DNA of 62,175 bases from Elusimicrobiota bacterium (lineage in GTDB: Bacteria; Elusimicrobiota; Elusimicrobia; UBA1565; UBA9628). Under the pieces are notes generated by a model. That model had not been told where the DNA came from, searched no databases, and was given only the letters and a program-made list of their open reading frames with translations. A program made the position numbers and the translations under genes. How positions within the stretch are numbered: the first letter of the stretch is position 1; each line of letters begins with the position of its first letter. Positions 1 through 62,175 of this stretch are shown one piece after another. The stretch is taken from the NCBI GenBank assembly GCA_016182905.1, contig JACPFR010000042.1, positions 1 to 62,175 of the forward strand, written 5' to 3'.

Positions 1-49
1 CCCGGAAGACGCTTTAAGGAGCGCTGTCGCAGGCGCTGATTCCTCGCAG

Positions 50-622
50 ATGAAAATTCCCGTCTCGTGGAAATTGAAACCCGCCGCCGCGCCCACTCAA
101 CTGAATCGGGACTATGCCGATCGATTTTCTCGGATTCCCGGGGTCGATTCCGTCGGTCTTGCGCCCATCACGCGCGTGGCAACGCTCGTGGAGGTTCCGA
201 CGGGAAGGACCGACGTAACAGTGGATTTTCACAGCGCCGAGGCGCTCGCGACTGCGAGAAAATCAGGCAGCCTCCCCCTGTTCGGCGACCTGCGCGGCTG
301 GTTCACCGGCTATCACATCATCGCCCGCGTCTCGCCGGAAGTAGTCGCGCGCGAGCGCGCGGCGCTTGATGAGGGCTACAGAGAGCGTTTCTCTAAGATC
401 CCCGGTGTCGATTCCGTCGAACTATCGCCCATCACGCGTGTCGCGACGATAGTGGAAGTTCCGACGGGAAGGACCGACGTGTTCGTCAATTTCCGCAGCG
501 CCGAGGCGCTCGCGACTGCGAGGAAATCAGGGAGCCTTCCCCTGTTCGGCGACCTGCGCGGCTGGTTCACCGGCTATCACATCGTCGCCAGGGTCAATTC
601 GCCCGCTCAAGAAGCTAAATAG
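50..622 (+). CDS. Tandem-duplicated hypothetical protein
   Basis: Unrecognised protein of about 190 residues built from two nearly identical units. The segment from IPGVDSV through RGWFTGYHI occurs twice at an 88-residue (264-base) period, and the DNA of bases 244-326 and 508-590 is almost identical, so the duplication looks recent. No signal peptide or catalytic motif is visible. The frame stays open upstream to base 2 with no good ribosome site before the ATG at 50, so the gene may begin outside the window. It converges on the next gene with a gap of about 10 bases. Function unknown. Confidence 0.6.
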   Translation: MKIPVSWKLKPAAAPTQLNRDYADRFSRIPGVDSVGLAPITRVATLVEVPTGRTDVTVDFHSAEALATARKSGSLPLFGDLRGWFTGYHIIARVSPEVVARERAALDEGYRERFSKIPGVDSVELSPITRVATIVEVPTGRTDVFVNFRSAEALATARKSGSLPLFGDLRGWFTGYHIVARVNSPAQEAK

Positions 623-632
623 GCGAACCGAC

Positions 633-1592
633 CTACTCGGGCGACTTTAAACAGTCCAGAAGAGCGGGTCCGCAGTTCGCCTCTCCGAAATCGCGCGCCT
701 CATCGGCGAAAAGCCTCCAACCTTCGGCTGTCTTACGCCAGGCGCCGGCAATGAGCAATACATGCGGCGGGAAGTTGGATTTGAGCAGGGTCTTCTTCGT
801 CTCCTTGCTCACGCCGGAAAAATCGGCGATGATCGCGGGGAACCCGCCGTATGAGTCGGCGAGACGCACGGTGAACACGCCTTTCTCGTTGGCGCTAAAG
901 CCGCCGAAACCGACGGCGACGACGCGCTTGTCGGCGTAAACATGCGGTTTCGCGTTTAGGTCGGCGTTTTCCGCGTAGCGGCGGGGAGTCTCCGTCTTCA
1001 GCCGTTGGAGCTCCTCGCTCACCTGCCGCAGGCGTCCGGCTTGCCCCGCTCGGACGGCAGAGGCATCGGACTCATTCAAGACGTACGCCAGTGAAGTGTT
1101 CAAGGTGTCGCCTAAATCGCGGATCTCATCGGCAATAAGCCGGTAGCCTTCGGCATCATCGCGCCAGACGCCCGAGACGAGCAACGCATGCGGAGGTAAC
1201 TCGATCTTGAGCAGATTTTTTTTCATCTGCTCGCTTAATCGAGCGAAATCAACGGTGATCCCTGGAATACCCCCGGAAGGGTCGGCGAGGCGCATCATGG
1301 ACTTCGCGTTCATTTTGGGGCTGAAGCCGCCGAGGCCGATCAGGACTACGCGCTTGCCCACATACGCCTGCGGATCCACTGCGAGATCGGCGTTTTCCAC
1401 GTACCGGTTAGGTCTCTCCGCTTTCAGGCGCCGCACATTCTCGCTGACCCGGCGCTGGAACTCGGCGCGCTTCGCGGCCTTCGAACCGTCGGCTCCGTCC
1501 GTCGTCGAGCGGGTCTGGGCGAAGCACTCTCGGACGGAAGGGAAGGAGTAGGCGGCTAAAAGCGCGGTTAAGAAGGCGAATCGGATCTTCAT
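633..1592 (-). CDS. Secreted protein with two duplicated OB-like units
   Basis: A 319-residue protein with an N-terminal signal peptide (hydrophobic segment at residues 5-18, likely cleavage after CFAQ). The mature part holds two copies of a unit of about 85-90 residues: YVGKRVV-x-GLGGFS, then a VRLAD-x-GG strand, LPPHALLVSG-x-W and GYRLIADE. The beta-rich pattern recalls OB-fold (tRNA_anti-like) domains, but that is only an impression. The unit differs from the one duplicated in the neighbouring plus-strand gene. A TAGGAT hexamer lies 6 bases before the ATG, suggesting a promoter right at the start codon. Exact function unknown. Confidence 0.65.
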   Translation of the reverse strand: MKIRFAFLTALLAAYSFPSVRECFAQTRSTTDGADGSKAAKRAEFQRRVSENVRRLKAERPNRYVENADLAVDPQAYVGKRVVLIGLGGFSPKMNAKSMMRLADPSGGIPGITVDFARLSEQMKKNLLKIELPPHALLVSGVWRDDAEGYRLIADEIRDLGDTLNTSLAYVLNESDASAVRAGQAGRLRQVSEELQRLKTETPRRYAENADLNAKPHVYADKRVVAVGFGGFSANEKGVFTVRLADSYGGFPAIIADFSGVSKETKKTLLKSNFPPHVLLIAGAWRKTAEGWRLFADEARDFGEANCGPALLDCLKSPE

Positions 1593-1598
1593 GCGCGC

Positions 1599-1604
1599 AT
1601 CCTA
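1599..1604 (-). promoter_or_regulatory. -10-like hexamer TAGGAT, 6 bases before start
   Basis: On the minus strand TAGGAT is followed by 6 bases and then the ATG at 1592. TTGATT lies 15 bases upstream, a shorter spacer than usual for a -35 element. It fits the leaderless pattern seen at other first genes in the window. Confidence 0.4.
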
Positions 1605-1650
1605 CTACTTTATTTGCGAAATCAAGTTCTCCGCGGGGATCCGCGGGAAA

Positions 1651-3095
1651 TCACCGGGCTGCTTTGACCAACTCGATGAATCCCGCTGGATCGATTATCG
1701 TCTCGCCCTGTTTCGCGACATGGGCTGACCTGAAGAGAAGCTCTTGCATCCGCTCGGCGGTCAGGTCGGGGCGCGCCTGCCAACCGAGCGCGAGCACGCC
1801 CGCCGTATAAGGAATCGCCCAGCTCAGGCCGGCGCGTCCGTCGTACTGATACGAGGCCTCGCCCTTCTTGTATTCCTCAGCGACCGTGCGCGGCGCCACT
1901 GGAGCCAGAATAAGGCCGGAGAAACGTCCAACTCTTCCGGGGAAGCCCGGCTCGCATTTGGACACGTCCTCCGGATCACGCGAGTCATAATGGCAGGGGC
2001 CGACGATCCCTTTCTCCTCGGTCGCATCGAGCACGAGGATGCCCTGCGCGCGCGCGCGTACGCCTCATCCCAGGCCTTGTTGTTCTCCTTGAAGGTGGAT
2101 CCGCGACCGGAAGGCACGGCTGAGACCGACACGACCCGGATCTTCTCTTGTCCCCTGAGCCTGGCGTTCTGCTCGAGTATCCAGTCCAACGCCCGCGCAT
2201 AGTAAGCGGCGTCCGCTTTCCAGGACGGGACCGCCGCATAATAGATCTTCGCGCCCGGCGCGGTGCCGCATTTGGCGCCGACTAAGAGGCTGACGACCGC
2301 GGGACCGTGCATGCTGCTGTCGCTGCCGCATTCGAAATCGCGATAGGCGGCGATCTTCCCGGCGAACTCGGGATGGTCGTCCAGGAGAGGCTGGTCGATG
2401 ATGGCGACGCCGACTCCTGCGCCGGTGATGCCTTTCTCATGGAGCCTGCGTACGCCCAGGCCCGGGTTCATGCCCGAGGACATCAACTGTCTCGGGTCGG
2501 CATTCTTTCCCATCGCCGCGGGTTTAGGCCAGACCGTCCGTTCGTTGAAGGTCAGCGTAGAGACGAGATCGGGCCGGCCGGAGAAATCCTCGCCGCTGAG
2601 ATCCTTGCCGCGGACGTCGTCGAAGGGTTCTATCGCCGCCGCGCCCCGCGAGGCTTGCGGGGCAGGGTCGGCGGCTGGCCTCGGAGTCCGCGCGGCGGCC
2701 TTGTCCGTCTTTCTGAGAACGTAGAAATGAGGACTCATCCCGCGCTCGACGACGTCCCCGCTGAGCCAAGGCAGGAAAAAGAACGACTCGCCGTCGACGG
2801 CTTTCACGGTATAAGGGGCGCGCGTCTTCCCGTTTGCATGCGTCGTCCAGCCGTCTTCGCACGTCCACCCCAGCGAGCAGCGTCCGTCCGCTCCGCACTC
2901 GAAGTCTTTGAGAAAGAGCTCGTTGGGCCAGGATCGCCTGCCCGGCGAGAACTCCTCGATGGAGCCGACGAGATCGACGCTCTCCCAATATCCTGCGGGG
3001 ATTTGCGCAGGGCGGGCGGGGGCTGCCCCTGCCGCGCTATGCGCGAACGATGCGAAAACAGATGCGGCGAGGCATAAAAACCCGGAGAGCATCAT
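1651..3095 (-). pseudogene. Secreted subtilase (S8), frameshifted
   Basis: Subtilisin-like serine protease split over two frames. It has a signal peptide (ends near SAAGAAPA), then a domain of about 100 residues (WESVDLVGSIEEF ... WLSGDVVERGM ... YVLRK) resembling the C-terminal domain of some BlaR1/M56 proteins. The S8 core follows: Asp in GVAIID, His in SMHGPAVVSLLVG. The Ser block GLSWAIPYTAG lies in another frame (1651 to about 2040). The switch falls in an alternating GC run at 2046-2058, where removing one CG unit restores a single reading frame, so slippage, phase variation or a read error are all possible. AGGAGG precedes the ATG. Secreted peptidase if intact. Confidence 0.7.
2046..2058. 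repeat. Alternating GC dinucleotide run at frameshift
   Basis: Thirteen bases of alternating G and C sit exactly where the subtilase frame changes. Loss of one dinucleotide unit would fuse the two frames, making this a plausible slipped-strand site. Confidence 0.7.
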
Positions 3096-3185
3096 GGTCG
3101 CATCATCCTCCTCAGACTCGCGGCGTAATCTAACATTTACGAGGCGGGAATTTTAGCGCACCTGGCGAAAGACGGGCTTATGGAT

Positions 3186-3191
3186 TACAAT
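3186..3191 (+). promoter_or_regulatory. -10-like hexamer TACAAT, 6 bases before start
   Basis: TACAAT ends 6 bases before the ATG at 3198 and favours that start for a leaderless mRNA over the upstream ATG at 3180, which would overlap the hexamer. No convincing -35 element. Confidence 0.4.
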
Positions 3192-3197
3192 AGGAAC

Positions 3198-3341
3198 ATG
3201 GCACGACGAGCTTCGCGAAGTCTGGCCGCCCTTGCCCGCAGGATCCGCCGCCAGCCCTGGAACCGCGAGGGCGCGGACAAGACCTTCGTCTACACGGCGC
3301 TGACTTCGTACCTCGCCTACATCCGGGCCATCCGCCGTTGA
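3198..3341 (+). CDS. Small basic protein coupled to nucleotidyltransferase-like gene
   Basis: A 47-residue Arg-rich protein (53 residues if the ATG at 3180 is used) containing RRIRRQPWNREGADKTF and ending in AYIRAIRR. I do not recognise the family. Its stop TGA overlaps the TTG start of the next gene as TTGA, so the two are almost certainly translated together, the arrangement often seen in two-component modules such as toxin-antitoxin pairs. Charge and size would suit a small partner or regulator, but this is inference only. Confidence 0.55.
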   Translation: MARRASRSLAALARRIRRQPWNREGADKTFVYTALTSYLAYIRAIRR

Positions 3342-3847
3342 AGCCCAAGCCCCCGCTGGTCAAGGCCCTGGCCGGCTTGAACGCAGCGCGCGTGGACTAC
3401 GTCATGATCGGCGTCCTGGCGGTCAACCACTATGCCAAGGATCCGTCCTCCGTTTACTCGACGCTTGATTGCGATCTGCTCCTTCGCCCCGACCCGGACA
3501 ACCTCTCCCGCGCGCTGAAAGCCCTGCTTCGGGGCGGCTGCGACCTCACGGTGGCCGGGGAGCCCCTCGGCATCCCGGATCCGCTGTTGTGCCGCCGCAT
3601 CATCAAGAGTCGCGGGACCGTCACCGCGCTCAAGCCGGGCGAAATGCCCATCGACATCGTCCTTGAGATCAAAGGGTCGGATTTCGCGAGTCTGAAGCGG
3701 CGCCGACACGTCTTCAGCGTGGCGGGTGTGCGCGTGCCCTGCGCGGATATAAAGGATGTGCTCGAGGCGAAACGGCGCGCCGGTCGCGAGAAGGACAAAG
3801 CGTTCCTGAAGATATACGAAGCCCGCGGCAAGACCCGCCCCGGCTGA
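3338..3847 (+). CDS. Nucleotidyltransferase-fold (MNT/AbiEii-like) protein
   Basis: A 169-residue cytoplasmic protein. DYVMIGVLAVNHYA followed by TLDCDLLL matches the start of the nucleotidyltransferase fold used by AbiEii/MNT and related DUF proteins (an Ala-rich helix, then a strand with a D-x-D-like pair, here DCD). The usual GS motif is degenerate (GVLAV), so catalysis is uncertain. IDIVLEIKG and a C-terminal ADIKDVLEAKRRAGREKD are typical of this group. The start is TTG, overlapping the stop of the small upstream gene. Together they could be an antitoxin/toxin-like module, which is not shown by the sequence. Confidence 0.6.
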   Translation: MKPKPPLVKALAGLNAARVDYVMIGVLAVNHYAKDPSSVYSTLDCDLLLRPDPDNLSRALKALLRGGCDLTVAGEPLGIPDPLLCRRIIKSRGTVTALKPGEMPIDIVLEIKGSDFASLKRRRHVFSVAGVRVPCADIKDVLEAKRRAGREKDKAFLKIYEARGKTRPG

Positions 3848-3874
3848 AGGGGCCGCTCCGGGCAGTTTTGTTGC

Positions 3875-3880
3875 TTAGTT
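3875..3880 (+). promoter_or_regulatory. Extended -10-like TGC-TTAGTT before start
   Basis: TGC directly precedes TTAGTT, and 6 bases separate it from the ATG at 3887. The layout matches TGC-TAAGAT before the gene at 7760. The hexamer is weaker than the others in the window. Confidence 0.3.
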
Positions 3881-3886
3881 GTCGGC

Positions 3887-4039
3887 ATGAAACAGTGTCC
3901 CGACTGCCGTTCGCCCATCCTCTCGATGTTGTTCCTCGACGGAAAGACCGTTCCGGAACACTACTGCGAGCGCTGCTGCAAGAGCGTCTCCCTCGTGGTG
4001 AAGCCCGTCCCGGCGCCCCGGGAAAAGGTCGCCGCCTAA
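3887..4039 (+). CDS. Small zinc-ribbon protein
   Basis: A 50-residue protein: CPDC at residues 4-7, a beta-hairpin-like middle (LDGKTVPEHY) and CERCC at residues 27-31, the spacing of a small zinc ribbon. A short Pro/Val tail follows. It ends 16 bases before the CoA-transferase alpha gene, whose N-terminus also carries Cys pairs, so the two may be functionally linked. The function cannot be told from sequence. Confidence 0.6.
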   Translation: MKQCPDCRSPILSMLFLDGKTVPEHYCERCCKSVSLVVKPVPAPREKVAA

Positions 4040-4055
4040 GCCCCCCAGGGGACCC

Positions 4056-5222
4056 ATGCCGAAGATCCGCACCCCCGTTTGCTCGGACTGCGGATGGCTG
4101 GAGACGCGGACCAGCGCCGACGGCCGCCCCGCGCGCTTCTGCGTCAAGCACGGCGTCGCGCGCGCGGGCGCGGAGCTGAGCGCCCGGGCGTGCAGCGATT
4201 TCCGCCCGCTGGAGACGACGGGCGTTCTTCCCGCGCAGCCGCCCCTGCCCCCTCCGTCCCGCCCGCTCGCGCCGCCGCCGCTGTTCCAGCCGCCGGACCC
4301 GGACGGCTTCCGCGCCTTCCTGCGCGACGAGAAGGATTTCTCGCTGCGCTCGAAGCTCATGACCGAGCGCGAGGCCGTCAAGCGCTTCATCCATAGCGGC
4401 GACTACGTCGGCTTCGAGCTGTACGGCACGGTCCGCTGCCCGCTGTCGGTCGTGCGCGAGATCGTGCGCCGGCGCGTCGGCGGCCTGAGATTGATGGGCC
4501 AGGGGCTGATGGACGCGGACTTCCTGATCGCCGCCGGGCTCGTGGCCGAGATGGACATCACCTACGTCGGCTACGAGGCCTACGGCCTCTCCCCGATCCT
4601 GCGCCGGGCCGTCGAGAGCGGGGCGCTCAAGCTCGCGGAGTGGTCCAACGCCGCGATCACCTGGCGCATGAAGGCGGCGGCGATGGGCCTGCCGTTCCTG
4701 CCCGCGCGGACGATGCTCGGCACCGACACGCTCGCGCGCAGCCCGGCCAAGACGATGCAGGACCCCTTCACCGGCATGGAGCTGACCTTGCTGCCCGCGC
4801 TCGTCCTCGACGCCGCCGTCATCCACGTCCACCGCGCCGACAAGTTCGGCAACTGCCAGATCGACGGCATCTCCGGCTTCGCCGTCGAGATGTCGCGCGC
4901 CTGCAGGCGCCTCATCGTGAGCGCCGAGGAGATCGTCGACACCGAGGCGTTCCGCGAGAAGCCCGAGCGCACCGTCATCCCCTACTTCCTGGTCGACGCC
5001 GTCGTGCCGGCGCCCTTCGGCGCGCACCCGGGCGAGACCTGCGGCGTCTACCGCCGCGACGAGCCGCACATCAAGGAATACCTCGAGGCGACGCGGTCCG
5101 AGGAGGCGACGAGGCGCTATCTCGATGAGTTCGTCCACGGCGTGAAGGACCACGCCGCCTATCTCGAGCGCGTGGGCGCCTCCCGCCTGCGCGCGCTGAA
5201 GGTGAGGAAGAATGAGCGCTGA
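4056..5222 (+). CDS. CoA-transferase family I, alpha subunit, with Cys-rich N-terminus
   Basis: A 388-residue protein. From about residue 105 it follows the glutaconate/acetoacetate CoA-transferase alpha fold (SGDYVGFELYGTVRCP, the GGLRLMGQGLMDADFL block, and a long C-terminal helix). It should pair with the next gene to move CoA between carboxylic acids in the cytosol; the acceptor cannot be told. Unusually, residues 1-50 add C9, C12, C29 and C46 in a zinc-site-like arrangement, and residues 50-90 are a Pro-rich linker. AGGGGA before the ATG is the ribosome site. The next ORF starts inside its last codons (11-base overlap). Confidence 0.8.
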   Translation: MPKIRTPVCSDCGWLETRTSADGRPARFCVKHGVARAGAELSARACSDFRPLETTGVLPAQPPLPPPSRPLAPPPLFQPPDPDGFRAFLRDEKDFSLRSKLMTEREAVKRFIHSGDYVGFELYGTVRCPLSVVREIVRRRVGGLRLMGQGLMDADFLIAAGLVAEMDITYVGYEAYGLSPILRRAVESGALKLAEWSNAAITWRMKAAAMGLPFLPARTMLGTDTLARSPAKTMQDPFTGMELTLLPALVLDAAVIHVHRADKFGNCQIDGISGFAVEMSRACRRLIVSAEEIVDTEAFREKPERTVIPYFLVDAVVPAPFGAHPGETCGVYRRDEPHIKEYLEATRSEEATRRYLDEFVHGVKDHAAYLERVGASRLRALKVRKNER

Positions 5223-5979
5223 GAAGGCCGGTCCCGCCGAGCGCCTGGCCTGCACCGCGGCCCGCATGATGAAGGGAAGCACGACCGTCTTCATCGGCAC
5301 CGGCGTGCCGATGCTGGCCGCGGCGCTCGCCCGCGCCCTGTACTCGCCCGCGCTGATCCCCGTCTTCGAGTTCGGCGGCGTCGGCTCCACGCTCGAGAAG
5401 CTGCCGCTGGCCGTCGGCGAGCACAACTCCTTCCGCCGCGGCGTCGCGGCGATGGGCATCTGCGACGTCATGGAGGCCGCGCAGCGCGGCGTCGTGCGCG
5501 ACGGCTTCCTCGGCGGGGCGCAGATCGACCCGTACGGCAACCTGAACACGACCGTCATCGGCCCCTACGACGACCCGACGGTGCGCCTGCCCGGGTCGGG
5601 CGGGGCCAACGACGTCGGCTCGCTGTGCTGGCGCACGATCATCATCATGAAGCACGAGCGCAAGCGCTTCGTGCCGAAGGTCGACTTCCTGACGACGCCG
5701 GGCTACCTCGACGGCCCCGGCGCCCGCGAGCGCGCGGGCCTGCCCCCGGGGACCGGGCCCTACCGCGTGGTGACCGACCTCGCCGTCTTCGACTTCGAGC
5801 CGTCGTCGAAGCGCATGCGGCTGATCGCGCTGAACCCCGGGGTGACGGCCGCGCGGGTCGCCGCCGAGACCGGCTTCCCCTTCCCCGTCGCCGCGAAGGT
5901 CGCGCGCAACGCCGACCCGACCGCCCTCGAGCTCGACACTTTGCGCCGCAGGATCGACCCCGAGAAGGTCTTTCTCTGA
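5212..5979 (+). CDS. CoA-transferase family I, beta subunit
   Basis: A 255-residue protein of the glutaconate CoA-transferase beta-subunit family: FIGTGVPMLAAALAR at the start, EFGGVGSTLEKLPLAVGE in the region of the active-site Glu loop, GAQIDPYGNLNTTVIGPYDDP and GSGGANDVGSL as in GctB-type subunits. It overlaps the alpha gene by 11 bases and is surely co-translated. The C-terminal DFEPSSKRMRLIALNPGVT is also family-typical. A terminator-like hairpin follows the stop. Confidence 0.85.
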   Translation: MSAEKAGPAERLACTAARMMKGSTTVFIGTGVPMLAAALARALYSPALIPVFEFGGVGSTLEKLPLAVGEHNSFRRGVAAMGICDVMEAAQRGVVRDGFLGGAQIDPYGNLNTTVIGPYDDPTVRLPGSGGANDVGSLCWRTIIIMKHERKRFVPKVDFLTTPGYLDGPGARERAGLPPGTGPYRVVTDLAVFDFEPSSKRMRLIALNPGVTAARVAAETGFPFPVAAKVARNADPTALELDTLRRRIDPEKVFL

Positions 5980-5982
5980 CCC

Positions 5983-6020
5983 CGACTGTTTCCGGAAACA
6001 CTCAGTCGAGCCGTTGTTTT
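5983..6020 (+). terminator. Terminator between convergent genes
   Basis: CGACT/AGTCG encloses a perfect 14-base palindrome (TGTTTCC then GGAAACA, 5987-6000), followed by a T-rich stretch (TTGTTTTAT). It sits between the convergent CoA-transferase and PLP-enzyme genes. The T-tract lies on the plus side, so it should mainly stop the CoA-transferase transcript. Confidence 0.6.
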
Positions 6021-6045
6021 ATCTTGAGATGAAACCCGGGACCGG

Positions 6046-7320
6046 CTAGGGCCGCCGGCGGGCGACGGCGCGCAGGCTGGCGTCGAGGTCCTTGATGATG
6101 TCGACGGGGCTCTCGAGGCCGATCGAGAGGCGCACGCCGCGGTTCTCCTTCATGGGGCCGTGGCCGGCGTAGGCGGAGTGCGTCATCCCCGAGGGCATCT
6201 CGATCAAGGTCTTGGTGTGGCCCAGGCTGACGGCCAAGGTCACGCAGTAGGCGTTCTGCGCGACGTGATCGACGAACTTGACCGCGTCGATCTTCCTCTC
6301 GTCGAGCTTGAAGTAGATCATGTTGCCCGGCGCGAAGCCCCCGTCGAAGTCGCGCATCTGCCGGAGAGCCAGCGCGTGCTGCGGGAAGGAGTCGAGGCCC
6401 GGGTAGCGGACGCTGGCGACCAGGGGATGGTTCTGGAGATAGCGGGCGACGTGCAGGGCGCTGTACTGCTGGCGCTTGATGCGCAGGGGGATGGTGGGCA
6501 CGCCGTAGACGAGGATGGCCCACGCGGCCTTCGGCGAGAGGATGCCGCCGAAGTCCTTGCGGTAGCTCGCCAGCAGCGGGAACACCTCCTTGGAGCAGCA
6601 CACCGCGCCGCCGACCTCGGTGCCGAAGCCGCCGATGTTCTTGGTCAGCGAGTGGAGCGTGACGTCGATGCCGTGCTCGATCGGGCGCTGCCCGAAGGGC
6701 GTGGCGAAGGTGTTGTCGATGACCGTGAAGATCCGCCGCTTGCGGCCCTTGTTGGCCTTCGCGGCGGCGTCGGAGACGGCGCGCAGGTCCACCAGGTCCA
6801 GGGTCGGGTTGACCGGCGACTCGAAGTACAGCGCGCGCGTGCGGGAGTTCACGGCCCTGGCCACGGCCTTGGCGTCGGTGAAGTCGACGCGGCGGACCTT
6901 GACGCCGAGCTTCGGGTACCAGTTGGTGAAGAGAGAATGCGTGCAGCCGTACAGCAAGGTGTGCGCGACGACCTCGTCGCCGGACTGGAGCAGGCAGCCC
7001 AGCGCCGCCGAGACGGCGGCCATGCCGGAGGCGAAGGTCAGACAGGCGTCGGCGCCCTCCATGGAGGCGATCTGGCTCTCCAGGAGGCCGCGCGTCGGCT
7101 CCTCGAGCCGGTCGTAGATGTAGATCGGCGCCTCCGACTCCTTGTGGAACGAGCCGAAATCGTTGAAGCCGCGCGCGGCGCGCTTGACGGACTCCAGGCG
7201 GAAGGTCGTCGACGCGGTGAGCGGCGGCACGACGTGGTGGGCGTAGTCCCAGCGCGGGGTCTTGGCCGCGCCGTGCACGATGCGGGTCGTCTTCTTGTAG
7301 CCTTCGGCGTTCTTGGCCAT
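6046..7320 (-). CDS. Cys/Met-metabolism PLP enzyme (gamma-lyase / sulfhydrylase type)
   Basis: A 424-residue fold-type I PLP enzyme of the trans-sulfuration family. Visible: the substrate and PLP-phosphate part near the start, FASGMAAVSAALG, ESPVNPTLDLVDL, VIDNTFATPFGQRPIEHG and the Lys loop HSLTKNIGGFGTEVGG. Length and loop resemble methionine gamma-lyase and O-acetylhomoserine sulfhydrylase; the exact reaction cannot be fixed. An insertion rich in Lys/Arg (NKGRKRR) precedes the PLP Asp strand. GGAG lies before the ATG, and the start is 9 bases after the upstream small membrane gene, so the two probably share a transcript. Confidence 0.85.
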   Translation of the reverse strand: MAKNAEGYKKTTRIVHGAAKTPRWDYAHHVVPPLTASTTFRLESVKRAARGFNDFGSFHKESEAPIYIYDRLEEPTRGLLESQIASMEGADACLTFASGMAAVSAALGCLLQSGDEVVAHTLLYGCTHSLFTNWYPKLGVKVRRVDFTDAKAVARAVNSRTRALYFESPVNPTLDLVDLRAVSDAAAKANKGRKRRIFTVIDNTFATPFGQRPIEHGIDVTLHSLTKNIGGFGTEVGGAVCCSKEVFPLLASYRKDFGGILSPKAAWAILVYGVPTIPLRIKRQQYSALHVARYLQNHPLVASVRYPGLDSFPQHALALRQMRDFDGGFAPGNMIYFKLDERKIDAVKFVDHVAQNAYCVTLAVSLGHTKTLIEMPSGMTHSAYAGHGPMKENRGVRLSIGLESPVDIIKDLDASLRAVARRRP

Positions 7321-7329
7321 GGAGGCTCC

Positions 7330-7686
7330 TTAGCTCCCGCCGGGGACCAGCGGCGGATGGCCGGGCGGCAAGGCCATGCTCGCGGCGCCGGCGGGCGTCC
7401 GGCAGCCCTGATCCATCCTCTTCAGGCCGTAGCTCGCGGCGCCGCACAGGAAGCCGCCGAGGCCGACGACGGCCAAGGTCCAGCCCACGGCCTGGCCCGC
7501 GCGCTTGACCCAGCCGCCGTCCTTCTCGGCCGAGCGCAGGACCCAGACGCCCAGCGCCGCCGTCGCCGCCATCAAAACCGTGCTCGAGACGCCGCAGCCG
7601 CTCGCGCAGGCCCCGGCCGCCCACCGGTCGCGGGCGGAAGCGCCCGCGGGGATCAGAACCAAGGCCGTCGTCATCAGTCGCGCCAT
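7330..7686 (-). CDS. Small membrane protein
   Basis: A 118-residue protein with an N-terminal hydrophobic or signal segment (MTTALVLIPAGASA), a Cys pair, two likely membrane helices (VSSTVLMAATAALGVWVL and VGWTLAVVGLGGFLCGA) and a Pro/Gly-rich tail. The start chosen is the ATG at 7686, preceded by GGAGG; a longer frame reaches 7701. No family recognised. It is the first gene of the transcript that continues into the PLP enzyme and is divergent from the YwiC-like gene. Confidence 0.6.
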   Translation of the reverse strand: MARLMTTALVLIPAGASARDRWAAGACASGCGVSSTVLMAATAALGVWVLRSAEKDGGWVKRAGQAVGWTLAVVGLGGFLCGAASYGLKRMDQGCRTPAGAASMALPPGHPPLVPGGS

Positions 7687-7747
7687 GTGAAACCTCCGCA
7701 ATCCCTATGGACTTCGCAACACTACGGCCTCCAGGCCGGAACGTTGC

Positions 7748-7753
7748 TAAGAT
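7748..7753 (+). promoter_or_regulatory. Extended -10 TGC-TAAGAT, 6 bases before start
   Basis: TGC directly followed by TAAGAT is an extended -10 motif. Six bases separate it from the ATG at 7760 (nine from the second ATG), which predicts a leaderless or near-leaderless mRNA. No -35 needed or seen. Confidence 0.5.
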
Positions 7754-7759
7754 ACGGTC

Positions 7760-8536
7760 ATGATGCCGAAAGAGCACGGAGCCTGGGCCATCCTGATCGC
7801 GCCGATCGCGGTCGGGCTGATCGGCGCCCCCTCGGTGTCCCCGGCCGCCGCCGCGCTGTTCGTCTTGGGCTCGCTCGCGGTGTTCCTGTCGCGCACCCCG
7901 CTGCAGGCCCTGCTGGCCAAGCCCGGCGACCGCCGGGCCTGGGGCTGGCTGGCGTTTTACGCCGCCCTGGCCGCGGGAGCCTTCGTTCCGCTGATCGTCG
8001 TGCTGGGCTGCTGGAAGCTCCTGTATTTCGCCGTGCCCTCGGGGCTCCTCCTGGCCGAGAACCTGCTCGCCAACAGGTCGGGGCAGCGCTTCAGCGCCTT
8101 CAACGAGGCCGCCGGCGTCTTCGGCCTGTGCCTGGGCGCGCCCGCCGCCTACTACGCGACCTCCTTCACTTTGGACGCCCGGGCCTGGGCGCTGTGGCTG
8201 CTGTGCTCGGCCTACTACCTCGGCCCCATCTTCTACGTCAAGATGGCCGCCCTTCAGCACCGCGCCGCCGGCGACCCCGCGGCCGCGCCCGCGATCGCCG
8301 CGATGCGCCGGCGCTCGACGATCTACCACGGGCTGACCTTGGCCGGCGTCGCCGCCTGGGCGGCCTCCGGCGGCGTTCCCGCCGTCGCCGCCGTCCCCTT
8401 CGCCGCCGCGCTCGCCAAGACCGTCCTGCGCGGCCGGCGCCCGCCCGCGCGCGTCGACTTCAAGGCGCTCGGCTACTCCGAGGTCGGCTACTCCGTCGTG
8501 TTCGTGATCGTGATGGGCTTCGCCTTCGCGAGGTAG
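7760..8536 (+). CDS. YwiC-like integral membrane protein
   Basis: A 258-residue multi-pass membrane protein. The N-terminus MPKEHGAWAILIAPIAVGL matches the YwiC-like family signature (short polar start PK-x-HGAWA then a helix). About eight hydrophobic segments follow, with conserved-looking polar spots such as ENLLANRSGQRFSAFNE and GPIFYVKMA. The family has no firmly known function. It is monocistronic: a promoter-like element abuts the start codon and the next gene has its own. Confidence 0.75.
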   Translation: MMPKEHGAWAILIAPIAVGLIGAPSVSPAAAALFVLGSLAVFLSRTPLQALLAKPGDRRAWGWLAFYAALAAGAFVPLIVVLGCWKLLYFAVPSGLLLAENLLANRSGQRFSAFNEAAGVFGLCLGAPAAYYATSFTLDARAWALWLLCSAYYLGPIFYVKMAALQHRAAGDPAAAPAIAAMRRRSTIYHGLTLAGVAAWAASGGVPAVAAVPFAAALAKTVLRGRRPPARVDFKALGYSEVGYSVVFVIVMGFAFAR

Positions 8537-8597
8537 CGTCGTCCGCCGCGGCCGGTTCTCATCCGCGCCCCAAATGACTCGCGCGCCAAAAGTGTTG

Positions 8598-8603
8598 TAG
8601 GAT
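8598..8603 (+). promoter_or_regulatory. -10-like TAGGAT with a leadered start
   Basis: TAGGAT would start RNA about 28-30 bases before the ATG at 8639, leaving room for CGGAG just upstream of the ATG. This gene therefore looks like a normal leadered mRNA, in contrast to the leaderless pattern at its neighbours. Confidence 0.35.
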
Positions 8604-8638
8604 TGCCGTGCGCAATCCCCGGTCATAACGGAGCTCCC

Positions 8639-9325
8639 ATGAACACTCTTTGGTCCGACATCGAAGCCGTCATCGAGCAGAAGTCCCTCCTCAAGCACCC
8701 CTTCTACCAGGCCTGGACCGCCGGCACGCTGACGCGGGAAGACCTCGCGCACTACTCCCGGCAGTACTACCAGCAGGAAGCCCGCTTCCCGCGCTACGTC
8801 AGCGCCGTGCACTCGAACACCCCCGACTTGAAGACGCGCCAGATGCTCCTCGAGAACCTGACGCACGAGGAAGCCGGCGCGGAGAACCATCCCGAGCTGT
8901 GGCTGCGCTTCGCGCAGGCCGTCGGCGCCGATCGCGCCTCGGTCCTCGGCGCCGAGGCCCACGCCGGCACGGCGAAGTGCGTGGCGGCCTTCGACCGCCT
9001 GTCCCGCGGATCGTGGCAGGCCGGCCTGGCCGCCCTGTACGCCTACGAGGCGCAGCAGCCCGCCGTCGCGAAGACGAAGATCGAGGGCCTGAAGTCGAAG
9101 TACGGACTGGACTCGAAGGACGCCCTGGGCTTCTTCTCGGTCCACGAGACCATGGACGCGTGGCACTCCGCGTCGGAGAAGCAGGTCCTCGTCGAGCAGC
9201 TGGAGAACGATCCCGCGCTCGGCGCCGAGCTCAAGGCCGCCGTGTCGGACGCCTGCGACGCGCTCAACGCCCTGCTCGACGGCGTCTGCGAGGCGCGCGG
9301 CATCATGGCCTGCGCGGCCGCCTGA
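8639..9325 (+). CDS. CADD-family putative folate (pABA) biosynthesis protein
   Basis: A 228-residue all-helical protein of the TenA/PqqC-like CADD group. Chlamydial CADD is reported to be a self-sacrificing metalloenzyme making p-aminobenzoate. Aligned by eye with that protein, the metal ligands and modified residues I remember are present: Tyr23 (HPFYQAW), Glu77, His84 (HEEAGAENHPELW), Glu137, Lys147 and His169 (FSVHETMD). The ATG at 8639 fits the family start and has GGAG upstream; the TTG at 8603 would add 12 odd residues. Standalone gene. A role in folate supply is inferred. Confidence 0.8.
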   Translation: MNTLWSDIEAVIEQKSLLKHPFYQAWTAGTLTREDLAHYSRQYYQQEARFPRYVSAVHSNTPDLKTRQMLLENLTHEEAGAENHPELWLRFAQAVGADRASVLGAEAHAGTAKCVAAFDRLSRGSWQAGLAALYAYEAQQPAVAKTKIEGLKSKYGLDSKDALGFFSVHETMDAWHSASEKQVLVEQLENDPALGAELKAAVSDACDALNALLDGVCEARGIMACAAA

Positions 9326-9420
9326 CCCCGCGATAGCCGGCCGGCGGCGCGCGCTGCGCGTCGCCGGATGTTTGCATCCCGTACATCCCGCGGACACGTG
9401 AATTTGTCCAGTATATGGGC

Positions 9421-9774
9421 ATGACGCTGGAAGACCTGAAGCGGGAGACGGCCATCCCCGTGATCCTCGCCGACGAGCGCGGGAGCGTCGTTTTCGTGAA
9501 CGCGGCCTTCGAGGCCGCCTTCGGCTGGCGCCGGGACGAGATCGACGGCAAGCCGCTGACCGTCATCATACCGAAGGCCCTGCGCGACGCCCATCACCTG
9601 GGGTTCTCGCGCTTCCTCACCACCGGCCAGCCCACCCTCCTCGGCCGCCCGCTGCGCCTGATGACCGTGGACAAGGCGGGACGCGAGTTCGAGTGCGAGC
9701 ACGTGATCGTCGCCGAAAAGGTCGAGGGGCGCTGGATGTTCGGCGCGACGCTTCGCGCCGAGGTCCCCCGATGA
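9421..9774 (+). CDS. Single PAS-domain protein
   Basis: A 117-residue protein that is essentially one PAS domain: AIPVILADERGSVVFVNAAF, then FGWRRDEIDGKPLTVIIP and a closing beta-hairpin with GREFECEHV. There is no output domain. An ATG at 9415 is an alternative start. Its TGA overlaps the ATG of the histidine kinase as ATGA, so it is probably a sensory partner of the kinase-regulator pair that follows. The bound ligand or cofactor cannot be told. Confidence 0.75.
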   Translation: MTLEDLKRETAIPVILADERGSVVFVNAAFEAAFGWRRDEIDGKPLTVIIPKALRDAHHLGFSRFLTTGQPTLLGRPLRLMTVDKAGREFECEHVIVAEKVEGRWMFGATLRAEVPR

Positions 9775-11261
9775 GCGGCTCCGACGAGCTCGTCGACGAG
9801 CTGCGCCGCAGCCTGGGGCGCATGGAGATCGCCCTCGGGCTGATGCCGGACGCGGTCGTGTGGGCCGATCGAACGGGCCGCGTGCGCTGGTGCAACACCG
9901 CGCTCGACCACATCCTCGGGCGCCCGCACATCGAGATCCTGGGCGCCGACCTCGTCCGGCTGCTCCCGCTGGACGACGGCGAGCATCCGGTGTCGCGCGC
10001 GGGCCGCGGCGAGCGCCGCGGAGAAGGCCGCTATTCCTACCGGTCGCGGGTCCTCGAGATCCAGTGGGAGTCGGCGCGCTCGGGGGAGGAGGACGTCCAC
10101 GTCTTCCTGCTCCGCGACCTGACCGAGAACCACCGGCATCTCGAGGAGCTCGAGCGGCTGAAAAGAGCCGAGGCGCGCTTCCGCATGGCCGTCGAGGCCG
10201 CCCCCAACGCGATGATCATGGTGGACCGCGCCGGGAAGATCGTCCTGGTCAACTCCCAGGTCGAGAGGATGTTCGGCTATGCGCGCGAGGAGCTGCTCGA
10301 CCGGAAGATCGATATGCTCGTCCCCGAGCGGTTCCGCGCGGCCCATCCCGGCCAGCGCGGCGGCTTCCACGCGGCCCCCCGCGTCCGCGCGATGGGCGCG
10401 GGCCGGGACCTGCACGCCCTGCGCAAGGACGGCTCGGAGGTCCCGGTCGAGATCGGGCTCAATCCGATCGAGTCGTCGGAGGGCCTCGTCCTGGCTTCGA
10501 TCATCGACATCACCCAGCGCAAGCGGATCGAGGAGCAGGCCAAGGAGGCCGCCCGCCTCGACGCCGCGCAGAAGGAGCTCGAGGCGTTCTCCTACTCCGT
10601 GGCCCACGACCTGCGGGCCCCGCTGCGCCACATCGACGGCTTCATCCAGATGCTCGCCAAGAACGCCGCCGGCAAGCTCGACGACCGCGGCCGCGACCTG
10701 ATGGAGAAGATCGGCCGCGCGGCCAAGAAGATGGGCGCCCTCATCGACGAGCTGCTCGCGTTCTCGAAGACGGCGCGGCTCGACCTGCGCCCGGAGACCG
10801 TCTCGCTGCGCGCGCTCGTCGACGAGGTCATCGCGGACCTCAAGGAAGGACTCGGGGAGCGCGCGGTGGAATGGCGGGTCGCCGGGCTGCCCGACGCGGT
10901 GTGCGACGCGGGGATGATGAGGCTCGTCTTCGCGAACCTAATCGGCAACGCGCTCAAGTTCAGCCGCGACCGCTCTCCGGCGATCATCGAGATCGGCCCC
11001 GTCGAGGCCGCGTCGAACGAGCTGGTGATCCGCGTCCGCGACAACGGAGTGGGCTTCGACATGCGCTTCGCCGACAAGCTCTTCGGCGTGTTCCAGCGCC
11101 TCCACCGCATGGAGGAGTTCGAGGGGACCGGCATCGGCCTGGCGAACGTCCGCCGCATCGTCGCCAAGCACGGCGGCCGGACCTGGGCCGAGGGAGAGGT
11201 GGGCAAGGGCGCCTCGTTCTACTTCTCCCTGCCGGCGCCGAAAAAGGAGGCGGCGCCGTGA
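9771..11261 (+). CDS. Sensor histidine kinase with two PAS domains
   Basis: A 496-residue cytosolic kinase. PAS 1 (about residues 15-115, with DAVVWADRTGRVRWCN), PAS 2 (about 130-255, with NAMIMVDRAGKIVLVN), a HisKA domain with phospho-acceptor His near residue 279 (YSVAHDLRAPLRHIDGF) and HATPase_c (N box LIGNALKF, G1 RVRDNGVGFDM, G2 GTGIGLANVRRI). No membrane segments. The C-terminal part resembles phytochrome-like kinases that signal to Rcp1-type regulators, which is what follows. Start ATG at 9771, inside the stop of the PAS gene; its TGA overlaps the regulator GTG. Confidence 0.85.
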   Translation: MSGSDELVDELRRSLGRMEIALGLMPDAVVWADRTGRVRWCNTALDHILGRPHIEILGADLVRLLPLDDGEHPVSRAGRGERRGEGRYSYRSRVLEIQWESARSGEEDVHVFLLRDLTENHRHLEELERLKRAEARFRMAVEAAPNAMIMVDRAGKIVLVNSQVERMFGYAREELLDRKIDMLVPERFRAAHPGQRGGFHAAPRVRAMGAGRDLHALRKDGSEVPVEIGLNPIESSEGLVLASIIDITQRKRIEEQAKEAARLDAAQKELEAFSYSVAHDLRAPLRHIDGFIQMLAKNAAGKLDDRGRDLMEKIGRAAKKMGALIDELLAFSKTARLDLRPETVSLRALVDEVIADLKEGLGERAVEWRVAGLPDAVCDAGMMRLVFANLIGNALKFSRDRSPAIIEIGPVEAASNELVIRVRDNGVGFDMRFADKLFGVFQRLHRMEEFEGTGIGLANVRRIVAKHGGRTWAEGEVGKGASFYFSLPAPKKEAAP

Positions 11262-11695
11262 GCGGCCTCGGGAAGATACTCCTCGTCGAGGACGACCCGG
11301 GCGACGTCGAGATGACCGTCGAGGTGCTCAAGCGGGTGGCCGAGATCGCCAACGAGATCGTCGTGGCGCGGGACGGCTCCGAGGCCCTCGACTACCTCAA
11401 GAAGGAGGGCGCCTACGCCGGCCGCGCGAACGGCAACCCCATCGTCGTCCTGCTCGATATCAAGCTGCCCAAGCTCGACGGGATCGAGGTGCTCCGGGAG
11501 ATGAAGCGCGTCGAGAGCCTGAGGCCGGTGCCCGTCGTGATGCTGACCTCATCGCGGGAGCCCGCCGACCTGAACGAATGCTACAAGCTCAGCGTCAACG
11601 CCTACGTGGTCAAGCCGGTCAAGTTCGAGGATTTCTTCGAGGCGGTGAAGACCGTCGGCGTGTTCTGGGCCATGCTCAACGAACGGCCCGCCTAG
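11258..11695 (+). CDS. Rcp1-type single-domain response regulator
   Basis: A 145-residue receiver domain of the Rcp1/CheY-like type: KILLVEDDPGDVEM, ALDYLKKEGAY, phospho-Asp in VVLLDIKLPKLDG, Thr/Ser in VVMLTSSREP and Lys in YVVKPVKF. No DNA-binding output. The insertion after helix 3 and the GDVEM start are typical of regulators paired with PAS/phytochrome kinases. GTG start overlapping the kinase stop (GTGA). Its TAG shares a CTAG with the convergent queE stop. Confidence 0.85.
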   Translation: MSGLGKILLVEDDPGDVEMTVEVLKRVAEIANEIVVARDGSEALDYLKKEGAYAGRANGNPIVVLLDIKLPKLDGIEVLREMKRVESLRPVPVVMLTSSREPADLNECYKLSVNAYVVKPVKFEDFFEAVKTVGVFWAMLNERPA

Positions 11696-12411
11696 GGCAG
11701 GTCCCACAGGTGGTGCCACTGCGGGCGCAGGAACACCTCCTTGACCGAGCGGCGCGCGAGGGCCTCGAAGCGCAGGGCCCGGGCGGCGGTGATAGTCCTC
11801 GCCTTGCCGACCGGCGTCGCGGGCTGCAGGTACAGGGGCAGCGGATGCGGGGCGCGGCGCACGAGGTCCACGACCGTCCTCCACTCGTCCTCGGTCGCGC
11901 GGTCGCTCAGGACGACCTTCACGAACGCGCGGGGCGGCAGGACGCGGATGAAGTCCCGGTGCGCGCTCCAGGTCTCGCGCCCCGTCGAGGAGGGCAGCTT
12001 GATGTCCATGGCGACGAGGTCGCACAGCGGCGCGAGCGCGGACATGGGGACCGGCAAGGTCCCGTTCGTCTCGAGATGGTTCTCCAGGCCCCTCTTGCGC
12101 GCCCAGCGCATCAGCGGCATCAGGAACTGCGGATGGAGCAGGGGCTCGCCGCCCGTCCAGGAGATCGCGCGGTGGGACCTCGCGTGAGCGAGGCGCTCGA
12201 TCTCGTTCTTGACGTATTCAGCGGACCGTACGAGTCCCGATGGAATCGGGATGGTGTCGGGCTCGTCGCAGTAGTCGCAGGCGAGGTTGCAGCCGCCCAG
12301 GCGCACGAAGACCTGGCGCTCGCCCAGGCGCGGGCCCTCGCCCTGCAGGGAGGAGAAGATCTCGACGACGCGGGCGCGGGACTCGTCGGACAGCTTCAAG
12401 GTCTGGGTCAC
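11692..12411 (-). CDS. queE: 7-carboxy-7-deazaguanine synthase
   Basis: A 239-residue radical SAM enzyme that makes 7-carboxy-7-deazaguanine from carboxy-tetrahydropterin on the way to queuosine. It has EIFSSLQGEGPRLGERQVFVR (substrate/SAM region), a CX3CX2C cluster motif in GGCNLACDYC and the radical SAM GGE in ISWTGGEPLLHPQF. GTG start overlapping the queC stop (GTGA). It is the last gene of the eight-gene minus-strand run; the other preQ0 genes are not in the window. Confidence 0.9.
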   Translation of the reverse strand: MTQTLKLSDESRARVVEIFSSLQGEGPRLGERQVFVRLGGCNLACDYCDEPDTIPIPSGLVRSAEYVKNEIERLAHARSHRAISWTGGEPLLHPQFLMPLMRWARKRGLENHLETNGTLPVPMSALAPLCDLVAMDIKLPSSTGRETWSAHRDFIRVLPPRAFVKVVLSDRATEDEWRTVVDLVRRAPHPLPLYLQPATPVGKARTITAARALRFEALARRSVKEVFLRPQWHHLWDLP

Positions 12412-13085
12412 GCGGCGGGGTCCGGAATACCGGCCTCGCGGAAGCCCTTGGCGCGGAGCTTGCAGGAGTCGCAGCGGCCGCACTGCGTCCGGGTCCCGGC
12501 GTAGCACGACCACGTCAAACGGAGCGGGGCGCCGACGCGGGCGGCCAGCTTCACGACGCCCTTTTTGTCCAAGCGCAGGAGCGGGGCGAGGATCTTCAGC
12601 GGCTTGCCCTCGGAGCCGCGCTTCGTTCCCTCGACGGCGACACGGCCGAAGGCGCTGATGAACGGGGGACGGCAGTCGGGGTATCCCGAATAATCCAAAG
12701 CGTTCGCGCCGATGACGATCGCTTCCGCCCCGACGGCATCGGCTAACGACACCGCTAACGACAAGAAGATGGTGTTGCGGCCGGGGACGTACGTCGAGGG
12801 GATTCCGCCGGTGCCTATCTTTTTCAACGGCATGTCGGGGATTCGAAGGGACGAATTCGTCAAGGACGAGCCTTGGAGCCACGGCAACGAGATAACGACC
12901 TCGTGGAGCTGTACCTTCGCGGCCCGCGCAACGGCGCGGGCCGCGTTTAATTCCTTGACGTGACGCTGGCCGTAACGGATGGATAAAGCAACAACGGAAG
13001 AGTACTCGCTCTTGGCCCAGTACAACGACGTCGTGGAGTCGAGGCCTCCAGAAAGCAAGACGACGGCGATACCCTTCTTCTTCAT
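12408..13085 (-). CDS. queC: 7-cyano-7-deazaguanine synthase
   Basis: A 225-residue PP-loop ATPase that converts 7-carboxy-7-deazaguanine to preQ0. The PP-loop SGGLDSTTSLYWA is at residues 12-24, with YVPGRNTIFLSLA in the middle, and the C-terminal zinc site CYAGTRTQCGRCDSCKLRAKGF has four Cys. The ATG overlaps the exonuclease stop by one base (TAATG), and its TGA overlaps queE. Cytoplasmic. Confidence 0.92.
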   Translation of the reverse strand: MKKKGIAVVLLSGGLDSTTSLYWAKSEYSSVVALSIRYGQRHVKELNAARAVARAAKVQLHEVVISLPWLQGSSLTNSSLRIPDMPLKKIGTGGIPSTYVPGRNTIFLSLAVSLADAVGAEAIVIGANALDYSGYPDCRPPFISAFGRVAVEGTKRGSEGKPLKILAPLLRLDKKGVVKLAARVGAPLRLTWSCYAGTRTQCGRCDSCKLRAKGFREAGIPDPAA

Positions 13086-13867
13086 TACACCTTCTTCTCC
13101 GGGAATTTTCCTTCCAACGCTTCTTTACAGATCCGCACCACATCGGCGCTGAAGTTTCCCTTCTCGATCATCCACGCGAAATAGCCTCGATCCGCTCGGA
13201 CGACTTCCCGAATGGTCTTACCCTTGTGCTTGTTCCCGAATCCAAAAGCGGCCTCGCCGTTCTTCCACACGAATTTCCCTTCGACGTCGACTCTGCTCGG
13301 ATCGATCTGATTGCACCAGGCCTCGATCCCCGCCACGTCCTTGGGGAGGTCGGCGTAGCGCTCGACCTGGGCCCACAGGATCTCGGCGGTCGCGCGCACG
13401 TCGGCCTCGGCGCGGTGGGCGCCGGAGAGGTCCTTGCCGCAGTAGAACTTGTAGGCGGCGGTCAGGTCACGGCGCTCCTTGCGCTGGAAGATCGTGAACG
13501 AATCGACCACTCTTTTTCCCGCCTCGGGCCACTCGGCGCCGAAGCGCTTGAACTCGGCGGTCAGCAGGGGGATGTCGTACTTCGCGGCGTTGAAGCCGGA
13601 GAGGTCGGCGTCCTTGAACATCTCGAGTATCCTCGGCGCGAGGTCGGAGAGCCGGGGCTGGTCTTTGACCATGTCGTCGGTGATGTGATGGATCGCCGAG
13701 GCCTCCGGGGGGATCGCGACGCCGGGGTTGACGAGCGAGGAGAACAGGGATTCGGAGCCGTCGGGCTCGCGCCTCAAGATGCAGATGTCGACGATGCGGT
13801 CCTCGAGGACGTTGGTGCCGGTGGCCTCCAGGTCGAAGATGCAGATGGCGCGGTCGAGCTTGATCAT
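13085..13867 (-). CDS. DnaQ-family 3'-5' exonuclease
   Basis: A 260-residue protein. The exonuclease domain shows ExoI CIFDLEATGTN (D-x-E), ExoII GFNAAKYDIPLL and ExoIII GAHRAEADVRAT (H-x4-D), so it is the DEDDh type. About 70 C-terminal residues add FGFGNKHKGKTI and GYFAWMIEKGNFS, a short region found after the exonuclease in several bacterial ExoX/DnaQ-like proteins. Substrate (DNA repair, RNA or proofreading) is not clear. ATG at 13867 overlaps the lipoprotein stop as ATGA. Confidence 0.8.
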   Translation of the reverse strand: MIKLDRAICIFDLEATGTNVLEDRIVDICILRREPDGSESLFSSLVNPGVAIPPEASAIHHITDDMVKDQPRLSDLAPRILEMFKDADLSGFNAAKYDIPLLTAEFKRFGAEWPEAGKRVVDSFTIFQRKERRDLTAAYKFYCGKDLSGAHRAEADVRATAEILWAQVERYADLPKDVAGIEAWCNQIDPSRVDVEGKFVWKNGEAAFGFGNKHKGKTIREVVRADRGYFAWMIEKGNFSADVVRICKEALEGKFPEKKV

Positions 13868-14385
13868 TTGGGCGGCTCCTGGGGGGCGGTCGCGGTGGAA
13901 ACGGCGGGCGCCTCGATCACGGTGGTCGTCGAGACCGTCGAGACGGGCGGCACGACGAGGATCGCGCGCGGGACCGCGGTCGAGGCCTTCGGCGGCTCGT
14001 AGGCCGCGTCCTTCGGCCGGCACTCGTAGATCAGGTGCTGGAAGGGCGCGATCTTGAAGTGGTCCATGCCCTTGTCGAGGTTCGTCGTGATGTCCTCGCC
14101 GGCGTAGGAGATGTCGGCGTCCTGGCGCAGGTACTCGTCGAGGATCTGCGGCGCGAGCAGCTTGCCGCAGTTGCGGCGCATGCGGCGCAGGGCGTCGCGG
14201 CGCCGCCCGGCGACGAACCAGCCCCAGCCGTCGACGGAGTAGCGCACGTTCCCCCCGCCCATGTCGACGAAGCCGACCTCCTTGATCGGCCCCTTGCGCG
14301 GCTTGCGGCGCTCCACGGTCTCGGCCACGCAGGCCGAGAGGAGGAGGAGGGCCAGCAGGGACGGCGCGGCCAGGGCCTTCTTCAT
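13864..14385 (-). CDS. Lipoprotein of unknown function
   Basis: A 173-residue protein with a lipoprotein signal (LALLLLSAC at residues 11-19, lipid Cys19). The mature part begins basic (ERRKPRKG), has GGGNVRYSVDGWGWFVAGRRRDALRRM and ends in a Thr/Val/Pro-rich tail. I do not recognise the family. Overlaps both neighbours as ATGA, so it is embedded in the glycan/queuosine operon. Confidence 0.65.
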   Translation of the reverse strand: MKKALAAPSLLALLLLSACVAETVERRKPRKGPIKEVGFVDMGGGNVRYSVDGWGWFVAGRRRDALRRMRRNCGKLLAPQILDEYLRQDADISYAGEDITTNLDKGMDHFKIAPFQHLIYECRPKDAAYEPPKASTAVPRAILVVPPVSTVSTTTVIEAPAVSTATAPQEPPK

Positions 14386-15743
14386 TTGAGCGCCCTCAGG
14401 GGAGACTCGGCGGAGGACGGCTCCGGCGCCGGCCCGCCCCCGGCGAGGCGCTCCGCGCAGCGCTTGCCGTCGAGGATGGTCTCCTCCATGAACGAGTATT
14501 TCCAGCCGCCGTAGCGGCCGATGGACTCGACGCCGAGCGAGGCGAGGTGACGGAAGATCGTATTCACCGCGGGCGTGCGGGCCCGGTCGTAGACGACGTA
14601 GCCGACCGGCACCGGCATCCAGATCTTGGCCGAGATCTCGTCGCTGCGGCGCAGCAGGCCCGCCTCGCGCAGGCCCTTGATCATGTCCGCCTCGAGCTTG
14701 TCGCGGTCGACGCGCGCGCCGCCGGGGCGCGTCGCCTCGAGGTAGAGCGCGGCGTGCCCCTCCGGGGCGAGGTGCGGGGAGAAGTTGCTCGAGAAGCCGA
14801 CGCGATAGAACGGAAAACGCTTTTCCGGGTAATAGATCCAATGCTTGTCGGCCGGCGCGGGGCGGTCGATCCCCACGTTGAGGTTCCAGACGGTGTTCCA
14901 GCGCAGGTCCCGGCGCGCGGCCTTCACGTCCGCGGGCAGCGGCGCCGCCAGATCGAGGAACACGTTCAGCGGCAAGGTGTTCACCAGGCGCTCGTAGCGC
15001 ACTTCGCCCAGGCCGCGCACCTGAGCAACCTTCTCGCGCAGGTCCACGGCTACGACGGGGCTGTCCACGCGCACGACGCCGGGCTCGAGGCGGTCGGCGA
15101 ACGCGTCGGGCAGGGACTGGATGCCGCCGCGCACCGGGTAGCGGAAGGTCGCGTTGTAGCCGAACAGCGCGTTGTTGTCGGTGAGGGCGCCGTAGATCAC
15201 CTCGGAGGCCGTCGGCTTGGGCACGAACCGGCCCTGCCACTCGGTGGTCAGCTTCGACAGCGGCAGCCGCCACAGCTTCCGGTTGTACGGCTGCATGAAG
15301 CGGCGCGTGATGCCGTCGCCGAACGTCGCCCGGCACCAGGACAAGAAATCAGGGTCTTGATCCAAGGGTCTCGGCCGGTGCACGGTCTCGAGGAAGCCCG
15401 CGACGCAGTCCGCGACGGTCTCGGCGGGAAGCCCCTTCGTGTTCGCCTGAAAAGGATAGCGGGTGAACGTCCCCTGCGAGTAGATCCAGGCCTTGCGCTC
15501 GTGGACGGCGACGTTGTCCTTGAGCAGGTCGAGGATCAGCGCCTGGCCGTACTTATCGTGAAGGTGCAGCAGGTGGCCGGTGTAGTCGAACGTGAAGGCG
15601 CCCGTCGTCACCGAGCCGGCCGTGCCGCCGACGCGGTCCTTCGCCTCGACGACGAGGCGCGAGCGGACCCCCCGTTCGCCGAGGTGGTACGCGGACGAGA
15701 GACCCGCCAGCCCGCCGCCGAGTATGAGGACGTCGACGTTCAT
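14382..15743 (-). CDS. FAD-dependent UDP-galactopyranose-mutase-like oxidoreductase
   Basis: A 453-residue flavoprotein. The dinucleotide motif VLILGGGLAGLSSAYHL is at residues 5-21, followed by AKDRVGGTAGSV. The middle (DYTGHLLHLHDKYG, IYSQGTFTRYPFQAN, RRFMQPYNRKLWRLPLSKL) resembles UDP-galactopyranose mutase and the protoporphyrinogen-oxidase/amine-oxidase group often found in polysaccharide loci. Its likely role is modifying a nucleotide sugar or lipid-linked sugar for surface glycan; the reaction is unproven. ATG overlaps the WecA-like stop. Confidence 0.7.
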   Translation of the reverse strand: MNVDVLILGGGLAGLSSAYHLGERGVRSRLVVEAKDRVGGTAGSVTTGAFTFDYTGHLLHLHDKYGQALILDLLKDNVAVHERKAWIYSQGTFTRYPFQANTKGLPAETVADCVAGFLETVHRPRPLDQDPDFLSWCRATFGDGITRRFMQPYNRKLWRLPLSKLTTEWQGRFVPKPTASEVIYGALTDNNALFGYNATFRYPVRGGIQSLPDAFADRLEPGVVRVDSPVVAVDLREKVAQVRGLGEVRYERLVNTLPLNVFLDLAAPLPADVKAARRDLRWNTVWNLNVGIDRPAPADKHWIYYPEKRFPFYRVGFSSNFSPHLAPEGHAALYLEATRPGGARVDRDKLEADMIKGLREAGLLRRSDEISAKIWMPVPVGYVVYDRARTPAVNTIFRHLASLGVESIGRYGGWKYSFMEETILDGKRCAERLAGGGPAPEPSSAESPLRALK

Positions 15744-16774
15744 CGCATCTCGACGAGCGCCATGCGGCGCGCGACCCAGGCGACCAGGAACGCCACCAGC
15801 ACGTAGACCGCGACCGCGCCGCGCAGCGGCAGCTGCGTCACGAGGAACGCGCAGAAGCTCAGGAACGCCGCGGCCGCGCCGGCCATCAGCACGACCTGGC
15901 CGCGGTCGAAGCCCATCTTCTCGAGGCGCAGCGCGAAGTGGTCCTTCGAGCCGAGGAACGGGGACTTGCCCTGGTTCAGGCGCAGGAGGCTCACGAAGAA
16001 CGTGTCGAAGGCCGGCACGAAGAGGATCAGCAGCGGGGCGAAGACGCCCGCGTCGTTGACGTCGGAGTAGCGCGTGCCGAGCGAAATGCCCGCGAGCAGG
16101 AAGCCGATGAGCAGGCTGCCGCTGTCGCCCATGAAGATCTTGCGCTTCCTCGACAGGTTCCACGGCAGGAAGCCCAGCGCCGCGCCGGCCAGCGCGGCGG
16201 AGGCGAAGTTGACGTAGAGCTCCTCGGTCGGCAGGGAGATCATCAGGAAGCCGAGCGCCGCGATCGCCGCCTGGCTCGCGGACAGCCCGTCCATGATGTC
16301 GACGATGTTGAACGCGTTCGTCACGCCGACGACCCAGACGCCGGTCACGACGGCCGCGACGTAGGCGGGCGACAGGAAACGCATGCGCAGGCCGAACAGG
16401 ACGAGCAGCGCGGCGGCCAGGATCTGCACCAGGAACTTGGGCTTGTAGTCGACCCCCTCGGGCCGCTTCAGGTCGTCGACGAGGCCGAGCGCGAAGATCA
16501 GGGAGCCGCCGAGGACGAGCGCGCGCAGGTTGTAGAGGGTCCCGGTCGGGAAGTTCGTCGTCAGGCGCAGCAGGAGCATCGTCGCCATGAAGCCCAGGTA
16601 GATGGCCACGCCGCCGAACACCGGGGTCGCCTCCTTGTGCGTCTTGACCGCCGAGCCCGGCGTGTCGAGCACCCCCAGGCGCACCGACAGCAGGCGCACT
16701 AGCGGGGTCATGAAGAACGACACGCCCGCCGAGCAGATGAAGGAGGTCAGCAGCAGGCCCGCGTCGCTCCTCAC
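15740..16774 (-). CDS. WecA/TagO-like polyprenyl-phosphate sugar-1-P transferase
   Basis: A 344-residue multi-pass enzyme of the MraY/WecA superfamily, expected to move a HexNAc-1-phosphate from a UDP-sugar to polyprenyl phosphate at the inner face of the membrane. Key blocks: HKEATPVFGGVAIYLGF, ALGLVDDLKRP (DD pair), TNAFNIVDIMDGLSASQA, FMGDSGSLLIGFLLAG and SKDHFALRLEKMGF. It starts glycan assembly in this operon. GTG start overlapping the upstream stop (GTGA). Confidence 0.85.
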   Translation of the reverse strand: MRSDAGLLLTSFICSAGVSFFMTPLVRLLSVRLGVLDTPGSAVKTHKEATPVFGGVAIYLGFMATMLLLRLTTNFPTGTLYNLRALVLGGSLIFALGLVDDLKRPEGVDYKPKFLVQILAAALLVLFGLRMRFLSPAYVAAVVTGVWVVGVTNAFNIVDIMDGLSASQAAIAALGFLMISLPTEELYVNFASAALAGAALGFLPWNLSRKRKIFMGDSGSLLIGFLLAGISLGTRYSDVNDAGVFAPLLILFVPAFDTFFVSLLRLNQGKSPFLGSKDHFALRLEKMGFDRGQVVLMAGAAAAFLSFCAFLVTQLPLRGAVAVYVLVAFLVAWVARRMALVEMR

Positions 16775-18732
16775 AGACGCCCCACGACGCAGCCGCGGCC
16801 CGTGAACTCGGTCTTCAGCGTGTCCTCGAGGCCTTTCCAGTTGACGGCCCCGGCGGGCGTGAGCGTGCCCAGGCCCGGGCCGAGGCGCGCGGCCTCGCGC
16901 GGCACGATCAGGACGCGGGTGAAGCCGTCGGCGCGGAGCGCGGCCAGGAGCGACGCGGCGTCGGCGGACTCGTTGGCCCGGCGGACGAAGAGGTTGGGCA
17001 TGTGCACGGTGCTGGGAAGGTGGTCGGCCGGAAGATAGTAGCCGCGCTGCTCCCCGACGACCAGTATTTTATCATTCTGGGCGGGGTTCCCCCGGAGCCA
17101 GTCCGCGCACGAGTAGTAGTCGAGGCGGCGCGTCAGGAACGCTTCCCGGGTCTCGAGCCCGAAGGCCGTCGAGCCGGAGCCGAAGGTCGAGTGGACGAAC
17201 ACGAACAGGAACAGGTGCGCGACGGTCATGACCCCGAGAGCGCCCGCGATGACGGCGCGCGACCAGCGGTCGAGCACGGCCCACAAGGCGACCAGGCCGC
17301 AGGCGCCCAGCAGCGCCATGATCGGCACGAGGACGGTCAGGAAGCGCAGGACGACGCCGCTCGAGAACCACGCCGCGCCCCACAGGAAGCAGAACAGCAG
17401 CAGGCCGCGCAGGCTCCGGTTCTTCGACGCCGCCCAGGCGCCCAGCGGCAGGAGCCAGAGCGAGATGTCCCAGCCGAGGTCGCCCAGCACGTCCATGCCG
17501 CCGCCGAAGCGCAGCGGGTTGCGCAGCAGCAGGATGGGCAGCGAGATCAGCGAATGGAAGAAGCCGCCGATGTGGCCGTACTCGGTCAAGACGCTGAAAT
17601 AGCCCGCGGCGAGCTCGGCGTTCCAGCCGGTGCCGGTGTTCGCGAACCATTTATAAAAGAACGGGAATACCGGGTTCTGCACGCACACCCAGTTCTTGAT
17701 CAGCCACGGCGCGAACAGCGCGGTGACGATGGCGGTGAACAGCGCCAGGTCCTCCGCCCGCTCCCTGCGGCGGTCGAACGCGAGCGCCCACAGCAGGCGC
17801 AGGCCGAACGCCGCGGCGCCGATGCCGGCGTAATACTTGGTCCCCAGCGCCAGGCCGGTGAAGATCGCCGACAGGATCAGCCAGCCCCGCGGGCCCCCGC
17901 CCTCGGGCGCCAGCCGCCGCCAGCGTTCGAAGGACAGCGCGGCCGCGGTGACCCAGAGCATGACGAGCGGCTCGACGTACGTCGTCGACGACATCAGCAG
18001 CAGCGCCGAGTGCGTGGCGATGAAGATCGCGGCCAGCGCCACCGCGTCCATCGGCGCCTCGCGCCGCCCGAGAGAGAACACCCACCAGATCGAGAGCACC
18101 ATCGACAGCCACATGTACATCTGCGCCAGCAGGTCGCTTCCGAGCAGCAGCGCCAGCGAGAACAGCATCTCCCCGTTCTGCGGGAAATGGGCGTAGACGA
18201 TGCCGGGCGGGGCGAACAGCCGGCCTTCGCGCAGGTACGCCTGGGGCAGGGCCAGGTGGTAGACGAGGGAGTCGTACTGATGAGGCGGCACGAGGCACAT
18301 CCACAGCGCGGCGAGCAGGGGCAGGGCGACCGCCGCGGCCGCCAGCGGGCGCTCGCGCAGGAGGCTGCGGTCGGGCGCCAGGGACGCGAGCGCCGGCTTG
18401 AGCTCCGCGTAGCCGGCGACCCACAGCGCGGCCAGGAGGGCCGAGGCGGCCCAGGGCTTGAACAGGCCGAGGGCGCCGAGGAGGAAGCCGCCGAGGGCGA
18501 GCAGTCCCAGGCCCAAGGTCGCGCCGCACAAGGTCTTCTGCGACTCGCTCACGTCGGTCAGGCACAGCTTCCCGGCGAGGACGCGGCCGGAGCCGGCGGC
18601 GAGCAGGACCGTCAGCACGAGGAGCACGAAGGGCACGCAGCCCGGCCTCAGGGCGACCCAGAGGGAATCGGCCGCCGACAGCGCGCCGAGCCCCGCCGTC
18701 AGCAGCGCGAAGGCCGCCGCGGCTCGGCTCAT
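16771..18732 (-). CDS. Membrane glycosyltransferase (GT-C, ArnT/PMT-like)
   Basis: A 653-residue membrane protein with a dozen or so helices. After the second pair of helices comes a loop with MCLVPPHQYDSLVYHLALPQAYLREGR, where the Asp and the His/Tyr-rich stretch fit the first lumenal loop of GT-C enzymes using polyprenyl-phosphate sugars. A soluble C-terminal domain (about residues 555-653) has ILVVGEQRGYYLPADH. Probably a glycan-assembly transferase. ATG overlaps the upstream GT2 stop. Confidence 0.7.
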   Translation of the reverse strand: MSRAAAAFALLTAGLGALSAADSLWVALRPGCVPFVLLVLTVLLAAGSGRVLAGKLCLTDVSESQKTLCGATLGLGLLALGGFLLGALGLFKPWAASALLAALWVAGYAELKPALASLAPDRSLLRERPLAAAAVALPLLAALWMCLVPPHQYDSLVYHLALPQAYLREGRLFAPPGIVYAHFPQNGEMLFSLALLLGSDLLAQMYMWLSMVLSIWWVFSLGRREAPMDAVALAAIFIATHSALLLMSSTTYVEPLVMLWVTAAALSFERWRRLAPEGGGPRGWLILSAIFTGLALGTKYYAGIGAAAFGLRLLWALAFDRRRERAEDLALFTAIVTALFAPWLIKNWVCVQNPVFPFFYKWFANTGTGWNAELAAGYFSVLTEYGHIGGFFHSLISLPILLLRNPLRFGGGMDVLGDLGWDISLWLLPLGAWAASKNRSLRGLLLFCFLWGAAWFSSGVVLRFLTVLVPIMALLGACGLVALWAVLDRWSRAVIAGALGVMTVAHLFLFVFVHSTFGSGSTAFGLETREAFLTRRLDYYSCADWLRGNPAQNDKILVVGEQRGYYLPADHLPSTVHMPNLFVRRANESADAASLLAALRADGFTRVLIVPREAARLGPGLGTLTPAGAVNWKGLEDTLKTEFTGRGCVVGRL

Positions 18733-19481
18733 TTCGCGGGCTTCGGCTCGAACAGGGCGAAGCGCACGACGCCCGCGCGCTGCAGGACGTACTGCCCCAG
18801 GCACCACAGCGCCGACAGGCCGTACACGCAGGAGCGCCGGAAGTTGATCGACGACGCCTCCGAGAAGTAGCGCGCCGCGACGGGCACGTCCCCTAACCGC
18901 TGTTTCATAAAGGCGGCTTGAATAAGGAACTGTTGATCAAACACGAAGTCGTCGGAGTTGTCCTCCCACGGGATCGTCTCGAGGCACTTGCGCGAGTAGG
19001 CGCGCAGGCCCGAGTGCCACTCGCCGAGGTTCTGCCCGGTGACGGAGTTCTCGAACATGGTCAGCAATCGATTAAAAACGTACTTGTATACCGGCATCCC
19101 GCCGCTCAGCGCCTCCCAACGCGTGCGGATGCGGTTGCCGCAGACCATGTCGCAGATGTCGTGGGTGATCAGGTCCGACATGATCGGCACGAGGCGCGCG
19201 TCGTACTGGTAGTCGGGGTGGACCATGATCACGACGTCCGCGCCCTTGCGCAGGGCCTCGGCGTAGCAGGTCTTCTGGTTGCCGCCGTAGCCCTTGTTGG
19301 TCGCGTGCCGGATGACGGTCAGGCCCAGCTTGCCGGCCAGCGCGACGGTGCCGTCCTTCGAGCAGTCGTCGACGAGGATGACCTCGTCGACCGACCCGGC
19401 GGGGATGTCCTTGATCGTGCGCTCGAGGGTCTTCTCCGCGTTGTAGGCGGGCATGACGACGATGACTTTGGGCTTGGCCAT
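18729..19481 (-). CDS. GT2 glycosyltransferase (dolichyl/polyprenyl-phosphate type)
   Basis: A 250-residue cytosolic GT-A enzyme: VIVVMPAYNAEKTLERTI, VDEVILVDDCSKDGT (DD motif), NKGYGGNQKTCYAEAL, HPDYQYD and GQNLGEWHSGLRAYSRK. No C-terminal helices, so it likely makes a polyprenyl-phosphate sugar used by the GT-C protein encoded next, or adds a sugar directly. First gene of the overlapping eight-gene run, with TATAAT 9 bases before the ATG. Confidence 0.85.
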   Translation of the reverse strand: MAKPKVIVVMPAYNAEKTLERTIKDIPAGSVDEVILVDDCSKDGTVALAGKLGLTVIRHATNKGYGGNQKTCYAEALRKGADVVIMVHPDYQYDARLVPIMSDLITHDICDMVCGNRIRTRWEALSGGMPVYKYVFNRLLTMFENSVTGQNLGEWHSGLRAYSRKCLETIPWEDNSDDFVFDQQFLIQAAFMKQRLGDVPVAARYFSEASSINFRRSCVYGLSALWCLGQYVLQRAGVVRFALFEPKPAK

Positions 19482-19490
19482 GTGCCCGAC

Positions 19491-19496
19491 ATTATA
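19491..19496 (-). promoter_or_regulatory. Consensus -10 TATAAT, 9 bases before start
   Basis: A perfect TATAAT on the minus strand ends 9 bases before the ATG at 19481, placing the RNA start 2-3 bases ahead of the codon. No -35 match at 16-18 bases. It should drive the eight-gene glycan/queuosine operon. Confidence 0.6.
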
Positions 19497-19580
19497 GGAA
19501 ATGACGGGCCTGTCTCAGGCGGGTGACGGCCTCAGGACGGGCCGCCGCGCGCCCCCCGATCATCCGGGTCTATCCGCGGT

Positions 19581-19596
19581 ATTCCACCGGTGGAAT
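19581..19596. promoter_or_regulatory. 16-base perfect palindrome
   Basis: ATTCCACCGGTGGAAT is a perfect palindrome in the 157-base gap between the epimerase gene end and the promoter of the eight-gene operon, about 85-100 bases upstream of that TATAAT. Operator or hairpin; no T-tract. Confidence 0.45.
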
Positions 19597-19638
19597 GATG
19601 TGGATAGTCCAGTAGTCCTCAAGCGCGAGGTGCCCGCG

Positions 19639-20538
19639 CTAGGACAAGGCGTCTTTCAGACCGTCAGCCAAAGGACGGGGCTCGATTCCCAATTCCACGA
19701 AGACCGTCCGATAGTCCGCGTCGGGGGCGCTTTGGACGGCGCCGGTCACGTTGCTGACGGACAGCGGCGGCGCGGCGAGGAAAAGGCCCAGGACGCGCGC
19801 GATCCCCATCGCCGCCCAGTACGGCAGGTGGACCCTCCGCGGCTTCTTGCCCAGCGCGGCGCCGATCCGGTCGATCAGCTCGACCAAGGTGACGCTCTCC
19901 GGGCCGCCGACGGAATAGGTCTTGCCGGCGGTCTTCGGCTCGGCCAGGCAGCCGGCGATGACGGCGCACAGGTCGTCGACGTGGACCGGCTGGAAGCGGA
20001 CCGAGCCGTCGCCGATCACCGGCACGAACGGCGCCGTCGCCGTCACGCGCGCCAGCTTGCCGAACGCGCCCGGGTCCTTCGGACCGTAGACGAGGCTCGG
20101 CATCACGGTCGTGACCTCGAGCCCGGAGGCGGCGAAGACCTCGTCGGCCTGCGCCTTCGTCTCGCCGTAGGCGCCGCGGCGCGGCAGGCGCGAGGCCTGG
20201 CTGCCGACGTTGACTACGCGGCGCACGCCCGCCGCCCGGCACGCCGCGACGAGGCTGCGCGCCCCGCCGACGTTGACCGCAACGACGTCCGGCTCGTCGC
20301 CCTTGCGCGCGGCCAGGTGCACGACGGCGTCCGCGCCGGCGACGGCGGCCTGCAGAGAGGCGGCATCGGTCATGTCGCCCGCGACGAGCTCGACGCCCGC
20401 CGGGAGCAGGCCTTTCGCGCGGGAGGCGTCGCGGACCAGACAGCGGACGGCATGTTTCTCGGCGAGAAGGACCGCGAGGCGCCGGCCGATGAAGCCGGCG
20501 GCGCCCGTGATGAGAATCTTCTTTTTCGTCTCCGTCAC
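19639..20538 (-). CDS. NAD(P)-dependent epimerase/dehydratase (atypical SDR)
   Basis: A 299-residue Rossmann protein: ILITGAAGFIGRRLA near the start, VAGDMTDAASL, VVHLAARKGDE, then SQ-x-SRLPRRGAYGETKAQADE with the YxxxK catalytic pair, and VMPSLVYGPKDPG. It resembles the NDUFA9-like/complex I 39 kDa atypical SDR group rather than true sugar epimerases. The GTG at 20538 is chosen because TAGGAT lies 7 bases upstream and the protein then begins 6-7 residues before the first strand; an ATG at 20613 would add about 25 residues. Confidence 0.8.
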   Translation of the reverse strand: MTETKKKILITGAAGFIGRRLAVLLAEKHAVRCLVRDASRAKGLLPAGVELVAGDMTDAASLQAAVAGADAVVHLAARKGDEPDVVAVNVGGARSLVAACRAAGVRRVVNVGSQASRLPRRGAYGETKAQADEVFAASGLEVTTVMPSLVYGPKDPGAFGKLARVTATAPFVPVIGDGSVRFQPVHVDDLCAVIAGCLAEPKTAGKTYSVGGPESVTLVELIDRIGAALGKKPRRVHLPYWAAMGIARVLGLFLAAPPLSVSNVTGAVQSAPDADYRTVFVELGIEPRPLADGLKDALS

Positions 20539-20545
20539 GATCGCA

Positions 20546-20551
20546 ATCCTA
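20546..20551 (-). promoter_or_regulatory. Extended -10 TGA-TAGGAT, 7 bases before start
   Basis: On the minus strand TGA precedes TAGGAT (extended -10) and 7 bases follow before the GTG at 20538. Predicts a leaderless epimerase mRNA. Confidence 0.45.
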
Positions 20552-20598
20552 TCATTTACACATTTTTCCCTTGACGCTTTATCCACAAGGAGCGTCGC

Positions 20599-20618
20599 AA
20601 CTGTTGTTGACAACAGTT
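20599..20618. promoter_or_regulatory. Dyad AACTGTTGT-TG-ACAACAGTT
   Basis: Nine-base perfect arms around a TG centre lie about 50 bases upstream of the epimerase -10. It could be a regulator site or the end hairpin of the methyltransferase transcript; no T-run follows. Confidence 0.45.
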
Positions 20619-20668
20619 TTGGCGCTTCATCCGGTGGATGGCGGGGATAACGCGGCGGCGCCGCGACG

Positions 20669-21232
20669 CTACGAAGGCCGGCTGGCGAGCAGGAAGGCGT
20701 TCATGCCGAGCTCGAAGGAGTGCGCGTCCTCGACGACGAGGCCGGCCTCGCGCGCCCAGGAGGCGAGGGCCTCGGGCGAGACGTCGAAGTCCTTGTGCTC
20801 GCCGGGCTCCACGTCGCGCACCAGGCCGGTGTGCACGAGGACGTCGTGGACCTTGATGCCGAGCTTGGTCGGGGTCGTGACGATCAGGCGGCCGCCGGGC
20901 GCCAGGCAGCGGCGGACCTCGGAGAGGACGGCCTTGGGGTCGGCGATGTGCTCGAGGACGGCGAGGATGGTGATCTGGTCGAGGAAGCCGTCGGCGAAGG
21001 GCAGGTTCTTGGTGATGTCGGCCTTGAGCAAAGTGATGCTCCCGTCCTTGCCGTCCTCGACCGTCACGTCGAGGCCCCAGCTCTCCTCGGCCAGGCCGCG
21101 CACGCGGGTCAGGAAGTGGTGGTCGAAGCGGCAGCCGAGGTCGGCCATGCGCCGGCAGGGGCGCAAGTGCGGGACCACCTCGCGGTAGCGCAGGGAGTGG
21201 ATCAGGTTCTCGATCAGTTCGTGAAGGGCCAT
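20669..21232 (-). CDS. Class I SAM-dependent methyltransferase
   Basis: A 187-residue methyltransferase: MADLGCRFDHHFL (motif I), GLDVTVEDG (acidic end of beta 2), ADITKNLPFADGFLDQITILAVLEHI and LAPGGRLIVTTPT. Substrate unknown. Last gene of the 25.1-20.7 kb operon with glycosyltransferases, so it may modify a glycan or lipid carrier. It begins 1 base after the upstream stop. Confidence 0.8.
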   Translation of the reverse strand: MALHELIENLIHSLRYREVVPHLRPCRRMADLGCRFDHHFLTRVRGLAEESWGLDVTVEDGKDGSITLLKADITKNLPFADGFLDQITILAVLEHIADPKAVLSEVRRCLAPGGRLIVTTPTKLGIKVHDVLVHTGLVRDVEPGEHKDFDVSPEALASWAREAGLVVEDAHSFELGMNAFLLASRPS

Positions 21233-21233
21233 G

Positions 21234-22892
21234 TCATCTCCTCAAGCGCCAGACCCGCAGCCAGGGGCCCATCGTCGAGCCGGGCTCGGACGGGAACTCG
21301 TGGACCAGGTCGGCGCCGGCAGCGAGCTCCGCGAAGAAGGTCGAAAGCTCCCGGGCGCGGCGGGGATCGGCGCCGAAGCTGGAGGTGACGACCCACCGCG
21401 CGCGCACCGCGCGCACCGGGTCGAGGCCCGGGCGCACGTCGAGGAAATCCCCGTCGGCCTGCGAGGCCGCGACGTGGCGCGGCGCGGAGAACAGGTCCCC
21501 GGCCGAGCGCTGGATGCGGTAGACGCGCCAGCCGCCGCCCGGGTGGCGGTCGGCCATCGCGCGCCAGAGCCTCGAGCGCGGCGACCTCGCGGCGGCGGTG
21601 CGCGCGGCCAGGTCGGCGCACTGCTCCTTCGACGCGATCGCGCGCGGGGAGGCGTGGGGCAGGTCGAGGAGGACGGTCTCCCCCTCCGGTATGTTCGCCG
21701 TCATCCAGGCTTCCGCCTGCGCGCGCGTGTCGGGCAAAGTCAGGTCGGCGACGTAGCGCCAGGAGAGGAACAGACCGGGGGCCAGGACGAGCGCGGCGAC
21801 CGCGGCGCGGCGCCAGGGGCTCTTGCCGCCGAGCAGGACGAGGCCCTCGCTCGACAGCAGCGCCAGCGCCGGGAACACGCCGAGCAGGTAGCGCTGCCAG
21901 CCCCCGTCGGGGCTCCCGGACAGGACCACGGCGTACGCCGCGACGGGCGCGAGCAGCAGCAGCGCGCGGCGCGTCCGGCGCCACGCCAGGACCCCGAGGC
22001 CGAGCACGGCGGCCGCCCCCGCCGGGGAGCCGTCCCCGCCGTAGGTCCAGAGGTTGTAGGCCACGGCGCGCGCCATCGCCGCCGCGTCGTGCGGGCGCAG
22101 GCGGCCCAGGTCCGCGTAATCGGTCCAGTCCGCGGCGAAGCGGCGGAAGTCGAGCGCGATGAACGGCGAGCCGGCGACGAACGCGGCGGCGGCGAAGGCC
22201 GCGGCCTGGACGAGCCAGGTCCAGGACGAGGGCCCGCCCTCGCGCAGCAGCCAGGCGAGCGGCAGGAGCAGCGTCAAAGGCGCGGCGGTGTATTGAGTCG
22301 AGCAGGCGGCGCCGGTCAGCGCGCCCGCGGCGAGCAGCCAGCCGCGCGCCCCGCCCGCCTGGAAGCGCAAGGCGCAGGCCCAGGCGCCGGCGACGAAGAG
22401 CAGCATCAGGGAGTCGGGCTTGGCCGCGTGGGCCAGCTCGACGAGGACCGGCGAGAAGGCCAGCATCAGCGCCCCGTACGGCCAGCGCGCGCGGTCCTCC
22501 GCGCGCTCCGTCCGGGAGACGACGGCGAGAGCGCCCAGCGACGCCGCCGCCGCGGCCAGGCGCGCGATCAGGTAGAAGCCGGTCGGGGCGAAGCCGTACA
22601 GCGCCGCGAAGTCCGCGGGGGACTTCCGCAGGCCCATGACCGACCAGACCCCGTACCACAGGCCGTACAGGCCGGCGAGCAAGGTCGGCCACACCGTCGG
22701 GTACTTGAACGAGTGCGGCCGCAGGCTGCCGCTGCCGAAGGAGACGGCCATGTTGATCAGGTGCGGCTCGTCGGCGTTGTAGGTGTGCGGCAGGCCGTAG
22801 CCGATCTTGACGAAGCGCAGCGCCGCCGCCAGCAGCGCGCAGGCGAGCAGGACCCAGGCCCAGGGCGACAACGCCTCGGCCTTCTTACGCAC
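21234..22892 (-). CDS. GT39-like membrane glycosyltransferase
   Basis: A 552-residue membrane protein with about ten hydrophobic helices and a soluble C-terminal domain. After helix 1 comes YGLPHTYNADEPHLI, carrying the acidic pair of the first external loop seen in GT39/PMT-like enzymes (DE). HAAKPDSLMLLFVAGAW is another family-like block. It likely uses polyprenyl-phosphate sugar outside the inner membrane. Overlaps the upstream GT39-like gene by 8 bases. Confidence 0.7.
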   Translation of the reverse strand: MRKKAEALSPWAWVLLACALLAAALRFVKIGYGLPHTYNADEPHLINMAVSFGSGSLRPHSFKYPTVWPTLLAGLYGLWYGVWSVMGLRKSPADFAALYGFAPTGFYLIARLAAAAASLGALAVVSRTERAEDRARWPYGALMLAFSPVLVELAHAAKPDSLMLLFVAGAWACALRFQAGGARGWLLAAGALTGAACSTQYTAAPLTLLLPLAWLLREGGPSSWTWLVQAAAFAAAAFVAGSPFIALDFRRFAADWTDYADLGRLRPHDAAAMARAVAYNLWTYGGDGSPAGAAAVLGLGVLAWRRTRRALLLLAPVAAYAVVLSGSPDGGWQRYLLGVFPALALLSSEGLVLLGGKSPWRRAAVAALVLAPGLFLSWRYVADLTLPDTRAQAEAWMTANIPEGETVLLDLPHASPRAIASKEQCADLAARTAAARSPRSRLWRAMADRHPGGGWRVYRIQRSAGDLFSAPRHVAASQADGDFLDVRPGLDPVRAVRARWVVTSSFGADPRRARELSTFFAELAAGADLVHEFPSEPGSTMGPWLRVWRLRR

Positions 22893-24093
22893 GGGCGCCT
22901 CCCCGCCGCAGGAGCGCGGCCGCGCCCGCCGCGGCGAGCAGGACCAGGAACGGCTCGAGGGGCAGGCGGTAGCGCAGCGAGGTGAAGAACACCGAGTGCA
23001 CGGCGGTCAGGTAGGCGAACAGCGCCCACACCGCGCCCCACGGCGAGGCCGCGGCGAAAGTCCCGCGCGCCCCCCACAGCGCCAGCGCGAAGACGAGGGT
23101 GAAGTAGACGCCGAGAGCGCCCCGCTGCCACCAGACGTGCGGGTCGTAGGGGAAGGGGCGCCAGAACAGGAAGGCCTTGCCGACGACGATCTTCGCCGCA
23201 CCCAGGGGGTCGGCGCGCACGAGTGCCGCGGTCTTCCTCGCGAAGTGGTCGCCGACGGCGATCGGGTCGGTGAGGCCCAGCGCCTTGACCTCCGCCCCCA
23301 TCTCCGCCGGGTGGCGGCGCACGACCTCGCGGTCGAGGGTGAAGCCCTCGTAGAGGTTCCAGCCCATCAAGGTCGCCGCGGGCACGACCTTGCCGTACTT
23401 GAAGTAGTTGCGCGCGGTCCACGCGGCCGACGGCGCCAGCCACCCGGCGCCGAGCAAAGCGCAGAACAGGAAGGCGCGCGTGAGGCCCTGCGCGCGCCAC
23501 AGGACCAGGAAAAGCAAAGCGGGATAGCCGCCGAGCACGGAGCGGCACAGGACGCACAGGCCGCCCCAGAAACCCAGCGCGACCAGGCGCCAGGACAAGG
23601 GACGATCCCATTCCTTCAACAGACCGACGAAGAACAACAACGTCATCGCGATGAACAACGTCTCCGTCTGCAGGTGCGGCGTGAAGAAGATCAGCGCGGG
23701 ATCGACGGCGCACCATAACGCCGCCAAACGCGCCGTCTCCTCGTCGGCAAGCCGCGTGCCCAGGCGGCGGACCAGAACGACGGAGGCCGCGCCGGCGAGG
23801 CACTGAAGAAGAAGGACCGGAAGGGGATTCGACGAGCGGAACAGACCGAGAAGCGCCGCGACGATCATCGTGTACAGCGGTGGGTGCGTCGCGTCGAAGG
23901 CAGGCATCGGCAGCCAGCCGAGCCAGGACTGCGCCAGGTTGAAATACAGGTCGCGGCCGTACACCTCGCCCAGGCCCTTCGACACGAAGAAGGCGGTAAA
24001 TCCCAGGCGCAGCGCGAGCGCCAAAGCGAAGACCGCCGCGTCGGAACGGCGCGGATCTAGACGCGCGTCCATCGAAGTCTCAGAAGCGTCCAC
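22885..24093 (-). CDS. GT39-like membrane glycosyltransferase
   Basis: A 402-residue multi-pass protein: GEVYGRDLYFNLAQSWLGW and FDATHPPLYTMIVA recall the first loop of GT39 enzymes (acidic residue, then a HPP-type motif). About nine helices. The ATG at 24093 overlaps the GT2 gene by 37 bases; the ATG at 24072 (MDARLD) would overlap by 16 and is equally possible. Makes surface glycan together with its neighbours, by inference. Confidence 0.65.
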   Translation of the reverse strand: MDASETSMDARLDPRRSDAAVFALALALRLGFTAFFVSKGLGEVYGRDLYFNLAQSWLGWLPMPAFDATHPPLYTMIVAALLGLFRSSNPLPVLLLQCLAGAASVVLVRRLGTRLADEETARLAALWCAVDPALIFFTPHLQTETLFIAMTLLFFVGLLKEWDRPLSWRLVALGFWGGLCVLCRSVLGGYPALLFLVLWRAQGLTRAFLFCALLGAGWLAPSAAWTARNYFKYGKVVPAATLMGWNLYEGFTLDREVVRRHPAEMGAEVKALGLTDPIAVGDHFARKTAALVRADPLGAAKIVVGKAFLFWRPFPYDPHVWWQRGALGVYFTLVFALALWGARGTFAAASPWGAVWALFAYLTAVHSVFFTSLRYRLPLEPFLVLLAAAGAAALLRRGGARA

Positions 24094-24746
24094 AGCGCCT
24101 CGATCCCGTCGTACCAGCGGATCTTCTTGCCCTCCTCGATCCGGCGGGGGCGGTAGCTGATGGGCACCTCAAGGATGGGGATGCCGCGCAGAAGGGTCTT
24201 CGCCGTCGCCTCGGGGCAGAACTCGAAGCCGGTGCACTTGAGATCGAAGGACCGGAGCAAGGAGGTCTTGAACACCTTGTAGCAGGTGGGCTCATCCGTG
24301 ATCGAAGAGCCGTACAGCAGGTTGGTGAACACCGACACGAGGCGCCCGCCGTAGTAGTAGCGCGCGTACGAGCGCCGGTTGCCCGCGGCCAGATGGCGCG
24401 AGCCGTACACCACCGCGGCCCGGCCCGACTCGATCGGCTCGAGAAGCCTGGCATAGTCCGCCGGATCGTACTCGAGGTCCGCGTCCTGGATCAAGACGAC
24501 CTCGCCCGACGCCTTGTCGAGCGCCGTCCGTATCGCCGTTCCTTTTCCCGAGTTCTTGTCATGCTTGAGAACGACCGTGCCGGGCCGAGCCGCGGCCTTT
24601 GCCGCCTCGTAAGTGCCGTCGGTGGAACCGTCGTCGACGACGATGACCTCGAGGTCGCGCCCCGGGTTGCGGCCGTACACGGCCTCGAGGCAGGCGGCGA
24701 TGGTGCGGGCTTCGTTGTAGGCGGGGATGAGGACGGAGACCTTCAC
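24057..24746 (-). CDS. GT2 polyprenyl-phosphate mannosyl-type transferase
   Basis: A 229-residue DPM1-like GT-A enzyme: VSVLIPAYNEARTIAACL, VIVVDDGSTDGTYEAA, NSGKGTAIRTAL, QDADLEYDPADY and YGSRH. No C-terminal membrane helices. It should charge polyprenyl phosphate with a sugar for the two GT39-like enzymes that follow. ATGA overlap with the upstream gene. Confidence 0.88.
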   Translation of the reverse strand: MKVSVLIPAYNEARTIAACLEAVYGRNPGRDLEVIVVDDGSTDGTYEAAKAAARPGTVVLKHDKNSGKGTAIRTALDKASGEVVLIQDADLEYDPADYARLLEPIESGRAAVVYGSRHLAAGNRRSYARYYYGGRLVSVFTNLLYGSSITDEPTCYKVFKTSLLRSFDLKCTGFEFCPEATAKTLLRGIPILEVPISYRPRRIEEGKKIRWYDGIEALWTLLRLRWTRV

Positions 24747-25096
24747 TTAAACGCCGCCTTCCACTCGTCTTCCTTGAACCCCAGCAGGCCGCGGTCCTCG
24801 AGGAGCACGAAGGGGCGTTTGACGAGCCGGCCGTTCTTCGCCAACAGCGCCAGCGCGTCGGCCTCGCTCATCGTCTTGAGCTTCTCCCCCAGCCCCAGCT
24901 CCCGGTAGACGACGCCGGAGGTGTTGAACAGGCGCTTGAGGTCGCCCGCGAAGGCGAGCATGGCCTTGAGCTCGGCCATGGTCGGCGGCTGGTCCACGAT
25001 CGGCACGCGCCGGTAGGCGACTTTCCGGGCGTCCAGGAATTTGAGCGCCTGGCGGCAGGTGGAGCACTTCTCGTACTCGTAAACGCGCGCGGTCAT
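24743..25096 (-). CDS. ArsC/Spx-like thioredoxin-fold protein
   Basis: A 117-residue protein of the ArsC/YffB/Spx family: YEYEKCSTCRQALKFL gives the CxxC (C10/C13), followed by VPIVDQPPTMAEL, LFNTSGVVYRELGL and RPFVLLEDRGLLGF. The Arg triad of true ArsC is not obvious, so oxidoreductase or regulatory roles are as likely as arsenate reduction. ATG at 25096 chosen over 25165 because the fold begins at once and TATAAT sits 7 bases before it. Leads the glycan operon. Confidence 0.75.
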   Translation of the reverse strand: MTARVYEYEKCSTCRQALKFLDARKVAYRRVPIVDQPPTMAELKAMLAFAGDLKRLFNTSGVVYRELGLGEKLKTMSEADALALLAKNGRLVKRPFVLLEDRGLLGFKEDEWKAAFK

Positions 25097-25103
25097 GACC
25101 TGG

Positions 25104-25109
25104 ATTATA
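25104..25109 (-). promoter_or_regulatory. Consensus -10 TATAAT, 7 bases before start
   Basis: A perfect TATAAT on the minus strand followed by 7 bases and the ATG at 25096: RNA is expected to begin at the start codon. No -35 match. Divergent from the promoter-like element of the fusion protease. Confidence 0.6.
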
Positions 25110-25217
25110 GCCGTCCATACCCAATTAAGGAAGGGGGTCCAACGGGCCTTCCCGGGAGGGACCAAAGAAGCCCCCTCCTTGGGACCTCCGGCCCCGGTCC
25201 GCCCGTCGGGGAAGGGC

Positions 25218-25223
25218 TAAACT
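25218..25223 (+). promoter_or_regulatory. -10-like TAAACT, 6 bases before start
   Basis: TAAACT ends 6 bases before the ATG at 25230. The same hexamer precedes the gene starting at 29243 by 5 bases. Leaderless start suggested. Confidence 0.45.
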
Positions 25224-25229
25224 AGCCGT

Positions 25230-27761
25230 ATGAAGATTTCCCCGCGCCGCGCCCTGTCCATCCTCCTGACCGCCGCCCTCCTCCTGGGCGCCGTGCCCCC
25301 GGAGGCCTCGGCGCAGGTCGTCCGCGTCGTCTCGGGACCGACGGGCTCCATGCCGGTCTCGCCCGCGGTCGGCCCGGCCTCCGGGATGACGATGGCCCCC
25401 GCCCTCGGGATCGGCGCCGCCAGCCTCAACGGGACTCTCGCCGCTCCGTCCATCGCCCCCTCTCCCCTCGCGACCCCGACGGCCGTCTCCGCCGCCGCCC
25501 CCGTCGCCCCCGTCGCCGCCGCGCCGGTCGCCGCCGCCCCCGCTCTCGCCGTCTCCGTCCGCGCTGCCGCCTCCGAGGACGCCCCGAAGCTCCCCAACGC
25601 CCCCTCGGCCGCCGCCCCGGTCGAGAAGAAGACCTGGACCCAGCGCCTCTCCTCGCTCATCGGCCGCAAGACCGCTCCCGCCGCGACGCCCGCCGCCGAG
25701 ACGGTGAAGGTCGACGCGGACAAGCTGTTCGACGGCGCGGCCGAGACCGAAGCCTCCACCGAGGGCAAGCCCGTCTCCGCCGGCGACATCAAGCTCACGC
25801 ACGCGAACCTCAAGGCCGCCCTGTCGGCCAAGCTCACCGCCCACAAGACCCTCTCCGCCGCCAAGCGCGCCGCGACCGTCGACGAGTTCGGCGGCCCGCT
25901 CACCGAGCCGATGACCTTCCGCCGGCGCGTCGGCTACGGCCTCAAGCAGGGCCTCAACCTCGTCGGCCTCGGCGCCATCCTCGAGGTCACGCTCCGGCCC
26001 CTCCTCGACGTCTTCCCGTGGCCGCAGTACATGTCGGACGCGACCTTGAGCGGCTTCGGCCGCGTCGCCCTCCTCGCCAAGTACGGCCCCAACGAGATCG
26101 TCGAGGGCCTGGCCACCTCCCCGGCGACCTTCCTCGGCCTCCAGATCCCGATGGCGGTCGCTATGGAAGAGGTCGCCTACCGCCTCCTCGGCTTCGGCCT
26201 CATCTTCCTCGTCCTCGCCGCGGTCAAGCCGTTCACGCGTTGGATCTCCTCGATGATCGAGAGCCTCCCCGACGCGGCCGGCGTCGTCGGCGGCGCCAAG
26301 CGCGTGCTGAAGGCCGGAGAGTGGCTGTCCCACCTCGCCTTCCCCATCGCCGCGGTCCTGTCCTCCTTCAGCTTCGCCGCCGCCCACTTCGCGACCTGGG
26401 GCTTCAGCCCGTTCGTCCTCGCCCTCAACGTCATCCTCGGCCTGTTCCTGGCGCACACCGCCTACCGCAGCCGCAGCCTGACCTCGCCGGTCGTCGCCCA
26501 CCTGATCTTCAACCTCGTCACGATCGGCGGCGTCTTCCTCGCGCTGGCCTACTCCCCCTTCGCCGGCGCCGCGTTCGCCGTCATCGCCGGCCTGCTCGGC
26601 GCGTCCTCCCTCCTGCACGACTGGCTGACGCGCCGCAAGGAGCGCGCCTTCCGCATGAAGCACGGGGCCAAGGCCCTCGTCGCCGTCATGATGCTCGGCG
26701 GCCTCCTGTCCGTCTGGAACGACCCGACGCAGACCCGCCCCAACGAGGCCGTCTCCCGCGCCGCCATCGAGCAGGTGCAGAACAAGACCGAGGTCGCCCC
26801 CGCTCCCGCCGTCGCCGCGGCGCCGGCGGCCGACGCCGCCGCCGTCGAGTCCCGCGAGGCGATGGTCGCCCGCGTCAAAGGCTCCGTCGTGAACGTGATC
26901 GTGCGCACGCCCCGAGGCATGGGCACCGGCTCCGGCTTCATCCTGACCCCCGACGGCGTCTTCATCACCAACGCCCACGTCGTCGGCTCCCGCCGGCCCG
27001 GCCAGCTCGTCGAGGCGCGCATCCCCGGCGTGCAGGGCGTGATCAAGGCCAAGGTCCTCGCCGTCAACCACGACAAGGACCTCGCCATCGTCCAGCTCGC
27101 CCCCCGCGCCGACGGCAAGCCCTGGCCCGTCGTCAAGCTCGCCTCCTCCGCCCCCCGCGAGGGCGAGGACGTCACCGCCACCGGCTACCCGCGCGGCCTC
27201 CCCTTCACCGTGAGCGCCGGCGTCGTCAGCGGCATGGACGGCCGCGGCAACATGTACGTCAAGCACCTGCAGACCGACGCCGCCATCAACCCCGGCAACT
27301 CCGGCGGCCCCCTCTTCAACGCCCGCGGCGAGGTGGTCGGCGTCAACACGCAGATCTACACGCAGAGCGGCGGCTCCGACGGCCTCGGCTTCTCGATCAT
27401 GGCCCCCGAGGTGGCGCACGTGATGGCGCAGTACGCCAAGACGGGCAACATCGGCACCGCCTCGCTCGGCATCATCGCCAACCTCTCCGACCCGATGGCC
27501 CCCGACGCCGGCCTCGAGATCGAGTACATCCGCCACGGCTCCGCCGCCGAGAAGGCCGGCCTCAAGCGCGGGGACCTGATCATCGGCGTCGGCGAGGCGA
27601 CCATCTCCGAGGGCGGCCAGGAGGCCGCCGGCCACGTCGCGGCCGTCCTCTCCAAGATGATCCCCGGCCAGAAGACGACGATCACCGTCCTGCGCGGCGA
27701 CGAGCCCGTTCAGCTCGAGCTCACCGCCGACATGAAAGTCACCAAGGCTCCGAGCCACTAA
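25230..27761 (+). CDS. CPBP intramembrane protease fused to HtrA-type serine protease
   Basis: An 843-residue fusion. Residues 1-28 are a signal peptide, 29-160 an Ala/Pro/Val tract, and 161-170 is VDADKLFDGA, shared with the giant Bat protein. Residues about 230-500 form a CPBP (Abi) membrane protease: EEVAYR at 313-318, FAAAHF and HLIFN. Residues about 550-843 are HtrA-like: His583 (TNAHVV), Asp617 (HDKDLAIVQL), Ser691 (NPGNSGGPL), then a PDZ domain (SAAEKAGLKRGDLIIGV). Both catalytic sets look intact. It would couple cleavage inside the membrane with a periplasmic protease for envelope quality control or signalling; this is inference. Confidence 0.85.
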   Translation: MKISPRRALSILLTAALLLGAVPPEASAQVVRVVSGPTGSMPVSPAVGPASGMTMAPALGIGAASLNGTLAAPSIAPSPLATPTAVSAAAPVAPVAAAPVAAAPALAVSVRAAASEDAPKLPNAPSAAAPVEKKTWTQRLSSLIGRKTAPAATPAAETVKVDADKLFDGAAETEASTEGKPVSAGDIKLTHANLKAALSAKLTAHKTLSAAKRAATVDEFGGPLTEPMTFRRRVGYGLKQGLNLVGLGAILEVTLRPLLDVFPWPQYMSDATLSGFGRVALLAKYGPNEIVEGLATSPATFLGLQIPMAVAMEEVAYRLLGFGLIFLVLAAVKPFTRWISSMIESLPDAAGVVGGAKRVLKAGEWLSHLAFPIAAVLSSFSFAAAHFATWGFSPFVLALNVILGLFLAHTAYRSRSLTSPVVAHLIFNLVTIGGVFLALAYSPFAGAAFAVIAGLLGASSLLHDWLTRRKERAFRMKHGAKALVAVMMLGGLLSVWNDPTQTRPNEAVSRAAIEQVQNKTEVAPAPAVAAAPAADAAAVESREAMVARVKGSVVNVIVRTPRGMGTGSGFILTPDGVFITNAHVVGSRRPGQLVEARIPGVQGVIKAKVLAVNHDKDLAIVQLAPRADGKPWPVVKLASSAPREGEDVTATGYPRGLPFTVSAGVVSGMDGRGNMYVKHLQTDAAINPGNSGGPLFNARGEVVGVNTQIYTQSGGSDGLGFSIMAPEVAHVMAQYAKTGNIGTASLGIIANLSDPMAPDAGLEIEYIRHGSAAEKAGLKRGDLIIGVGEATISEGGQEAAGHVAAVLSKMIPGQKTTITVLRGDEPVQLELTADMKVTKAPSH

Positions 27762-28068
27762 GTTTCGCGGCGGCGCAGAACGCTCTTGAGTTCTTCGGGG
27801 ACCGGCAGAGCGCCCTTCAGATCCCGCGGGAGTTCCTTCGACAGCATATTGGACGCGACTCCGATCGGCTTCCCCTAGCGTGATATTTTGGTGCCAGGTC
27901 AATTTTGCAAGCGTCACTTGCAAAATCGATTCCTCTCCACCATACGATCGACCCTTCCGAATTGTTCCCTTCTCGGGACAGCGAATTCCCTGCTATTTCA
28001 TTCAAATATATGGGTTATTCGAATTTTTTCAGGGCGTTGCGAGCCGCTAAGTTTCGTATCGTTTCGGC
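27762..28068. other. Gene-free interval with a 10-bp dyad
   Basis: About 300 bases without a supported gene, AT-richer toward its right end. It contains a perfect inverted repeat (27902-27926) and, next to the following gene, TATCGT 6 bases before the ATG. Short open frames on both strands match nothing I recognise. Confidence 0.5.
27902..27926. repeat. Inverted repeat ATTTTGCAAG / CTTGCAAAAT
   Basis: Ten-base perfect arms around the 5-base loop CGTCA, 140 bases after the protease gene. No T-run on either side, so it is more like a protein site or a stable RNA hairpin than a classic terminator. Confidence 0.5.
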
Positions 28069-28608
28069 ATGATTCGAAACTTATGGCTCGCGGCGTTGCT
28101 CCTTCTCCCTCTCTCGGCGCGCGCGGCCGAGGATCAGTACGCCTCTCTGAAGCCGCTCATGGGCACCTGGCTCGTGGACCGAGACTGCAGGATCTATCGC
28201 GACAAGGTCCTCGTCGTCTTCTCACGCCTGCCCAAGACCGTCCTTGTCGAGTTCCGCAGCCCGGGCAAGTCCGAGGCGAGCTTCGGCAAGGCCGACATCG
28301 TCGCCACCGGCGAGGAGGACCACTACCGCGCGGTCACCGTCCTGCCGGGCAACCCGGTCCTCAAGGCGCTGGGCATCTCCTCGGTCAGCGGGAGCGTGAA
28401 CGTCTCCACGGAAGAAGAAGACGATGAGGACTCCTTGCCGAACAACTACATCACCAGCAGCTCGAAGGTCTCCGTGCTCTCGAGCCTGCTCACCATACGG
28501 CTACGCGAGAAGTACAAGAAGGGGACCTTCATCTTCAACGTCGAGTCGCCCATGGGCAAGCAGACCTGCCGAGGCTCGGGCGTGAAGCGGCCGGCCGCGA
28601 AGAAGTAG
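28069..28608 (+). CDS. Secreted protein of unknown function
   Basis: A 179-residue protein with a signal peptide (LWLAALLLLPLSARA). The mature protein starts EDQYASLKPLMGTWLVDRDC and continues with alternating strands, somewhat like lipocalin-type 'GTW' barrels. It includes an acidic stretch EEEDDED and ends KKGTFIFNVESPMGKQTCRGSG. Two Cys could form a disulfide. No certain family. TATCGT lies 6 bases before the ATG. Confidence 0.6.
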   Translation: MIRNLWLAALLLLPLSARAAEDQYASLKPLMGTWLVDRDCRIYRDKVLVVFSRLPKTVLVEFRSPGKSEASFGKADIVATGEEDHYRAVTVLPGNPVLKALGISSVSGSVNVSTEEEDDEDSLPNNYITSSSKVSVLSSLLTIRLREKYKKGTFIFNVESPMGKQTCRGSGVKRPAAKK

Positions 28609-28614
28609 CCTGGC

Positions 28615-28640
28615 GGGCCGGCCGATGGTTAGGCCGGCCC
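28615..28640 (+). terminator. GC-rich hairpin after secreted protein gene
   Basis: GGGCCGGCC and GGCCGGCCC pair perfectly around an 8-base loop, starting 6 bases after the stop at 28608. There is no T-tract, so termination would need Rho or be weak. Confidence 0.45.
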
Positions 28641-28733
28641 CGGGTCACGGCGTCCCTTCCTGTATATAGTCGACCACGATGGTGATGATCTTCCTGACGG
28701 TGTCGTTGCAGGAGCGGAAATCTCCAGCAAATC

Positions 28734-28755
28734 GGGGTTCGAGGGATCGAACCCC
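28734..28755. repeat. Stem-loop GGGGTTCGA / TCGAACCCC
   Basis: Nine-base perfect arms with loop GGGA. The arms look like a tRNA T-arm sequence, but no tRNA surrounds them. Lies in the AT-richer spacer with the paired dyads. Confidence 0.4.
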
Positions 28756-28800
28756 CGAATGAAGGGGTCGATGTTTCCCAGAAATGCACCGTTGGGGAGG

Positions 28801-28847
28801 TATACCGGGAATCCCGGTATATATAAATACTACCGGGATTCCCGGTA
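28801..28847. promoter_or_regulatory. Two copies of a CCGGGA-W-TCCCGG dyad
   Basis: Copy 1 (28801-28821) has 10-base arms starting TATACCGGGA around a single A; copy 2 (28831-28847) has 8-base arms TACCGGGA around a single T. The copies are reverse complements, with centres 28 bases apart. A 14-base palindrome TTAAATCGATTTAA follows at 28859-28872, overlapping the stop of the next minus-strand gene. It looks like a double operator or a small repeat element; the bound protein is unknown. Confidence 0.55.
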
Positions 28848-28868
28848 TAAATAAGCGTTTAAATCGAT

Positions 28869-29243
28869 TTAACGGGCTGGCTCGCGCGCGGCAGGGTCGC
28901 GCCACAGCTTCCAGGTACGCCATAGGCCCATCAGCGCGACGGCCCCGAAGCCCGCCGTCATCGCCGCCGCCTCCCGGCTCTTTCCGATCGATCCCGCGTT
29001 CTGGGCCACGCCCGCCAGGCCGAGGCCGGCGTTGCCGCCCGTCGCGATGGCCTGCACCGCGAAGCTCTCCCCCTTCGAGTTGCGCAGGTCGCCGGGGAGC
29101 CACAGCTTGCCGGTCGCGAGCGGGGCGGCCGGGGCCCGGGCGAAGCGCGGGCGGACGTTGCCGTAAAGATCCAGGTCGAGCTTGCCGGCGCAAGCCGGAC
29201 CGGCCAGGAACGCCGCCGCGACGACCAGGCTTAAACGGGCCAT
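28869..29243 (-). CDS. Small secreted or membrane protein
   Basis: A 124-residue protein with a signal peptide (MARLSLVVAAAFLAGPACA), a short polar middle (LDLDLYGNVRPRF) and a C-terminal hydrophobic helix (AAMTAGFGAVALMGLWRTW) followed by basic residues. Not recognised; similar in style to the small protein at 7330-7686 (signal, one or two helices, AGN-type glycine stretch). TAAACT lies 5 bases before the ATG. Confidence 0.55.
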   Translation of the reverse strand: MARLSLVVAAAFLAGPACAGKLDLDLYGNVRPRFARAPAAPLATGKLWLPGDLRNSKGESFAVQAIATGGNAGLGLAGVAQNAGSIGKSREAAAMTAGFGAVALMGLWRTWKLWRDPAAREPAR

Positions 29244-29248
29244 GCCTT

Positions 29249-29254
29249 AGTTTA
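29249..29254 (-). promoter_or_regulatory. -10-like TAAACT, 5 bases before start
   Basis: Same hexamer as before the fusion protease gene, here 5 bases from the ATG at 29243. Leaderless pattern. Confidence 0.4.
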
Positions 29255-29296
29255 CGCCGCGCGGCGGCGCCTGTCGAGGGCCCTCGCGCGGCGGTC

Positions 29297-29338
29297 TTGA
29301 CTCAAAGCCAATTGGCTATTACACTATAGCCATATGGC
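29297..29338 (+). promoter_or_regulatory. Toxin-antitoxin promoter with three-part dyad operator
   Basis: TTGACT (29297-29302), a 17-base spacer and TACACT (29320-29325) form the best sigma-70-type promoter in the window, with RNA start expected at or next to the ATG (29334). The promoter is woven into symmetry: palindromes GCCAATTGGC (29307-29316) and GCCATATGGC (29329-29338) flank TATTACACTATA, and TGGCTAT/ATAGCCA mirror around the -10. This is a typical autoregulation site for an Xre-type antitoxin. Confidence 0.75.
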
Positions 29339-29783
29339 TACTACTCGAAAGCCGGCGCGCGGCCGGCCCCAGCATTCCGTGATCGGCGAAGCCCCCGAAA
29401 AGGGCGCGCACGCGACCGCGGATGCGGTGGACCGCATCCGGGGAGGCTTCCGCTGGGCGGATGTCAGCCTCTACCAGGAATCCTTCCGCATCAAGGACAA
29501 GATGTTCGCGAGGATCATCGGGGTCAGCGACCGGACTTTGACGAGAACCCGGCGGAACAAGGCCTTCCTCGACCCGGTGGCCAGCGACAGGTTTTACCGG
29601 ACGGCGAAGGTGCTGCGGCTCGCGGCGGACGTATTCGAGGATCTGGAGCGGGCCGTTTCCTGGCTTCAGCGCGAACAGCCGGGACTCGGTGGGCAGATCC
29701 CCCTCACGCTCCTCGACACCGAGCCGGGGACGCATGCGGTGGAGACCTTGCTGACCCAGCTCGAGTACGGCGTGCTCCCTTGA
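29334..29783 (+). CDS. Xre/MbcA/ParS-type antitoxin
   Basis: A 149-residue protein. The middle (about residues 45-95, YQESFRIKDKMFARIIGVSDRTLTRTRR) is a helix-turn-helix segment, and residues 80-149 (FYRTAKVLRLAADVFED ... AVETLLTQLEYGVLP) fit the ParS/MbcA C-terminal toxin-binding domain. It should bind and neutralise the RES toxin encoded next and repress its own promoter through the flanking palindromes. The basic N-terminus (MATTRKPARGRP) may help contact DNA. Toxin start TTG overlaps its stop. Confidence 0.85.
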   Translation: MATTRKPARGRPQHSVIGEAPEKGAHATADAVDRIRGGFRWADVSLYQESFRIKDKMFARIIGVSDRTLTRTRRNKAFLDPVASDRFYRTAKVLRLAADVFEDLERAVSWLQREQPGLGGQIPLTLLDTEPGTHAVETLLTQLEYGVLP

Positions 29784-30247
29784 TCCGGGCCTGGCGCATC
29801 GACAAAGCCGCTCGCTCCAAGGCCGACTCGTTCTCGGGTGAGGGCGGGCGGCTGGTCGCGGGGCGGTGGAACAGCAAAGGACAGGCGGTCGTCTACGCGG
29901 CCTCGACGCTGTCGCTGGCGGCTCTGGAGAAATTCGTGCATCTGGGGGCGGAGGGTTCCGCCATCGCCTTCGTCAGCTATGAGATTCTCATTCCTTCCAC
30001 CGTCAGGACGGCCGAAGTGAAGCGGGCCGCGGTACCGGGGGATTGGCGGGAGCAGCCGGCGCCGGCGTCGACGCAGAAAATAGGGGACGAGTGGATACGG
30101 GGGATGAGGAGCGCGGTGTTGAGGGTCCCCTCCGTTGTCACGCCGGACGAATTCAACCTGATTTTGAATCCCGCGCATCCGGATTTCGTGAAGATTAAGG
30201 TCTCCGCGCCGCGCGCCTACAGCTTCGATTCGCGAATGTGGAAGTAG
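29780..30247 (+). CDS. RES-domain toxin (NAD-degrading type)
   Basis: A 155-residue RES-family protein: MIRAWRIDKAARSKADSFSG at the start, then RLVAGRWNSKGQAVVYAA, LAALEKFVHLG and a late Ser in AVLRVPSVVTPDEFN, i.e. the Arg, Tyr, Glu and Ser positions of the family. RES toxins with Xre/ParS antitoxins are known to break down NAD+. TTG start coupled to the antitoxin stop (TTGA). The pair sits at the left edge of the AT-richer island. Confidence 0.85.
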   Translation: MIRAWRIDKAARSKADSFSGEGGRLVAGRWNSKGQAVVYAASTLSLAALEKFVHLGAEGSAIAFVSYEILIPSTVRTAEVKRAAVPGDWREQPAPASTQKIGDEWIRGMRSAVLRVPSVVTPDEFNLILNPAHPDFVKIKVSAPRAYSFDSRMWK

Positions 30248-30349
30248 GCAGGCAGCGGGACCCAGCTACCGCGATGAGCAAATCAGTTTCCACTGCGCCC
30301 GGACGCATTAGAGCCGGCAACCAATGACTTAAAGCAAACTGATTAGGCG

Positions 30350-31306
30350 TCAGAATTCCTTGTAGAAAAAAGGCGCGGTTGGCTTAACCGGACTAGATGT
30401 TATTCGCAGCGTTGAATAGCCGCGTTTGAGCGATATTTCAATGTGCACCTTGTCGACGTGTGCTTTCAATTTCTTGTGGCGAGTTAGGGCTCTCAAAACT
30501 CGCCGCCAATTGTGAACTCCAGAGACGACCTTTTTTCCAATGAAATGGAATCCCCTGCCGCTCTTCAGTAATACGCCGCCAAACGGTTTCAGGAGGGCTT
30601 CGACTGCCGGGTTGACGGCATCGATGTCGATCATTATCAGATGATCGTCGTCATACTGATTGACACGACTGTTTAACCCAACGACATAGTCTTCCGAGCG
30701 ATTTACCTTAAGCCGTTTCAGCATGCGGACAGCTTCACTGGCGAGCCTTTTGATTCCGAATATTTCAAGATAGAAAGGCGGCTGCCAATATGTCAGCCGC
30801 GAGTGGTGGGAATAGGTCTTCGGGCAGTAGATGTCGAATGAGAAATCCTTAATAAGGCCAGGATTGTCTGCCAGCAGACTTTTTAACAGATCGGCGGCTT
30901 CAACGACAGGAACGATCCGCTGGCAGAATTTCACATAAGACGTTAGCGTGCGGAGCTGCTTCTTGAGATCATCCGGATCAGGGGCATGGGTAGTGCGATA
31001 GTTGAATTCATTCCGCTGCACATGGAGTTCAGTGTGGAGCTTCACATAACGGCGCGGGAAATCATGCTTGCGCCCATACGTTTTATGAAGCTGTGTCTGC
31101 ACGTGTTCGTGGCTTGGGCTCGCTTTGATGAGAGAGCAAAGCAACGACTGTGAAATATAAAAACATGTGAAATACAGGTGCACGACTGCTTCTCGATAGA
31201 GGCCGGCCTCGATCAGCTTGTCTGCCGCGTCACGCTCGGAAGTTCCAAGAGCCATCAGGGTGCTGGCTCTCTTTTTTTGATGCGGAGTATATGTGAGTGG
31301 CTTCAT
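30350..31306 (-). CDS. HEPN domain fused to AEP-primase-like domain
   Basis: A 318-residue protein. Residues 10-150 look like a HEPN domain of the COG1895 type (GLYREAVVHLYFTCFYISQSLLCSLI, HEHVQTQLHKTYGRKHDFP, RNEFNYRTTH). The C-terminal third resembles an archaeo-eukaryotic primase core: LIMIDIDAVNP (D-x-D), KSGRGFHFIGKK (SGxGxH) and RGYSTLRITSSPVKP. No such fusion is known to me. The gene is AT-richer than its surroundings and follows another helical gene by 75 bases in the same direction, as defence pairs often do. Role in defence is inference. Confidence 0.5.
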   Translation of the reverse strand: MKPLTYTPHQKKRASTLMALGTSERDAADKLIEAGLYREAVVHLYFTCFYISQSLLCSLIKASPSHEHVQTQLHKTYGRKHDFPRRYVKLHTELHVQRNEFNYRTTHAPDPDDLKKQLRTLTSYVKFCQRIVPVVEAADLLKSLLADNPGLIKDFSFDIYCPKTYSHHSRLTYWQPPFYLEIFGIKRLASEAVRMLKRLKVNRSEDYVVGLNSRVNQYDDDHLIMIDIDAVNPAVEALLKPFGGVLLKSGRGFHFIGKKVVSGVHNWRRVLRALTRHKKLKAHVDKVHIEISLKRGYSTLRITSSPVKPTAPFFYKEF

Positions 31307-31380
31307 ATTCTTGCGGGATACTTAACGATACGCCATGCCACGCGCGCTACTGGAACTCCACAAAGAAAGCACGCTTCGCC

Positions 31381-32268
31381 CTACGGCACATCGAATAAGA
31401 TTCCCCAGTCAGCATCTGGATCAAATTCGCCGGCCTCTTCGTCTTTGGAACGCCAAGAACCAAAAAAGTCCTCCACGTGCCCTTCCGACATGATGTGCAT
31501 GATGTTAGTCGGCAACGGATGCTTCCGCCGCAAATAGTCCATCCGATAATGGTCTTCTTTGTCGTAAAACGTAAAGCCATCAATCTCCACATCGCAAATC
31601 TGGTCAATTACATCGGCCTTCAGAAAGAATTTCCCGCTTGCGTTTTTAAGAAACGAGGTTTCAATTAGCTCAGATTGCAGCTGAGCAATTTCCGCAAACA
31701 ACCTGCACATGTCGATCACATCAATATCTGCCTTTGGGAAGGAGTCGCCGCTCGATGGCGCTCGATACGAAATCAGCTCTCGATAAGCTTTTAAGTGCGT
31801 GATGTGCTGTTTGGTTTTACCCGCCAGTTTCCTGTTAAATTGAGCGAAGATGTCGCTGGCAATATTTATTGTCTTCGTATGCGTCGTCAATAATAATCCG
31901 CCGTTATCCCACGGGATGCTTGGATTGGTGAGCAGAATGGAGCGAAGTGAATTAAGAACCGTATAGTAGTCGAGATACGAGACCACAGCCCGCAAATTTT
32001 TTGTCTTTGCGAACTCGAGACTCTGGGCCATAACAGATGAAGCGAGCACCATTTTCGCCGCGAAATAGATTCGCGCAATCCATTCCGAGTTCTTGTCATC
32101 ATCCCAGCTTTTCGAAATCGGGGCAAACCTGCTTAATAGCTGCTGGCATGTTTTGGTGACAGTAGCTTCCATGCAGTGTTTCGGAATGGAACGGAACTCA
32201 TAGGACCAAGTTCTCCCAGCGAAATTGGTGCGGGTTTCGAGGAGTTTGCGAACCTTTATATGGGTCAT
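31381..32268 (-). CDS. HEPN-like helical protein of unknown function
   Basis: A 295-residue mostly helical protein. YFAAKMVLASSVMAQSLEFA, VSYLDYYTVLNSLRSILL and THLKAYRELISYRAP have the rhythm of HEPN-like domains; the C-terminus is acidic (SKDEEAGEFDPDADWGILF). No catalytic motif stands out. The ATG follows GTTTAAT, the right end of the attC-like hairpin, by 2 bases, as in integron cassettes. Probably works with the HEPN-primase-like gene downstream. AT-rich, acquired DNA. Confidence 0.5.
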   Translation of the reverse strand: MTHIKVRKLLETRTNFAGRTWSYEFRSIPKHCMEATVTKTCQQLLSRFAPISKSWDDDKNSEWIARIYFAAKMVLASSVMAQSLEFAKTKNLRAVVSYLDYYTVLNSLRSILLTNPSIPWDNGGLLLTTHTKTINIASDIFAQFNRKLAGKTKQHITHLKAYRELISYRAPSSGDSFPKADIDVIDMCRLFAEIAQLQSELIETSFLKNASGKFFLKADVIDQICDVEIDGFTFYDKEDHYRMDYLRRKHPLPTNIMHIMSEGHVEDFFGSWRSKDEEAGEFDPDADWGILFDVP

Positions 32269-32270
32269 AG

Positions 32271-32349
32271 ATTAAACGTAGGCTGAACGGCGGCGGCTAC
32301 CCGCTATCCAGCCTAGTCGGGCCGCCGTCCGTTCAAGCCGATGTTATGC
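32271..32349 (-). repeat. attC-like site
   Basis: A 79-base imperfect hairpin. Left arm GGCTGAACGG-CGGCGGC (32281-32297) pairs with 32321-32339, which carries two extra unpaired bases; a second small stem lies in the loop. The ends are ATTAAAC (32271-32277) and GTTATGC (32343-32349). Read on the minus strand this gives GCATAAC ... GGCTTGAAC ... GTTCAGCC ... GTTTAAT, i.e. R'', L'', L', R' of an integron attC with bulges on the R'' side. The R' ends right before the next gene's ATG. Confidence 0.6.
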
Positions 32350-32755
32350 GCCGAAGACAGGCGCCCTTAAGCCATTTTATAGTCGGACCAGCACGCGAAA
32401 AATCGCGCACCAACGGCTAGCGGGACTGGTCCTGTACGATCGGGGTGCGCCAAACTAACAATTCTTGGCGATCCAATCTTCGACCTTACGTATTGCGTCG
32501 GAAAGCTGTTTGTAGATGTATGCCAATAATGCGCTTGTGCCCATAGCTGCGCCGGCGCCTGCGATTAATCCAAAGCCGGTCGAGGCCAACAACGCGGCAA
32601 CCACGGAGATTGCTGCGACAGCAGCGAACGAAAGGATCCAAAAGTTGTCCATGTACCACTTCAGATCCCGAAGTTTCTTGTTTGCATCAGCGCAGTCTTT
32701 GATTGGCATCATTCCTCCTTTTTGTAGTCCGACAATATTCCTACGCACGCATAAC
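32277..32755 (-). mobile_element. Putative integron gene cassette
   Basis: Runs from GTTATGCG (minus strand, 32755-32748) to the R' box of the attC-like site. The first eight bases of this unit are exactly complementary to the R'' box of its own attC-like end (CGCATAAC), as expected because R' and R'' come from the same site before insertion. It carries one small membrane-protein gene. No integrase is in the window, so this would be a cassette or a remnant away from an integrase. Confidence 0.5.
32455..32712 (-). CDS. Small two-helix membrane protein (cassette-encoded)
   Basis: An 85-residue protein: polar N-terminus with KDCADANKKLRDLKWYMDN, then two hydrophobic helices (FWILSFAAVAAISVVAALLA and FGLIAGAGAAMGTSALLAY) and a short amphipathic tail ending IAKNC. 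Looks like a small membrane effector or holin-like protein; no family recognised. AAGGAGG directly precedes a double ATG, so 32712 or 32709 may be used. AT-rich relative to neighbours. Confidence 0.6.
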   Translation of the reverse strand: MMPIKDCADANKKLRDLKWYMDNFWILSFAAVAAISVVAALLASTGFGLIAGAGAAMGTSALLAYIYKQLSDAIRKVEDWIAKNC

Positions 32756-32942
32756 CTTGAATTCACTCGACCGGCCTAATTCGGTCACGGCTTACCGCTT
32801 GAAGTGCGGCCGACCGTTCGCCGGATTATAAGACGGAAATCCCGCCTCCGCCACCCCCGAAACAAAGCAAACGAAGCATGGCCAGGTAGGGCTAATTTAG
32901 GAGAGAAATGACCGGTCTAAACCAAACGCGGAGTTCGATCGC
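32756..32942. other. AT-richer spacer with imperfect hairpin
   Basis: Between the putative cassette start and the metallophosphoesterase stop. It holds an imperfect fold (CCGGC/GCCGG with an inner CGGTC...GACCG) next to GTTATGCG that could be the worn attC of a previous cassette. No gene is supported. Confidence 0.35.
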
Positions 32943-34250
32943 CTAGCGCAACGGAAAGGACGATCCATCGGCCGCATGAACGGTCTCGACGATCCCGCTA
33001 GGCCCCGCTTCGACCGACAGCCAGTGATGCAGGCGCGTCTTGACCGGCCCGGGGTACAGCGGTGAGCCCCCGCCGCCGGTGAGCACGTACTTCACGCCCC
33101 CGCGCTCGAGGACCCCCAGACCGTGGATGTGTCCCATGTACACGCGCTGGACCTTGTTCGCGCTCATCAGGCGCATGAACTCGGCGCTGCCTTCCTTGAA
33201 TCCCCCCGCGCCCTTCATCGAGCCCCAGTCGGTCCACTCGGAGAGAGGCGCCGGCGGTATGTGCGTGAAGACGACCGTCGGGACTTCCGGATCCAAAAGC
33301 CCCACGAGCCACGCGAGCTGCACCGGCGTCACGCGCCCCGCGCTCGAGTCGAGGACGATGAACCGCCGCCCGCCCCGGTCGAAGGCGTAGTCCGGGCTGC
33401 CGAACGCCGCCCGATACACGCGGTCGTTGGTGATCCCGTGCGGCTTATGCCGGTCATGGTTTCCGATGGCCGTCAGATAAGGCGTCTTCGGCCCCACGGA
33501 GAACAGCCCGCGGACGAACGACCAGAAGTTGAGCACGGTCCCGCGGCTGACCATGTCCCCCAGTTGGAAGATGAAGTCCGCGCCCGAACGGTCGGCGCGC
33601 GCGAGGAGCTTCCAGAAGACCCCGGGCGTGTTGAACAAGGTCCGGGAGAACCAGAACCGCCCCGGCTCCGCGTCCCCGATCACGGCAAAGCGGAAGGTTT
33701 CCCCCACAGAACGCGGCGAAGCCGCGAGCTTCGTGAGCTGCTCATCCGTCCGCCATTCCCGGGCCTGATGGCGCAGCGACTCAAGCTCCCGGGTCAGACG
33801 CACCGGCGCGGGAGCCACGACCAGGTGTCCGCGCCCCACCGCGTCCTCGATGGTGGAGGCGCGCGGCGACCGACCGTCCCACGGTATGCCCTCGGGAGCG
33901 CCCAGCACGCGCAGATCGAGGCCCGCCGACGGAGAGAACGGAAGGCCGTTGTGATGGCTGAAGCCGGTCTGACGGCTGCCGTGGATGACGACGGGCTCCC
34001 CCGTGCGCACGGCGAGGGCCTTGGCCGCCTCGAGATGCGCGGGAGTGACGCCCGGACCCGGGACGCCGAGCACCCGCGTGCCGAGCAACGAAGGCGCCAG
34101 CGGGAAGTCGACGATCGCCGGGGCGGAGAGGACCGGCGAGGAGAGCGCCGCGACGCGCGGAGCCGAAGGCAACGCCCGCGGCACGACGACCTGAGCCGAC
34201 GCCGCGCCGGCGGCCAGGAGCAGGGCCGCCGGCGCGAACACGACGGTCAT
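32943..34250 (-). CDS. Secreted metallophosphoesterase with Ala/Pro-rich N-terminus
   Basis: A 435-residue protein. Residues 1-20 are a signal peptide, 21-60 an Ser/Ala/Pro/Val tract like those of the neighbouring genes. Residues 70-120 (GEPVVIHGSRQTG, then LDLRVLG) look like a degenerate nucleotidyltransferase-type segment. From about 185 it is a calcineurin-like phosphoesterase: FAVIGDAEPG, FQLGDMVSRG, AIGNHDRH, FTHIPP and MGHIHGLGV, all metal-binding blocks present. Substrate unknown. It starts 3 bases after the moxR-like stop, so it is third in the Bat/MoxR operon. Confidence 0.8.
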   Translation of the reverse strand: MTVVFAPAALLLAAGAASAQVVVPRALPSAPRVAALSSPVLSAPAIVDFPLAPSLLGTRVLGVPGPGVTPAHLEAAKALAVRTGEPVVIHGSRQTGFSHHNGLPFSPSAGLDLRVLGAPEGIPWDGRSPRASTIEDAVGRGHLVVAPAPVRLTRELESLRHQAREWRTDEQLTKLAASPRSVGETFRFAVIGDAEPGRFWFSRTLFNTPGVFWKLLARADRSGADFIFQLGDMVSRGTVLNFWSFVRGLFSVGPKTPYLTAIGNHDRHKPHGITNDRVYRAAFGSPDYAFDRGGRRFIVLDSSAGRVTPVQLAWLVGLLDPEVPTVVFTHIPPAPLSEWTDWGSMKGAGGFKEGSAEFMRLMSANKVQRVYMGHIHGLGVLERGGVKYVLTGGGGSPLYPGPVKTRLHHWLSVEAGPSGIVETVHAADGSSFPLR

Positions 34251-34253
34251 CGT

Positions 34254-35750
34254 CTAGAGCTTCTTGCTCGACGGAGCCAAGGTCGCCGCGGCCCGCACCG
34301 AGGGCTTGGGCACCTGGACCTTGCTGAGGATGCTGTCGACGACCTGGTCGGTGGTGAGGCTGTTCGCCGAGTAGCTCAGCGTCAGGCGGTGGCGAAGGAT
34401 GCGGGCCGCCACCTCGCGCACGTCGTTGGGCCCGACATACGCGCGGCCGTTGAGCAGCGCGTTGATCTTGGCCGCTTTCAGAAGGAAGATGGCCGCGCGC
34501 GGAGAGGCGCCGCCCTCGATGACGTCCTTGGCGTCGATGCCGTACTTCGACGGATTGTGCGTGGCCTCGACGAGGTTGACGATGTAGTCCTTGATGGACT
34601 CGTCGACGTAGACCTGCTCGGCGACCTTGCGGATCTCGACCATCTCGTCGAGCGAGGTGATCTTGCCCGCCTTGGGCTGGCCGTCTTTTTTAGAGAAGCG
34701 GTCCATGATCTCCTTGAGCTCGTTCATGGCCGGGCGCGGGACGAGGACCTTGTACATGAAGCGGTCCTGCTGGGCTTCCGGGAGACGGTACACGCCCTCC
34801 TGCTCGATGGGGTTCTGCGTGGCGAGCACCATGAAGGGCTTGGGGAGGTCGAGCGTGTTGCGGCCGATGGTGACGCGGCCCTCGGCCATCGCCTCGAGGA
34901 GCGCCGCCTGGGTCTTCGGCATCATGCGGTTGATCTCGTCGACAAGAAGAATATTCGTGAAGACGGGCCCCTTTTCCAGTTTGATTTCTTTGTTGCCGGT
35001 CGTGGGATTCTCTTGCAGGATCTCAGCTCCCAACAAGTCTGAAGGAAGCTTGTCCGGCGTTCCCTGCACCCGCTGGAAGCCGCCCTCGACCGCGTCGGAG
35101 AAGGCCTTGACCGTCTGCGTCTTCGCCACGCCGGGGACGCCTTCGAGGAGGACGTGCTCGGAGGCGATCATCGCGGTGATGATGGAGTCGATCATCTCCT
35201 CCTGGCCGACGATGACCTTGGCGATCTCGGCGCGGATCTTCTTGATGACCTCGGCTTTCTCCATGGCCCGAGCGGACAGCTCCGGCGTGACGCCCTGAGC
35301 GTAGCCGAGCGGAACGGCGTCGATGGACGGGGCGGCGAGCGCGGACTTCTCGCCGGTGAGCGCCTGCTCGAGCGCGGTGCCCGCGCCGCGCGTCTGCGCC
35401 CCGGTGGCCTTATCGAGGTTCGGCATCGCGGCCAGGGCGGCGGTCGCGTCCTTCATGCGCTCGGCGGCGGAAGGAACGGCGGCCTGCGGAGCCAGGGCGG
35501 CGGGGACTGCCGTCGGGACCAAAGCCGCGGACGGAGCCGCGAGCGCGGGCATCAGCGAGAGGGCCGACGGGCTCAGGAGAGGGCCCGAGAGCGGGGCGCC
35601 GAGGCCGGCGCCGAGCGTCGGCACGATCCCGGCGGAGACGCCGGGGACGGCCACGCGGCCGGTCACCGTCTGCGCGGAGGCCGAGAGAGGAGCGAGTCCG
35701 ATGAGGGCCGCGGCTCCGATTTTGGCGAACTGCGAGGGCACTTTCTTCAT
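34254..35750 (-). CDS. MoxR-family AAA+ ATPase with signal peptide
   Basis: A 498-residue protein. From about residue 165 it is a standard MoxR ATPase: KVIVGQEEMIDSIITAMI, Walker A GVPGVAKT (about 204-211), Walker B LLVDEINRMMP, sensor ATQNPIEQEG and PEAQQDRFMY. MoxR proteins act with VWA proteins as chaperone-like partners in the cytosol. Here residues 1-26 (IGAAALIGLAPLSASAQ) look like a Sec signal and 27-160 are Ala/Pro/Leu-rich, so where it works is puzzling. It begins 8 bases after the stop of the giant Bat protein. Confidence 0.85.
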   Translation of the reverse strand: MKKVPSQFAKIGAAALIGLAPLSASAQTVTGRVAVPGVSAGIVPTLGAGLGAPLSGPLLSPSALSLMPALAAPSAALVPTAVPAALAPQAAVPSAAERMKDATAALAAMPNLDKATGAQTRGAGTALEQALTGEKSALAAPSIDAVPLGYAQGVTPELSARAMEKAEVIKKIRAEIAKVIVGQEEMIDSIITAMIASEHVLLEGVPGVAKTQTVKAFSDAVEGGFQRVQGTPDKLPSDLLGAEILQENPTTGNKEIKLEKGPVFTNILLVDEINRMMPKTQAALLEAMAEGRVTIGRNTLDLPKPFMVLATQNPIEQEGVYRLPEAQQDRFMYKVLVPRPAMNELKEIMDRFSKKDGQPKAGKITSLDEMVEIRKVAEQVYVDESIKDYIVNLVEATHNPSKYGIDAKDVIEGGASPRAAIFLLKAAKINALLNGRAYVGPNDVREVAARILRHRLTLSYSANSLTTDQVVDSILSKVQVPKPSVRAAATLAPSSKKL

Positions 35751-35758
35751 AACGCTCC

Positions 35759-38700
35759 TTAGGGCTGGGACGGCTGCTTGGCTTTGGGATGGAAGGCCAG
35801 CTCGAGGCTCTCGAGCGGGTCTCCCTCGGTGGAGATCATGACGGGCGTGAGGCGCGAGGCGGCGAAGGCGGCCTCGACGGCGGCCTCGCGGCGATTGACG
35901 GCGGCGGCGGCCTCGGCGCGTCCGGCGCGCGAGGAGGTGTCGAGCATGCGGGTCGCCCCCGTCTCGGCGTCGACGACGGGCAGCAGGCCCACGTCGGGCA
36001 GGGGGCCCAGCTCGGCCGGGTCGGTCACGCGGATGGCGCGCACGTCGTGGCGCGAGGCGATGGCGCCGAGCGCGTCCTTGAAGTCGGGGGCTATGAAGTC
36101 GGAGAGGACGGCGACCATGGCGCGCGAGCCGAGCAGCTTGCCCGCGGCCTCGAGACCCGGCTTCAGGTCGGTGGCCTTGCCCGTCGGCTCGCCCTTGAGG
36201 ATGGCGTCGACGATGGTCATCGCGTGGCGGGAGCCGCCGCGCGCGGGGATGACCTGTTCGACGCGGTCGGAGACGAGGACGAGGCCGACGCGGACGTTGG
36301 AGTGGGCGGCGGCCAAGGCGAGGACCGCGGCGGCGTCCTCGATGGCGGCGCGCTTGTCGGTCCCGCGCGTGCCGAAGCGGCCGGAGCGGCTGACGTCGAC
36401 GACGAGCATGAGCGGCATGTCGCGCTCGAGCTCGAACTTCTTCGCGTAGAGCTCGTCTTTCTTGGCGGAGGTCTTCCAGTCGATCTCGCGCATGTCCTCG
36501 CCCTGGTAGGGACGGGCCTCGGCGAAGTCCGTGCCGCCGGCGCCGATGAAGCGGGAGCGGAAGTTCCCGCCGTTGACGGCGGTGGCCATGCGGCGGGCGA
36601 CGAGCTCGATGCGGCGGTGGCGCGCGATCACGGCGCCGGGGACGGACTCGCGCGCGGCGGCTTCGCTCTCCTCGGCCTTCATGGCGGGCAGCATCTTCCA
36701 GACCAGGTACGCGGCGGCGAGGCCGATGACGGTGAAGATGAGGATCGGGGCGAGGCCCAAGGCGGGGAGCGCGGCCAGCGCCAGCGGCGCGAAGGCGTAG
36801 GTCTTGCCGGACTTCGCGTCGAAGGCGGCCAAGGCGCGGTCGGCGGCGGCCAGCGCCGCCTCCACCGTCTTCTTCTCCTCGTCGGTGAGCGCGCGGCGCG
36901 TCGTGCCGTCGCTCTCCCAGCCCTGGCCGCTCGCCAGTATGCCGGAGAGGAAGCCGCGCAGCTTCACGATCTCGGCGCGGGTGTAGACCTGGCGGTGATC
37001 GGAAGGGCCGTTGCCGGAGCCGGCGTCCATCAGGCCGAGGGCGCGGAGCTGCTCGTTGAACACGGCGCCGGGGAAGACCTGATAGCCCTTCTGGAGGGGG
37101 TCGTTGACGAGCTCGGCGGAGACCTCGCCGGGGGTGTCGCCGGAGAGGACGCCGGACGCCGTCGCGGCGGCCTCGAGCAGGGGCAGGAGGCGGGCGGCGC
37201 GCTCGGAAGCGGCGCGCTGCTCGGCCGTCGGCTTCTTGACCTTCGCGGCGGCCGCGGCGATGCCGGCGCGCAGCTCGCGGTAGTGGCGCAGCTTGAACTC
37301 GCCGCGCCAGGAGTCGTCGTCCTCGCGGACGCCGGAGGCGATCAGCGCCTTGTTGAGCGTCGCGAACCGCTTCTCGGCGTCCTCGCCCAAGGACTGCGCG
37401 GTCTTCTCCGCGTCCTCGGCGACGGACTCGAGGAGCTCCTTGGCGCGGGGCGTCTTGAGCGCCGAGACCAAGGCGGACAGCTCGGCCTCCTCGGAGGAGG
37501 TGCCCTTGACCGCGAGCCGGATGGAGCCGAGGACGCCCGCGGCGTCGGCGGCGTCGCCGGGGCGCGCGGCGAGGAGCGCGAACATCGTCTCCTGGGCCTT
37601 GAGCGCGAAGGCGGCGTCGCCCTTATGCTTCTCGAGCTCGATCGAGAGGCGCGCCAGCGCCAGGGCTTCCTGGCCCGGGCGGCTCACGGCGCCGAGCAGG
37701 TCCGCCGCGACGGGAGCGGCGGCGACGCCGAAGCGGGCGGCCAGGATCGCGTCGACGCGGTCGAGCGCGTTGGCGAGGTAGACCTTCTCGGCGAGCTTGA
37801 GCTCGCGGGCTTCCTTGCCGAGGCCGGCGTTGGCCTTCGCCGCGCCGGCGAGCCAGGTCCGGACCGCCTCGAGCTCGGCGCGGGTGTAGGTCTGGCGGTA
37901 GTCGGAGAGCGTGTTGCCGGCGCCCGGCATCAGGCCGGCGGCGCGCAGGGCCTCGTTGAACTCGGAGCCGGGGAACAGGCGCCAGCCGGCGAGCAGGACC
38001 ACGTTGGCCTCGTCGGCGGCGAGCTCCCCCGCGGTGTCGCCCGCCGGGGCGCCCGCCAGGGCCGCGAGCTTCGCGTAGCGGGCCAAGGTCATCGCGTCCT
38101 CGCCGGTCAGGGCCTCACCGACGGCCCGGAAGTGGCGCAGCTTGACGTCGGGGCGCCAGGCGCTCTCGCTCTCGCGCACGCCGGCGGCGGCGAGCTTGGC
38201 CTTGAGGCCCGGGGTCGCGGCCTCGGCCTTCTCGGCGACCGCGTGCAGGCCGTCGACGGCGAGCTTGAGCGCGGCGGCCTGGAAGGCCGCGCCGTTGGGG
38301 GCCTTGAGCGCGACGGCGAGCGCGTCGAGGGCGGCGGCTTCCTGCGGCGTTCCCTTGAGGGCGGCGAAGACCTGGACCAGCAGGGCGGACGCGTCGGCGG
38401 CGTCGACCGGGCCCTGGGCGGCGCGGGCGAACAGGCGCGCCGACACCGAGACGGCGGTCGCGGGACTCGCGCCGGCCGTCAGCTCGCGCGACAGGCGCGC
38501 CAAGGCGAGCGACTCGTCGGCGATCGGCGAACCGGGCTGCGCGTCGGGATATATCCTGCGCTGCGCCGCGTCGAGGTCCTCGAGCGCGCCGGCCAGGTAG
38601 AGCTTCTCGGACCAGGTCAGGGCCCGAGCCTTGCCCTCGGAGTCCCAGCCGCTGCCGGAGCGGGCGATCGTCAGCAGCAGCTCGCGCAGCTTGGTCAGCT

Positions 38701-41700
38701 GGGCCGCGTCGAGCGCCTCGGGGTAGGCCAGCTGGCTCGACAGGTCGCCGGAGGCGGGGGCCAGGCCCGCCTCGCGCAGGGCGCGCAGGAAGGAATGCCC
38801 GGTGAACACGCCGTCGCCCTGCTTCAGGAGGGGGTAGAGCTGCTCGGCCGCGGCCTCGGGGGCGGTGCCGCCCTCCATCATGCCGGCCTTGACGCCGGCC
38901 TCGAGGCCCTGCTCGACGACCATGCCGGCGCGCTCGAGGAGCTCGCGCGCGGCGAAGTTCTCCTTCGTCGGGGCCTTCGCCGCGGGAGCGCCCAGCTCCT
39001 CGACGGCGGCCAGCAGGGCGCGCAGGTGGGCGAGCTTGTACACCTCGCGGTAGTTCTGGGTCGTGCTCGTGCCGCCGCCGTAGTAGCCGCCGAAGCGCCC
39101 GCCGTGGCCGTGGTAGTCGTCGTAGCCGTCGTAGCCGCCGCCGTAGGAGCTCTGGGTGTCGGGGAGCACGACGCCGTCCTTGACGAGGCGCTCGTGCAGG
39201 CCGGGGAAGACCTTCTCGGCGTCCTTGATAAGGTCGGTCGTCGCCTTCGCGACCAGGTAGCGGGCGGCGCCGGCGAGCGCCGCGGGCGCGCCGCCGTCGC
39301 CCTGCAAAGTCGAGGCGAGGTTGGCGAGCATCGCGACCATGGACGGCGGGGCCTGGACCTCCTGGTCCGGGGGCGTCTGCTTGTAGATCTCCAGGCGCGC
39401 CGCGTCGATCGCGCGCGCGTTGACGAGCGCCTTGTCGAGGAAGGACTTGGCCTTGACCAGGTCGGCCTCGCCCACGCCCGGCTCGGTCAGGCGGCGGAAG
39501 GCGAAGCTCGCCGTCCACATCTGGAGCGCCGGGTCGCCGGCGTGCTTGGCCTGCGCCGCCTCGAGGCCCTCGTAGAACTTGGCGCCCGCGTTGCGCGAGA
39601 GCTGGGCGTACAGCGCCCCCGCGGCCTGCTGCTGGACCTGCTTGTTCGGGCTCTTGAGCACGCGGAAGAGCTGGACGAAGGTCCGCTCGTTGCCGACCTC
39701 GACGCCGAGGACGACGAGCTTGACGAGCATCTGGGCCGAGGCGGCGTCGGCGCGCGACTGCGCGATCAGGGCGTCCATCGAGGCCCACAACAGGTCGCTC
39801 TCGCGCTCGATGAGGGCGCGCAGCATCGTGTTCTCGGCCTGCTGGTTGAGCGGGAGGACGCCGGAATGGCGGAAGATCGCGACCAGGATGTTGTCGGCCT
39901 TCGGGTCCGGCGACTCGCGCAGGATGGTCAGCGCGCGCTCGAAGTCGTCGCCGGCGGTCTTCGGCGACTCGTGCCAGCGCTTGAGGGCGGGGATGACCTC
40001 CTCGGTGATGCGCGCGTCGACGTAGCGGTCGGAGAAGACGAACAGGTCCTCGGCGTAGAATAGCCGCATCGCGGCCTCGGCCGCCGCCCGCTGCTCGACG
40101 CGGAAGTTCATCGTCCCGACCGTGGAGACGCCGGTGATCACGATCATCAGGCTGAGCACCGCGACCGTGGCACCGCGCTTGAGGCGCGACCAGAGGCCGG
40201 GAGCCTTCGCGAGAGGCTTCGGGGCCTCGAAGGCGACCGGTTGTCCCGCGGCGACGGCGTTGAGGGCCGAGAGGCGGGCCTCGGCGTCGGAGTGGGCCAT
40301 CCAGGAGATCTGCGCCTTGCGCAGGCCCATGCGCGCGGCGATCGGGGCCAACGGCTCCAGGCGCAGACGCGCGGTGCGGCGCAAGGCGGTCAGGACTTTT
40401 TCGAGGGTTTCCGCCGACGCGCCGGAAAGATAAACGGCGGTGAGCTTCTCGCGCCACAAGGCCTCGTCGTGGGAGGCGAGTGCAATCATCGTCTCGCGCA
40501 GGGGCTCCTTGGCGTCCTGCCAGCCCCTGACGAAGGCGGTCAGGCGGCGCTCGTCGGCCTCGCGCAGGTCGTACAGGTGGATCAGGTCGGCGGAGACGCC
40601 TTTCTCGACGAAGCCGCGGCGGCTCTGCCACCACTCGCGCACGCTCCGGGTGATCTTGCCGCCGCTCCAGGAGTCGGCGGCGAGGTAGGCGGCGACGACC
40701 GTCGCCAGCGCGGCGAAGGGCAGTATCTGGGGCCAGGCCCCGAGAGGGATGAGCGCCGCGCCGAGCAGGCCCGCCGCGCCGGGGCCTTTCTTCTTATCCT
40801 TCGCCTGGCCGCGCTTGAGGAGGGAACGGCCGGGCAGCACGAGGTCGAGGATGAGCATCAGCAGCGCGGGCCAGAGCAGGTACACGCCGACGGGGCTCGG
40901 GGACTTGATCAGGTCGCCCTTCTGGCCCTTCTCGAGGCGGGAGACCTCGCTTAAGATGTTGTCGATCGAGGCCTTGCCGCCGGCGGCGAAGTAGGCGCCG
41001 CCGGTGCGCTCGGCGAGCTGGCGCAGCGGGGCTTCGTTGAGACGCGTGATCGCGGGCTGGCCGGTCTTGGCGTCGATCAGGTACTCGGTGCCGGTCCCAT
41101 CGGCCGTCGGCATCAGGATCTTCGTGCCCGCGGGGTCGCCGACGCCGATCGCGTAGACGGTGACGCCGTGCTCGGAGGCGGCGGCGATCGCGGCCGAGAT
41201 CTCGCCGGCGGTCACGTCGCCGTCGGAGATCACGATCATGATGCGCTGGCGGTCGCCGAGCTTCTTGGCCGTCTCGAAATGCTCGGCGGCGTACTTGATC
41301 CCGGAGGCGAGGTCGGAGCCCTCGCCGATGCCGCGGGCCTCGACGTCGAGCCGGTTGATCTTGAACTCGAAGTTGCCGTAGTCGATGGAGATCGGAGACG
41401 CCGTGCGCGACTTGCCGGCGAAGACGACGAGGCCGACCCGGTCCGTGCCCTGCAGGCGGGTGATGAACTCGTTGAGCTCCTTCTGCGTCTTCTCCGCGCG
41501 GCCGTCCTCGGCGTACATCATGCTGTGGGAGCCGTCGACGGTGACGACGATGTCCTTGCCGCCGAAGTTGACGCGCTCGTCGACCATGCCGCCTCTAGGG
41601 TCGCCGGCGGCCAGGCCGATCAGGCCCGCGGCCGCCAGAGCGAGCGCCGACTTGCCGAGGAAGCGGCGCGCCCCCCACCAGGAGGAGAAGGTCTTGGGCG

Positions 41701-44700
41701 CGGCGCCGGGGCTCAAGCGCTTGGCCGCGTCCAGGCGCTTCTTGATCCCCCAGGCGACGAGCAGGATCAGGACGGGCAGGCCGATGCCGACGACCCACAG
41801 GAACAGGGACGAGGAGAACACCAGGCCCTGGCCGGCGAAGGCGAGCGGCAAAGCGCCGATGCCCCACACGCCGGAGCCCTTGCGGGTCATGCCCTTGCGC
41901 GCGGCGTCCTTCTCGCCCTTCTCCTGGTCGCCGAGCGCCTCGCCGAGCTTGTCGGCGCCTTCCTTGGGATCGCCGGGCTTGGCCTGGGGTTTTCCATCGC
42001 CCGGCTTGCCGTCTCCCGGTTTCCCGTCCCCGGGCTTGCCGTCGCCCGGTTTGCCGTCGCCCGGTTTGCCGTCGCCGGGTTTGCCGTCGCCCGGCTTGCC
42101 GTCGCCGGGTTTTCCCTTCTGCTTGCCCGGCTTGCCCTTCTTGGAGTCCTTGGAATCCTTCTGCTGTTCCTGCTGCTCCTTCTGCTGCTGCTTGAGGGCC
42201 TCCAGGTTCCACTTCGCGTCCATGTTGGTCGCGTCGCGGCGCAGGGCTTCCTTGTATAGCTCGATCGCCTTCTCGCCGTCCTTGGCCATCAAAGCCGAGT
42301 TCGCGAGGTTGAAGAGGGTCTGGGACTGCTTCTTCGCGTCCGGCGTCAGGGAGAGGTACTTGGCCCAGGCCGCGTCGGCCTTCGCGTTCTCGCCGAGGCG
42401 CAGGTAGGCGTCGGCCATGTTGAAGTAGATCTCGGGAACGTCGGGGTGGCGCTCGACGGCCTCGCCGTACTTCTTGAGGGCCTCGGCGAAGCGGCCCTGG
42501 TTGTAGAGCCGGTTGCCCTCGATGACCTCGGCCGGGACCGCGGCGGTGACCGACTCGTGAGCCTCGGAGTGCGCCTGCGCCATGGTCATGGTGACGGCGG
42601 AGGGCGCCGTCCGGACCGCGTTCAGCGCGTCCATCGGCGCCTGATTGAGGGCCATCATGAACGCCAGGCCGTAGAGCGTGCGCAGCCGCGTGTTGGCGAG
42701 GGTCAGCTCGGCGCCGATGAGCAGGAAGGCGAGGAGTGCCAGCAGGCTCGTGTAGTCCTTGATCGAGACGGCGGAGACGATCTTGGCCGGGCTCTTCTCG
42801 AGGCGGGCGATCTCGAGCAGGACCTCACGCATCGCGTTCGCGTCGCCGGCGCGGTAGAACTTGGCGCCCGTCTTCTCCGCCACGCCGCGCAAGGTCGCCT
42901 CGTTGAAGGACTCGTTGGGCCCGGCGATGCCCACGCCGTAGACCTTGACGCCCAGGGAGGCGGCGATCTGCGCGGCGGCCTGCGGGTCGATGCCGGAGTT
43001 GGAGTCGCCGTCGGTGAAGAGCACGACGATCTTGGCGCGCTCCGGCTGCAGGATGGTCTTGAGCAGATCGGGGTGCTGCTTGGCGTAGGCGAGCGCGGCC
43101 GGCAGGCCCTGGTCGCGGAGCAGGCGCTGGACCTCGGCGGCGCGCGGGTCCTTCTTGCCGTCGAGCTCGAGCGCGTTGAGCTCGAGGAAGTGCGCGATCG
43201 CCGTCAGCATCGACTTGCCGATCGCCGTCGAGCCCGTCGTCTGCAGTTCCTTGAGATGCGAGATCAGCGCGTCGTAGTCGGTGGTCAGCTTGACGTCGAG
43301 GTAGGCCTCGTCGGAGAAGGTGACCATGCCGACGCGGTTCTCGGTGCCGCGGCGCTGCTCCTCGACGTAGCCCTTCACCGCGTCGCGCACGCCCTGGAGC
43401 TTGTCGCCGCTCATCGAGCCGGACAGGTCGATGGACACCATCGTGTCGGTCGACGGGACGAAGGTCTCGGTGCGCTCGGTGCCGATCATGGGCCGCGCGA
43501 GCGCGATGAGGATCAGGCCCACGGCGGCGTAGCGCAGCACGCGCGGCAGCCCGGCGAGGCGCTCGCGCAAGGTGCGCTTGGACGGCGTCTGGGCGGAGGA
43601 GGAGACGGCGAAGCGCGCGCCCTGGGCGCGGCTGCGCCACGACCACACGAGGTAGCCGAGGTACGGGATCAGCAGGAGCAGGACCCAGGGAGAGCCGAAG
43701 GTCAGGCCGGCCGCGCCGGGAAGCAAGGCCAGCATGCCGAGCATGCCGGCGCCCGGCGCCTTGGGCTTGCCCGCCTTGCCCGCGACGCTCGCGACGAGGG
43801 CCTGCAGGCGCTCGATCATGCGCCCGCGCTCGGCGGCGTCCGTCTCCGAGCCGGCGAAGCGCGCGGCCTCGGCTTGGGCCGCCAAGCGGGCGGCGACGCT
43901 CGCCTGACCCGCGTCGTAGAAGGACTTGCGCAGGTCGCGCTCGAGCGTGCGCGCGTCGCGCGCCGCCTTGGGCAGGCCGGCGAAGTCGACCATGAACCGC
44001 GTCAGGAGGTCCTGGTAGCGGGCATAGAAGGAAGCGGCGTCGAGGTCGGCGGACTCGGCTTTCAGGCGCGCCAGCTCGGTCTCGGTGACGGTGACGAGCG
44101 ACAGGCGCTGGGCGTCGAGCTTCGGGTACAAGCGGCGCGCCGCGACGAGGCGGTGCACGCCGACGAAGAGCAGGAGGCCGAGCGGGATCGCCGCCAGCCA
44201 CATCCAGTCCGGGCCGTTGGCGCGCTTGACGCCGACGATGTCGCGCAGGCCCTTCTGCTTCCAGTCCGGCGTGAGCACGGTCGCGACCTTGATCTCGGTC
44301 TTGGGCAGGACGATCTCGATGCCCTCGGGGTAGACGGCCGTCTCGCCGACGGCCACGACGGCGATGCCGCCCTCCAAAGTCAGCGTTCCGGACCCGAAAG
44401 GGATCGCCTCGTAGACGACGGTCTTGGTCTCGCCCGGCGCCAAGGTCAGCGGCGCCTCGGCGCCCTTGCCCTGGAGCTCGAGGTCCGCGGGCACCGCCTC
44501 CTGCAAAGACGAGCGCAGGTTGTGCAAGGTGACCGGCTTGTCCGAGGTATTGCGGAGCGTGATCGTCAGGTGGATGCGCTCGCCGACGGTCACGCCCTGG
44601 CGGTCGACGGACGCCTGAGCCTCGAGCGGGCGGGGCAGGACGACGCGGGCCGTGTCGGCGGCGGGCGCCGGGGCCGGAGCGGGGGCGGCTTGAGCCGGGG

Positions 44701-45421
44701 CCGCCTGGGCCTGAGCGGCGAGAGCCTGGAGCTTCTGCTTGGCGGCCTGCCGGGCGGTCGAATCGGCCAACCCTTGGGCGATCCGGCCGTGGGGCGCGGG
44801 CTGCGGAAGCGGGGCGGTCTGGGCGGCGGCCTGATGCTGGGCGCCGAGCAGGCCGATCGAGAGCGCGAGGATGGCGAGGCCTTTCTTGACCGCGCGGCCG
44901 AAACCGCCTCGAGGAGCCGGGACGGAGCCGCCGGCGACGGCCTTGGCGGACGCGCCGTCGAACAGGCGCGCGGCGTCGACGACCTTTTCGGGAACGGCGG
45001 CGGCGGACAGATCGCGGACGAGCGCCGAAGGCGCGAAAACGGCGGGCGGGCCGGTCTTGGCGGCGTTCGTCAGCGGCGCCTGGGCCGGGACGACGCGGAC
45101 CGGCCCCATGGGCACGGCCGCGGACGCGGCGGCCGCGCGGGCCGGGATCGCCAGGGCCGCCGCGGCGCGGACCTCGGGCGCGGCCGCGGGAGAGGAGAGC
45201 GCGGGAGAGACGGAGAGCGCCGAGGCCGACAGAGAGGGGACCGGAGAGGAGAGGTCCGACAAGCCGAGGACGGGGACCGCGCGCGCGGAGGAGGCCGTCC
45301 CGGCGGCGCGTCCCGCGGCGGTCTGCGCCGCGGCCTGGTAGGCCGACGAGCCCGGCGCGCCCGCCACGATGGCGAGCGACAACAGCGCTCCGAGCAAGCG
45401 GCGCAGAGGGAAGCGCCTCAT
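35759..45421 (-). CDS. Giant BatD-BatA-BatC-BatB-DUF58 fusion protein
   Basis: A 3,220-residue single frame joining what are usually separate bat operon products. Order: signal peptide and Ala/Pro tract with VDAARLFDGA (148-157); BatD-like beta domain plus helix (about 265-430); BatA-like VWA with DLSGSMSG (Asp665) between two helices; TPR BatC-like unit (about 960-1075) with repeated GKPGD (1100-1141); BatB-like VWA with VDGSHSMM (Asp1296); an unrecognised helical region with three related repeats (about 1600-2870); then a helix and a DUF58 domain (YQGEDMREIDWK near 2974, VVDVSRSGRFG near 3005). Followed by moxR. Envelope complex; function inferred from the Bat family. Confidence 0.85.
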   Translation of the reverse strand: MRRFPLRRLLGALLSLAIVAGAPGSSAYQAAAQTAAGRAAGTASSARAVPVLGLSDLSSPVPSLSASALSVSPALSSPAAAPEVRAAAALAIPARAAAASAAVPMGPVRVVPAQAPLTNAAKTGPPAVFAPSALVRDLSAAAVPEKVVDAARLFDGASAKAVAGGSVPAPRGGFGRAVKKGLAILALSIGLLGAQHQAAAQTAPLPQPAPHGRIAQGLADSTARQAAKQKLQALAAQAQAAPAQAAPAPAPAPAADTARVVLPRPLEAQASVDRQGVTVGERIHLTITLRNTSDKPVTLHNLRSSLQEAVPADLELQGKGAEAPLTLAPGETKTVVYEAIPFGSGTLTLEGGIAVVAVGETAVYPEGIEIVLPKTEIKVATVLTPDWKQKGLRDIVGVKRANGPDWMWLAAIPLGLLLFVGVHRLVAARRLYPKLDAQRLSLVTVTETELARLKAESADLDAASFYARYQDLLTRFMVDFAGLPKAARDARTLERDLRKSFYDAGQASVAARLAAQAEAARFAGSETDAAERGRMIERLQALVASVAGKAGKPKAPGAGMLGMLALLPGAAGLTFGSPWVLLLLIPYLGYLVWSWRSRAQGARFAVSSSAQTPSKRTLRERLAGLPRVLRYAAVGLILIALARPMIGTERTETFVPSTDTMVSIDLSGSMSGDKLQGVRDAVKGYVEEQRRGTENRVGMVTFSDEAYLDVKLTTDYDALISHLKELQTTGSTAIGKSMLTAIAHFLELNALELDGKKDPRAAEVQRLLRDQGLPAALAYAKQHPDLLKTILQPERAKIVVLFTDGDSNSGIDPQAAAQIAASLGVKVYGVGIAGPNESFNEATLRGVAEKTGAKFYRAGDANAMREVLLEIARLEKSPAKIVSAVSIKDYTSLLALLAFLLIGAELTLANTRLRTLYGLAFMMALNQAPMDALNAVRTAPSAVTMTMAQAHSEAHESVTAAVPAEVIEGNRLYNQGRFAEALKKYGEAVERHPDVPEIYFNMADAYLRLGENAKADAAWAKYLSLTPDAKKQSQTLFNLANSALMAKDGEKAIELYKEALRRDATNMDAKWNLEALKQQQKEQQEQQKDSKDSKKGKPGKQKGKPGDGKPGDGKPGDGKPGDGKPGDGKPGDGKPGDGKPGDGKPQAKPGDPKEGADKLGEALGDQEKGEKDAARKGMTRKGSGVWGIGALPLAFAGQGLVFSSSLFLWVVGIGLPVLILLVAWGIKKRLDAAKRLSPGAAPKTFSSWWGARRFLGKSALALAAAGLIGLAAGDPRGGMVDERVNFGGKDIVVTVDGSHSMMYAEDGRAEKTQKELNEFITRLQGTDRVGLVVFAGKSRTASPISIDYGNFEFKINRLDVEARGIGEGSDLASGIKYAAEHFETAKKLGDRQRIMIVISDGDVTAGEISAAIAAASEHGVTVYAIGVGDPAGTKILMPTADGTGTEYLIDAKTGQPAITRLNEAPLRQLAERTGGAYFAAGGKASIDNILSEVSRLEKGQKGDLIKSPSPVGVYLLWPALLMLILDLVLPGRSLLKRGQAKDKKKGPGAAGLLGAALIPLGAWPQILPFAALATVVAAYLAADSWSGGKITRSVREWWQSRRGFVEKGVSADLIHLYDLREADERRLTAFVRGWQDAKEPLRETMIALASHDEALWREKLTAVYLSGASAETLEKVLTALRRTARLRLEPLAPIAARMGLRKAQISWMAHSDAEARLSALNAVAAGQPVAFEAPKPLAKAPGLWSRLKRGATVAVLSLMIVITGVSTVGTMNFRVEQRAAAEAAMRLFYAEDLFVFSDRYVDARITEEVIPALKRWHESPKTAGDDFERALTILRESPDPKADNILVAIFRHSGVLPLNQQAENTMLRALIERESDLLWASMDALIAQSRADAASAQMLVKLVVLGVEVGNERTFVQLFRVLKSPNKQVQQQAAGALYAQLSRNAGAKFYEGLEAAQAKHAGDPALQMWTASFAFRRLTEPGVGEADLVKAKSFLDKALVNARAIDAARLEIYKQTPPDQEVQAPPSMVAMLANLASTLQGDGGAPAALAGAARYLVAKATTDLIKDAEKVFPGLHERLVKDGVVLPDTQSSYGGGYDGYDDYHGHGGRFGGYYGGGTSTTQNYREVYKLAHLRALLAAVEELGAPAAKAPTKENFAARELLERAGMVVEQGLEAGVKAGMMEGGTAPEAAAEQLYPLLKQGDGVFTGHSFLRALREAGLAPASGDLSSQLAYPEALDAAQLTKLRELLLTIARSGSGWDSEGKARALTWSEKLYLAGALEDLDAAQRRIYPDAQPGSPIADESLALARLSRELTAGASPATAVSVSARLFARAAQGPVDAADASALLVQVFAALKGTPQEAAALDALAVALKAPNGAAFQAAALKLAVDGLHAVAEKAEAATPGLKAKLAAAGVRESESAWRPDVKLRHFRAVGEALTGEDAMTLARYAKLAALAGAPAGDTAGELAADEANVVLLAGWRLFPGSEFNEALRAAGLMPGAGNTLSDYRQTYTRAELEAVRTWLAGAAKANAGLGKEARELKLAEKVYLANALDRVDAILAARFGVAAAPVAADLLGAVSRPGQEALALARLSIELEKHKGDAAFALKAQETMFALLAARPGDAADAAGVLGSIRLAVKGTSSEEAELSALVSALKTPRAKELLESVAEDAEKTAQSLGEDAEKRFATLNKALIASGVREDDDSWRGEFKLRHYRELRAGIAAAAAKVKKPTAEQRAASERAARLLPLLEAAATASGVLSGDTPGEVSAELVNDPLQKGYQVFPGAVFNEQLRALGLMDAGSGNGPSDHRQVYTRAEIVKLRGFLSGILASGQGWESDGTTRRALTDEEKKTVEAALAAADRALAAFDAKSGKTYAFAPLALAALPALGLAPILIFTVIGLAAAYLVWKMLPAMKAEESEAAARESVPGAVIARHRRIELVARRMATAVNGGNFRSRFIGAGGTDFAEARPYQGEDMREIDWKTSAKKDELYAKKFELERDMPLMLVVDVSRSGRFGTRGTDKRAAIEDAAAVLALAAAHSNVRVGLVLVSDRVEQVIPARGGSRHAMTIVDAILKGEPTGKATDLKPGLEAAGKLLGSRAMVAVLSDFIAPDFKDALGAIASRHDVRAIRVTDPAELGPLPDVGLLPVVDAETGATRMLDTSSRAGRAEAAAAVNRREAAVEAAFAASRLTPVMISTEGDPLESLELAFHPKAKQPSQP

Positions 45422-45453
45422 TTATTGATCCAAATCAACATCGGCACCCCTGG

Positions 45454-45459
45454 ATTATG
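45454..45459 (-). promoter_or_regulatory. Candidate -10 CATAAT for the Bat/MoxR operon
   Basis: CATAAT on the minus strand lies 32 bases before the ATG at 45421, giving a short leader with GGAT near the start. No -35 match seen. Weak call. Confidence 0.3.
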
Positions 45460-45573
45460 GCAGAGGCGTTGCTTTAGGGGCGTGGGCCCATGGGGACGAG
45501 GGACTCGGGGCAGGTGGCCTAGGTATTCCTAGGCCGGAAGTCCGTACGCCGCGCGGGATTCACCGGCTTGTCA

Positions 45574-45602
45574 TTGCTCCGCCACGGAAAACCCGATATA
45601 CT
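45574..45602 (+). promoter_or_regulatory. Promoter TTGCTC-17-TATACT, 9 bases before TTG start
   Basis: TTGCTC (45574-45579), 17-base spacer and TATACT (45597-45602). The TTG start codon at 45612 is 9 bases later, so the mRNA should be almost leaderless. Confidence 0.55.
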
Positions 45603-45611
45603 CCTGGTCCC

Positions 45612-47699
45612 TTGACATCGATCAACCCGGCGCGCGCGGCGGCGGCGGTCACGGGCCTGGCCGCGGTCTACTATCTCGCGGCGAAGGCCGGGCTCGCGCT
45701 GGCCGTGGTCAACCCCAGCGTCAGCGCCGTGTGGCCGCCGTCGGCGATCGCCTTGGGCGCCATGCTCGTCCTGGGGCCCTCCTGCTGGCCCGGCCTGTTC
45801 GCGGGCGCCTTCCTGGTAAACCTTCACGCGGCCCTCTCGCGCCACGAGTTCGGCCTCGCGGCCTGCGTCCTGTCGGCCCTGGGCATCGCCGTGGGCAACA
45901 CGCTCGAGGCCGTCGTCGGCGCCTGGGCGGTGAACCGCTTCGCCGGCGGCAAGCGCGCGATCGAACGCGCCGCCGACCTGCTCAAGCTGGCGATCTTCGC
46001 CGGGGGCCTCGCCACCGCGGTCAGCGCGAGCGCCGGCGTCCTGAGCCTGTGGGCCGCGGGCATGCTTTCCCCCTCCACCCCGGCCGCGGCCTGGCTGACC
46101 TGGTGGCTCGGGGACGCCTCCGGCCTCATCATCGGCGCGCCGATGATCCTGGCCTGGTGCGCGTCCCCGCCGCAGAAGTTCAAGGGCGGCTGGGCGGAGG
46201 CCGGGGCGCTGACCTTGCTGTCCGGAGTCACCCTCTGGTTCGTCTTCTTCCGGCACAACCACCCCATCGCCTATTTCACTTTGCCGTGGATCGTGTGGGC
46301 CTCCTTCCGCTTCGGAACGCGAGGCTCCGCGGCCGCCATTTTCGTCCTGGCCGCCGTCGCGGTCACCGGCACGCTCGACGGCCACGGCCCCTTCGCGATC
46401 GGCCGCGGGGGAACGAACCTCCTCCTCCTCCAGGGATTCCTCGCGACGACCGCCGTCAGCTGCTACGCGATGGCCGCCCTCGTTTGGGAGCGCGAACGGG
46501 CGGAGTCCGAGCTGCGGCGCTCGCGGGACCGCCTGGAGGCCGAGGTGGACCGGCGCACGCGGGAGCTCGTCCAGGCCCAGAAGATGGAGGCCGTCGGGCG
46601 CCTGTAGGGAGCCGTCGCGCACGAGTTCAACAACGTCCTCACCGGCGTCGTCGGGCTCGCCGAGCTGATCCGCAACGCCGCCCCCGCCGGCTCCCAAGCC
46701 GCCGTGGACGCCGGGGACATCGTCACCGCCAGCCGCCGCGGCGGCGCGCTCGCCAGGCGCCTGCTGTCGATGACCCGGCACGCCGCGGAGAAGAAGCCGA
46801 TCAGCCTCAACGAGGCCGTCTCCGCGAACGAGAAGATCCTCCGGCTCGCCGCCGGCGAGAAGATCGAGCTGGCGCTCGACCTCGATCCCGCGGCGCCGGC
46901 GGTGCTGGCCTCCGCGGACCAGCTCGAGCAGGTGCTCCTCAACCTCTGTCTGAACGCGCGCGACGCGATGTCCGGGGCCGGGAGGATCACCGTCGCGACG
47001 CGCGCCCGGAGAGTCGACAAGTCCCTGCTCCTGTCCCACGGCGCCGTGGATCCCGGGGACTACGTCGTCCTCAGCGTCGCCGACACGGGCGCGGGCATCC
47101 CCGAGGACATCCGCTCGATGATCTTCGAGCCGTTCTTCTCCACGAAGAAGAGCGGCCAGGGCACCGGCCTGGGGCTGTCGATCGTCTACGGCATCATCGC
47201 CGATCACCAAGGCGCCATCGACCTCGTCAGCCGCCCCGGCGCCACCGAGTTCCGGCTCTATCTGCCCGTGACGCGGCGCGCGCCGCAGCCGACGCCCGTT
47301 CCCGCGCCCGCCCCCGCGCCGGCGCGCGGGACGGAGACCATCCTGCTCGCCGACGACGACGAGGCCGTGCGGGGGATCATCGTGCGCGTCCTCCAGCCGC
47401 TGGGCTACCGCCTGCTCGTCGCCGCCGACGGCGAGGAGGCCTGGACGCTCTATACGGAGAACGCCGGGAAGGTGGCGATGGCCGTGCTCGACGTGGTCAT
47501 GCCCCGGCTCAAGGGCGACGAGGTCTACGCGCGCATCGCCGCGAGGGAGCCGGGCTTCAAGGTCCTGTTCATCAGCGGCCACGCGGCGGGCCGGGCCGAG
47601 CAGGCCATCCGCGCCGGGAACCACCCGTTCCTCGCCAAGCCGTTCGCCCTCGAGAGGATACCGGTCATGGTGCGCGAGATCCTCGACCGCGGGAAATGA
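45612..47699 (+). pseudogene. MASE1 hybrid histidine kinase interrupted by an amber codon
   Basis: One frame of 695 codons broken by TAG at 46605-46607. Before the stop: MASE1-type membrane sensor (about 8 helices, AVVNPSVSAVWPPSAIALGA) and a coiled linker ending QAQKMEAVGRL. After it, in the same frame: GAVAHEFNNVLTGVVGLAEL (His motif), HATPase_c ([32 protein letters not shown]), a Pro-rich linker and a receiver domain (ILLADDDEAV, VLDVVMPRLKG, FLAKPF). The stop replaces the Ala usually found in VGRLAGGVAHEFNN. A nonsense mutation, read error or readthrough are possible. Its TGA overlaps the next gene's ATG. Confidence 0.8.
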
Positions 47700-48880
47700 G
47701 GACGATCCCCCTCGAGGCCGCCGCGCGGCTGTTCCTGAGCCGCCAGCACCTCGACCGGCCGGGGAAACGCGGGCTGAGCGCGGAGAACCTCGCCCGCTTC
47801 GTCGCGGACGCGGGCGGCCTGCAGCTCGACTCCATCAACGTCGCGGCGCGCGCCCACGAGCTGACGCTGTGGAGCCGCTTCGGGCCCTACGACCGCGCGG
47901 AGCTCGACCGCCTGGTCTACGGGCGGCGCGCCCTGTTCGAGTACTGGGCGCACGCGGCCTGCCTGATCGCCGAGAGCGACCGCCCGGCCTGGGCGCGCGC
48001 GATGGCCGATTACCGCCGCCGCCACACCGGCTGGTCGACCTGGCTCAAGGCCAATCCCCGCGTCCTGCGCCGCGTCGAGGCCGAGATCCGGACCCGGGGC
48101 CCCCTGTCGTCGTCGGACTTCGAGCGCCCCGCGGCCTCGGGCAAATCGGCCGGCTGGTGGGACTGGAAGCCGGCGCATCACGCGCTGCACTACCTCTGGA
48201 TGACGGGCCGGCTCGCCGTCCACTCCCGGCGCCATTTTCAAAAGCGCTACGACCTGGCCGAGCGCGTCTTAAGACCGGTCGAGCCTCTCCCCAGAGCGGA
48301 GTTCCCGCGCTGGCACCTGCGCAAGACCTTGCGCGCGCTGGGCGCCGCCGCCGAGGCCGACCTGCCGCGCTACATGACCTTCCCCAGGCTCGACGCCGCC
48401 GAGCGGCGCCGCGCGCTCAAGGCGATGCTCCAGAGCGGCGAGGCCGTCGAGCTCGCCGTGGAGGGCCTCGGCGGGCGCTGGTACGCGCTGGCTTCGGACC
48501 TGCCCGCGCTCGACTCACCCCCGCCGGCCCGCGGCACGACCTTGATCTCGCCGTTCGACTCCCTGCTGTGGCACCGCGGCCGCGCCAAGGCGCTGTTCGG
48601 CTTCGACTACAAGATCGAGGTGTACGTCCCGGCGGCCAAGCGCGTGCACGGCTATTACTCTTTGCCCATCCTGCACGACGGGCGCCTGATCGGCCGCCTC
48701 GACCCCAAGAACCACCGCGAGGATGGTCGCCTGGAGGTCCGCTCCGTCCATTTCGCCGGGAAGCCCGGCGACGGCGCCTTGGCCGGGACTGCCGAGGCGC
48801 TGCGGTCCCTGGCGCGCTTCCTCGGCGCGGAGACGGTCACCGCGCCGGACGGCCCTCTGGCTTCGGCGCTGAAGACTTAG
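47696..48880 (+). CDS. AlkX/YcaQ-type DNA glycosylase (winged-helix)
   Basis: A 394-residue HTH_42-family protein: RLFLSRQHLDRP, then GGLQLDSINVAARAHELTLWSRFGPY with the QxD catalytic motif (QLD), FEYWAHAACLIAESDRP, and the late LISPFDSLLWHRGRAKALFGFDYKIEVYVP. Members such as E. coli YcaQ remove alkylated bases and unhook DNA crosslinks. ATG overlaps the kinase stop (ATGA). Its last 44 bases overlap the end of the convergent response regulator gene. Confidence 0.85.
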   Translation: MRTIPLEAAARLFLSRQHLDRPGKRGLSAENLARFVADAGGLQLDSINVAARAHELTLWSRFGPYDRAELDRLVYGRRALFEYWAHAACLIAESDRPAWARAMADYRRRHTGWSTWLKANPRVLRRVEAEIRTRGPLSSSDFERPAASGKSAGWWDWKPAHHALHYLWMTGRLAVHSRRHFQKRYDLAERVLRPVEPLPRAEFPRWHLRKTLRALGAAAEADLPRYMTFPRLDAAERRRALKAMLQSGEAVELAVEGLGGRWYALASDLPALDSPPPARGTTLISPFDSLLWHRGRAKALFGFDYKIEVYVPAAKRVHGYYSLPILHDGRLIGRLDPKNHREDGRLEVRSVHFAGKPGDGALAGTAEALRSLARFLGAETVTAPDGPLASALKT

Positions 48881-49249
48881 GCAGGTCCGCGGAGATCCGG
48901 CGCAGGATGTGGAGCAGGTCGCCGCAGCGGAGCGGCTTGCGCACGTACTCGATGACGCCGAGCTTGCGGATCTCCGACTCCAAGAGGCTCGCCGAGTCGT
49001 AGTACGCGGTGACCACCACGACCGGGATGCCGCGCGTCCGCGGGTTCTCCTTGAGCCTGCGGATCAGCTCCTGGCCGCCGTAGCCGGGGAGCATCAGGTC
49101 GCAGAGGATGATGCCGGGCTCGAGCGCGACGGCCGCGTCGTACCCCTCCGGTCCGGCGTAGGCGAAATGCGCCTCGAACTCGCCGCCGGCCAGGGCCAGC
49201 GCGAGCAGGCGCTGGAGGTCGCGGTCGTCCTCGACGCTGAGGACCCGGA

Positions 49250-49253
<4 letters not shown>
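48837..49253 (-). CDS. Single-domain response regulator
   Basis: A 138-residue receiver: VLSVEDDRDLQRLLALAL, phospho-Asp in IILCDLMLPGYGG, VVVVTAYYDS and Lys in IEYVRKPLRC. Short Pro-rich tail, no output domain. GTG start overlaps the kinase stop (GTGA); likely its partner. The 3' end overlaps the convergent glycosylase gene by 44 bases. Confidence 0.85.
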
Positions 49254-50413
<1,160 letters not shown>

Positions 50414-50419
50414 GTCACC

Positions 50420-50425
50420 AATGTA
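50420..50425 (-). promoter_or_regulatory. -10-like TACATT, 6 bases before start
   Basis: On the minus strand TACATT is followed by 6 bases and the ATG at 50413. No -35 seen. Leaderless pattern; would drive the kinase-regulator pair. Confidence 0.4.
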
Positions 50426-50495
50426 ATCCCCGGGGCGGCCCCGCGCCAGGCGGGGGGCGTCAGAAAAAGTCAGCGCCGGTCAGCGCCCGTCGGGG

Positions 50496-51440
50496 TCAGA
50501 CCTTCAGGCGCGAGGTCAGGAAGGCCCAGGCGAACAGCGCGCGGGTGGGCCAGTCGATGAGGGCGGAGAAGAGGCCCGCGGCGCTCGCGTCGTTGAGGTC
50601 GGCGCCGAGCCACAGGGCGAGGATGATCGCACCCCCCGCCCGCCACAGGGCGGAGGCCAACGCCGGACGCGAGCCCGACACGGCGAACAGGTCTCCGTGC
50701 CCGCGCTCCTTCCAGAGGCGCCAGAACAGCCCGGCCGCGGCGGCGGTCCAGGACCCGACGAAGAAGTAGAGCAGCACGCCGGGAAGCTCCACGGCCGTGC
50801 ACGCGCGGGCGATGATGCGCGCGCCGGGCAGCCAGACCGAGAACGCGGCGAGGCCCCACACCCACGGCTCGCGGCCCCGCTCCGCGTCCTCCTCGGTGCG
50901 CGTCCACGCGCGGCGCGCCAGGGTCCAGGCGGCGGCGGCGAAGAGGACGTCGGCGACGAGCCAGGTCGAGCCCAGCATGCGCTCGGCGCGGTAGAAATCG
51001 AGCGCGGTCTTCACGCCGTAGACGGCCGCGGCCGCGCCGAGCGTGAAGACGAGGAACGCGACGGAGAGCATGCCCATCTCCGCGGGCTCCTCCTCGCCGC
51101 GGGGACGGATGCGGTCGGCGGCGTGGAAGGCCAGGACCGCGGTCATCCCCCCGTCGAAGAGGGCGCCGAGCGTGCCGAGCCAGTCGACGCCCAAGGGGTG
51201 GGGGCCGTACTGGAGGTCCTTGGCGTACACGCCGCCGTAGAGCATCGCCATCGCGGCGCCGGCCAGGAAGACCTCCCCGTCCTCGCCGCGGCGCCGGGCG
51301 CGGCTCGCCTCGAGGAGCAGGAACAGCCACAGGTACGGGAAGACGAAATGCCACAGCCCGATCGCGCCCCAGCCCAGGCGCACGACGTCGCCGCTGATGA
51401 GCAGCGCCAGCGCCGCCGCGCCGAGGGCTCGGGCGAGCAT
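50496..51440 (-). CDS. Multi-pass membrane protein of unknown function
   Basis: A 314-residue protein with eight to ten hydrophobic helices and loops bearing RARRRGEDGE, DLQYGPHPLGVDW and TRTEEDAERGREPW. No family recognised. It starts 6 bases after the RidA-like gene stop, so the two are co-transcribed, and ends 82 bases before the kinase start. The gap to the kinase has GGCGCTGAC as a direct repeat followed by TTTTT, possibly a weak terminator. Confidence 0.6.
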   Translation of the reverse strand: MLARALGAAALALLISGDVVRLGWGAIGLWHFVFPYLWLFLLLEASRARRRGEDGEVFLAGAAMAMLYGGVYAKDLQYGPHPLGVDWLGTLGALFDGGMTAVLAFHAADRIRPRGEEEPAEMGMLSVAFLVFTLGAAAAVYGVKTALDFYRAERMLGSTWLVADVLFAAAAWTLARRAWTRTEEDAERGREPWVWGLAAFSVWLPGARIIARACTAVELPGVLLYFFVGSWTAAAAGLFWRLWKERGHGDLFAVSGSRPALASALWRAGGAIILALWLGADLNDASAAGLFSALIDWPTRALFAWAFLTSRLKV

Positions 51441-51446
51441 CCCCGG

Positions 51447-51836
51447 CTAGGGCCTGACCGCGACGGCGTCGATCTCGACGGCGGAGCCCTTGGGCAGCGC
51501 CGAGACCTGCACGGTCGCCCGCGCCGGGAACGGCGCCCGGAAGCGCTTCGCGTAGACCTCGTTCATCTCCGCGAACTTCCCGAGGTCGGTCATGTACACC
51601 GTGGTCTTGACCACGTCGTCCATGGTCAGGCCCGCGGCCAGCAGGACCTCGAGTATGTTCTTCAGGCACTGCTCGGTCTGCTCGGCCACGCTGCCGTCGA
51701 CGAAGGAGCCGTCGGCGCGCAGCGGCGTCTGGCCCGAGACGAAGACCATGTCGCCGGCGGAGACGCCCTGGGAGTACGGCCCGATCGCCCCCGGCGCCTT
51801 CCCCGTGATGACCGGCAGGATTTTTTTGTCGCCCAT
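51447..51836 (-). CDS. RidA-family enamine/imine deaminase
   Basis: A 129-residue protein of the RidA/YjgF family: GPYSQGVSAGDMVFVSGQTPL at the start, AEQTEQCLKNILEVLLAAG, VYMTDLGKFAEMNEVYAKRF and FPARATVQVSALPKGSAVEIDAVA, with the Arg of PARATVQV in place. It should hydrolyse reactive enamines from PLP enzymes. AAGGA lies upstream of the ATG. Rho's end hairpins lie just before it. Confidence 0.9.
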   Translation of the reverse strand: MGDKKILPVITGKAPGAIGPYSQGVSAGDMVFVSGQTPLRADGSFVDGSVAEQTEQCLKNILEVLLAAGLTMDDVVKTTVYMTDLGKFAEMNEVYAKRFRAPFPARATVQVSALPKGSAVEIDAVAVRP

Positions 51837-51861
51837 GTGATTCGTATCCTTTTTAAGAGAA

Positions 51862-51876
51862 GCCCGGAATCCGGGC
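51862..51876 (-). terminator. Rho-gene terminator hairpin GCCCGG-ATT-CCGGGC
   Basis: On the minus strand a six-base perfect stem with a 3-base loop is followed by TTCTCTT, downstream of rho and before the RidA-like gene. Likely an intrinsic terminator with a modest U-tract. Confidence 0.55.
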
Positions 51877-51880
51877 GCTC

Positions 51881-51908
51881 CGCCGGCTATCCTCGAGGAT
51901 AGCCGGCG
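51881..51908. repeat. 28-base perfect palindrome after rho
   Basis: CGCCGGCTATCCTC followed directly by its reverse complement, starting 4 bases after the rho stop. As RNA it forms a very stable hairpin just before the GCCCGG terminator, so the two act in tandem at the end of the transcript. Confidence 0.65.
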
Positions 51909-51912
51909 GCGA

Positions 51913-53118
51913 TCATTTCAGGGACTCCAGCAGAGCCTTGTTGGTCTTGTGCACGCGCATCATCTCGGTCAGCGCCTTGATCGCCTCGATGTCGCCCATG
52001 CCCGCCACGAGGCGGCGCAGCTTGTAGACGCCCTCGAGGTACTCCGGGGTGAACAGCTTCTCCTCCTTGCGGGTACCGCTGTCGCGGACCTTGAGCGCCG
52101 GGAAGATGCGCTGCTCGGCGGCCTGACGGTACAGCACCAGCTCCATGTTGCCCGTCCCCTTGAACTCCTGGAAGATGATGTCGTCCATCTTCGAGCCGGT
52201 GTCCACGAGGATGGTCGCCAGTATGGTCAGCGAGCCCGCGCCCTCGAGCTTGCGCGCCGCGCCGAAGAAGCGGCGCGGGATCTCCATCGCGCGCGAGTCG
52301 AGGCCGCCCGACATCGTGCGGGACCCCGTCGCGAACTGGTTGTACACGCGCGCCAGGCGCGTGAGGGAGTCGAGCAGGATGAAGACGTCCTCCCCCTCGA
52401 CGACCTTCTGGAGCGCCGTGCGGAACAGGTCCTCGGCGATCTTCTTGTGCTGCTGGTAGCTCTGGTCGGACGAGGAAGCCCACACCTCGGCGGGCACGGA
52501 ACGCTTGAAGTCCGTGACCTCCTCGGGGCGCTCGTCGACCAGGAGGCAGTACTGGCGCACCTTCGGGTCGATCTCCTTGATCGCGTTGGAGACCTGCTTG
52601 AGGAACGTGGTCTTGCCGGCCTTCGGAGGGGCGACGATGAGGCCGCGGGTGCCCTTGCCGATGGGAGCCAGAAGGTCGAGCGCCCGCATGGACGGGTCGG
52701 TCGAGCCCTTCTCGAGCTGGAACCACTGGTAGGGATCGACGGGCGTCAGCGCCGAGAACGCCTGCTCGACGTCGGAGCGCACGGGCGCCTGGGGGACCTG
52801 GGGAGGGCGGGAGCCGTTCTGCTGCTGCTGGCGATTGCCGCCGCCGTAGTGCTGGCCGCCCTGGCGCTGACCATGCTGCTGGCCTCCCTGGTGTTGGCCT
52901 CCGCCCTGGCCGCCGCTGCGGCCGCGTCCGCCGCGGCGACGCCGCCGGCGCCGGCCTTGGCCGTCGCCGCCGCCTCCGTGCTGCTGCTGGCCGCCTTGGT
53001 GGGCGGCTCCGCCGCCCCCGCCGCCTTGGGACTGCTGACGGGGCGGCTGGTCGCCGCTCCCGCCGCCCGGAGGGTTCGACCCCGCCGCGCCGCCTTGTCC
53101 CGTCGTCTCTTCGTTCAT
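51913..53118 (-). CDS. rho: Transcription termination factor Rho, disordered N-terminus
   Basis: A 401-residue RecA-type hexameric helicase. From residue 119 it is ordinary Rho: ALDLLAPIGKGTRGLIV, Walker A APPKAGKT (163-170), DVFILLDSLTRLARVYN, and the Q-loop/R-loop block VDTGSKMDDIIFQEFKGTGN. Residues 1-115 are Gly, Arg, Gln and His-rich disorder with an Arg run at 56-62. The N-terminal helix bundle and the cold-shock RNA-binding domain of Rho are absent. The ATG at 53118 is preferred; 53121 is next to it. GAGAGG upstream may be the ribosome site. Confidence 0.88.
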   Translation of the reverse strand: MNEETTGQGGAAGSNPPGGGSGDQPPRQQSQGGGGGGAAHQGGQQQHGGGGDGQGRRRRRRRGGRGRSGGQGGGQHQGGQQHGQRQGGQHYGGGNRQQQQNGSRPPQVPQAPVRSDVEQAFSALTPVDPYQWFQLEKGSTDPSMRALDLLAPIGKGTRGLIVAPPKAGKTTFLKQVSNAIKEIDPKVRQYCLLVDERPEEVTDFKRSVPAEVWASSSDQSYQQHKKIAEDLFRTALQKVVEGEDVFILLDSLTRLARVYNQFATGSRTMSGGLDSRAMEIPRRFFGAARKLEGAGSLTILATILVDTGSKMDDIIFQEFKGTGNMELVLYRQAAEQRIFPALKVRDSGTRKEEKLFTPEYLEGVYKLRRLVAGMGDIEAIKALTEMMRVHKTNKALLESLK

Positions 53119-53126
53119 CATCTCTA

Positions 53127-53723
53127 TTATCCTCTCGAAATCTTCGCGCCCGTCCACATCTCCTCGGCTCCGGGGAATTCCCCGGCCCATCGCGAGTCGA
53201 GCGCTTTCAGCGCGTGACCCAAAAACACGGCCGCCGCGGGCAGCACTTCCTCGGCGCGCCGCCCCGGCCGCGTCGCATCGGAGAACACGTGGCCCCAGGG
53301 CAGGCCCTGCGCCGAGCCGCGGGCGAAATCGACGACGGAGCCGAGCACGGCCTCGACGGCCTCGCCCGGCACCGCGTACGCCTCGGCCCGCTCGCGCAGG
53401 CGCGCGCTCGGCCAGTGGGTCTCCCAGTCCGGGTCCTGCAGCTCGGCCAGCGAGGCGACGGCGCGCGCGGTCGAGTCCTTCTCGGCGACCCAGCGCATCA
53501 TCAGGCAGATCTCCGCGATCCCGCGGAGGATCGGGAGGGCCTCGTTGGCGAGCCCGCGCTCGCTGAGCGCCATGACGGCGTTCGCCTGGGCGATCGCGCG
53601 CGCGGCCATGATCATCAGGGCGCGGTCGGCGGGGTCGGACGCGGACAGCCTCCGCCCGACGCGGGAGAAGCCCGCGTCCATGCGGACCTTGGCAAGACCC
53701 GTCAAAGCGAGCATGTCTTTCAT
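53127..53723 (-). CDS. DUF5677-like helical protein
   Basis: A 198-residue all-helical protein. ARAIAQANAVMALSERGLANEALPILRGIAEICLMMRWVAEKD matches the DUF5677 pattern (helices around the RxxxE-type LPILRGIAE). The domain is related in style to HEPN proteins and has no settled function. ATG overlaps the murI stop (ATGA), and its end touches the rho leader. Confidence 0.6.
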   Translation of the reverse strand: MKDMLALTGLAKVRMDAGFSRVGRRLSASDPADRALMIMAARAIAQANAVMALSERGLANEALPILRGIAEICLMMRWVAEKDSTARAVASLAELQDPDWETHWPSARLRERAEAYAVPGEAVEAVLGSVVDFARGSAQGLPWGHVFSDATRPGRRAEEVLPAAAVFLGHALKALDSRWAGEFPGAEEMWTGAKISRG

Positions 53724-54526
53724 GAATCGAACCGGTGCAGGCCGACCTTGGGGACGGACGTCCCGAGCATGCGGCGGGCCAGGCGCTGGAAGCGCTTCGG
53801 CGCGTCGGACGCGTAGAACTCGCGGCGGCCGCGCCCGCCCCGGGGCGCGCGCAGGCCGAGGTCGCAGAGGATCGTCTCCGTCTCGCGCGCGGTCTCCTCC
53901 GCCGAGTCGATGAGCCGCACGCGCGAGCCGAGCGCCCGGGCCAGGACCGGCTTGAGGTACGGGTAATGCGTGCAGCCGAGGATCACGACGTCCACGCGGG
54001 CCTTGCGCAGCGGGGCCAGGTACCTGCGGGCCACGGACTCGACGACGTCCCCGCTCCACCAGCCCTCCTCGACGAGCGGCACGAACAGGGGGCACGCGGC
54101 CGACGCGGTGCGCGCGCCCTTCTTGAGCGCCCGGATCGCCTTCTCGTAGGCGCCGGACTTGACCGTCGCCTCGGTGCCGATGACGCCGATGCGCCCGCCG
54201 CGCGAGACGCCGAGCGCCCCGCGCGCGCCGGGCTCGATGACGCCGACGACCGGGACCTTCACGGCCCGGCGGATCGCCGGCAGGGCCCACGCCGAGGAGG
54301 TGTTGCAGGCGACGACCAGGAGCTTGATGCCGCGCTTGGCGAGGAAGCGGGCCACCTCGCTGGAGTACCGCGCGATCGCCTCGGGGGACTTCGAGCCGTA
54401 GGGGACGTGCGCGGTGTCGCCGAAATAGATCAGGGACTCCTCGGGCATGCGCCGGGCGAGGACCTTGAACACTGTCAGGCCGCCGAGGCCCGAGTCGAAC
54501 ACGCCGATCGGGGACTTTTTTCTCAT
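53720..54526 (-). CDS. murI: Glutamate racemase
   Basis: A 268-residue enzyme that makes D-glutamate for peptidoglycan. IGVFDSGLGGLTVFKVL, YFGDTAHVPYGSKS, the first catalytic Cys in VVACNTSSAWAL and the second in ILGCTHYPYLKPVL. The N-terminus MRKKSPIG is chosen since its ATG overlaps the amidase stop; three upstream codons are also open. Lies between an amidase and RNase G/E in the envelope-growth cluster. Confidence 0.92.
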   Translation of the reverse strand: MRKKSPIGVFDSGLGGLTVFKVLARRMPEESLIYFGDTAHVPYGSKSPEAIARYSSEVARFLAKRGIKLLVVACNTSSAWALPAIRRAVKVPVVGVIEPGARGALGVSRGGRIGVIGTEATVKSGAYEKAIRALKKGARTASAACPLFVPLVEEGWWSGDVVESVARRYLAPLRKARVDVVILGCTHYPYLKPVLARALGSRVRLIDSAEETARETETILCDLGLRAPRGGRGRREFYASDAPKRFQRLARRMLGTSVPKVGLHRFDS

Positions 54527-56079
54527 TCGAGCCACCCCTGACGCTTCGCGTATTCCGCGACGCCCGCCGCCACGCCCTCGGCCATCGTGCGCCGGAACCG
54601 GCGGGAGGTCAGCTTCGCCTCGTCCTTCGCGTGGCTCACGAAGGCCATCTCGACGAGTATGGCCGGCGCGTGCGTGCCGCGCAGGACGTAGAAGCCCGCC
54701 TGCTTGGCCCCGCGCGCCTCGATGTCGACGCGCTTGCCGATCGTCCTATCGGCAAGCGCGGCGAAAGCCGCGCTCTCGTTGATCATCTCGGTCTTCGTCA
54801 TCGCCAGCAGGATCATCTTCGCCATCTCGTCCTGGGGGTTCTTGCCCTCGAGCTCGAGGACGGCGTTCTCGGAGGCCGCCAGGGCCTCGGCCGCGGGGTC
54901 GGACGCGGTCTCGGAGACCGAGTAGACCTCGAAGCCGCTCTCGCGCTTGTTCCCGGCCGCGTTGCAGTGCAGCGAGACGAACAGGTCCGCGCTGCGGCTG
55001 TTGGCGAGCTCCGAGCGCTCCGACAGCGGCAGGAACACGTCCTCCTCGCGCGTCAGCAGCACGTCGAAGTCGCCGCGCTCCTTGAGGACGCGGGAGAGCT
55101 CGAGGGCCGCGGCGAGGTTCACGTCCTTCTCGCGCGTGCCCCGCGCGCCCGTGGCGCCGGGGTCCTTGCCGCCGTGGCCGGGATCGATGACGATCAGGCG
55201 GCGCCGCTTGGGAGCCTCCTTCGGCGCCTGCGTCCCGGTCCTCGCGGACGGCCTCGCCGCGGGAGCCGCGACGGCGGCCTTCGGCGTCTCCGTCGGGGGC
55301 TCCTCCTCCGCCGCGGCGGCGGGCGCCTCGGGAAGGGACGCCCCGGGGGCGTAGACGTCGAGGACCGCGCGGCGCGGATCGGACAGCTCCGAGGCGCGCC
55401 AGCGCTGGCCGGTCTCCGCGAAGCGGACGGACAAGCGCACGAGCTTGGCCTCCTGCTTGAGCGTGTAGGACTCGATGATCCCGTCGTCGACGCTTCCCTT
55501 GTCGTCGCCCTCGGCGACGCCGAAGTCCACGACGAGGTCGACCCCGCCGGTGCCGCGCGCGGCCGCGCGGTACGAGGCGCCGGGCGCCAGCTCGAGCGTG
55601 ATCCGGGTGTGCCCCTTGTACGAGAACGCCCGCGGCGAGCCGACCGTCCCCGTCTTCTCGACGAGCAAGGTCTTCGTCCTCTCGTCGTAGCGGGTCTGAT
55701 GGCCGCTCCACGACGCGAACTCCGGCCCCGTCAGGAACGAGAGGGGGACGAAGGCGCGCGAGGCGCGGACGATGACGGGGTCGCCCAGCTTTAGCTCCCG
55801 GTCCCCGGCCGCGGCCTTCTCCGAGCCGACCACGAGCTGCAAAGTGCGGCCGCGCAGGCTCAGCTGCACGCGGCCGGACACGGGATACCAATAGACCTGG
55901 CCGCCGTACAGCGCCCCGACGCGCTTGGCGTCGATGTACGCCCTGCCCCCCGCCCGGTAGGACTCCGCGGCCTCCTGGGCCTTGCCGGAGACGACGACGG
56001 CGATCTCCTCGGCGCGCGCCCGCAGGGGCGCGGCCGAGAGGATCGCGAGGGCCGCCGTCAGGAGGACGAGGTTCTTCAT
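54523..56079 (-). CDS. N-acetylmuramoyl-L-alanine amidase (Amidase_3) with AMIN-like domains
   Basis: A 518-residue periplasmic enzyme cleaving the amide between MurNAc and L-Ala. Signal peptide (LTAALAILSAAPLRARA); residues 25-120 look like the copper-amine-oxidase-N type fold (YIDAKRVGALYG, FVPLSFLTGPEFASW); 130-240 AMIN-like; a Pro/Ala linker; Amidase_3 from about 290: IDPGHGGKDPGATG, EKDVNLAAAL, FVSLHCNAAG and the late ILVEMAFVSH (zinc ligands His, Glu, His and catalytic Glu). Starts immediately after the RNase G/E stop. Confidence 0.88.
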   Translation of the reverse strand: MKNLVLLTAALAILSAAPLRARAEEIAVVVSGKAQEAAESYRAGGRAYIDAKRVGALYGGQVYWYPVSGRVQLSLRGRTLQLVVGSEKAAAGDRELKLGDPVIVRASRAFVPLSFLTGPEFASWSGHQTRYDERTKTLLVEKTGTVGSPRAFSYKGHTRITLELAPGASYRAAARGTGGVDLVVDFGVAEGDDKGSVDDGIIESYTLKQEAKLVRLSVRFAETGQRWRASELSDPRRAVLDVYAPGASLPEAPAAAAEEEPPTETPKAAVAAPAARPSARTGTQAPKEAPKRRRLIVIDPGHGGKDPGATGARGTREKDVNLAAALELSRVLKERGDFDVLLTREEDVFLPLSERSELANSRSADLFVSLHCNAAGNKRESGFEVYSVSETASDPAAEALAASENAVLELEGKNPQDEMAKMILLAMTKTEMINESAAFAALADRTIGKRVDIEARGAKQAGFYVLRGTHAPAILVEMAFVSHAKDEAKLTSRRFRRTMAEGVAAGVAEYAKRQGWLE

Positions 56080-58332
56080 CTATTCCAGGACGATGTGATA
56101 GTCCTCCCACATCAGGTTCGCATCGGACTGGATGCGCACGGCGCGCTGGACGTTCTTCTCGATGATGGGCTGCTGGGAGCGGAACGAGTCCGCGACCGAC
56201 GGATGCAGCGAGACCTTGATCGAGCCGCCGGGGCGCCCTCCCGTCATCTCGAAGATCTCGCGCTGGATCTTGATGCGGAGGGTCTCGACGGAGAGCACCC
56301 GTCCCGACGCCCGGCACTGCGGGCACTCGGTCGTGAGCAGGGCGGCGGTGGACATGCGCTTGCGCTCGCGCGTGAGCTCGATCAAGCCCAACCTCGTGAT
56401 AGGCAAAATGCGGATCTTGGCCCGGTCCCCCCGGCACGCGTCGGCGAACGCCTCCATGACCTTCGCGCGGTTGGACGCCTTGCGCATGTCGATGAAGTCG
56501 ACGACGATGATGCCGCCGATGTTGCGCAGGCGGATCTGGTTGGCCACGAGCGTGGCGGCCTCGATGTTGGTCGCCGTCACGGTCTCTTCCTGGGACTTGG
56601 AGCCCGTGAAGCGGCCGGTGTTGACGTCGATCGCGCACAACGACTCCGCCTCCTGGATCACGATCGAGCCGCCGTTGGGCAAAGACACCTTCGTCTCGCG
56701 GATCGTCTCGATCTGCTTCTCGATGTTGAAGGCCTTGAAGATCGGCGTCTTGGCCTCGTAGAGCTTGATGCGGTCCTTGAGCTCCGGGGCGAAGCCGTCG
56801 ACGAAGTCGATGACCTGCTTCTGCGACTCCTTGCTGTCGAGCAGGTACACGTACACCTGGTCCGACAGGACGTCGCGCGCGATCTGCATCGCGAGGCCCA
56901 GGTCGTTGTGCAGGATGGAGGGAGACGGCAGCTCCTCGTGCTTCTTCTGGACCGAGGCCCAGAGGTTCTGGAGGTACTTCACCTCGCGCTCGAGCTCCTC
57001 CTCGGTAGCACCCTCCGCCTCGGTGCGCACGACGACGCCCTTGCCGTTGAGATGCGCCTTCACGAGCTTGTCGACGATTTTCTCGAGGCGCTGGCGCTCC
57101 TCGGGCTCGGCGATGTGCTTGGAGATGCCGACGTACTCCTGGTAGGGAGTGAACACGAGGTACCGTCCCGGCAGGGACACGTCCATCGTGACCTTGGGCC
57201 CCTTGGTGCTGATCGCCTCCTTGGCGACCTGGACCATGACGGTCTGGCCCTTCTTCAGCGTCTGGTCGATCGGCGCGTTCTTGTCGCCGAGCACGTCGGA
57301 GATGTAGAGGTACGCGTTCTTCTCGAAGCCGATGTTGACGAAAGCCGACGAGATGCCGGGGAGCACGTTCTCGACCGTGCCCTTGTAGATGTTGCCGACG
57401 ATGTTCTGGGAGCTCTTGCGCTCCCAGTGGAGCTCGGCCAGGCGGCCGTTCTCCAGGATCGCGATGCGGGTCTCCTCGAAGCTGGTGTTCGCCAGCACCT
57501 CGCGCTTGACCGGGCCGCGCGTGCTCTTGCCGGCGTTGGTGCGCTCCATGCCGCGGTCGCGGCGCTCGTCGCGCCGCTCGTCGCGGTGGCGGTCGCCGCC
57601 GCGGCCTTCGCCGCGCCCGCGTCCGCCGTCCCGGCGCTCGTCGCGCCGTCCCTGCTGGTCGCGGCGTCCCTGATCGCGCCGCTGGTCCTGGCCGTGGCGC
57701 TCGTGGCGGTCGCGCCCGCCGCCCTGTTGAGGCTCCCGCCGCTCCTGGGGAGGCCGCTCGGGGGACGGCGTCTGTCCGGGGGCGCCCGGCGCCTGCGGAG
57801 CCGCGCCCGCCTGGCCGGTCTGAGGATTCTGACCGCCGCGGTCGCCGCCTCGCCCGCCGCGGCGGCGGCGCCGGCGCCGGCGGCCGCCTTCGCGGGGCTC
57901 GGAGCCGGGCTGGCCGGGGTTCGCCGGAGCCGCGGGCGCTCCGCCCTCGGCGGACGGAGCCGGCGCGGCGGCGGAGCCGGCGCCCGTCAGAGGGATCTCG
58001 ACGGAGACCTCGGGTCCCTCATCCTCGGCCTCCTCCTCGTCGTCCGAGTCTCCGGAGGCGTCGGAGGCCTGAGGGATGTCGCGGTCGGCCTCGACGGGGC
58101 CGTCGGCGCGAGGATAGAGGTCCTCGCGGGACGGGGCCTGAGGCGCGGGCGCAGGCGTCGGCGCGGCCGGCGCCGGCGCCTCGATGGCCGGCATGGGGGC
58201 GACGGCGGCGGGCGGAGGCGCAGCCTCCGCCCTTCCCGGAGTCGAGTCGTCGTGCACGCGGACCGGCTCGACGCGGGTCGGCGTCTCGACCGGCGCGTCG
58301 TTCTTCTGGATCTGATCGTTGTCGTTGGACAC
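56080..58332 (-). CDS. Ribonuclease G/E family protein with long disordered N-terminus
   Basis: A 750-residue protein. Residues 1-275 are disordered: Pro/Ala-rich then acidic (about 95-108), then Arg/Gly-rich with RRRRRRRGGRGG. From about 275: S1 domain (GNIYKGTVENVLPGISSAFVNIG), 5' sensor and DNase-I-like core (VDFIDMRKASNRAKVMEAF, DRAKIRILPITRLGLIELTR), and the zinc-link CPQCRASG. It is an RNA-processing endonuclease for mRNA decay or rRNA trimming. GTG start with GGAGG upstream; a longer frame without start signal exists. Confidence 0.88.
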   Translation of the reverse strand: MSNDNDQIQKNDAPVETPTRVEPVRVHDDSTPGRAEAAPPPAAVAPMPAIEAPAPAAPTPAPAPQAPSREDLYPRADGPVEADRDIPQASDASGDSDDEEEAEDEGPEVSVEIPLTGAGSAAAPAPSAEGGAPAAPANPGQPGSEPREGGRRRRRRRRGGRGGDRGGQNPQTGQAGAAPQAPGAPGQTPSPERPPQERREPQQGGGRDRHERHGQDQRRDQGRRDQQGRRDERRDGGRGRGEGRGGDRHRDERRDERRDRGMERTNAGKSTRGPVKREVLANTSFEETRIAILENGRLAELHWERKSSQNIVGNIYKGTVENVLPGISSAFVNIGFEKNAYLYISDVLGDKNAPIDQTLKKGQTVMVQVAKEAISTKGPKVTMDVSLPGRYLVFTPYQEYVGISKHIAEPEERQRLEKIVDKLVKAHLNGKGVVVRTEAEGATEEELEREVKYLQNLWASVQKKHEELPSPSILHNDLGLAMQIARDVLSDQVYVYLLDSKESQKQVIDFVDGFAPELKDRIKLYEAKTPIFKAFNIEKQIETIRETKVSLPNGGSIVIQEAESLCAIDVNTGRFTGSKSQEETVTATNIEAATLVANQIRLRNIGGIIVVDFIDMRKASNRAKVMEAFADACRGDRAKIRILPITRLGLIELTRERKRMSTAALLTTECPQCRASGRVLSVETLRIKIQREIFEMTGGRPGGSIKVSLHPSVADSFRSQQPIIEKNVQRAVRIQSDANLMWEDYHIVLE

Positions 58333-58346
58333 AAGTCCTCCGGAGA

Positions 58347-59699
58347 TTAAAGCAGCGCGTACCGACGCGCGTAGATGTTGGCGACGATGCCGAGCGTCCA
58401 CAGAGTGACGAGGAGGCTCGAGCCGCCGTAAGACACGAGAGGCAAAGGCACGCCGGCGACGGGCATGAGGCCCACGCACATGCCGACGTTGAGAACGAGC
58501 TGGAACGCGATCGTCGAGGCCAGGCCCGCGCACACCAGATAGCCGTAGCGGTCGCGCGCCTGCCGCGCGGCCGCCACGATGCGCCACAGAAGGATCATGT
58601 ACAGACCGAGGATCAGCGACGTGCCCCAGAAGCCCATCTCCTCGCCGACGTTGGCGAAGACGAAATCCGTGTGCCGCTCAGGCAGGAAGCCGAGCTGGGA
58701 CTGGGTCCCCGAGAACAGGCCCTTGCCCCACATCCCCCCCGAGCCGAGCGCGATCTGGGATTGGATGACGTTGTACGACGCCCCCTGCACGTCGCTCTGC
58801 GGGGCGATCCACGAGACGAAGCGGTTGCGCTGATAGCCCTTGAGCTGCCGGTGCACGACGATGCCCGAGAGCAGGGCCGCCGAGAGCAGGATCGGGATCG
58901 CCGCGAAGGCCGCGGGCCTGACCTGCACGCGCATCCAGCTCGCCACGCGCCAGGCCAGGAAGCCGATCGCGCAGAATATCCCGATCGCGGCCAAAGTCGC
59001 CCAGCCCATGCGCGAGGTGGCCAGGATCATGCCCGGCAAGGTCGTCGCCGAGGCGAGCGGATAGCGCACCTGGCAGATCGTGTAGATCAGCGGCACCGAG
59101 ATCGCGACGCCGCCGAAGCCGAAGATCGCGCCGAGCTGGAACATGTCCGCCCCGGCGGCGAACATCATGCCGAAGATCGCGGGCACGAAGGTCAGGGTCG
59201 TCGAGAAGTCGGGCTGCTTGAGCACGAGGGCCATCACGGGCCCGCAGAGGGCCAGGCCAAGCAGGATCGTCGAGAGGTCTCCGATCTTGCGCGCCCGCCG
59301 GTCCAGGAAGTCGGCGAGGGCCAGGATGACCAAGGTCCGCGCCATCTCCGCGGGCTGGAAGCTGAAGCCGAACAGGTGGATCCAGGAGCGCTGGCCGCGC
59401 GAGATCCTGCCCAGGATCAAGGTCGCCGCGACGATGACGATTGCCAGCGCGTAGACGAACTTGCTTTGGTCCTGGAACACCTGGTAGTTGAACGCGAGCG
59501 TGAGCGTGAACAAGGTGATGCCGAGGGTCAGCGCGATGAAGTGCTTCTGCAGGATCGAGGAGTAGAAGCTCGTCGTGCTGGCGGCCGACAGCATCGCCAG
59601 CGTGCCGGCGATGATGAGCCCCGCCACGGCCGCGATGTAGGTCCAATCGACGCGGCCGGACAGGCCGGACTGCACGCGCACGGCGCGGGCCATCGTCAT
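58347..59699 (-). CDS. rodA: Rod-shape SEDS glycan polymerase
   Basis: A 450-residue SEDS-family membrane protein with about ten helices that polymerises peptidoglycan with PBP2. Key blocks: GQRSWIHLFGFSFQPAEMARTL, VLKQPDFSTTLTFVPAIF (Asp of the catalytic cleft), FLPERHTDFVFANVGEEMGFWG and the closing PLPLVSYGGSSLLVTLWTLGI. ATG overlaps the mrdA stop by one base (TGATG). The terminal gene of the cell-elongation set. Confidence 0.93.
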   Translation of the reverse strand: MTMARAVRVQSGLSGRVDWTYIAAVAGLIIAGTLAMLSAASTTSFYSSILQKHFIALTLGITLFTLTLAFNYQVFQDQSKFVYALAIVIVAATLILGRISRGQRSWIHLFGFSFQPAEMARTLVILALADFLDRRARKIGDLSTILLGLALCGPVMALVLKQPDFSTTLTFVPAIFGMMFAAGADMFQLGAIFGFGGVAISVPLIYTICQVRYPLASATTLPGMILATSRMGWATLAAIGIFCAIGFLAWRVASWMRVQVRPAAFAAIPILLSAALLSGIVVHRQLKGYQRNRFVSWIAPQSDVQGASYNVIQSQIALGSGGMWGKGLFSGTQSQLGFLPERHTDFVFANVGEEMGFWGTSLILGLYMILLWRIVAAARQARDRYGYLVCAGLASTIAFQLVLNVGMCVGLMPVAGVPLPLVSYGGSSLLVTLWTLGIVANIYARRYALL

Positions 59700-61552
59700 C
59701 AGCGCGTCCTCCCGGGCACGGGAAGAGGCATCGGCACGGGCGCCGGCACCGGGGCCGCGGCCGGGGCGGCGCGGCGCGGCGCGGACGGGTCCTCGATCCC
59801 GAAGTGGGCCAGGATCATCCTGCGCGCCACGGGCGCGGCCGTCGAGCCGCCGTGACCTCCGTTCTCGACGAGGACGGCGACCGCGATCGAGGCGGGCTCG
59901 CCGGGCTTGGCCGCGTAGGCGACGAACCAGGCGTGGTCCTCGCCGTGAGGGTTCTGCGCGGTGCCCGTCTTGCCGGCCACGACCAGGCCGGGGACGCGCG
60001 CCCCGCCGCCGGTCCCGGAGGAGACGACCACCTCCATGGCGCGCTGGACCTCGTCCCAGGCCTCTTTCCTGGCCGGGACGACGCGGCGAAGCTCGGGGTT
60101 CTTCAGCGAATCGGGACGGCCGTCGGCGTACACGATCTTCTGGATGTAGCGCGGGCGCCACACGCTGCCGCGGCTGGCCAGGGCCGCGGTGGCGATCGCC
60201 ATCTGCAGCGGCGTGACCGTCAGCTCGCCCTGCCCGATGGCGAGATTGAGCGTGTCGCCGTCGTACCAGCTCTTCCCCGCCTTCTTGCGCGTCTCCGGCC
60301 CGAACAGATGGCCGCCCTTCTCGAACTTGAGCGGGATGCTGGTGATCTGGCCCAGGCCGAAGTCGCGGGCGAAGCGCTCGATGGCCGCGCCGCCGACCTT
60401 GAGGCCGGTCGTGTAGAAATAGACGTCGCAGGAGAGTGCCAGGCCCATGAGCCAGGACACGCGCTTGTGGCCCTTATGCTCCCAGCACAGGAAGGTGCGC
60501 CCGCCGATCGCGAAATGCCCGGGGCAGAACACCGAGTCGTCGGGCTTGACCCGCCCCTCGCTGAGCGCCGCGAGCCCCACGATCGGCTTGAACGTCGAGC
60601 CCGGGGGATAGGCGCCGGAGATCGCGTTGTTGAACTCGCTCAGGCCCGCGACGGTGCTCTGGACCTCGCCGGGGTCGGTGGAGAGGAAGGCGTTGGGGTC
60701 GAAATCCGGCTGGGAGCTCATCGCGAGCAGGTCGCCGTTGCGCGGGTCGATGGCGACCGCGCCGCCGCGGCCCGTCGAGGTCGCGCGCAGGCCCTCGTCC
60801 GCCGCGCGCTGGACCGCCGCGTCGATCGTCAGGTGGACGTTGCTGCCCGCCTCGAACGGGAGCTTGTCGATGACGCGCTTGAGGCGCCCCTGCGCGTCGA
60901 CCTCCATGCGCAGGCCGCCGTCGCGGCCGCGCAGCTCGTCCTCGAAGATGTTCTCGAGGCCCAGGCGCCCGGTGCGCGAGTCCACGCGATAGCCCATCGG
61001 CTTGCGCTTGCGCCATTCGGCTTGGTTCATCTTGCCCATGTAGCCGAGCAGGTGGCTGGCGAAGCGCCCGAACGGATAATAGCGCCGCGCCTCGACGATG
61101 AGGACGACGCCGGGATAGATGGTCTTCAGCTCGGACAGCCGGAACATCGTCTGCGTGGGAAGGTTCTCGGCGAGGCGCACGGCGCTTTCCTCGCGCACCG
61201 CCTGCTCGAGGTCCTCGAGAAGCTTCTCGGGGTCCCGGTCGAGCTGGCGCGCGAGCTCCTGCGCGAGCGGCTTGAGGTCCTGATGCCGCTGATCCTTGCC
61301 GGGAGGCAGGTAGATCAGGGAAAAAGCGGGCGCGTTGGTGGCCACCGGCACGCCGTTGCGGTCGTAGATCCGGCCGCGCGGGGCGTTCTGGTGGATCATC
61401 TGCGAGCGGTTGCGCTCCGCGGCCAGGCGCCACTCGGCGGCCTGGACGAGCTGCATCTGCGCCAGGCGCAGGCCGAGGACGAGGCCGGCGGCCGCGATGC
61501 AGTACCAAAGGATCTCCAGCCGCTCCTGCGGCACGGCCCCTCCGCGGCTCAT
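59699..61552 (-). CDS. mrdA: Penicillin-binding protein 2
   Basis: A 617-residue class B PBP (elongation transpeptidase). N-terminal helix (LWYCIAAAGLVLGLRLAQ), the pedestal domain with RGRIYDRNGVPVATN, the dimerisation block RRYYPFGRFASHLLGYMG, transpeptidase motifs SxxK (PPGSTFKP, Ser319), SCDVYFY in place of SxN and KTG (AGKTGTAQ). Ends with a Pro/Ala tail. ATG overlaps the mreD stop as ATGA. Confidence 0.94.
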   Translation of the reverse strand: MSRGGAVPQERLEILWYCIAAAGLVLGLRLAQMQLVQAAEWRLAAERNRSQMIHQNAPRGRIYDRNGVPVATNAPAFSLIYLPPGKDQRHQDLKPLAQELARQLDRDPEKLLEDLEQAVREESAVRLAENLPTQTMFRLSELKTIYPGVVLIVEARRYYPFGRFASHLLGYMGKMNQAEWRKRKPMGYRVDSRTGRLGLENIFEDELRGRDGGLRMEVDAQGRLKRVIDKLPFEAGSNVHLTIDAAVQRAADEGLRATSTGRGGAVAIDPRNGDLLAMSSQPDFDPNAFLSTDPGEVQSTVAGLSEFNNAISGAYPPGSTFKPIVGLAALSEGRVKPDDSVFCPGHFAIGGRTFLCWEHKGHKRVSWLMGLALSCDVYFYTTGLKVGGAAIERFARDFGLGQITSIPLKFEKGGHLFGPETRKKAGKSWYDGDTLNLAIGQGELTVTPLQMAIATAALASRGSVWRPRYIQKIVYADGRPDSLKNPELRRVVPARKEAWDEVQRAMEVVVSSGTGGGARVPGLVVAGKTGTAQNPHGEDHAWFVAYAAKPGEPASIAVAVLVENGGHGGSTAAPVARRMILAHFGIEDPSAPRRAAPAAAPVPAPVPMPLPVPGRTR

Positions 61553-62022
61553 CTGTCGTCCCTCGCGTCCCACAACAGCGCGGCGACGGTCGCCGCGACG
61601 ACGTTCAGGAACGGGGTCGCGAGCACGGCGATCCAGCCGCTCCACTCGAAGCTCCTCGTGAAGGCCAGGCCGAGCAGGCCGAGCCCGATGAAGCCGCCCC
61701 AGGTGAACAGGAAGGTCACCGCGGCGAGAGGACCGGCGGCGCGCAAGTCGATCTGGCGGCGGGCGACCCCCACGAAATAGGCGGCCAAAGTGAGGATGAG
61801 GGCGCTCGCGCCGAACAGCTCCGCGCGCGCGACGTCGAGATACAGGCCCCAGCCGAAACCCGCCAGCATGCCCAGGACCGGCCCGCGGCGCGCGGCGAGG
61901 AGGATGGTCAGCACGAGCAGGAACTGCGGCGCCGCGCCCCAGTAGGCGAAGTGGGTGTTCCACCACCATTGCAGGAACATGGCGGCGATGAACGCGGCGA
62001 TCCCGCGCACGAAGCCGATCAT
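61549..62022 (-). CDS. mreD: Rod shape-determining protein MreD
   Basis: A 157-residue membrane protein with five to six helices (FIAAMFLQWWWNTHFAYW, LTILLAARRGPVLGMLAGFGWGLYLD, LAAYFVGVARRQ). The GLYLDVARAELFG block after helix 3 is typical of MreD. Sits directly before mrdA and rodA and after the mreC-like end, as in many mre operons. ATGA overlap with the preceding gene. Confidence 0.85.
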   Translation of the reverse strand: MIGFVRGIAAFIAAMFLQWWWNTHFAYWGAAPQFLLVLTILLAARRGPVLGMLAGFGWGLYLDVARAELFGASALILTLAAYFVGVARRQIDLRAAGPLAAVTFLFTWGGFIGLGLLGLAFTRSFEWSGWIAVLATPFLNVVAATVAALLWDARDDR

Positions 62023-62175
62023 TGCGGGTCCTCGGGATCGACGACCTCGAAGGCCTGATCGGCGTCGGAAGGCGCCGGCGCGGCCGAGGGAGCGGCGGCG
62101 GGCGCCTTGCGGCGGCGGGGGCGAGGGGCCGTCGTCGCGGGGACCGCCGCGGCCGCCGGCGCGGGGGCCGGCGCC
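62019..62175 (-). CDS. C-terminal end of upstream gene (probably mreC)
   Basis: Only the last 50 or so codons lie in the window: an Ala/Pro-rich stretch, RPRRRK, then SDADQAFEVVDPEDPQ and stop. This tail alone is not diagnostic. The position just upstream of mreD, with an ATGA overlap, makes mreC the obvious guess. Truncated by the window edge. Confidence 0.5.
   Translation of the reverse strand, partial: APAPAPAAAAVPATTAPRPRRRKAPAAAPSAAPAPSDADQAFEVVDPEDPQ

Follow-up and report, generated by a model that had tools for sequence, protein, structure and literature searches.

The DNA analysed here is the 62,175-nt contig JACPFR010000042.1 of an Elusimicrobiota bacterium (assembly GCA_016182905.1); the whole of this stretch is referred to as the window. 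The window is GC-rich (0.69) apart from a single dip at approximately 30–33 kb, where two genes lie on the minus strand, separated by 74 bp. One codes for a 318-aa protein that joins a HEPN domain to an AEP-primase-like core (GC 0.495), and the other codes for a 295-aa protein (GC 0.472). A first-pass annotation, made from the letters of the window, had described them as two AT-rich genes of the same orientation beside a toxin–antitoxin pair and an attC-like site, and each of these features was recovered in our analysis. The features of the locus are as follows.

28069–28608 (plus strand) and 32943–34250 (minus strand): conserved flanking genes
28609–32942 (no strand): variable stretch between the two conserved convergent genes, from comparison with the related genomes G218 and G182
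29334–29783, plus strand: Xre/MbcA/ParS-type antitoxin gene (PF09722, E 7.6e-18; PF20432)
29780–30247, plus strand: RES-domain toxin gene (PF08808, E 6.9e-31)
30350–31306, minus strand: HEPN–AEP fusion gene, 318 aa (ORF list, Pfam, and relatives G206/L022, L021 and the broken G277/L013)
30392–30697, minus strand: AEP-like primase/polymerase core, residues 204–305 (PF24387)
30923–31234, minus strand: HEPN domain, residues 25–128 (PF05168), with R98-x4-Y103 instead of Rx4-6H
31381–32268, minus strand: 295-aa gene, fold unassigned, mostly helical, the supposed partner (ORF list)
32271–32349, minus strand: integron attC site (R'' GCATAAC, extrahelical base in L'', unpaired spacer, R' GTTTAAT)
32277–32754, minus strand: integron gene cassette (sequence read directly)

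The variable stretch is approximately 4.3 kb long and holds both the 318-aa and the 295-aa genes. Its two flanking genes nearly touch in G218 (about 80 bp apart), while in G182 different content stands beside each of them, which indicates that the stretch is an insertion hotspot. Genes that adjoin each other inside it therefore need not be partners. Neither the Rfam nor the tRNA scan detected anything in the insert. PADLOC returned no match for the 318-aa protein, the 295-aa protein or the small cassette protein at E-values up to 10, and PHROGs and NCBIfam gave no usable match either. A perfect 19-bp inverted repeat at 28801–28849, each arm of which contains the palindrome TACCGGGAWTCCCGGTA, has no other occurrence in the genome and lies within an approximately 247-bp stretch that is missing from G182. 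Two long ORFs elsewhere in the window were judged by eye. The first, a single 3220-aa ORF (35759–45421, minus strand), lies downstream of the gene for a MoxR-type ATPase. It seems to combine two von Willebrand-A modules with TPR repeats and a DUF58-like C-terminus, as though an entire Bat-type operon had been merged into one chain. An 843-aa ORF (25230–27761, plus strand) is an apparent fusion of a CAAX-protease-like membrane part with an HtrA-like protease carrying a PDZ domain.

The joining of a HEPN domain to an AEP-like core, proposed from the motifs MIDID, SGRGFH and RGYSTLRIT, was borne out: all three motifs are present in the 318-aa protein, and both Pfam domains score above their curated cut-offs, albeit barely (PF24387, E 3e-6, 27.5 bits against a cut-off of 27; PF05168, E 1.5e-4, 22.3 bits against 22). 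Both domains were also matched in all three intact members of the family. AEPs are defined by motifs I (hhhDhD/E), II (sxH), III (hD/E) and IV (Rh) (PMC5862659). The corresponding residues in the 318-aa protein are IMIDID (D227, D229), SGRGFH (H254), HVD (D285) and LR(I/V) (R301), so that the protein carries motifs I–III, the sequence criteria of the superfamily. Motifs I–IV are invariant among relatives that are 69–72% identical, and the combined pattern of motifs I, II and III is confined to copies of this family among the 922 reading frames of at least 150 aa in the sequences examined. Pfam found neither a reverse transcriptase (RT) nor a pol-beta MNT match in the protein, the polymerase part of which is AEP-like.

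The HEPN domain shows the profile match and the family residues of the PF05168 superfamily. Its motif region reads R98-NEFN-Y103 in the window copy, and in the alignment no member of the family has a histidine at the right distance to form the RNase motif Rx4-6H. The R-x4-Y arrangement is common to this HEPN and to stand-alone PF05168 proteins of the same phylum, and PF05168 proteins in general often lack the histidine and cluster with restriction–modification (R-M) operons (PMC3710099). The residues for RNA cleavage seem to have been lost from the HEPN of the 318-aa protein. The protein as a whole is under strong purifying selection, given that the proportion of differing sites is near saturation at synonymous positions (0.79–0.96) and only 0.18–0.19 at non-synonymous ones; selection is strongest in the AEP part, which is the most conserved portion.

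Structure prediction of both proteins, which the first-pass annotation had proposed as a check, was carried out and gave poor models that confirmed no fold. The AlphaFold2 model of the HEPN–AEP protein, built from three sequences, had a mean pLDDT of 45.8, and neither fold is therefore confirmed structurally. A PDB fold search with this model returned the HEPN structure 2hsb (E 0.11, probability 0.98, not significant). The order of strands and helices fits a palm/RRM-like fold, and the matches to RRM-like folds, which are weak, agree with the domain assignment, as does that to 2hsb, without being significant.

Searching 295 genomes of the phylum yielded two further copies of the fusion gene. 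The copy in G206 (L022) is intact and 72% identical to that of the window; the copy in G277 (L013) is approximately 70% identical and has been disrupted by a frameshift and, in its HEPN part, by an in-frame deletion. When 84,980 species genomes were scanned, the G206 record was recovered again, together with an intact copy, 69% identical, in a Planctomycetota MAG (L021). The domain layout is near-identical across different phyla. The evidence from genomic context rests on these four loci (window, G206, G277 and L021), of which G277 is broken. The viral contigs, phage records and plasmids searched contained no relative of the fusion. In particular, a scan of viral contigs with single sequences and both family alignments gave no relative of the 318-aa or the 295-aa protein, and among phage records the only matches, to Vibrio tail proteins (14% coverage), were due to chance.

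The neighbours of the relatives agree with the mobile, defence-type setting that had been suggested for the window. In G206 (L012), the fusion gene directly adjoins, on its upstream side, the methylase gene of a type III-like R-M cluster (Res helicase, 3101–5836; Mod, 6970–9300) and, on its downstream side, an OLD-type ATPase–TOPRIM gene (AAA_15 + TOPRIM), after which comes DUF2130. A DNA methylase gene lies near the G277 copy, and the L021 copy is placed between a serine recombinase gene and genes for RmuC and an AAA_13 ATPase. The L021 locus also has a separate, strong HEPN gene (6999–7463; PF05168, E 3e-24) approximately 2.5 kb from the fusion gene. DNA similarity between the window and the other copies stops at the ORF boundaries, and the HEPN–AEP gene therefore moves alone. 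These comparisons indicate that the gene is spread horizontally, between phyla, in defence-type settings.

The 295-aa protein had been called HEPN-like, and this assignment found no confirmation. Pfam, PADLOC and NCBIfam gave no match for the protein, and its PHROGs match was no better than chance; hhalign comparison of its family with HEPN gave a probability of 1.4%, and the single-sequence structure model (pLDDT 34.9) was too poor for a fold search. The family (28–55% identity among members) has a conserved stretch, K-x2-R-E-x3-SYR-x-P, that appears to resemble the HEPN motif region only superficially. Its relatives are three single genes on Acinetobacter, Sphingobium and Rhizobium plasmids, none of which carries the HEPN–AEP gene. 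On the Sphingobium plasmid, a type IIG-like R-M gene lies upstream of the copy, and on that of Rhizobium an ABC-three-component system is nearby. No homologue was detected in the other 294 genomes of the phylum by a search that did recover the window copy, nor in the Planctomycetota L021 genome by a search that had no positive control of its own; E. coli genomes searched with the Acinetobacter relative likewise gave no match.

The attC-like site of the first reading is a genuine attC. It folds far better than its shuffles (z −4.6), and a blind motif scan over 192 kb picked it as one of three sites, the others being C3:275–358 in the same genome and one in a Rhizobium record. Its R'' pairs with GTTATGC at 32755–32749, and the cassette therefore runs from 32754 to 32277; the TTATGC with which the cassette begins completes the R' that pairs with its own R''. 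The cassette ORF (32455–32709, given as 103 aa in the ORF list, which starts it further upstream, at a GTG at 32766) codes for a small membrane-type protein, and it is this ORF, and not the stretch with the 318-aa and 295-aa genes, that the sole attC of the insert ends. The genome encodes an intact integron integrase (TIGR02249, 433 bits; contig C12:16247–17188, L028 5950–7209), and no attC was found on the 17.8-kb contig that carries it. The site on contig C3 is 74% identical to the window attC and is directly followed by a 113-aa ORF of VOC/glyoxalase-type look (C3:275–738, L041), likely another cassette. The sequence is most simply explained by a single insertion of the small cassette ahead of the 295-aa gene. 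On the preferred reading, this gene and the cassette are independent passengers in the hotspot.

Taken together, we see an about even chance that the 318-aa gene codes for a stand-alone, horizontally spread defence-island polymerase or nucleotidyltransferase, composed of an AEP core and a HEPN domain without the RNase motif, and most likely AbiA-like. The HEPN domain would serve in dimer formation and/or nucleic-acid binding. When a phage or plasmid invades, the AEP core would add nucleotides, with a primer, a protein residue or the end of a nucleic acid as acceptor. The protein, for which we predict an anti-phage function, may act as a second line beside restriction systems. In AbiA, the HEPN domain is enzymatically inactive and mediates dimer formation, its removal abolishes polymerase activity, and this activity is required for protection (PMC11077055).

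Several other explanations were weighed. The two-gene defence system of the first-pass annotation, in which the HEPN–AEP protein and an HEPN-like 295-aa protein would act together, is suggested by the shared strand, the close spacing and the similarly low GC of the genes, and by an R-x4-Y-R stretch in both products (RNEFNYR in the 318-aa and RELISYR in the 295-aa protein). We consider it very improbable, since the profile comparison between the two families was insignificant and the genes never co-occur in the other genomes searched: the 295-aa gene is absent from the three other genomes with the fusion, its relatives occur without the fusion, and homologues of the two, whose co-occurrence had been proposed as a test, were never found together outside the window. 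The R-x4-Y-R stretch was also tried as a sign of kinship between the proteins and rejected, the comparison being not significant. That both genes are integron cassettes set side by side by IntI is a reading we find improbable and have rejected. The 295-aa gene does have an attC upstream, whose crossover point is 9 bp away from the start codon, and IntI is encoded in the genome, but neither the 295-aa nor the 318-aa gene is followed by a closing attC (fold z 0.29 and −0.83; motif scan), the homologous fusion-gene copies are not at attC sites, and one insertion of the small cassette accounts for the single attC.

The remaining alternatives concern the 318-aa protein itself. MNT modifies a tyrosine of HepT. 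The protein might be a one-chain toxin–antitoxin-like module, in which the AEP core controls the HEPN, by nucleotidylation or restraint, in the way that MNT controls HepT, and release yields an RNA-cutting toxin. The conserved Y103 adjoins R98 and recalls the modified tyrosine of HepT, and the HEPN belongs to a family that partners nucleotidyltransferases (PMC3710099). We nevertheless hold this to be quite unlikely, as the canonical Rx4-6H is missing in all members, the AEP core is not a pol-beta MNT, and HEPNs fused to nucleotidyltransferases, including those of published MNT–HEPN fusions, are mostly inactive (PMC3710099). It is also unlikely, if conceivable, that the gene is the remnant of a primase that served a mobile element in replication or repair, with the HEPN as its nucleic-acid-binding part and with no role in defence. 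Plasmids, viruses and other mobile elements do account for many bacterial AEPs (PMC5862659), and a serine recombinase gene lies near the L021 copy. Against this origin, the HEPN–AEP gene forms no operon with a helicase, Rep or integrase gene, the viral contigs and plasmids searched hold no homologue, and the neighbours are R-M and OLD genes instead.

For the preferred, AbiA-like polymerase, a bolder and rather doubtful extension is that HEPN–AEP proteins form a new class of defence polymerase, one of primase type that is dimerised by a dead HEPN and, upon infection, synthesises nucleic acid without a template or from a protein primer. Such a class would be to AEPs what the RT-based Abi and DRT systems are to RTs; the known defence-linked polymerases are mostly RT-like. 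A primase-type polymerase with a HEPN in R-M/OLD islands would suggest repeated origins for the combination of a palm polymerase with a dead HEPN. Both domains are already known, and no description of their fusion was found in the open-licence literature, including papers that treat both HEPN and archaeo-eukaryotic primase. The gene is a small, single-gene and easily testable candidate, and its analysis removes a false lead, in that the 295-aa neighbour is not its partner.

Among known systems, the stand-alone HEPN-T (PF05168) proteins near R-M operons share the HEPN family and the reported R-M neighbours (PMC3710099) with the 318-aa protein, whose HEPN is, unlike theirs, fused to an AEP core, a fusion not found in the literature searched. 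PrimPol and the AEPs of mobile elements (PrimPol-PV1 families, Prim-Pol clade) have all four AEP motifs in common with it. In contrast to them, the 318-aa protein has an N-terminal HEPN and no PriCT or helicase domain, and its setting is one of defence genes, not of replication genes. MntA–HepT resembles it in the coupling of HEPN to a nucleotide-adding enzyme in a defence context; however, the 318-aa protein belongs to the AEP and not the pol-beta superfamily, is a single polypeptide and lacks the canonical HEPN active site, and the adjacent 295-aa ORF is without a Pfam match. AbiA of Lactococcus, composed of an RT-like polymerase, a helical domain and HEPN, is, like the 318-aa protein, a palm polymerase fused to HEPN. 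The 318-aa protein differs from it in having an AEP core rather than an RT, an N-terminal HEPN and half the size, and in the absence of the Rx4-6H motif, which AbiA retains. AbiA is the closest working analogue and the nearest tested precedent of the HEPN–AEP protein.

Follow-up and report, generated by a model that had tools for sequence, protein, structure and literature searches.

A single open reading frame on the minus strand (45421–35759) of the 62,175-nucleotide stretch analysed here (the window, which is contig C42 of a 63-contig, 3.98-Mb genome of an uncultured Elusimicrobiota bacterium) encodes, from an ATG start, 3,220 amino acids plus a stop codon, in which a reduced BatD-like module, a BatA VWA domain, a BatC-like TPR, a BatB VWA domain, a helical insert of about 1,340 residues and a DUF58 domain follow one another. 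The gene for a MoxR AAA+ ATPase begins 8 nt past the stop. On balance, we lean towards regarding the product as a single-chain, inner-membrane form of the Bat/MoxR-VWA chaperone machinery, which the genome possesses as an accessory second copy in addition to its ordinary bat operon.

The original prediction of one uninterrupted 3,220-residue frame was borne out. GC3 amounts to 0.87–0.99 in each 115-codon block of the ORF, thus no stretch resembles non-coding read-through, and the fusion is complete as one frame in 13 genomes that span three families within a single Elusimicrobiota order (2,753–3,414 aa, 29–83% identical). Relative to G007, dN/dS is 0.13–0.67, i.e. below one, for all modules and junctions (the dN/dS values of the fusion are rough, given the GC content). 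An assembly or sequencing join had been named as the circumstance that would invalidate the prediction; as 13 assemblies from three families carry the same single frame, with dN/dS below one throughout, such a join is contradicted. The assemblies are metagenomic, and frame breaks interrupt the gene in G011, a MAG with a complete chromosome. However, the adjacent genes in G011 are broken as well, which suggests indel errors in that assembly. Considering also the 13 independent complete frames, the uniform GC3 and the purifying selection across junctions, the probability that a sequencing error joined separate genes is negligible. No conserved internal Shine-Dalgarno start was found within the fused frame, a further point against such an artefact, and on this basis the production of separate proteins via internal translation starts was discarded. 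A simple promoter/terminator scan gave a result no better than chance. Alternatively, the chain could be a precursor polyprotein, made whole and then cut (e.g. by signal peptidase) into separate BatD, BatA, BatC, BatB and DUF58 proteins. BatA, the TPR (LYGLAFMMALNQAP), BatB and the insert are each preceded by a short hydrophobic stretch bordered by Lys/Arg and small residues, the D/A and A/C junctions evolve faster than the domains (dN/dS 0.22–0.67), and separate BatC genes carry a cleavable-looking signal peptide. Still, these stretches are weakly hydrophobic and inconstant in length and presence, the linker between BatC and BatB is strongly conserved (dN/dS 0.08–0.21), and there is no obvious reason for a cut chain to remain fused over three families. 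Cleavage is considered unlikely.

In the window copy, Pfam recognises VWA in three stretches, TPR at residues 969–1066 and DUF58 at residues 2968–3179 (E 5e-60), and NCBIfam provides partial BatA, BatC and BatB matches. Together with profile searches and a tree, this supports the proposed succession of BatA, BatC-like, BatB and DUF58 modules in one chain, followed by MoxR. Judged by sequence and hydropathy, the first part of the protein (residues 1–250, 44672–45421) is a signal-peptide-like start followed by an Ala/Pro/Ser/Val-rich extension. The subsequent BatD-like module (residues 262–545) comprises one Ig/DUF11-type domain (262–405, 44207–44638), a transmembrane helix assigned from hydropathy and charge (408–426, 44144–44200) and a tail domain (432–545, 43787–44128). 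Pfam BatD (PF13584) stays below the cut-off in the window copy (E 0.035) and matches six of the 13 relatives with a best value of 4e-5; the tail profile matches the tail of a gene that, in ordinary Elusimicrobiota operons, stands separately between DUF58 and BatA (E 6e-4 to 5e-9). The BatD-like character initially proposed is suggested by the matches in relatives and by the tail; the module is reduced to an Ig-like domain, a helix and a tail, and its Pfam score is weak.

A BatA-type VWA domain with MIDAS is flanked by predicted transmembrane helices: an N-terminal pair (residues 575–650, 43472–43699), VWA1 itself (655–885, 42767–43459) and a C-terminal helix supported by hydropathy and charge (891–909, 42695–42751). 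Pfam PF07584 (BatA N-terminal) matches neither the fusion nor the ordinary BatA of the same genome; a distant relative matches. The BatC-like TPR (966–1078, 42188–42526) is found by Pfam and NCBIfam, BatC_Lepto reaching E 1e-19, yet below its curated cut-off. It is followed by the conserved Lys/Gly/Pro-rich linker (1081–1185, 41867–42181), inside which a 15-nt tandem repeat is located (41988–42112). The BatB part repeats the arrangement of BatA, with an N-terminal transmembrane pair assigned from charge and hydropathy (1200–1275, 41597–41824), VWA2 (1286–1500, 40922–41566) and a C-terminal transmembrane helix, again by hydropathy and charge (1511–1530, 40832–40891). NCBIfam BatB_Lepto gives 62 bits on VWA2 against a curated cut-off of 350. 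The assignment of both VWA domains rests on Pfam, NCBIfam and a tree of 57 VWA domains, in which VWA1 groups with BatA and VWA2 falls on the BatB side (split support 99/96). The motifs DLSGSMSG (residues 665–672) and VDGSHSMM (residues 1295–1302) are both present as originally quoted. Across 13 sequences, none of the three MIDAS sites shows any change in its DxSxS residues (D665/S667/S669 in VWA1, D1296/S1298/S1300 in VWA2 and D3009/S3011/S3013 in DUF58).

The DUF58 domain (residues 2931–3210, 35792–36631) is preceded by a transmembrane helix predicted from hydropathy, charge and an AlphaFold2 model (2887–2910, 36692–36763). The model of DUF58 best matches the MIDAS domain of Rea1/MDN1 (Z 15.4), followed by the VWA domain of NorD, solved in complex with the MoxR-type NorQ (Z 15.3), and BatB 3ibs (Z 11.9). 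In the DUF58 tree, the fused lineage forms one deep clade with the copies of G056 and G039, both cut by contig ends (99/97).

Between BatB and DUF58 an unrecognised repeat region of about 1,250 residues had been predicted. A large insert is present, but it covers about 1,340 residues (~1540–2880), includes transmembrane helices, and consists of tandem repeats only in its last ~760 residues. No Pfam family was found over the insert in the window copy. AlphaFold2 models of the insert (mean pLDDT 77 and 80) display a transmembrane helix, a helical domain, a second transmembrane helix, a solenoid and helical repeats. The first helix opens the insert (residues 1560–1585, 40667–40744; model and charge) and leads into an all-helical domain, probably cytosolic judging from model and charge (1590–1740, 40202–40654), which is followed by the second helix (1747–1771, 40109–40183; hydropathy, model and charge). 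The segment at residues 1775–2110 (39092–40099) is modelled as a HEAT/ARM-like helical solenoid, with solenoid matches of Z up to 9.2, a value within the usual range among helical repeats. The Arm profile detects this segment in one of 13 members (E 4e-4), comparison of the insert sequence with solved structures gave weak helical-repeat matches only, and a Foldseek search with residues 1535–2330 returned nothing under E 0.001. The repeat cores R1 (2118–2298, 38528–39070), R2 (2408–2573, 37703–38200) and R3 (2691–2873, 36803–37351) are mutually related (z 14–33) and recur with a unit of ~290 residues; other genomes hold two or three copies. They represent the least conserved folded part of the protein, with 46–81% identity to the three closest relatives versus 89–95% for DUF58. 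Relative to G003, dN/dS is 0.84 for R2 and 1.08 for R3, and 32–39% of the nonsynonymous sites in R2/R3 (36803–38200) differ, as compared to 1–6% in most flanking modules. This divergence would fit repeat turnover or diversifying change.

The membrane topology was predicted from hydropathy and flanking-charge averages over 13 sequences. The bias of positive charges puts the BatD domain, VWA1, VWA2 and the solenoid with its repeats outside, and the BatD tail, the helical domain at 1590–1740 and DUF58 inside; the side of the TPR is uncertain, as is the parity of membrane crossings, owing to weakly hydrophobic segments ahead of BatA, BatB and the insert. The predicted periplasmic position of the VWA domains would agree with the BatA-type protein BB0173 of Borrelia, for which the VWA domain was shown to be periplasmic by experiment (PMC5700661). 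Conversely, the proposal that the fusion brings the VWA domains into direct contact with DUF58 is not supported, because the predicted topology sets them on opposite membrane faces; between VWA2 and DUF58 lie ~1,430 residues and at least four predicted transmembrane helices.

The MoxR protein next to the fusion (34254–35750, minus strand, 498 aa; AAA_3 E 5e-55) has intact Walker A and B motifs and begins with a signal-peptide-like sequence, MKKVPSQFAKIGAAALIGLAPLSASAQ, and an extension of ~140 residues. A Sec-type signal-peptide-like leader was detected by a simple script in 17 of 18 fusion-linked MoxR proteins and by eye in the 18th (L041), compared to none of 34 other MoxR genes of the phylum (leader-bearing loci beyond the window: L038–L045, L047–L052, L054, L100 and L109). 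The extension carries a conserved motif, MPxxxKA...GAGxxLExAxTGE, which is absent from all other MoxR genes tested. A signal-peptide-like start combined with an Ala/Pro/Ser/Val-rich extension occurs in only eight ORFs of a 337-ORF sample of this genome, so that the leader is selective rather than general; outside the Bat/MoxR pair, the Pfam matches among the eight fall on membrane proteins, on an MscS-type channel and on an Rce1/trypsin/PDZ protein. Taken at face value, the leader predicts the periplasmic side for MoxR whereas the charge bias predicts a cytosolic DUF58, and the two predictions conflict as sites of interacting partners. Alternatively, the whole module could be periplasmic, with MoxR exported, DUF58 outside too, and the AAA+ ring either acting beyond the cytosol or converted into a structural ring. 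In addition to the leader itself, a Shine-Dalgarno sequence at the leader ATG in 15 of 15 MoxR genes, with an internal alternative within the extension in one of 15, is in line with this reading, as is the lack of any further transmembrane-like segment ahead of the AAA domain in the window MoxR. However, L047 and L049 carry extra hydrophobic segments at that position, and the transmembrane helix just ahead of DUF58 argues for a return of DUF58 to the cytosol. Moreover, MoxR retains intact Walker motifs and a highly conserved AAA core (dN/dS 0.04–0.22, four relatives), although to our knowledge no ATP is known in the periplasm. A fully periplasmic module is accordingly rated as improbable, and so is a MoxR/VWA motor whose ATPase crosses the inner membrane by its signal peptide and works, or is tethered, periplasmically with the single-chain Bat scaffold.

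With DUF58 in the cytosol, we favour an ATP-driven remodelling machine, in which DUF58 would serve as MoxR-side adaptor and the BatA/BatB VWA domains, solenoid and repeats as client-side arm. This is inferred from the DUF58 matches to the Rea1/MDN1 MIDAS and NorD VWA domains (Z ~15) and from the analogy to NorQ/NorD, where ATP hydrolysis in the MoxR ring works on a membrane enzyme by way of a VWA MIDAS adaptor (PMC9976466). The MoxR ring would use ATP to act on the MIDAS domain of DUF58, in the manner of NorQ and the VWA domain of NorD, and the movement could be transmitted via transmembrane helices to the periplasmic part. There, the solenoid with its fast-evolving repeats may select a client protein, which the paired BatA and BatB VWA domains could grip by metal-ion contacts while the TPR would scaffold the whole. 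As the client, a protein complex of the envelope or of respiration that requires assembly or repair is probable. The signal-peptide-like leader of MoxR is not explained by this single-chain model. VWA domains are commonly found in adhesion, and the repeats, fast-evolving and two to three in number, could be the ligand-binding part of a surface machine for adhesion or binding, built from reused VWA/MIDAS domains and not Bat-like in function; an accessory distribution would suit such a role. Yet BatA and BatB are the nearest VWA relatives, and MoxR and DUF58 are retained beside the fusion wherever the contig permits, as in MoxR chaperone loci. An adhesive function is considered improbable.

The same fusion was sought in related genomes as had been recommended, starting from the C-terminal 1,666 residues, and the search yielded the 13 complete in-frame copies described above. 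A profile search with the solenoid identified 18 of 341 Elusimicrobiota genomes (one order, three families) and a distant partial copy in G056, and pieces at contig ends add G004, G030, G039 and G044 as carriers. A HEAT-profile match in G185 (E 6e-4) was treated as chance. In the named collection, the relatives of the fusion are Elusimicrobiota metagenome-assembled genomes, and one scan with two peptide patterns from the insert did not find the fusion outside Elusimicrobiota. As several genomes of the same genus, 91–100% complete, lack the fusion, it is accessory and dispensable. The genome studied here harbours an ordinary bat operon on contig C7 (L037:5969–11363), with MoxR, DUF58, BatD-like, BatA and BatB-TPR, and most carriers retain such an operon too. 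BatB and TPR (BatC) already form one gene in the C7 operon and are fused likewise in several carriers. Since an ordinary, mostly unfused operon is kept in the same genome, the fusion is considered a second, accessory machine. An origin by recent fusion from the ordinary operon of this genome was rejected, given that the fused DUF58 and its MoxR are deep separate lineages and the gene order differs. A third MoxR-DUF58 pair on contig C57 (L056:6455–8303) belongs to a separate deep lineage and adjoins ORFs of 938 and 734 aa. The notion that the whole Bat pathway is fused goes too far: BatD-like, BatA, BatC-like, BatB and DUF58 are joined, but MoxR is encoded apart, a BatE-like part was not found, and the ordinary operon is retained.

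In the Bat (Bacteroides aerotolerance) operon, moxR, DUF58 and batA–E are usually separate genes. The fusion shares with it the BatA- and BatB-type VWA domains, TPR, a reduced BatD-like part, DUF58 and an adjacent MoxR, but unites the subunits in one polypeptide, adds the insert of ~1,340 residues and is accompanied by a MoxR with a signal-peptide-like leader. The order is D-A-C-B-insert-DUF58 and then MoxR, as opposed to MoxR-DUF58-D-A-B-C in ordinary Elusimicrobiota operons. That bat genes are separate in known loci, as had been stated, describes the usual case, but partial fusions are published: batB-batC in Leptospira biflexa (PMC3557215), and others in Borrelia burgdorferi, Spirochaeta thermophila and Francisella (PMC3557215, PMC5700661), including BB0170 of Borrelia with BatD, TPR and SH3 (PMC5700661). 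These likewise join neighbouring bat genes, in two or three parts, whereas here BatD-like, BatA, BatC-like, BatB and DUF58 are combined with new domains; the limited set of papers searched reports only partial fusions. With regard to function, bat mutants of Leptospira have no oxidative-stress defect, and a role of the Leptospira Bat proteins in aerotolerance was not supported (PMC3557215).

NorQ/NorD likewise pairs a MoxR ATPase with an adjoining MIDAS protein. However, the adaptor NorD has a single VWA domain, while the fusion places three MIDAS domains in one membrane protein. A NorQ/NorD-type pair would be expected to share one compartment; for the present pair, the leader and the charge bias predict different sides. 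Midasin (Rea1/MDN1) resembles the fusion in layout, as a giant protein whose MIDAS domain sits at the distal tip of a long helical arm. Rea1 carries its own six AAA modules; the ATPase of the present system is a separate gene.

As a natural single chain, the protein states which Bat subunits belong together, in which order and ratio, and could serve as a construct for structural studies of this system, whose parts are elsewhere scattered across many genes. The fusion would fix subunit ratio and membrane order, and illustrates that a cytosolic MIDAS domain can possibly be linked covalently to periplasmic ones. The leader, present on the partner MoxR of every fusion and on no other MoxR tested, turns the site of AAA+ action into a testable question; if true, the periplasmic reading would imply a periplasm-facing AAA+ machine.

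Next downstream of MoxR lies a metallophosphoesterase with a signal-peptide-like start (32943–34250, minus strand), which adjoins MoxR in some relatives too. A leader with an Ala/Pro/Ser/Val-rich extension is also observed on this metallophosphoesterase and on an MscS-type channel, and a similar extension on an MFS-like protein, its 5' end not seen, and on one protein without assigned identity (loci with such an extension: L124:5224–6936, L037:2–2080, L135 (~2900–3991) and window 32943–34250). Judged by sequence, the combination is a putative lineage-specific N-terminal module. On the plus strand, 25230–27758 encodes an 843-aa protein comprising a signal-peptide-like start, an Ala/Pro/Ser-rich extension, an Rce1-like CAAX protease, a trypsin-like protease and PDZ. 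As homologues lie near the Bat fusion in L039, L042, L044, L049 and L055, it is regarded as another fusion of the same neighbourhood. The AT-richer stretch at 30350–32268 (minus strand, GC about 0.51), with a HEPN/primase-like ORF of 318 aa and an uncharacterised ORF of 295 aa, looks acquired.

What the first reader, a model, noticed from the sequence alone, without database searches (positions are those of the whole stretch)
56080..58332. RG-rich disordered heads on both Rho and RNase G/E
Two RNA enzymes in the same gene cluster carry long Arg/Gly-rich disordered N-termini (residues 1-115 and about 145-275). Similar tracts drive condensates of RNA decay machinery elsewhere, so these may form a shared body.
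Basis: partly seen in the sequence, partly recalled or inferred. Interest (0 to 1): 0.5.

Follow-up and report, generated by a model that had tools for sequence, protein, structure and literature searches.

The report
Short Rho lacking its RNA-binding domain
Next to an RNA-cutting enzyme, these bacteria keep a second, shortened copy of the Rho RNA motor that has lost the folded part Rho normally uses to grip RNA and carries a floppy glycine- and arginine-rich tail instead, which raises a testable question about how such a motor finds its RNA.

Summary
The window's Rho is not the organism's ordinary Rho. It is a second Rho that lacks both Rho_N and the cold-shock RNA-binding domain (CSD, the primary RNA site); a 114-residue Gly/Gln-rich head with one Arg7 block sits directly on an intact ATPase motor. 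The canonical Rho, with both domains, lies elsewhere in the genome. The CSD-less Rho forms one clade: 28 of 28 sampled genomes of the window's order, 8 of 114 others of its class, 0 of 105 from other classes of Elusimicrobiota, plus one phage-like plasmid of a gammaproteobacterium. In the order it is linked to RNase G/E (same contig in 36 of 49 genomes; 0 of 14 outside), and RNase G/E has its own long head only there. An R5-GG-RG codon motif occurs exactly twice in the 3.98-Mb genome, once per head. Against a specific shared body: head compositions do not co-vary, and the head-length correlation is matched by neighbouring AmiC. Best reading: a Rho motor whose folded RNA grip was replaced by a disordered one, probably working with RNase G/E; condensation is untested.

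The parts
51913..53121 (-). CSD-less second Rho (402 aa, MMNEETTGQ...); ATG at 53121 (or 53118)
   Evidence: only PF00006 passes its cut-off, no PF07497 or PF07498 even at E<=10
52780..53121 (-). Rho head, residues 1-114, Gly/Gln-rich, disordered, net +9
52922..52950 (-). Arg-block motif (R6-GG-RG) in the Rho head
51916..52779 (-). Rho ATPase core, residues 115-402; Walker A, catalytic Glu, Walker B, Q-loop and R-loop basic residues, Arg finger kept
56080..58332 (-). RNase G/E (750 aa)
57505..58332 (-). RNase G/E head, residues 1-276: acidic Pro/Ala half (1-140), Arg/Gly half (141-276)
57848..57876 (-). Arg-block motif (R6-GG-RG) in the RNase head
58069..58128 (-). conserved short motif REDLYPRADGPVEADRDIPQ in the disordered RNase head (shorter RE-[ED]-x-YPRAD forms in other genera)
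   Evidence: read directly
56083..57504 (-). RNase G/E catalytic core, residues 277-750
54523..56079 (-). amiC-type amidase, abuts rng
53720..54535 (-). murI-type racemase, overlaps amiC
53127..53735 (-). DUF5677 protein, stop about 5 bases before rho (start codon not settled)
51447..51836 (-). ridA, downstream of rho after a terminator-like site at 51862-51876

Best explanation
The window encodes a second, core-only Rho: the ring-forming RNA-translocating ATPase without the N-terminal helical bundle and without the cold-shock (primary RNA-binding) domain. SHOWN: domain loss, intact motor residues, disordered basic head, coexistence with a canonical Rho in the same genome, monophyly, tight operon with RNase G/E in this order, and a shared Arg-block motif unique to the two heads. 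INFERRED: it hydrolyses ATP and pulls RNA through the ring using the secondary site (Q- and R-loops); the basic disordered head replaces the lost folded site by giving loose, sequence-unspecific RNA affinity or by bringing the motor to the RNA that RNase G/E is working on; it therefore acts as a dedicated unwinding or stripping partner of RNase G/E (RNA decay, or decay coupled to termination) while the canonical Rho does ordinary termination.
For: No Rho_RNA_bind or Rho_N in the window Rho, both present in the canonical one; the genome holds one CSD only, in the other Rho. All 39 canonical cores are preceded by a CSD; none of the heads printed for the second Rho shows one (read by eye); Pfam finds none in the window protein or in 4 Elusimicrobia relatives tested. 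Motor residues aligned to E. coli Rho 1pv4: K170/K184, E197/E211, D251/D265, R268/K283, K311/K326, R338/R353, R351/R366 (roles recalled). AlphaFold core matches E. coli Rho at rmsd of mostly 1.2-1.6 over about 284 columns. Clade support 99/95 and 99/96. Linkage to rng on one contig in 36 of 49 order genomes that hold both, 0 of 14 in other families (counted by hand). RNase heads 89-323 aa in 35 of 35 measured order genomes, 2-32 aa in 38 of 38 other-family genomes. Shared motif 2 of 2 in the genome. Rho in degradosomes elsewhere.
Against: Outside the order the core-only Rho occurs with almost no head (f5, f6, f9) and with no RNase neighbour, so neither head nor RNase is needed for its basic job. 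In the operon, amiC, murI and DUF5677 lie between the two genes, and rng near cell-wall genes is ordinary (E. coli mre-rng, recalled). RNase-head gain looks like a single event on one branch, so the association has n=1. Composition does not co-vary; length co-variation is unspecific. No biochemical data.
Confidence: 0.42

Rival explanations
1. Core-only Rho is an independent RNA motor (R-loop or stalled-complex removal, or termination without rut sites) with no functional tie to RNase G/E; the head merely adds unspecific RNA affinity and the operon link is incidental.
For: Same clade exists headless and unlinked in f5, f6, f9 and on a gammaproteobacterial phage-like plasmid; basic heads in f7, f8, f14 without an RNase head.
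Against: Stable linkage through the order and a motif shared only by these two heads in the genome.
Confidence: 0.25
2. It is a modulator subunit: it joins rings with canonical Rho, diluting primary RNA sites and changing termination.
For: At least two Rho places in 40 of the 43 genomes at least 90% complete that hold the short Rho (counted by hand); interface residues such as the Arg finger are kept.
Against: Cores share only 48% identity and have 14 positions fixed differently; a mobile copy sits in a distant host.
Confidence: 0.15
3. One reading: the two heads co-condense with RNA into one decay compartment.
For: Disordered, Arg-containing heads on both, shared Arg block, condensing Rho and RNase E known elsewhere (RNase E from a search listing).
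Against: Window RNase head is net negative overall (-4); no compositional co-variation; the Rho head has one RGG and almost no aromatics (fraction 0.01).
Confidence: 0.18
4. Neutral growth: linkers in these high-GC genomes expand without specific function and both heads are examples.
For: RNase and Rho head lengths rise with GC (Spearman 0.66, 0.44) and AmiC's non-catalytic part rises in step.
Against: Conserved Arg block and RNase motif, purifying dN/dS, positive charge kept at GC 0.49. Does not explain the domain loss.
Confidence: 0.15

Closest known systems
Canonical bacterial Rho (E. coli 1pv4; the Elusimicrobiota copy on contig C19)
   Same: ATPase motor, catalytic and secondary-site residues, fold
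   Different: no helical bundle, no cold-shock primary RNA site; disordered head instead
NCBIfam NF041509 'paralog_Rho2', Rho short form
   Same: a second, shortened Rho
   Different: that model appears to span the CSD (the canonical Rho aligns to it from position 18, through its CSD); the window protein aligns only from position 69 of 360 and scores 299.5 against a 628 cut-off
Rho with a disordered insertion (Bacteroides, Actinobacteria, M. tuberculosis 7oqh)
   Same: long biased disordered region near the N-terminus
   Different: there it lies between helical bundle and CSD, both kept (PMC10284900, whole text); here both are gone
Short Rho with CSD in Desulfobacterales (L065) and with a degenerate CSD in Verrucomicrobia (L064)
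   Same: no Rho_N match; branch next to the core-only clade
   Different: CSD scores 52 bits and 16.7 bits; long branches, placement unsure
RNase E with disordered tails that form BR-bodies; degradosomes holding Rho (Caulobacter, Rhodobacter capsulatus)
   Same: RNase E/G with Arg-rich disorder and a Rho partner
   Different: there the Rho is the ordinary one and the RNase tail is C-terminal (both recalled); here a dedicated CSD-less Rho is encoded in the RNase operon and the RNase tail is N-terminal

Membership tests
Transcription termination factor Rho | RecA-type ATPase core with Rho motifs | tested here: met
   NF006886 366 bits over cut-off 315
Transcription termination factor Rho | cold-shock primary RNA-binding domain PF07497 | tested here: not met
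   absent at E<=10; the single genome hit is the other Rho
Transcription termination factor Rho | Rho_N helical bundle PF07498 | tested here: not met
Transcription termination factor Rho | TIGR00767 full-length equivalog cut-off | tested here: not met
   348.5 against 509.45
Transcription termination factor Rho | terminates transcription | not testable with these tools
   needs an in vitro termination assay
NF041509 paralog_Rho2 short form | score over curated cut-off | tested here: not met
   299.5 against 628
Rne/Rng ribonuclease (rng product) | TIGR00757 and PF10150 cut-offs | tested here: met
   437.6 over 325.95; 316 over 25.5
RNase G equivalog (NF008689) | score over curated cut-off | tested here: not met
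   405.9 against 594
Degradosome / BR-body component | physical association with RNase E/G, RNA-dependent condensation | not testable with these tools
   only linkage and shared motif

The most novel reading that the evidence does not exclude
Core-only Rho is a separate, partly mobile family of RNA motors that works without any primary RNA-binding domain. In one order of Elusimicrobiota it was captured into the RNase G/E operon, and both enzymes acquired matching Arg-block disordered tags that bring motor and nuclease to the same RNA: a dedicated degradosomal Rho.
Probability: 0.3. Interest if true: 0.8.

Novelty: new variant of a known kind. Interest (0 to 1): 0.58.

Why it matters
Models of Rho hold that the primary site captures RNA and permits ring closure (recalled). 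A conserved natural Rho with that site deleted, kept beside an ordinary Rho, allows a direct test of what the primary site is needed for and whether a disordered basic tail can replace it. Its operon with RNase G/E makes Elusimicrobia a natural case for asking whether Rho can be a dedicated RNA-decay motor. The clade's presence on a phage-like plasmid suggests that such stripped-down Rhos also travel.

Tried and rejected
Rejected: that the Rho is a truncated or misassembled ordinary Rho. The same architecture is in a closed genome (CP096137.1, L039) and through the order; the upstream gene ends about 5 bases before its start, and no other CSD is encoded in the genome. Rejected: GC artefact of the heads. 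Rejected as evidence: head-length co-variation, because AmiC co-varies as well (n is only 11 of 18 loci, 7 had no readable motif, and in 2 of the 11 the chosen start leaves only 39 residues). Led nowhere: a loose Arg-run pattern (567 hits per strand) and a mis-designed one (0 hits, could not match the window itself), both replaced; the motif counts CGN codons only. Phage records with Rho are mostly unannotated short pieces that look bacterial, and were not used. Neighbour genes in other families show no conserved context (by eye). Start codons of heads were chosen by a Shine-Dalgarno heuristic and corrected by hand (one search gives wrong starts, for example for G020; corrected). The Moreira 2024 survey of Rho diversity could not be read; by its recalled abstract it reports a duplicated RNA-binding domain and disordered insertions. 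Its main text may mention core-only forms.

Full report
OBSERVATION. The finding's coordinates cover the RNase G/E gene (56080-58332, minus strand); the Rho gene is 3 kb downstream at 51913-53121. Composition: Rho residues 1-114 are Gly 34%, Gln 21%, Arg 11%, one RGG; RNase residues 1-140 are acidic and Pro/Ala-rich, residues 141-276 are Arg 27%, Gly 21%, 4 RGG. AlphaFold puts Rho residues 1-103 and nearly all of RNase residues 1-271 at pLDDT near or under 50 without secondary structure, while the cores are confident. The heads are coding and constrained: dN/dS 0.09-0.53 for the Rho head against 0.03-0.26 for its core in 12 comparisons, 0.16-0.44 against 0.05-0.29 for the RNase in 7.

WHAT THE RHO IS. 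Pfam finds only the ATPase domain over cut-off in the window Rho, even when listing to E<=10; the canonical Rho of the same genome (contig C19, 454 aa) has Rho_N, Rho_RNA_bind and ATPase. The motor looks intact: positions matching E. coli K184, E211, D265, K283, K326, R353 and R366 are kept, two of them as Arg for Lys or the like (the roles of these residues are recalled), and 34 diverse cores keep the main motifs invariant. The model's core superposes on E. coli Rho at mostly 1.2-1.6 angstrom. Fourteen positions are fixed differently between 65 short and 39 canonical Elusimicrobiota cores (the two sets were parted by score).

DISTRIBUTION AND HISTORY. With a 34-row profile, 247 Elusimicrobiota genomes split cleanly: short-Rho scores of 475 bits or more, canonical 404 or less. 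By best match per genome, short Rho is in 28 of 28 genomes of the window's order, 8 of 114 others of its class and 0 of 105 of other classes (counted by hand). In the 97-genome set it is not seen in gut-type family f12 or in f15. The clade is one side of a branch in two trees (99/95, 99/96; both on thinned sets, 76 and 60 rows). The second tree includes a 319-aa Rho on Spartinivicinus ruber plasmid pB, next to terminase and holin genes, which also lacks the CSD and nests inside the clade (its exact place has support 86/55). Short Rhos with an intact (L065) or degenerate (L064) CSD branch just outside, suggesting loss of Rho_N, then of the CSD, then gain of heads; their long branches make this tentative. 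A viral contig Rho (L246) lacks the CSD too and falls elsewhere, so the loss may have happened twice. I found no paper on a CSD-less bacterial Rho paralog in searches; the most relevant survey (Moreira 2024) is not held.

HEADS. Rho heads are about 3-10 residues in families f5, f6 and f9 (start codons uncertain in G073, G074), about 22-71 in f7, f8 and f14, and 23-141 in f1-f3, where they are always basic (net +5 to +20, leaving aside loci cut by a contig end). RNase heads are 2-32 residues in 38 of 38 genomes of f4-f15 and 89-323 in 35 of 35 measured genomes of f1-f3 (genomes whose gene is cut by a contig or stretch end were left out). rng and rho lie on one contig about 2-6 kb apart in 36 of 49 genomes of f1-f3 that hold both; the other 13 have them on different contigs of draft assemblies. 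In other families 0 of 14 have them on one contig (counted by hand). Gene order is rng-amiC-murI-DUF5677-rho-ridA, with extra DNA between murI and ridA in f2 and DUF5677 not always found. In the window the genes from rng to rho overlap or nearly touch, no promoter-like site was found, and a terminator-like site follows rho. These scans are weak for a 70% GC genome.

SHARED MOTIF AND ITS LIMITS. The codon pattern for R5-G-G-R-G occurs exactly twice in the 3.98-Mb genome, once per head, with none for the reversed control. Across 35 genomes the head lengths correlate (Spearman 0.77, 0.72 given GC; independent contrasts 0.46, permutation 0.005) but Arg fraction (-0.17) and Gly fraction (0.19) do not, and the Arg-run contrast is 0.17. 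A control, the non-catalytic part of the neighbouring AmiC, correlates as strongly (0.82 with the Rho head, 0.60 with the RNase head, 11 of 18 loci readable). Length coupling is therefore no evidence for a shared body. The RNase head also holds a conserved motif, REDLYPRADGPVEADRDIPQ, in several genus members with shorter versions in other genera: a candidate docking site.

MECHANISM. Most likely an ATP-driven RNA ring motor whose disordered basic head supplies the RNA contact lost with the CSD, and which in this order works with RNase G/E. Precedent: Rho co-purifies with RNase E in Caulobacter, more so at low temperature, and is reported in the Rhodobacter capsulatus complex (PMC5472812 and PMC3071783, passages). 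Bacteroides Rho condenses through its disordered region (PMC13269538, abstract and introduction). PMC10284900 (whole text) places such regions between helical bundle and CSD. RNase E condensates (PMC10412687, PMC12510024) were seen in a search listing only. Partnership, condensation and RNA binding are inferred, not shown.

VERDICT. Observation confirmed; interpretation partly supported; the more interesting fact is the loss of Rho's primary RNA-binding domain in a conserved paralog. New variant of a known kind.

Noticed in passing
L238 3914-4873 (Spartinivicinus ruber plasmid pB): CSD-less 319-aa Rho beside terminase and holin genes, nesting inside the Elusimicrobia short-Rho clade: a mobile copy in a gammaproteobacterium.
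   Followed up: partly
L246 4977-5852 (132-kb IMG/VR contig): Another Rho without CSD (291 aa, Lys-rich start) from a different Rho lineage on a large viral contig.
   Followed up: partly
window 58069-58128 and 58234-58269: Conserved short motifs REDLYPRADGPVEADRDIPQ and EPVRVHDDSTPG inside the otherwise variable RNase head; possible partner-docking sites.
   Followed up: no
window 34254-45421: MoxR-type AAA ATPase next to one 3220-aa frame with DUF58, three VWA stretches and TPR repeats, probably a giant fused MoxR/VWA system.
   Followed up: no
window 30350-31306: Lower-GC stretch (0.51 at 30-32 kb against about 0.70 elsewhere) with an AEP-like primase hit (PF24387, just over cut-off); possible mobile element.
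   Followed up: no
Elusimicrobiota family f12 (for example G096): Small-genome family keeps RNase G with little or no head and a canonical Rho only; short Rho not seen.
   Followed up: no
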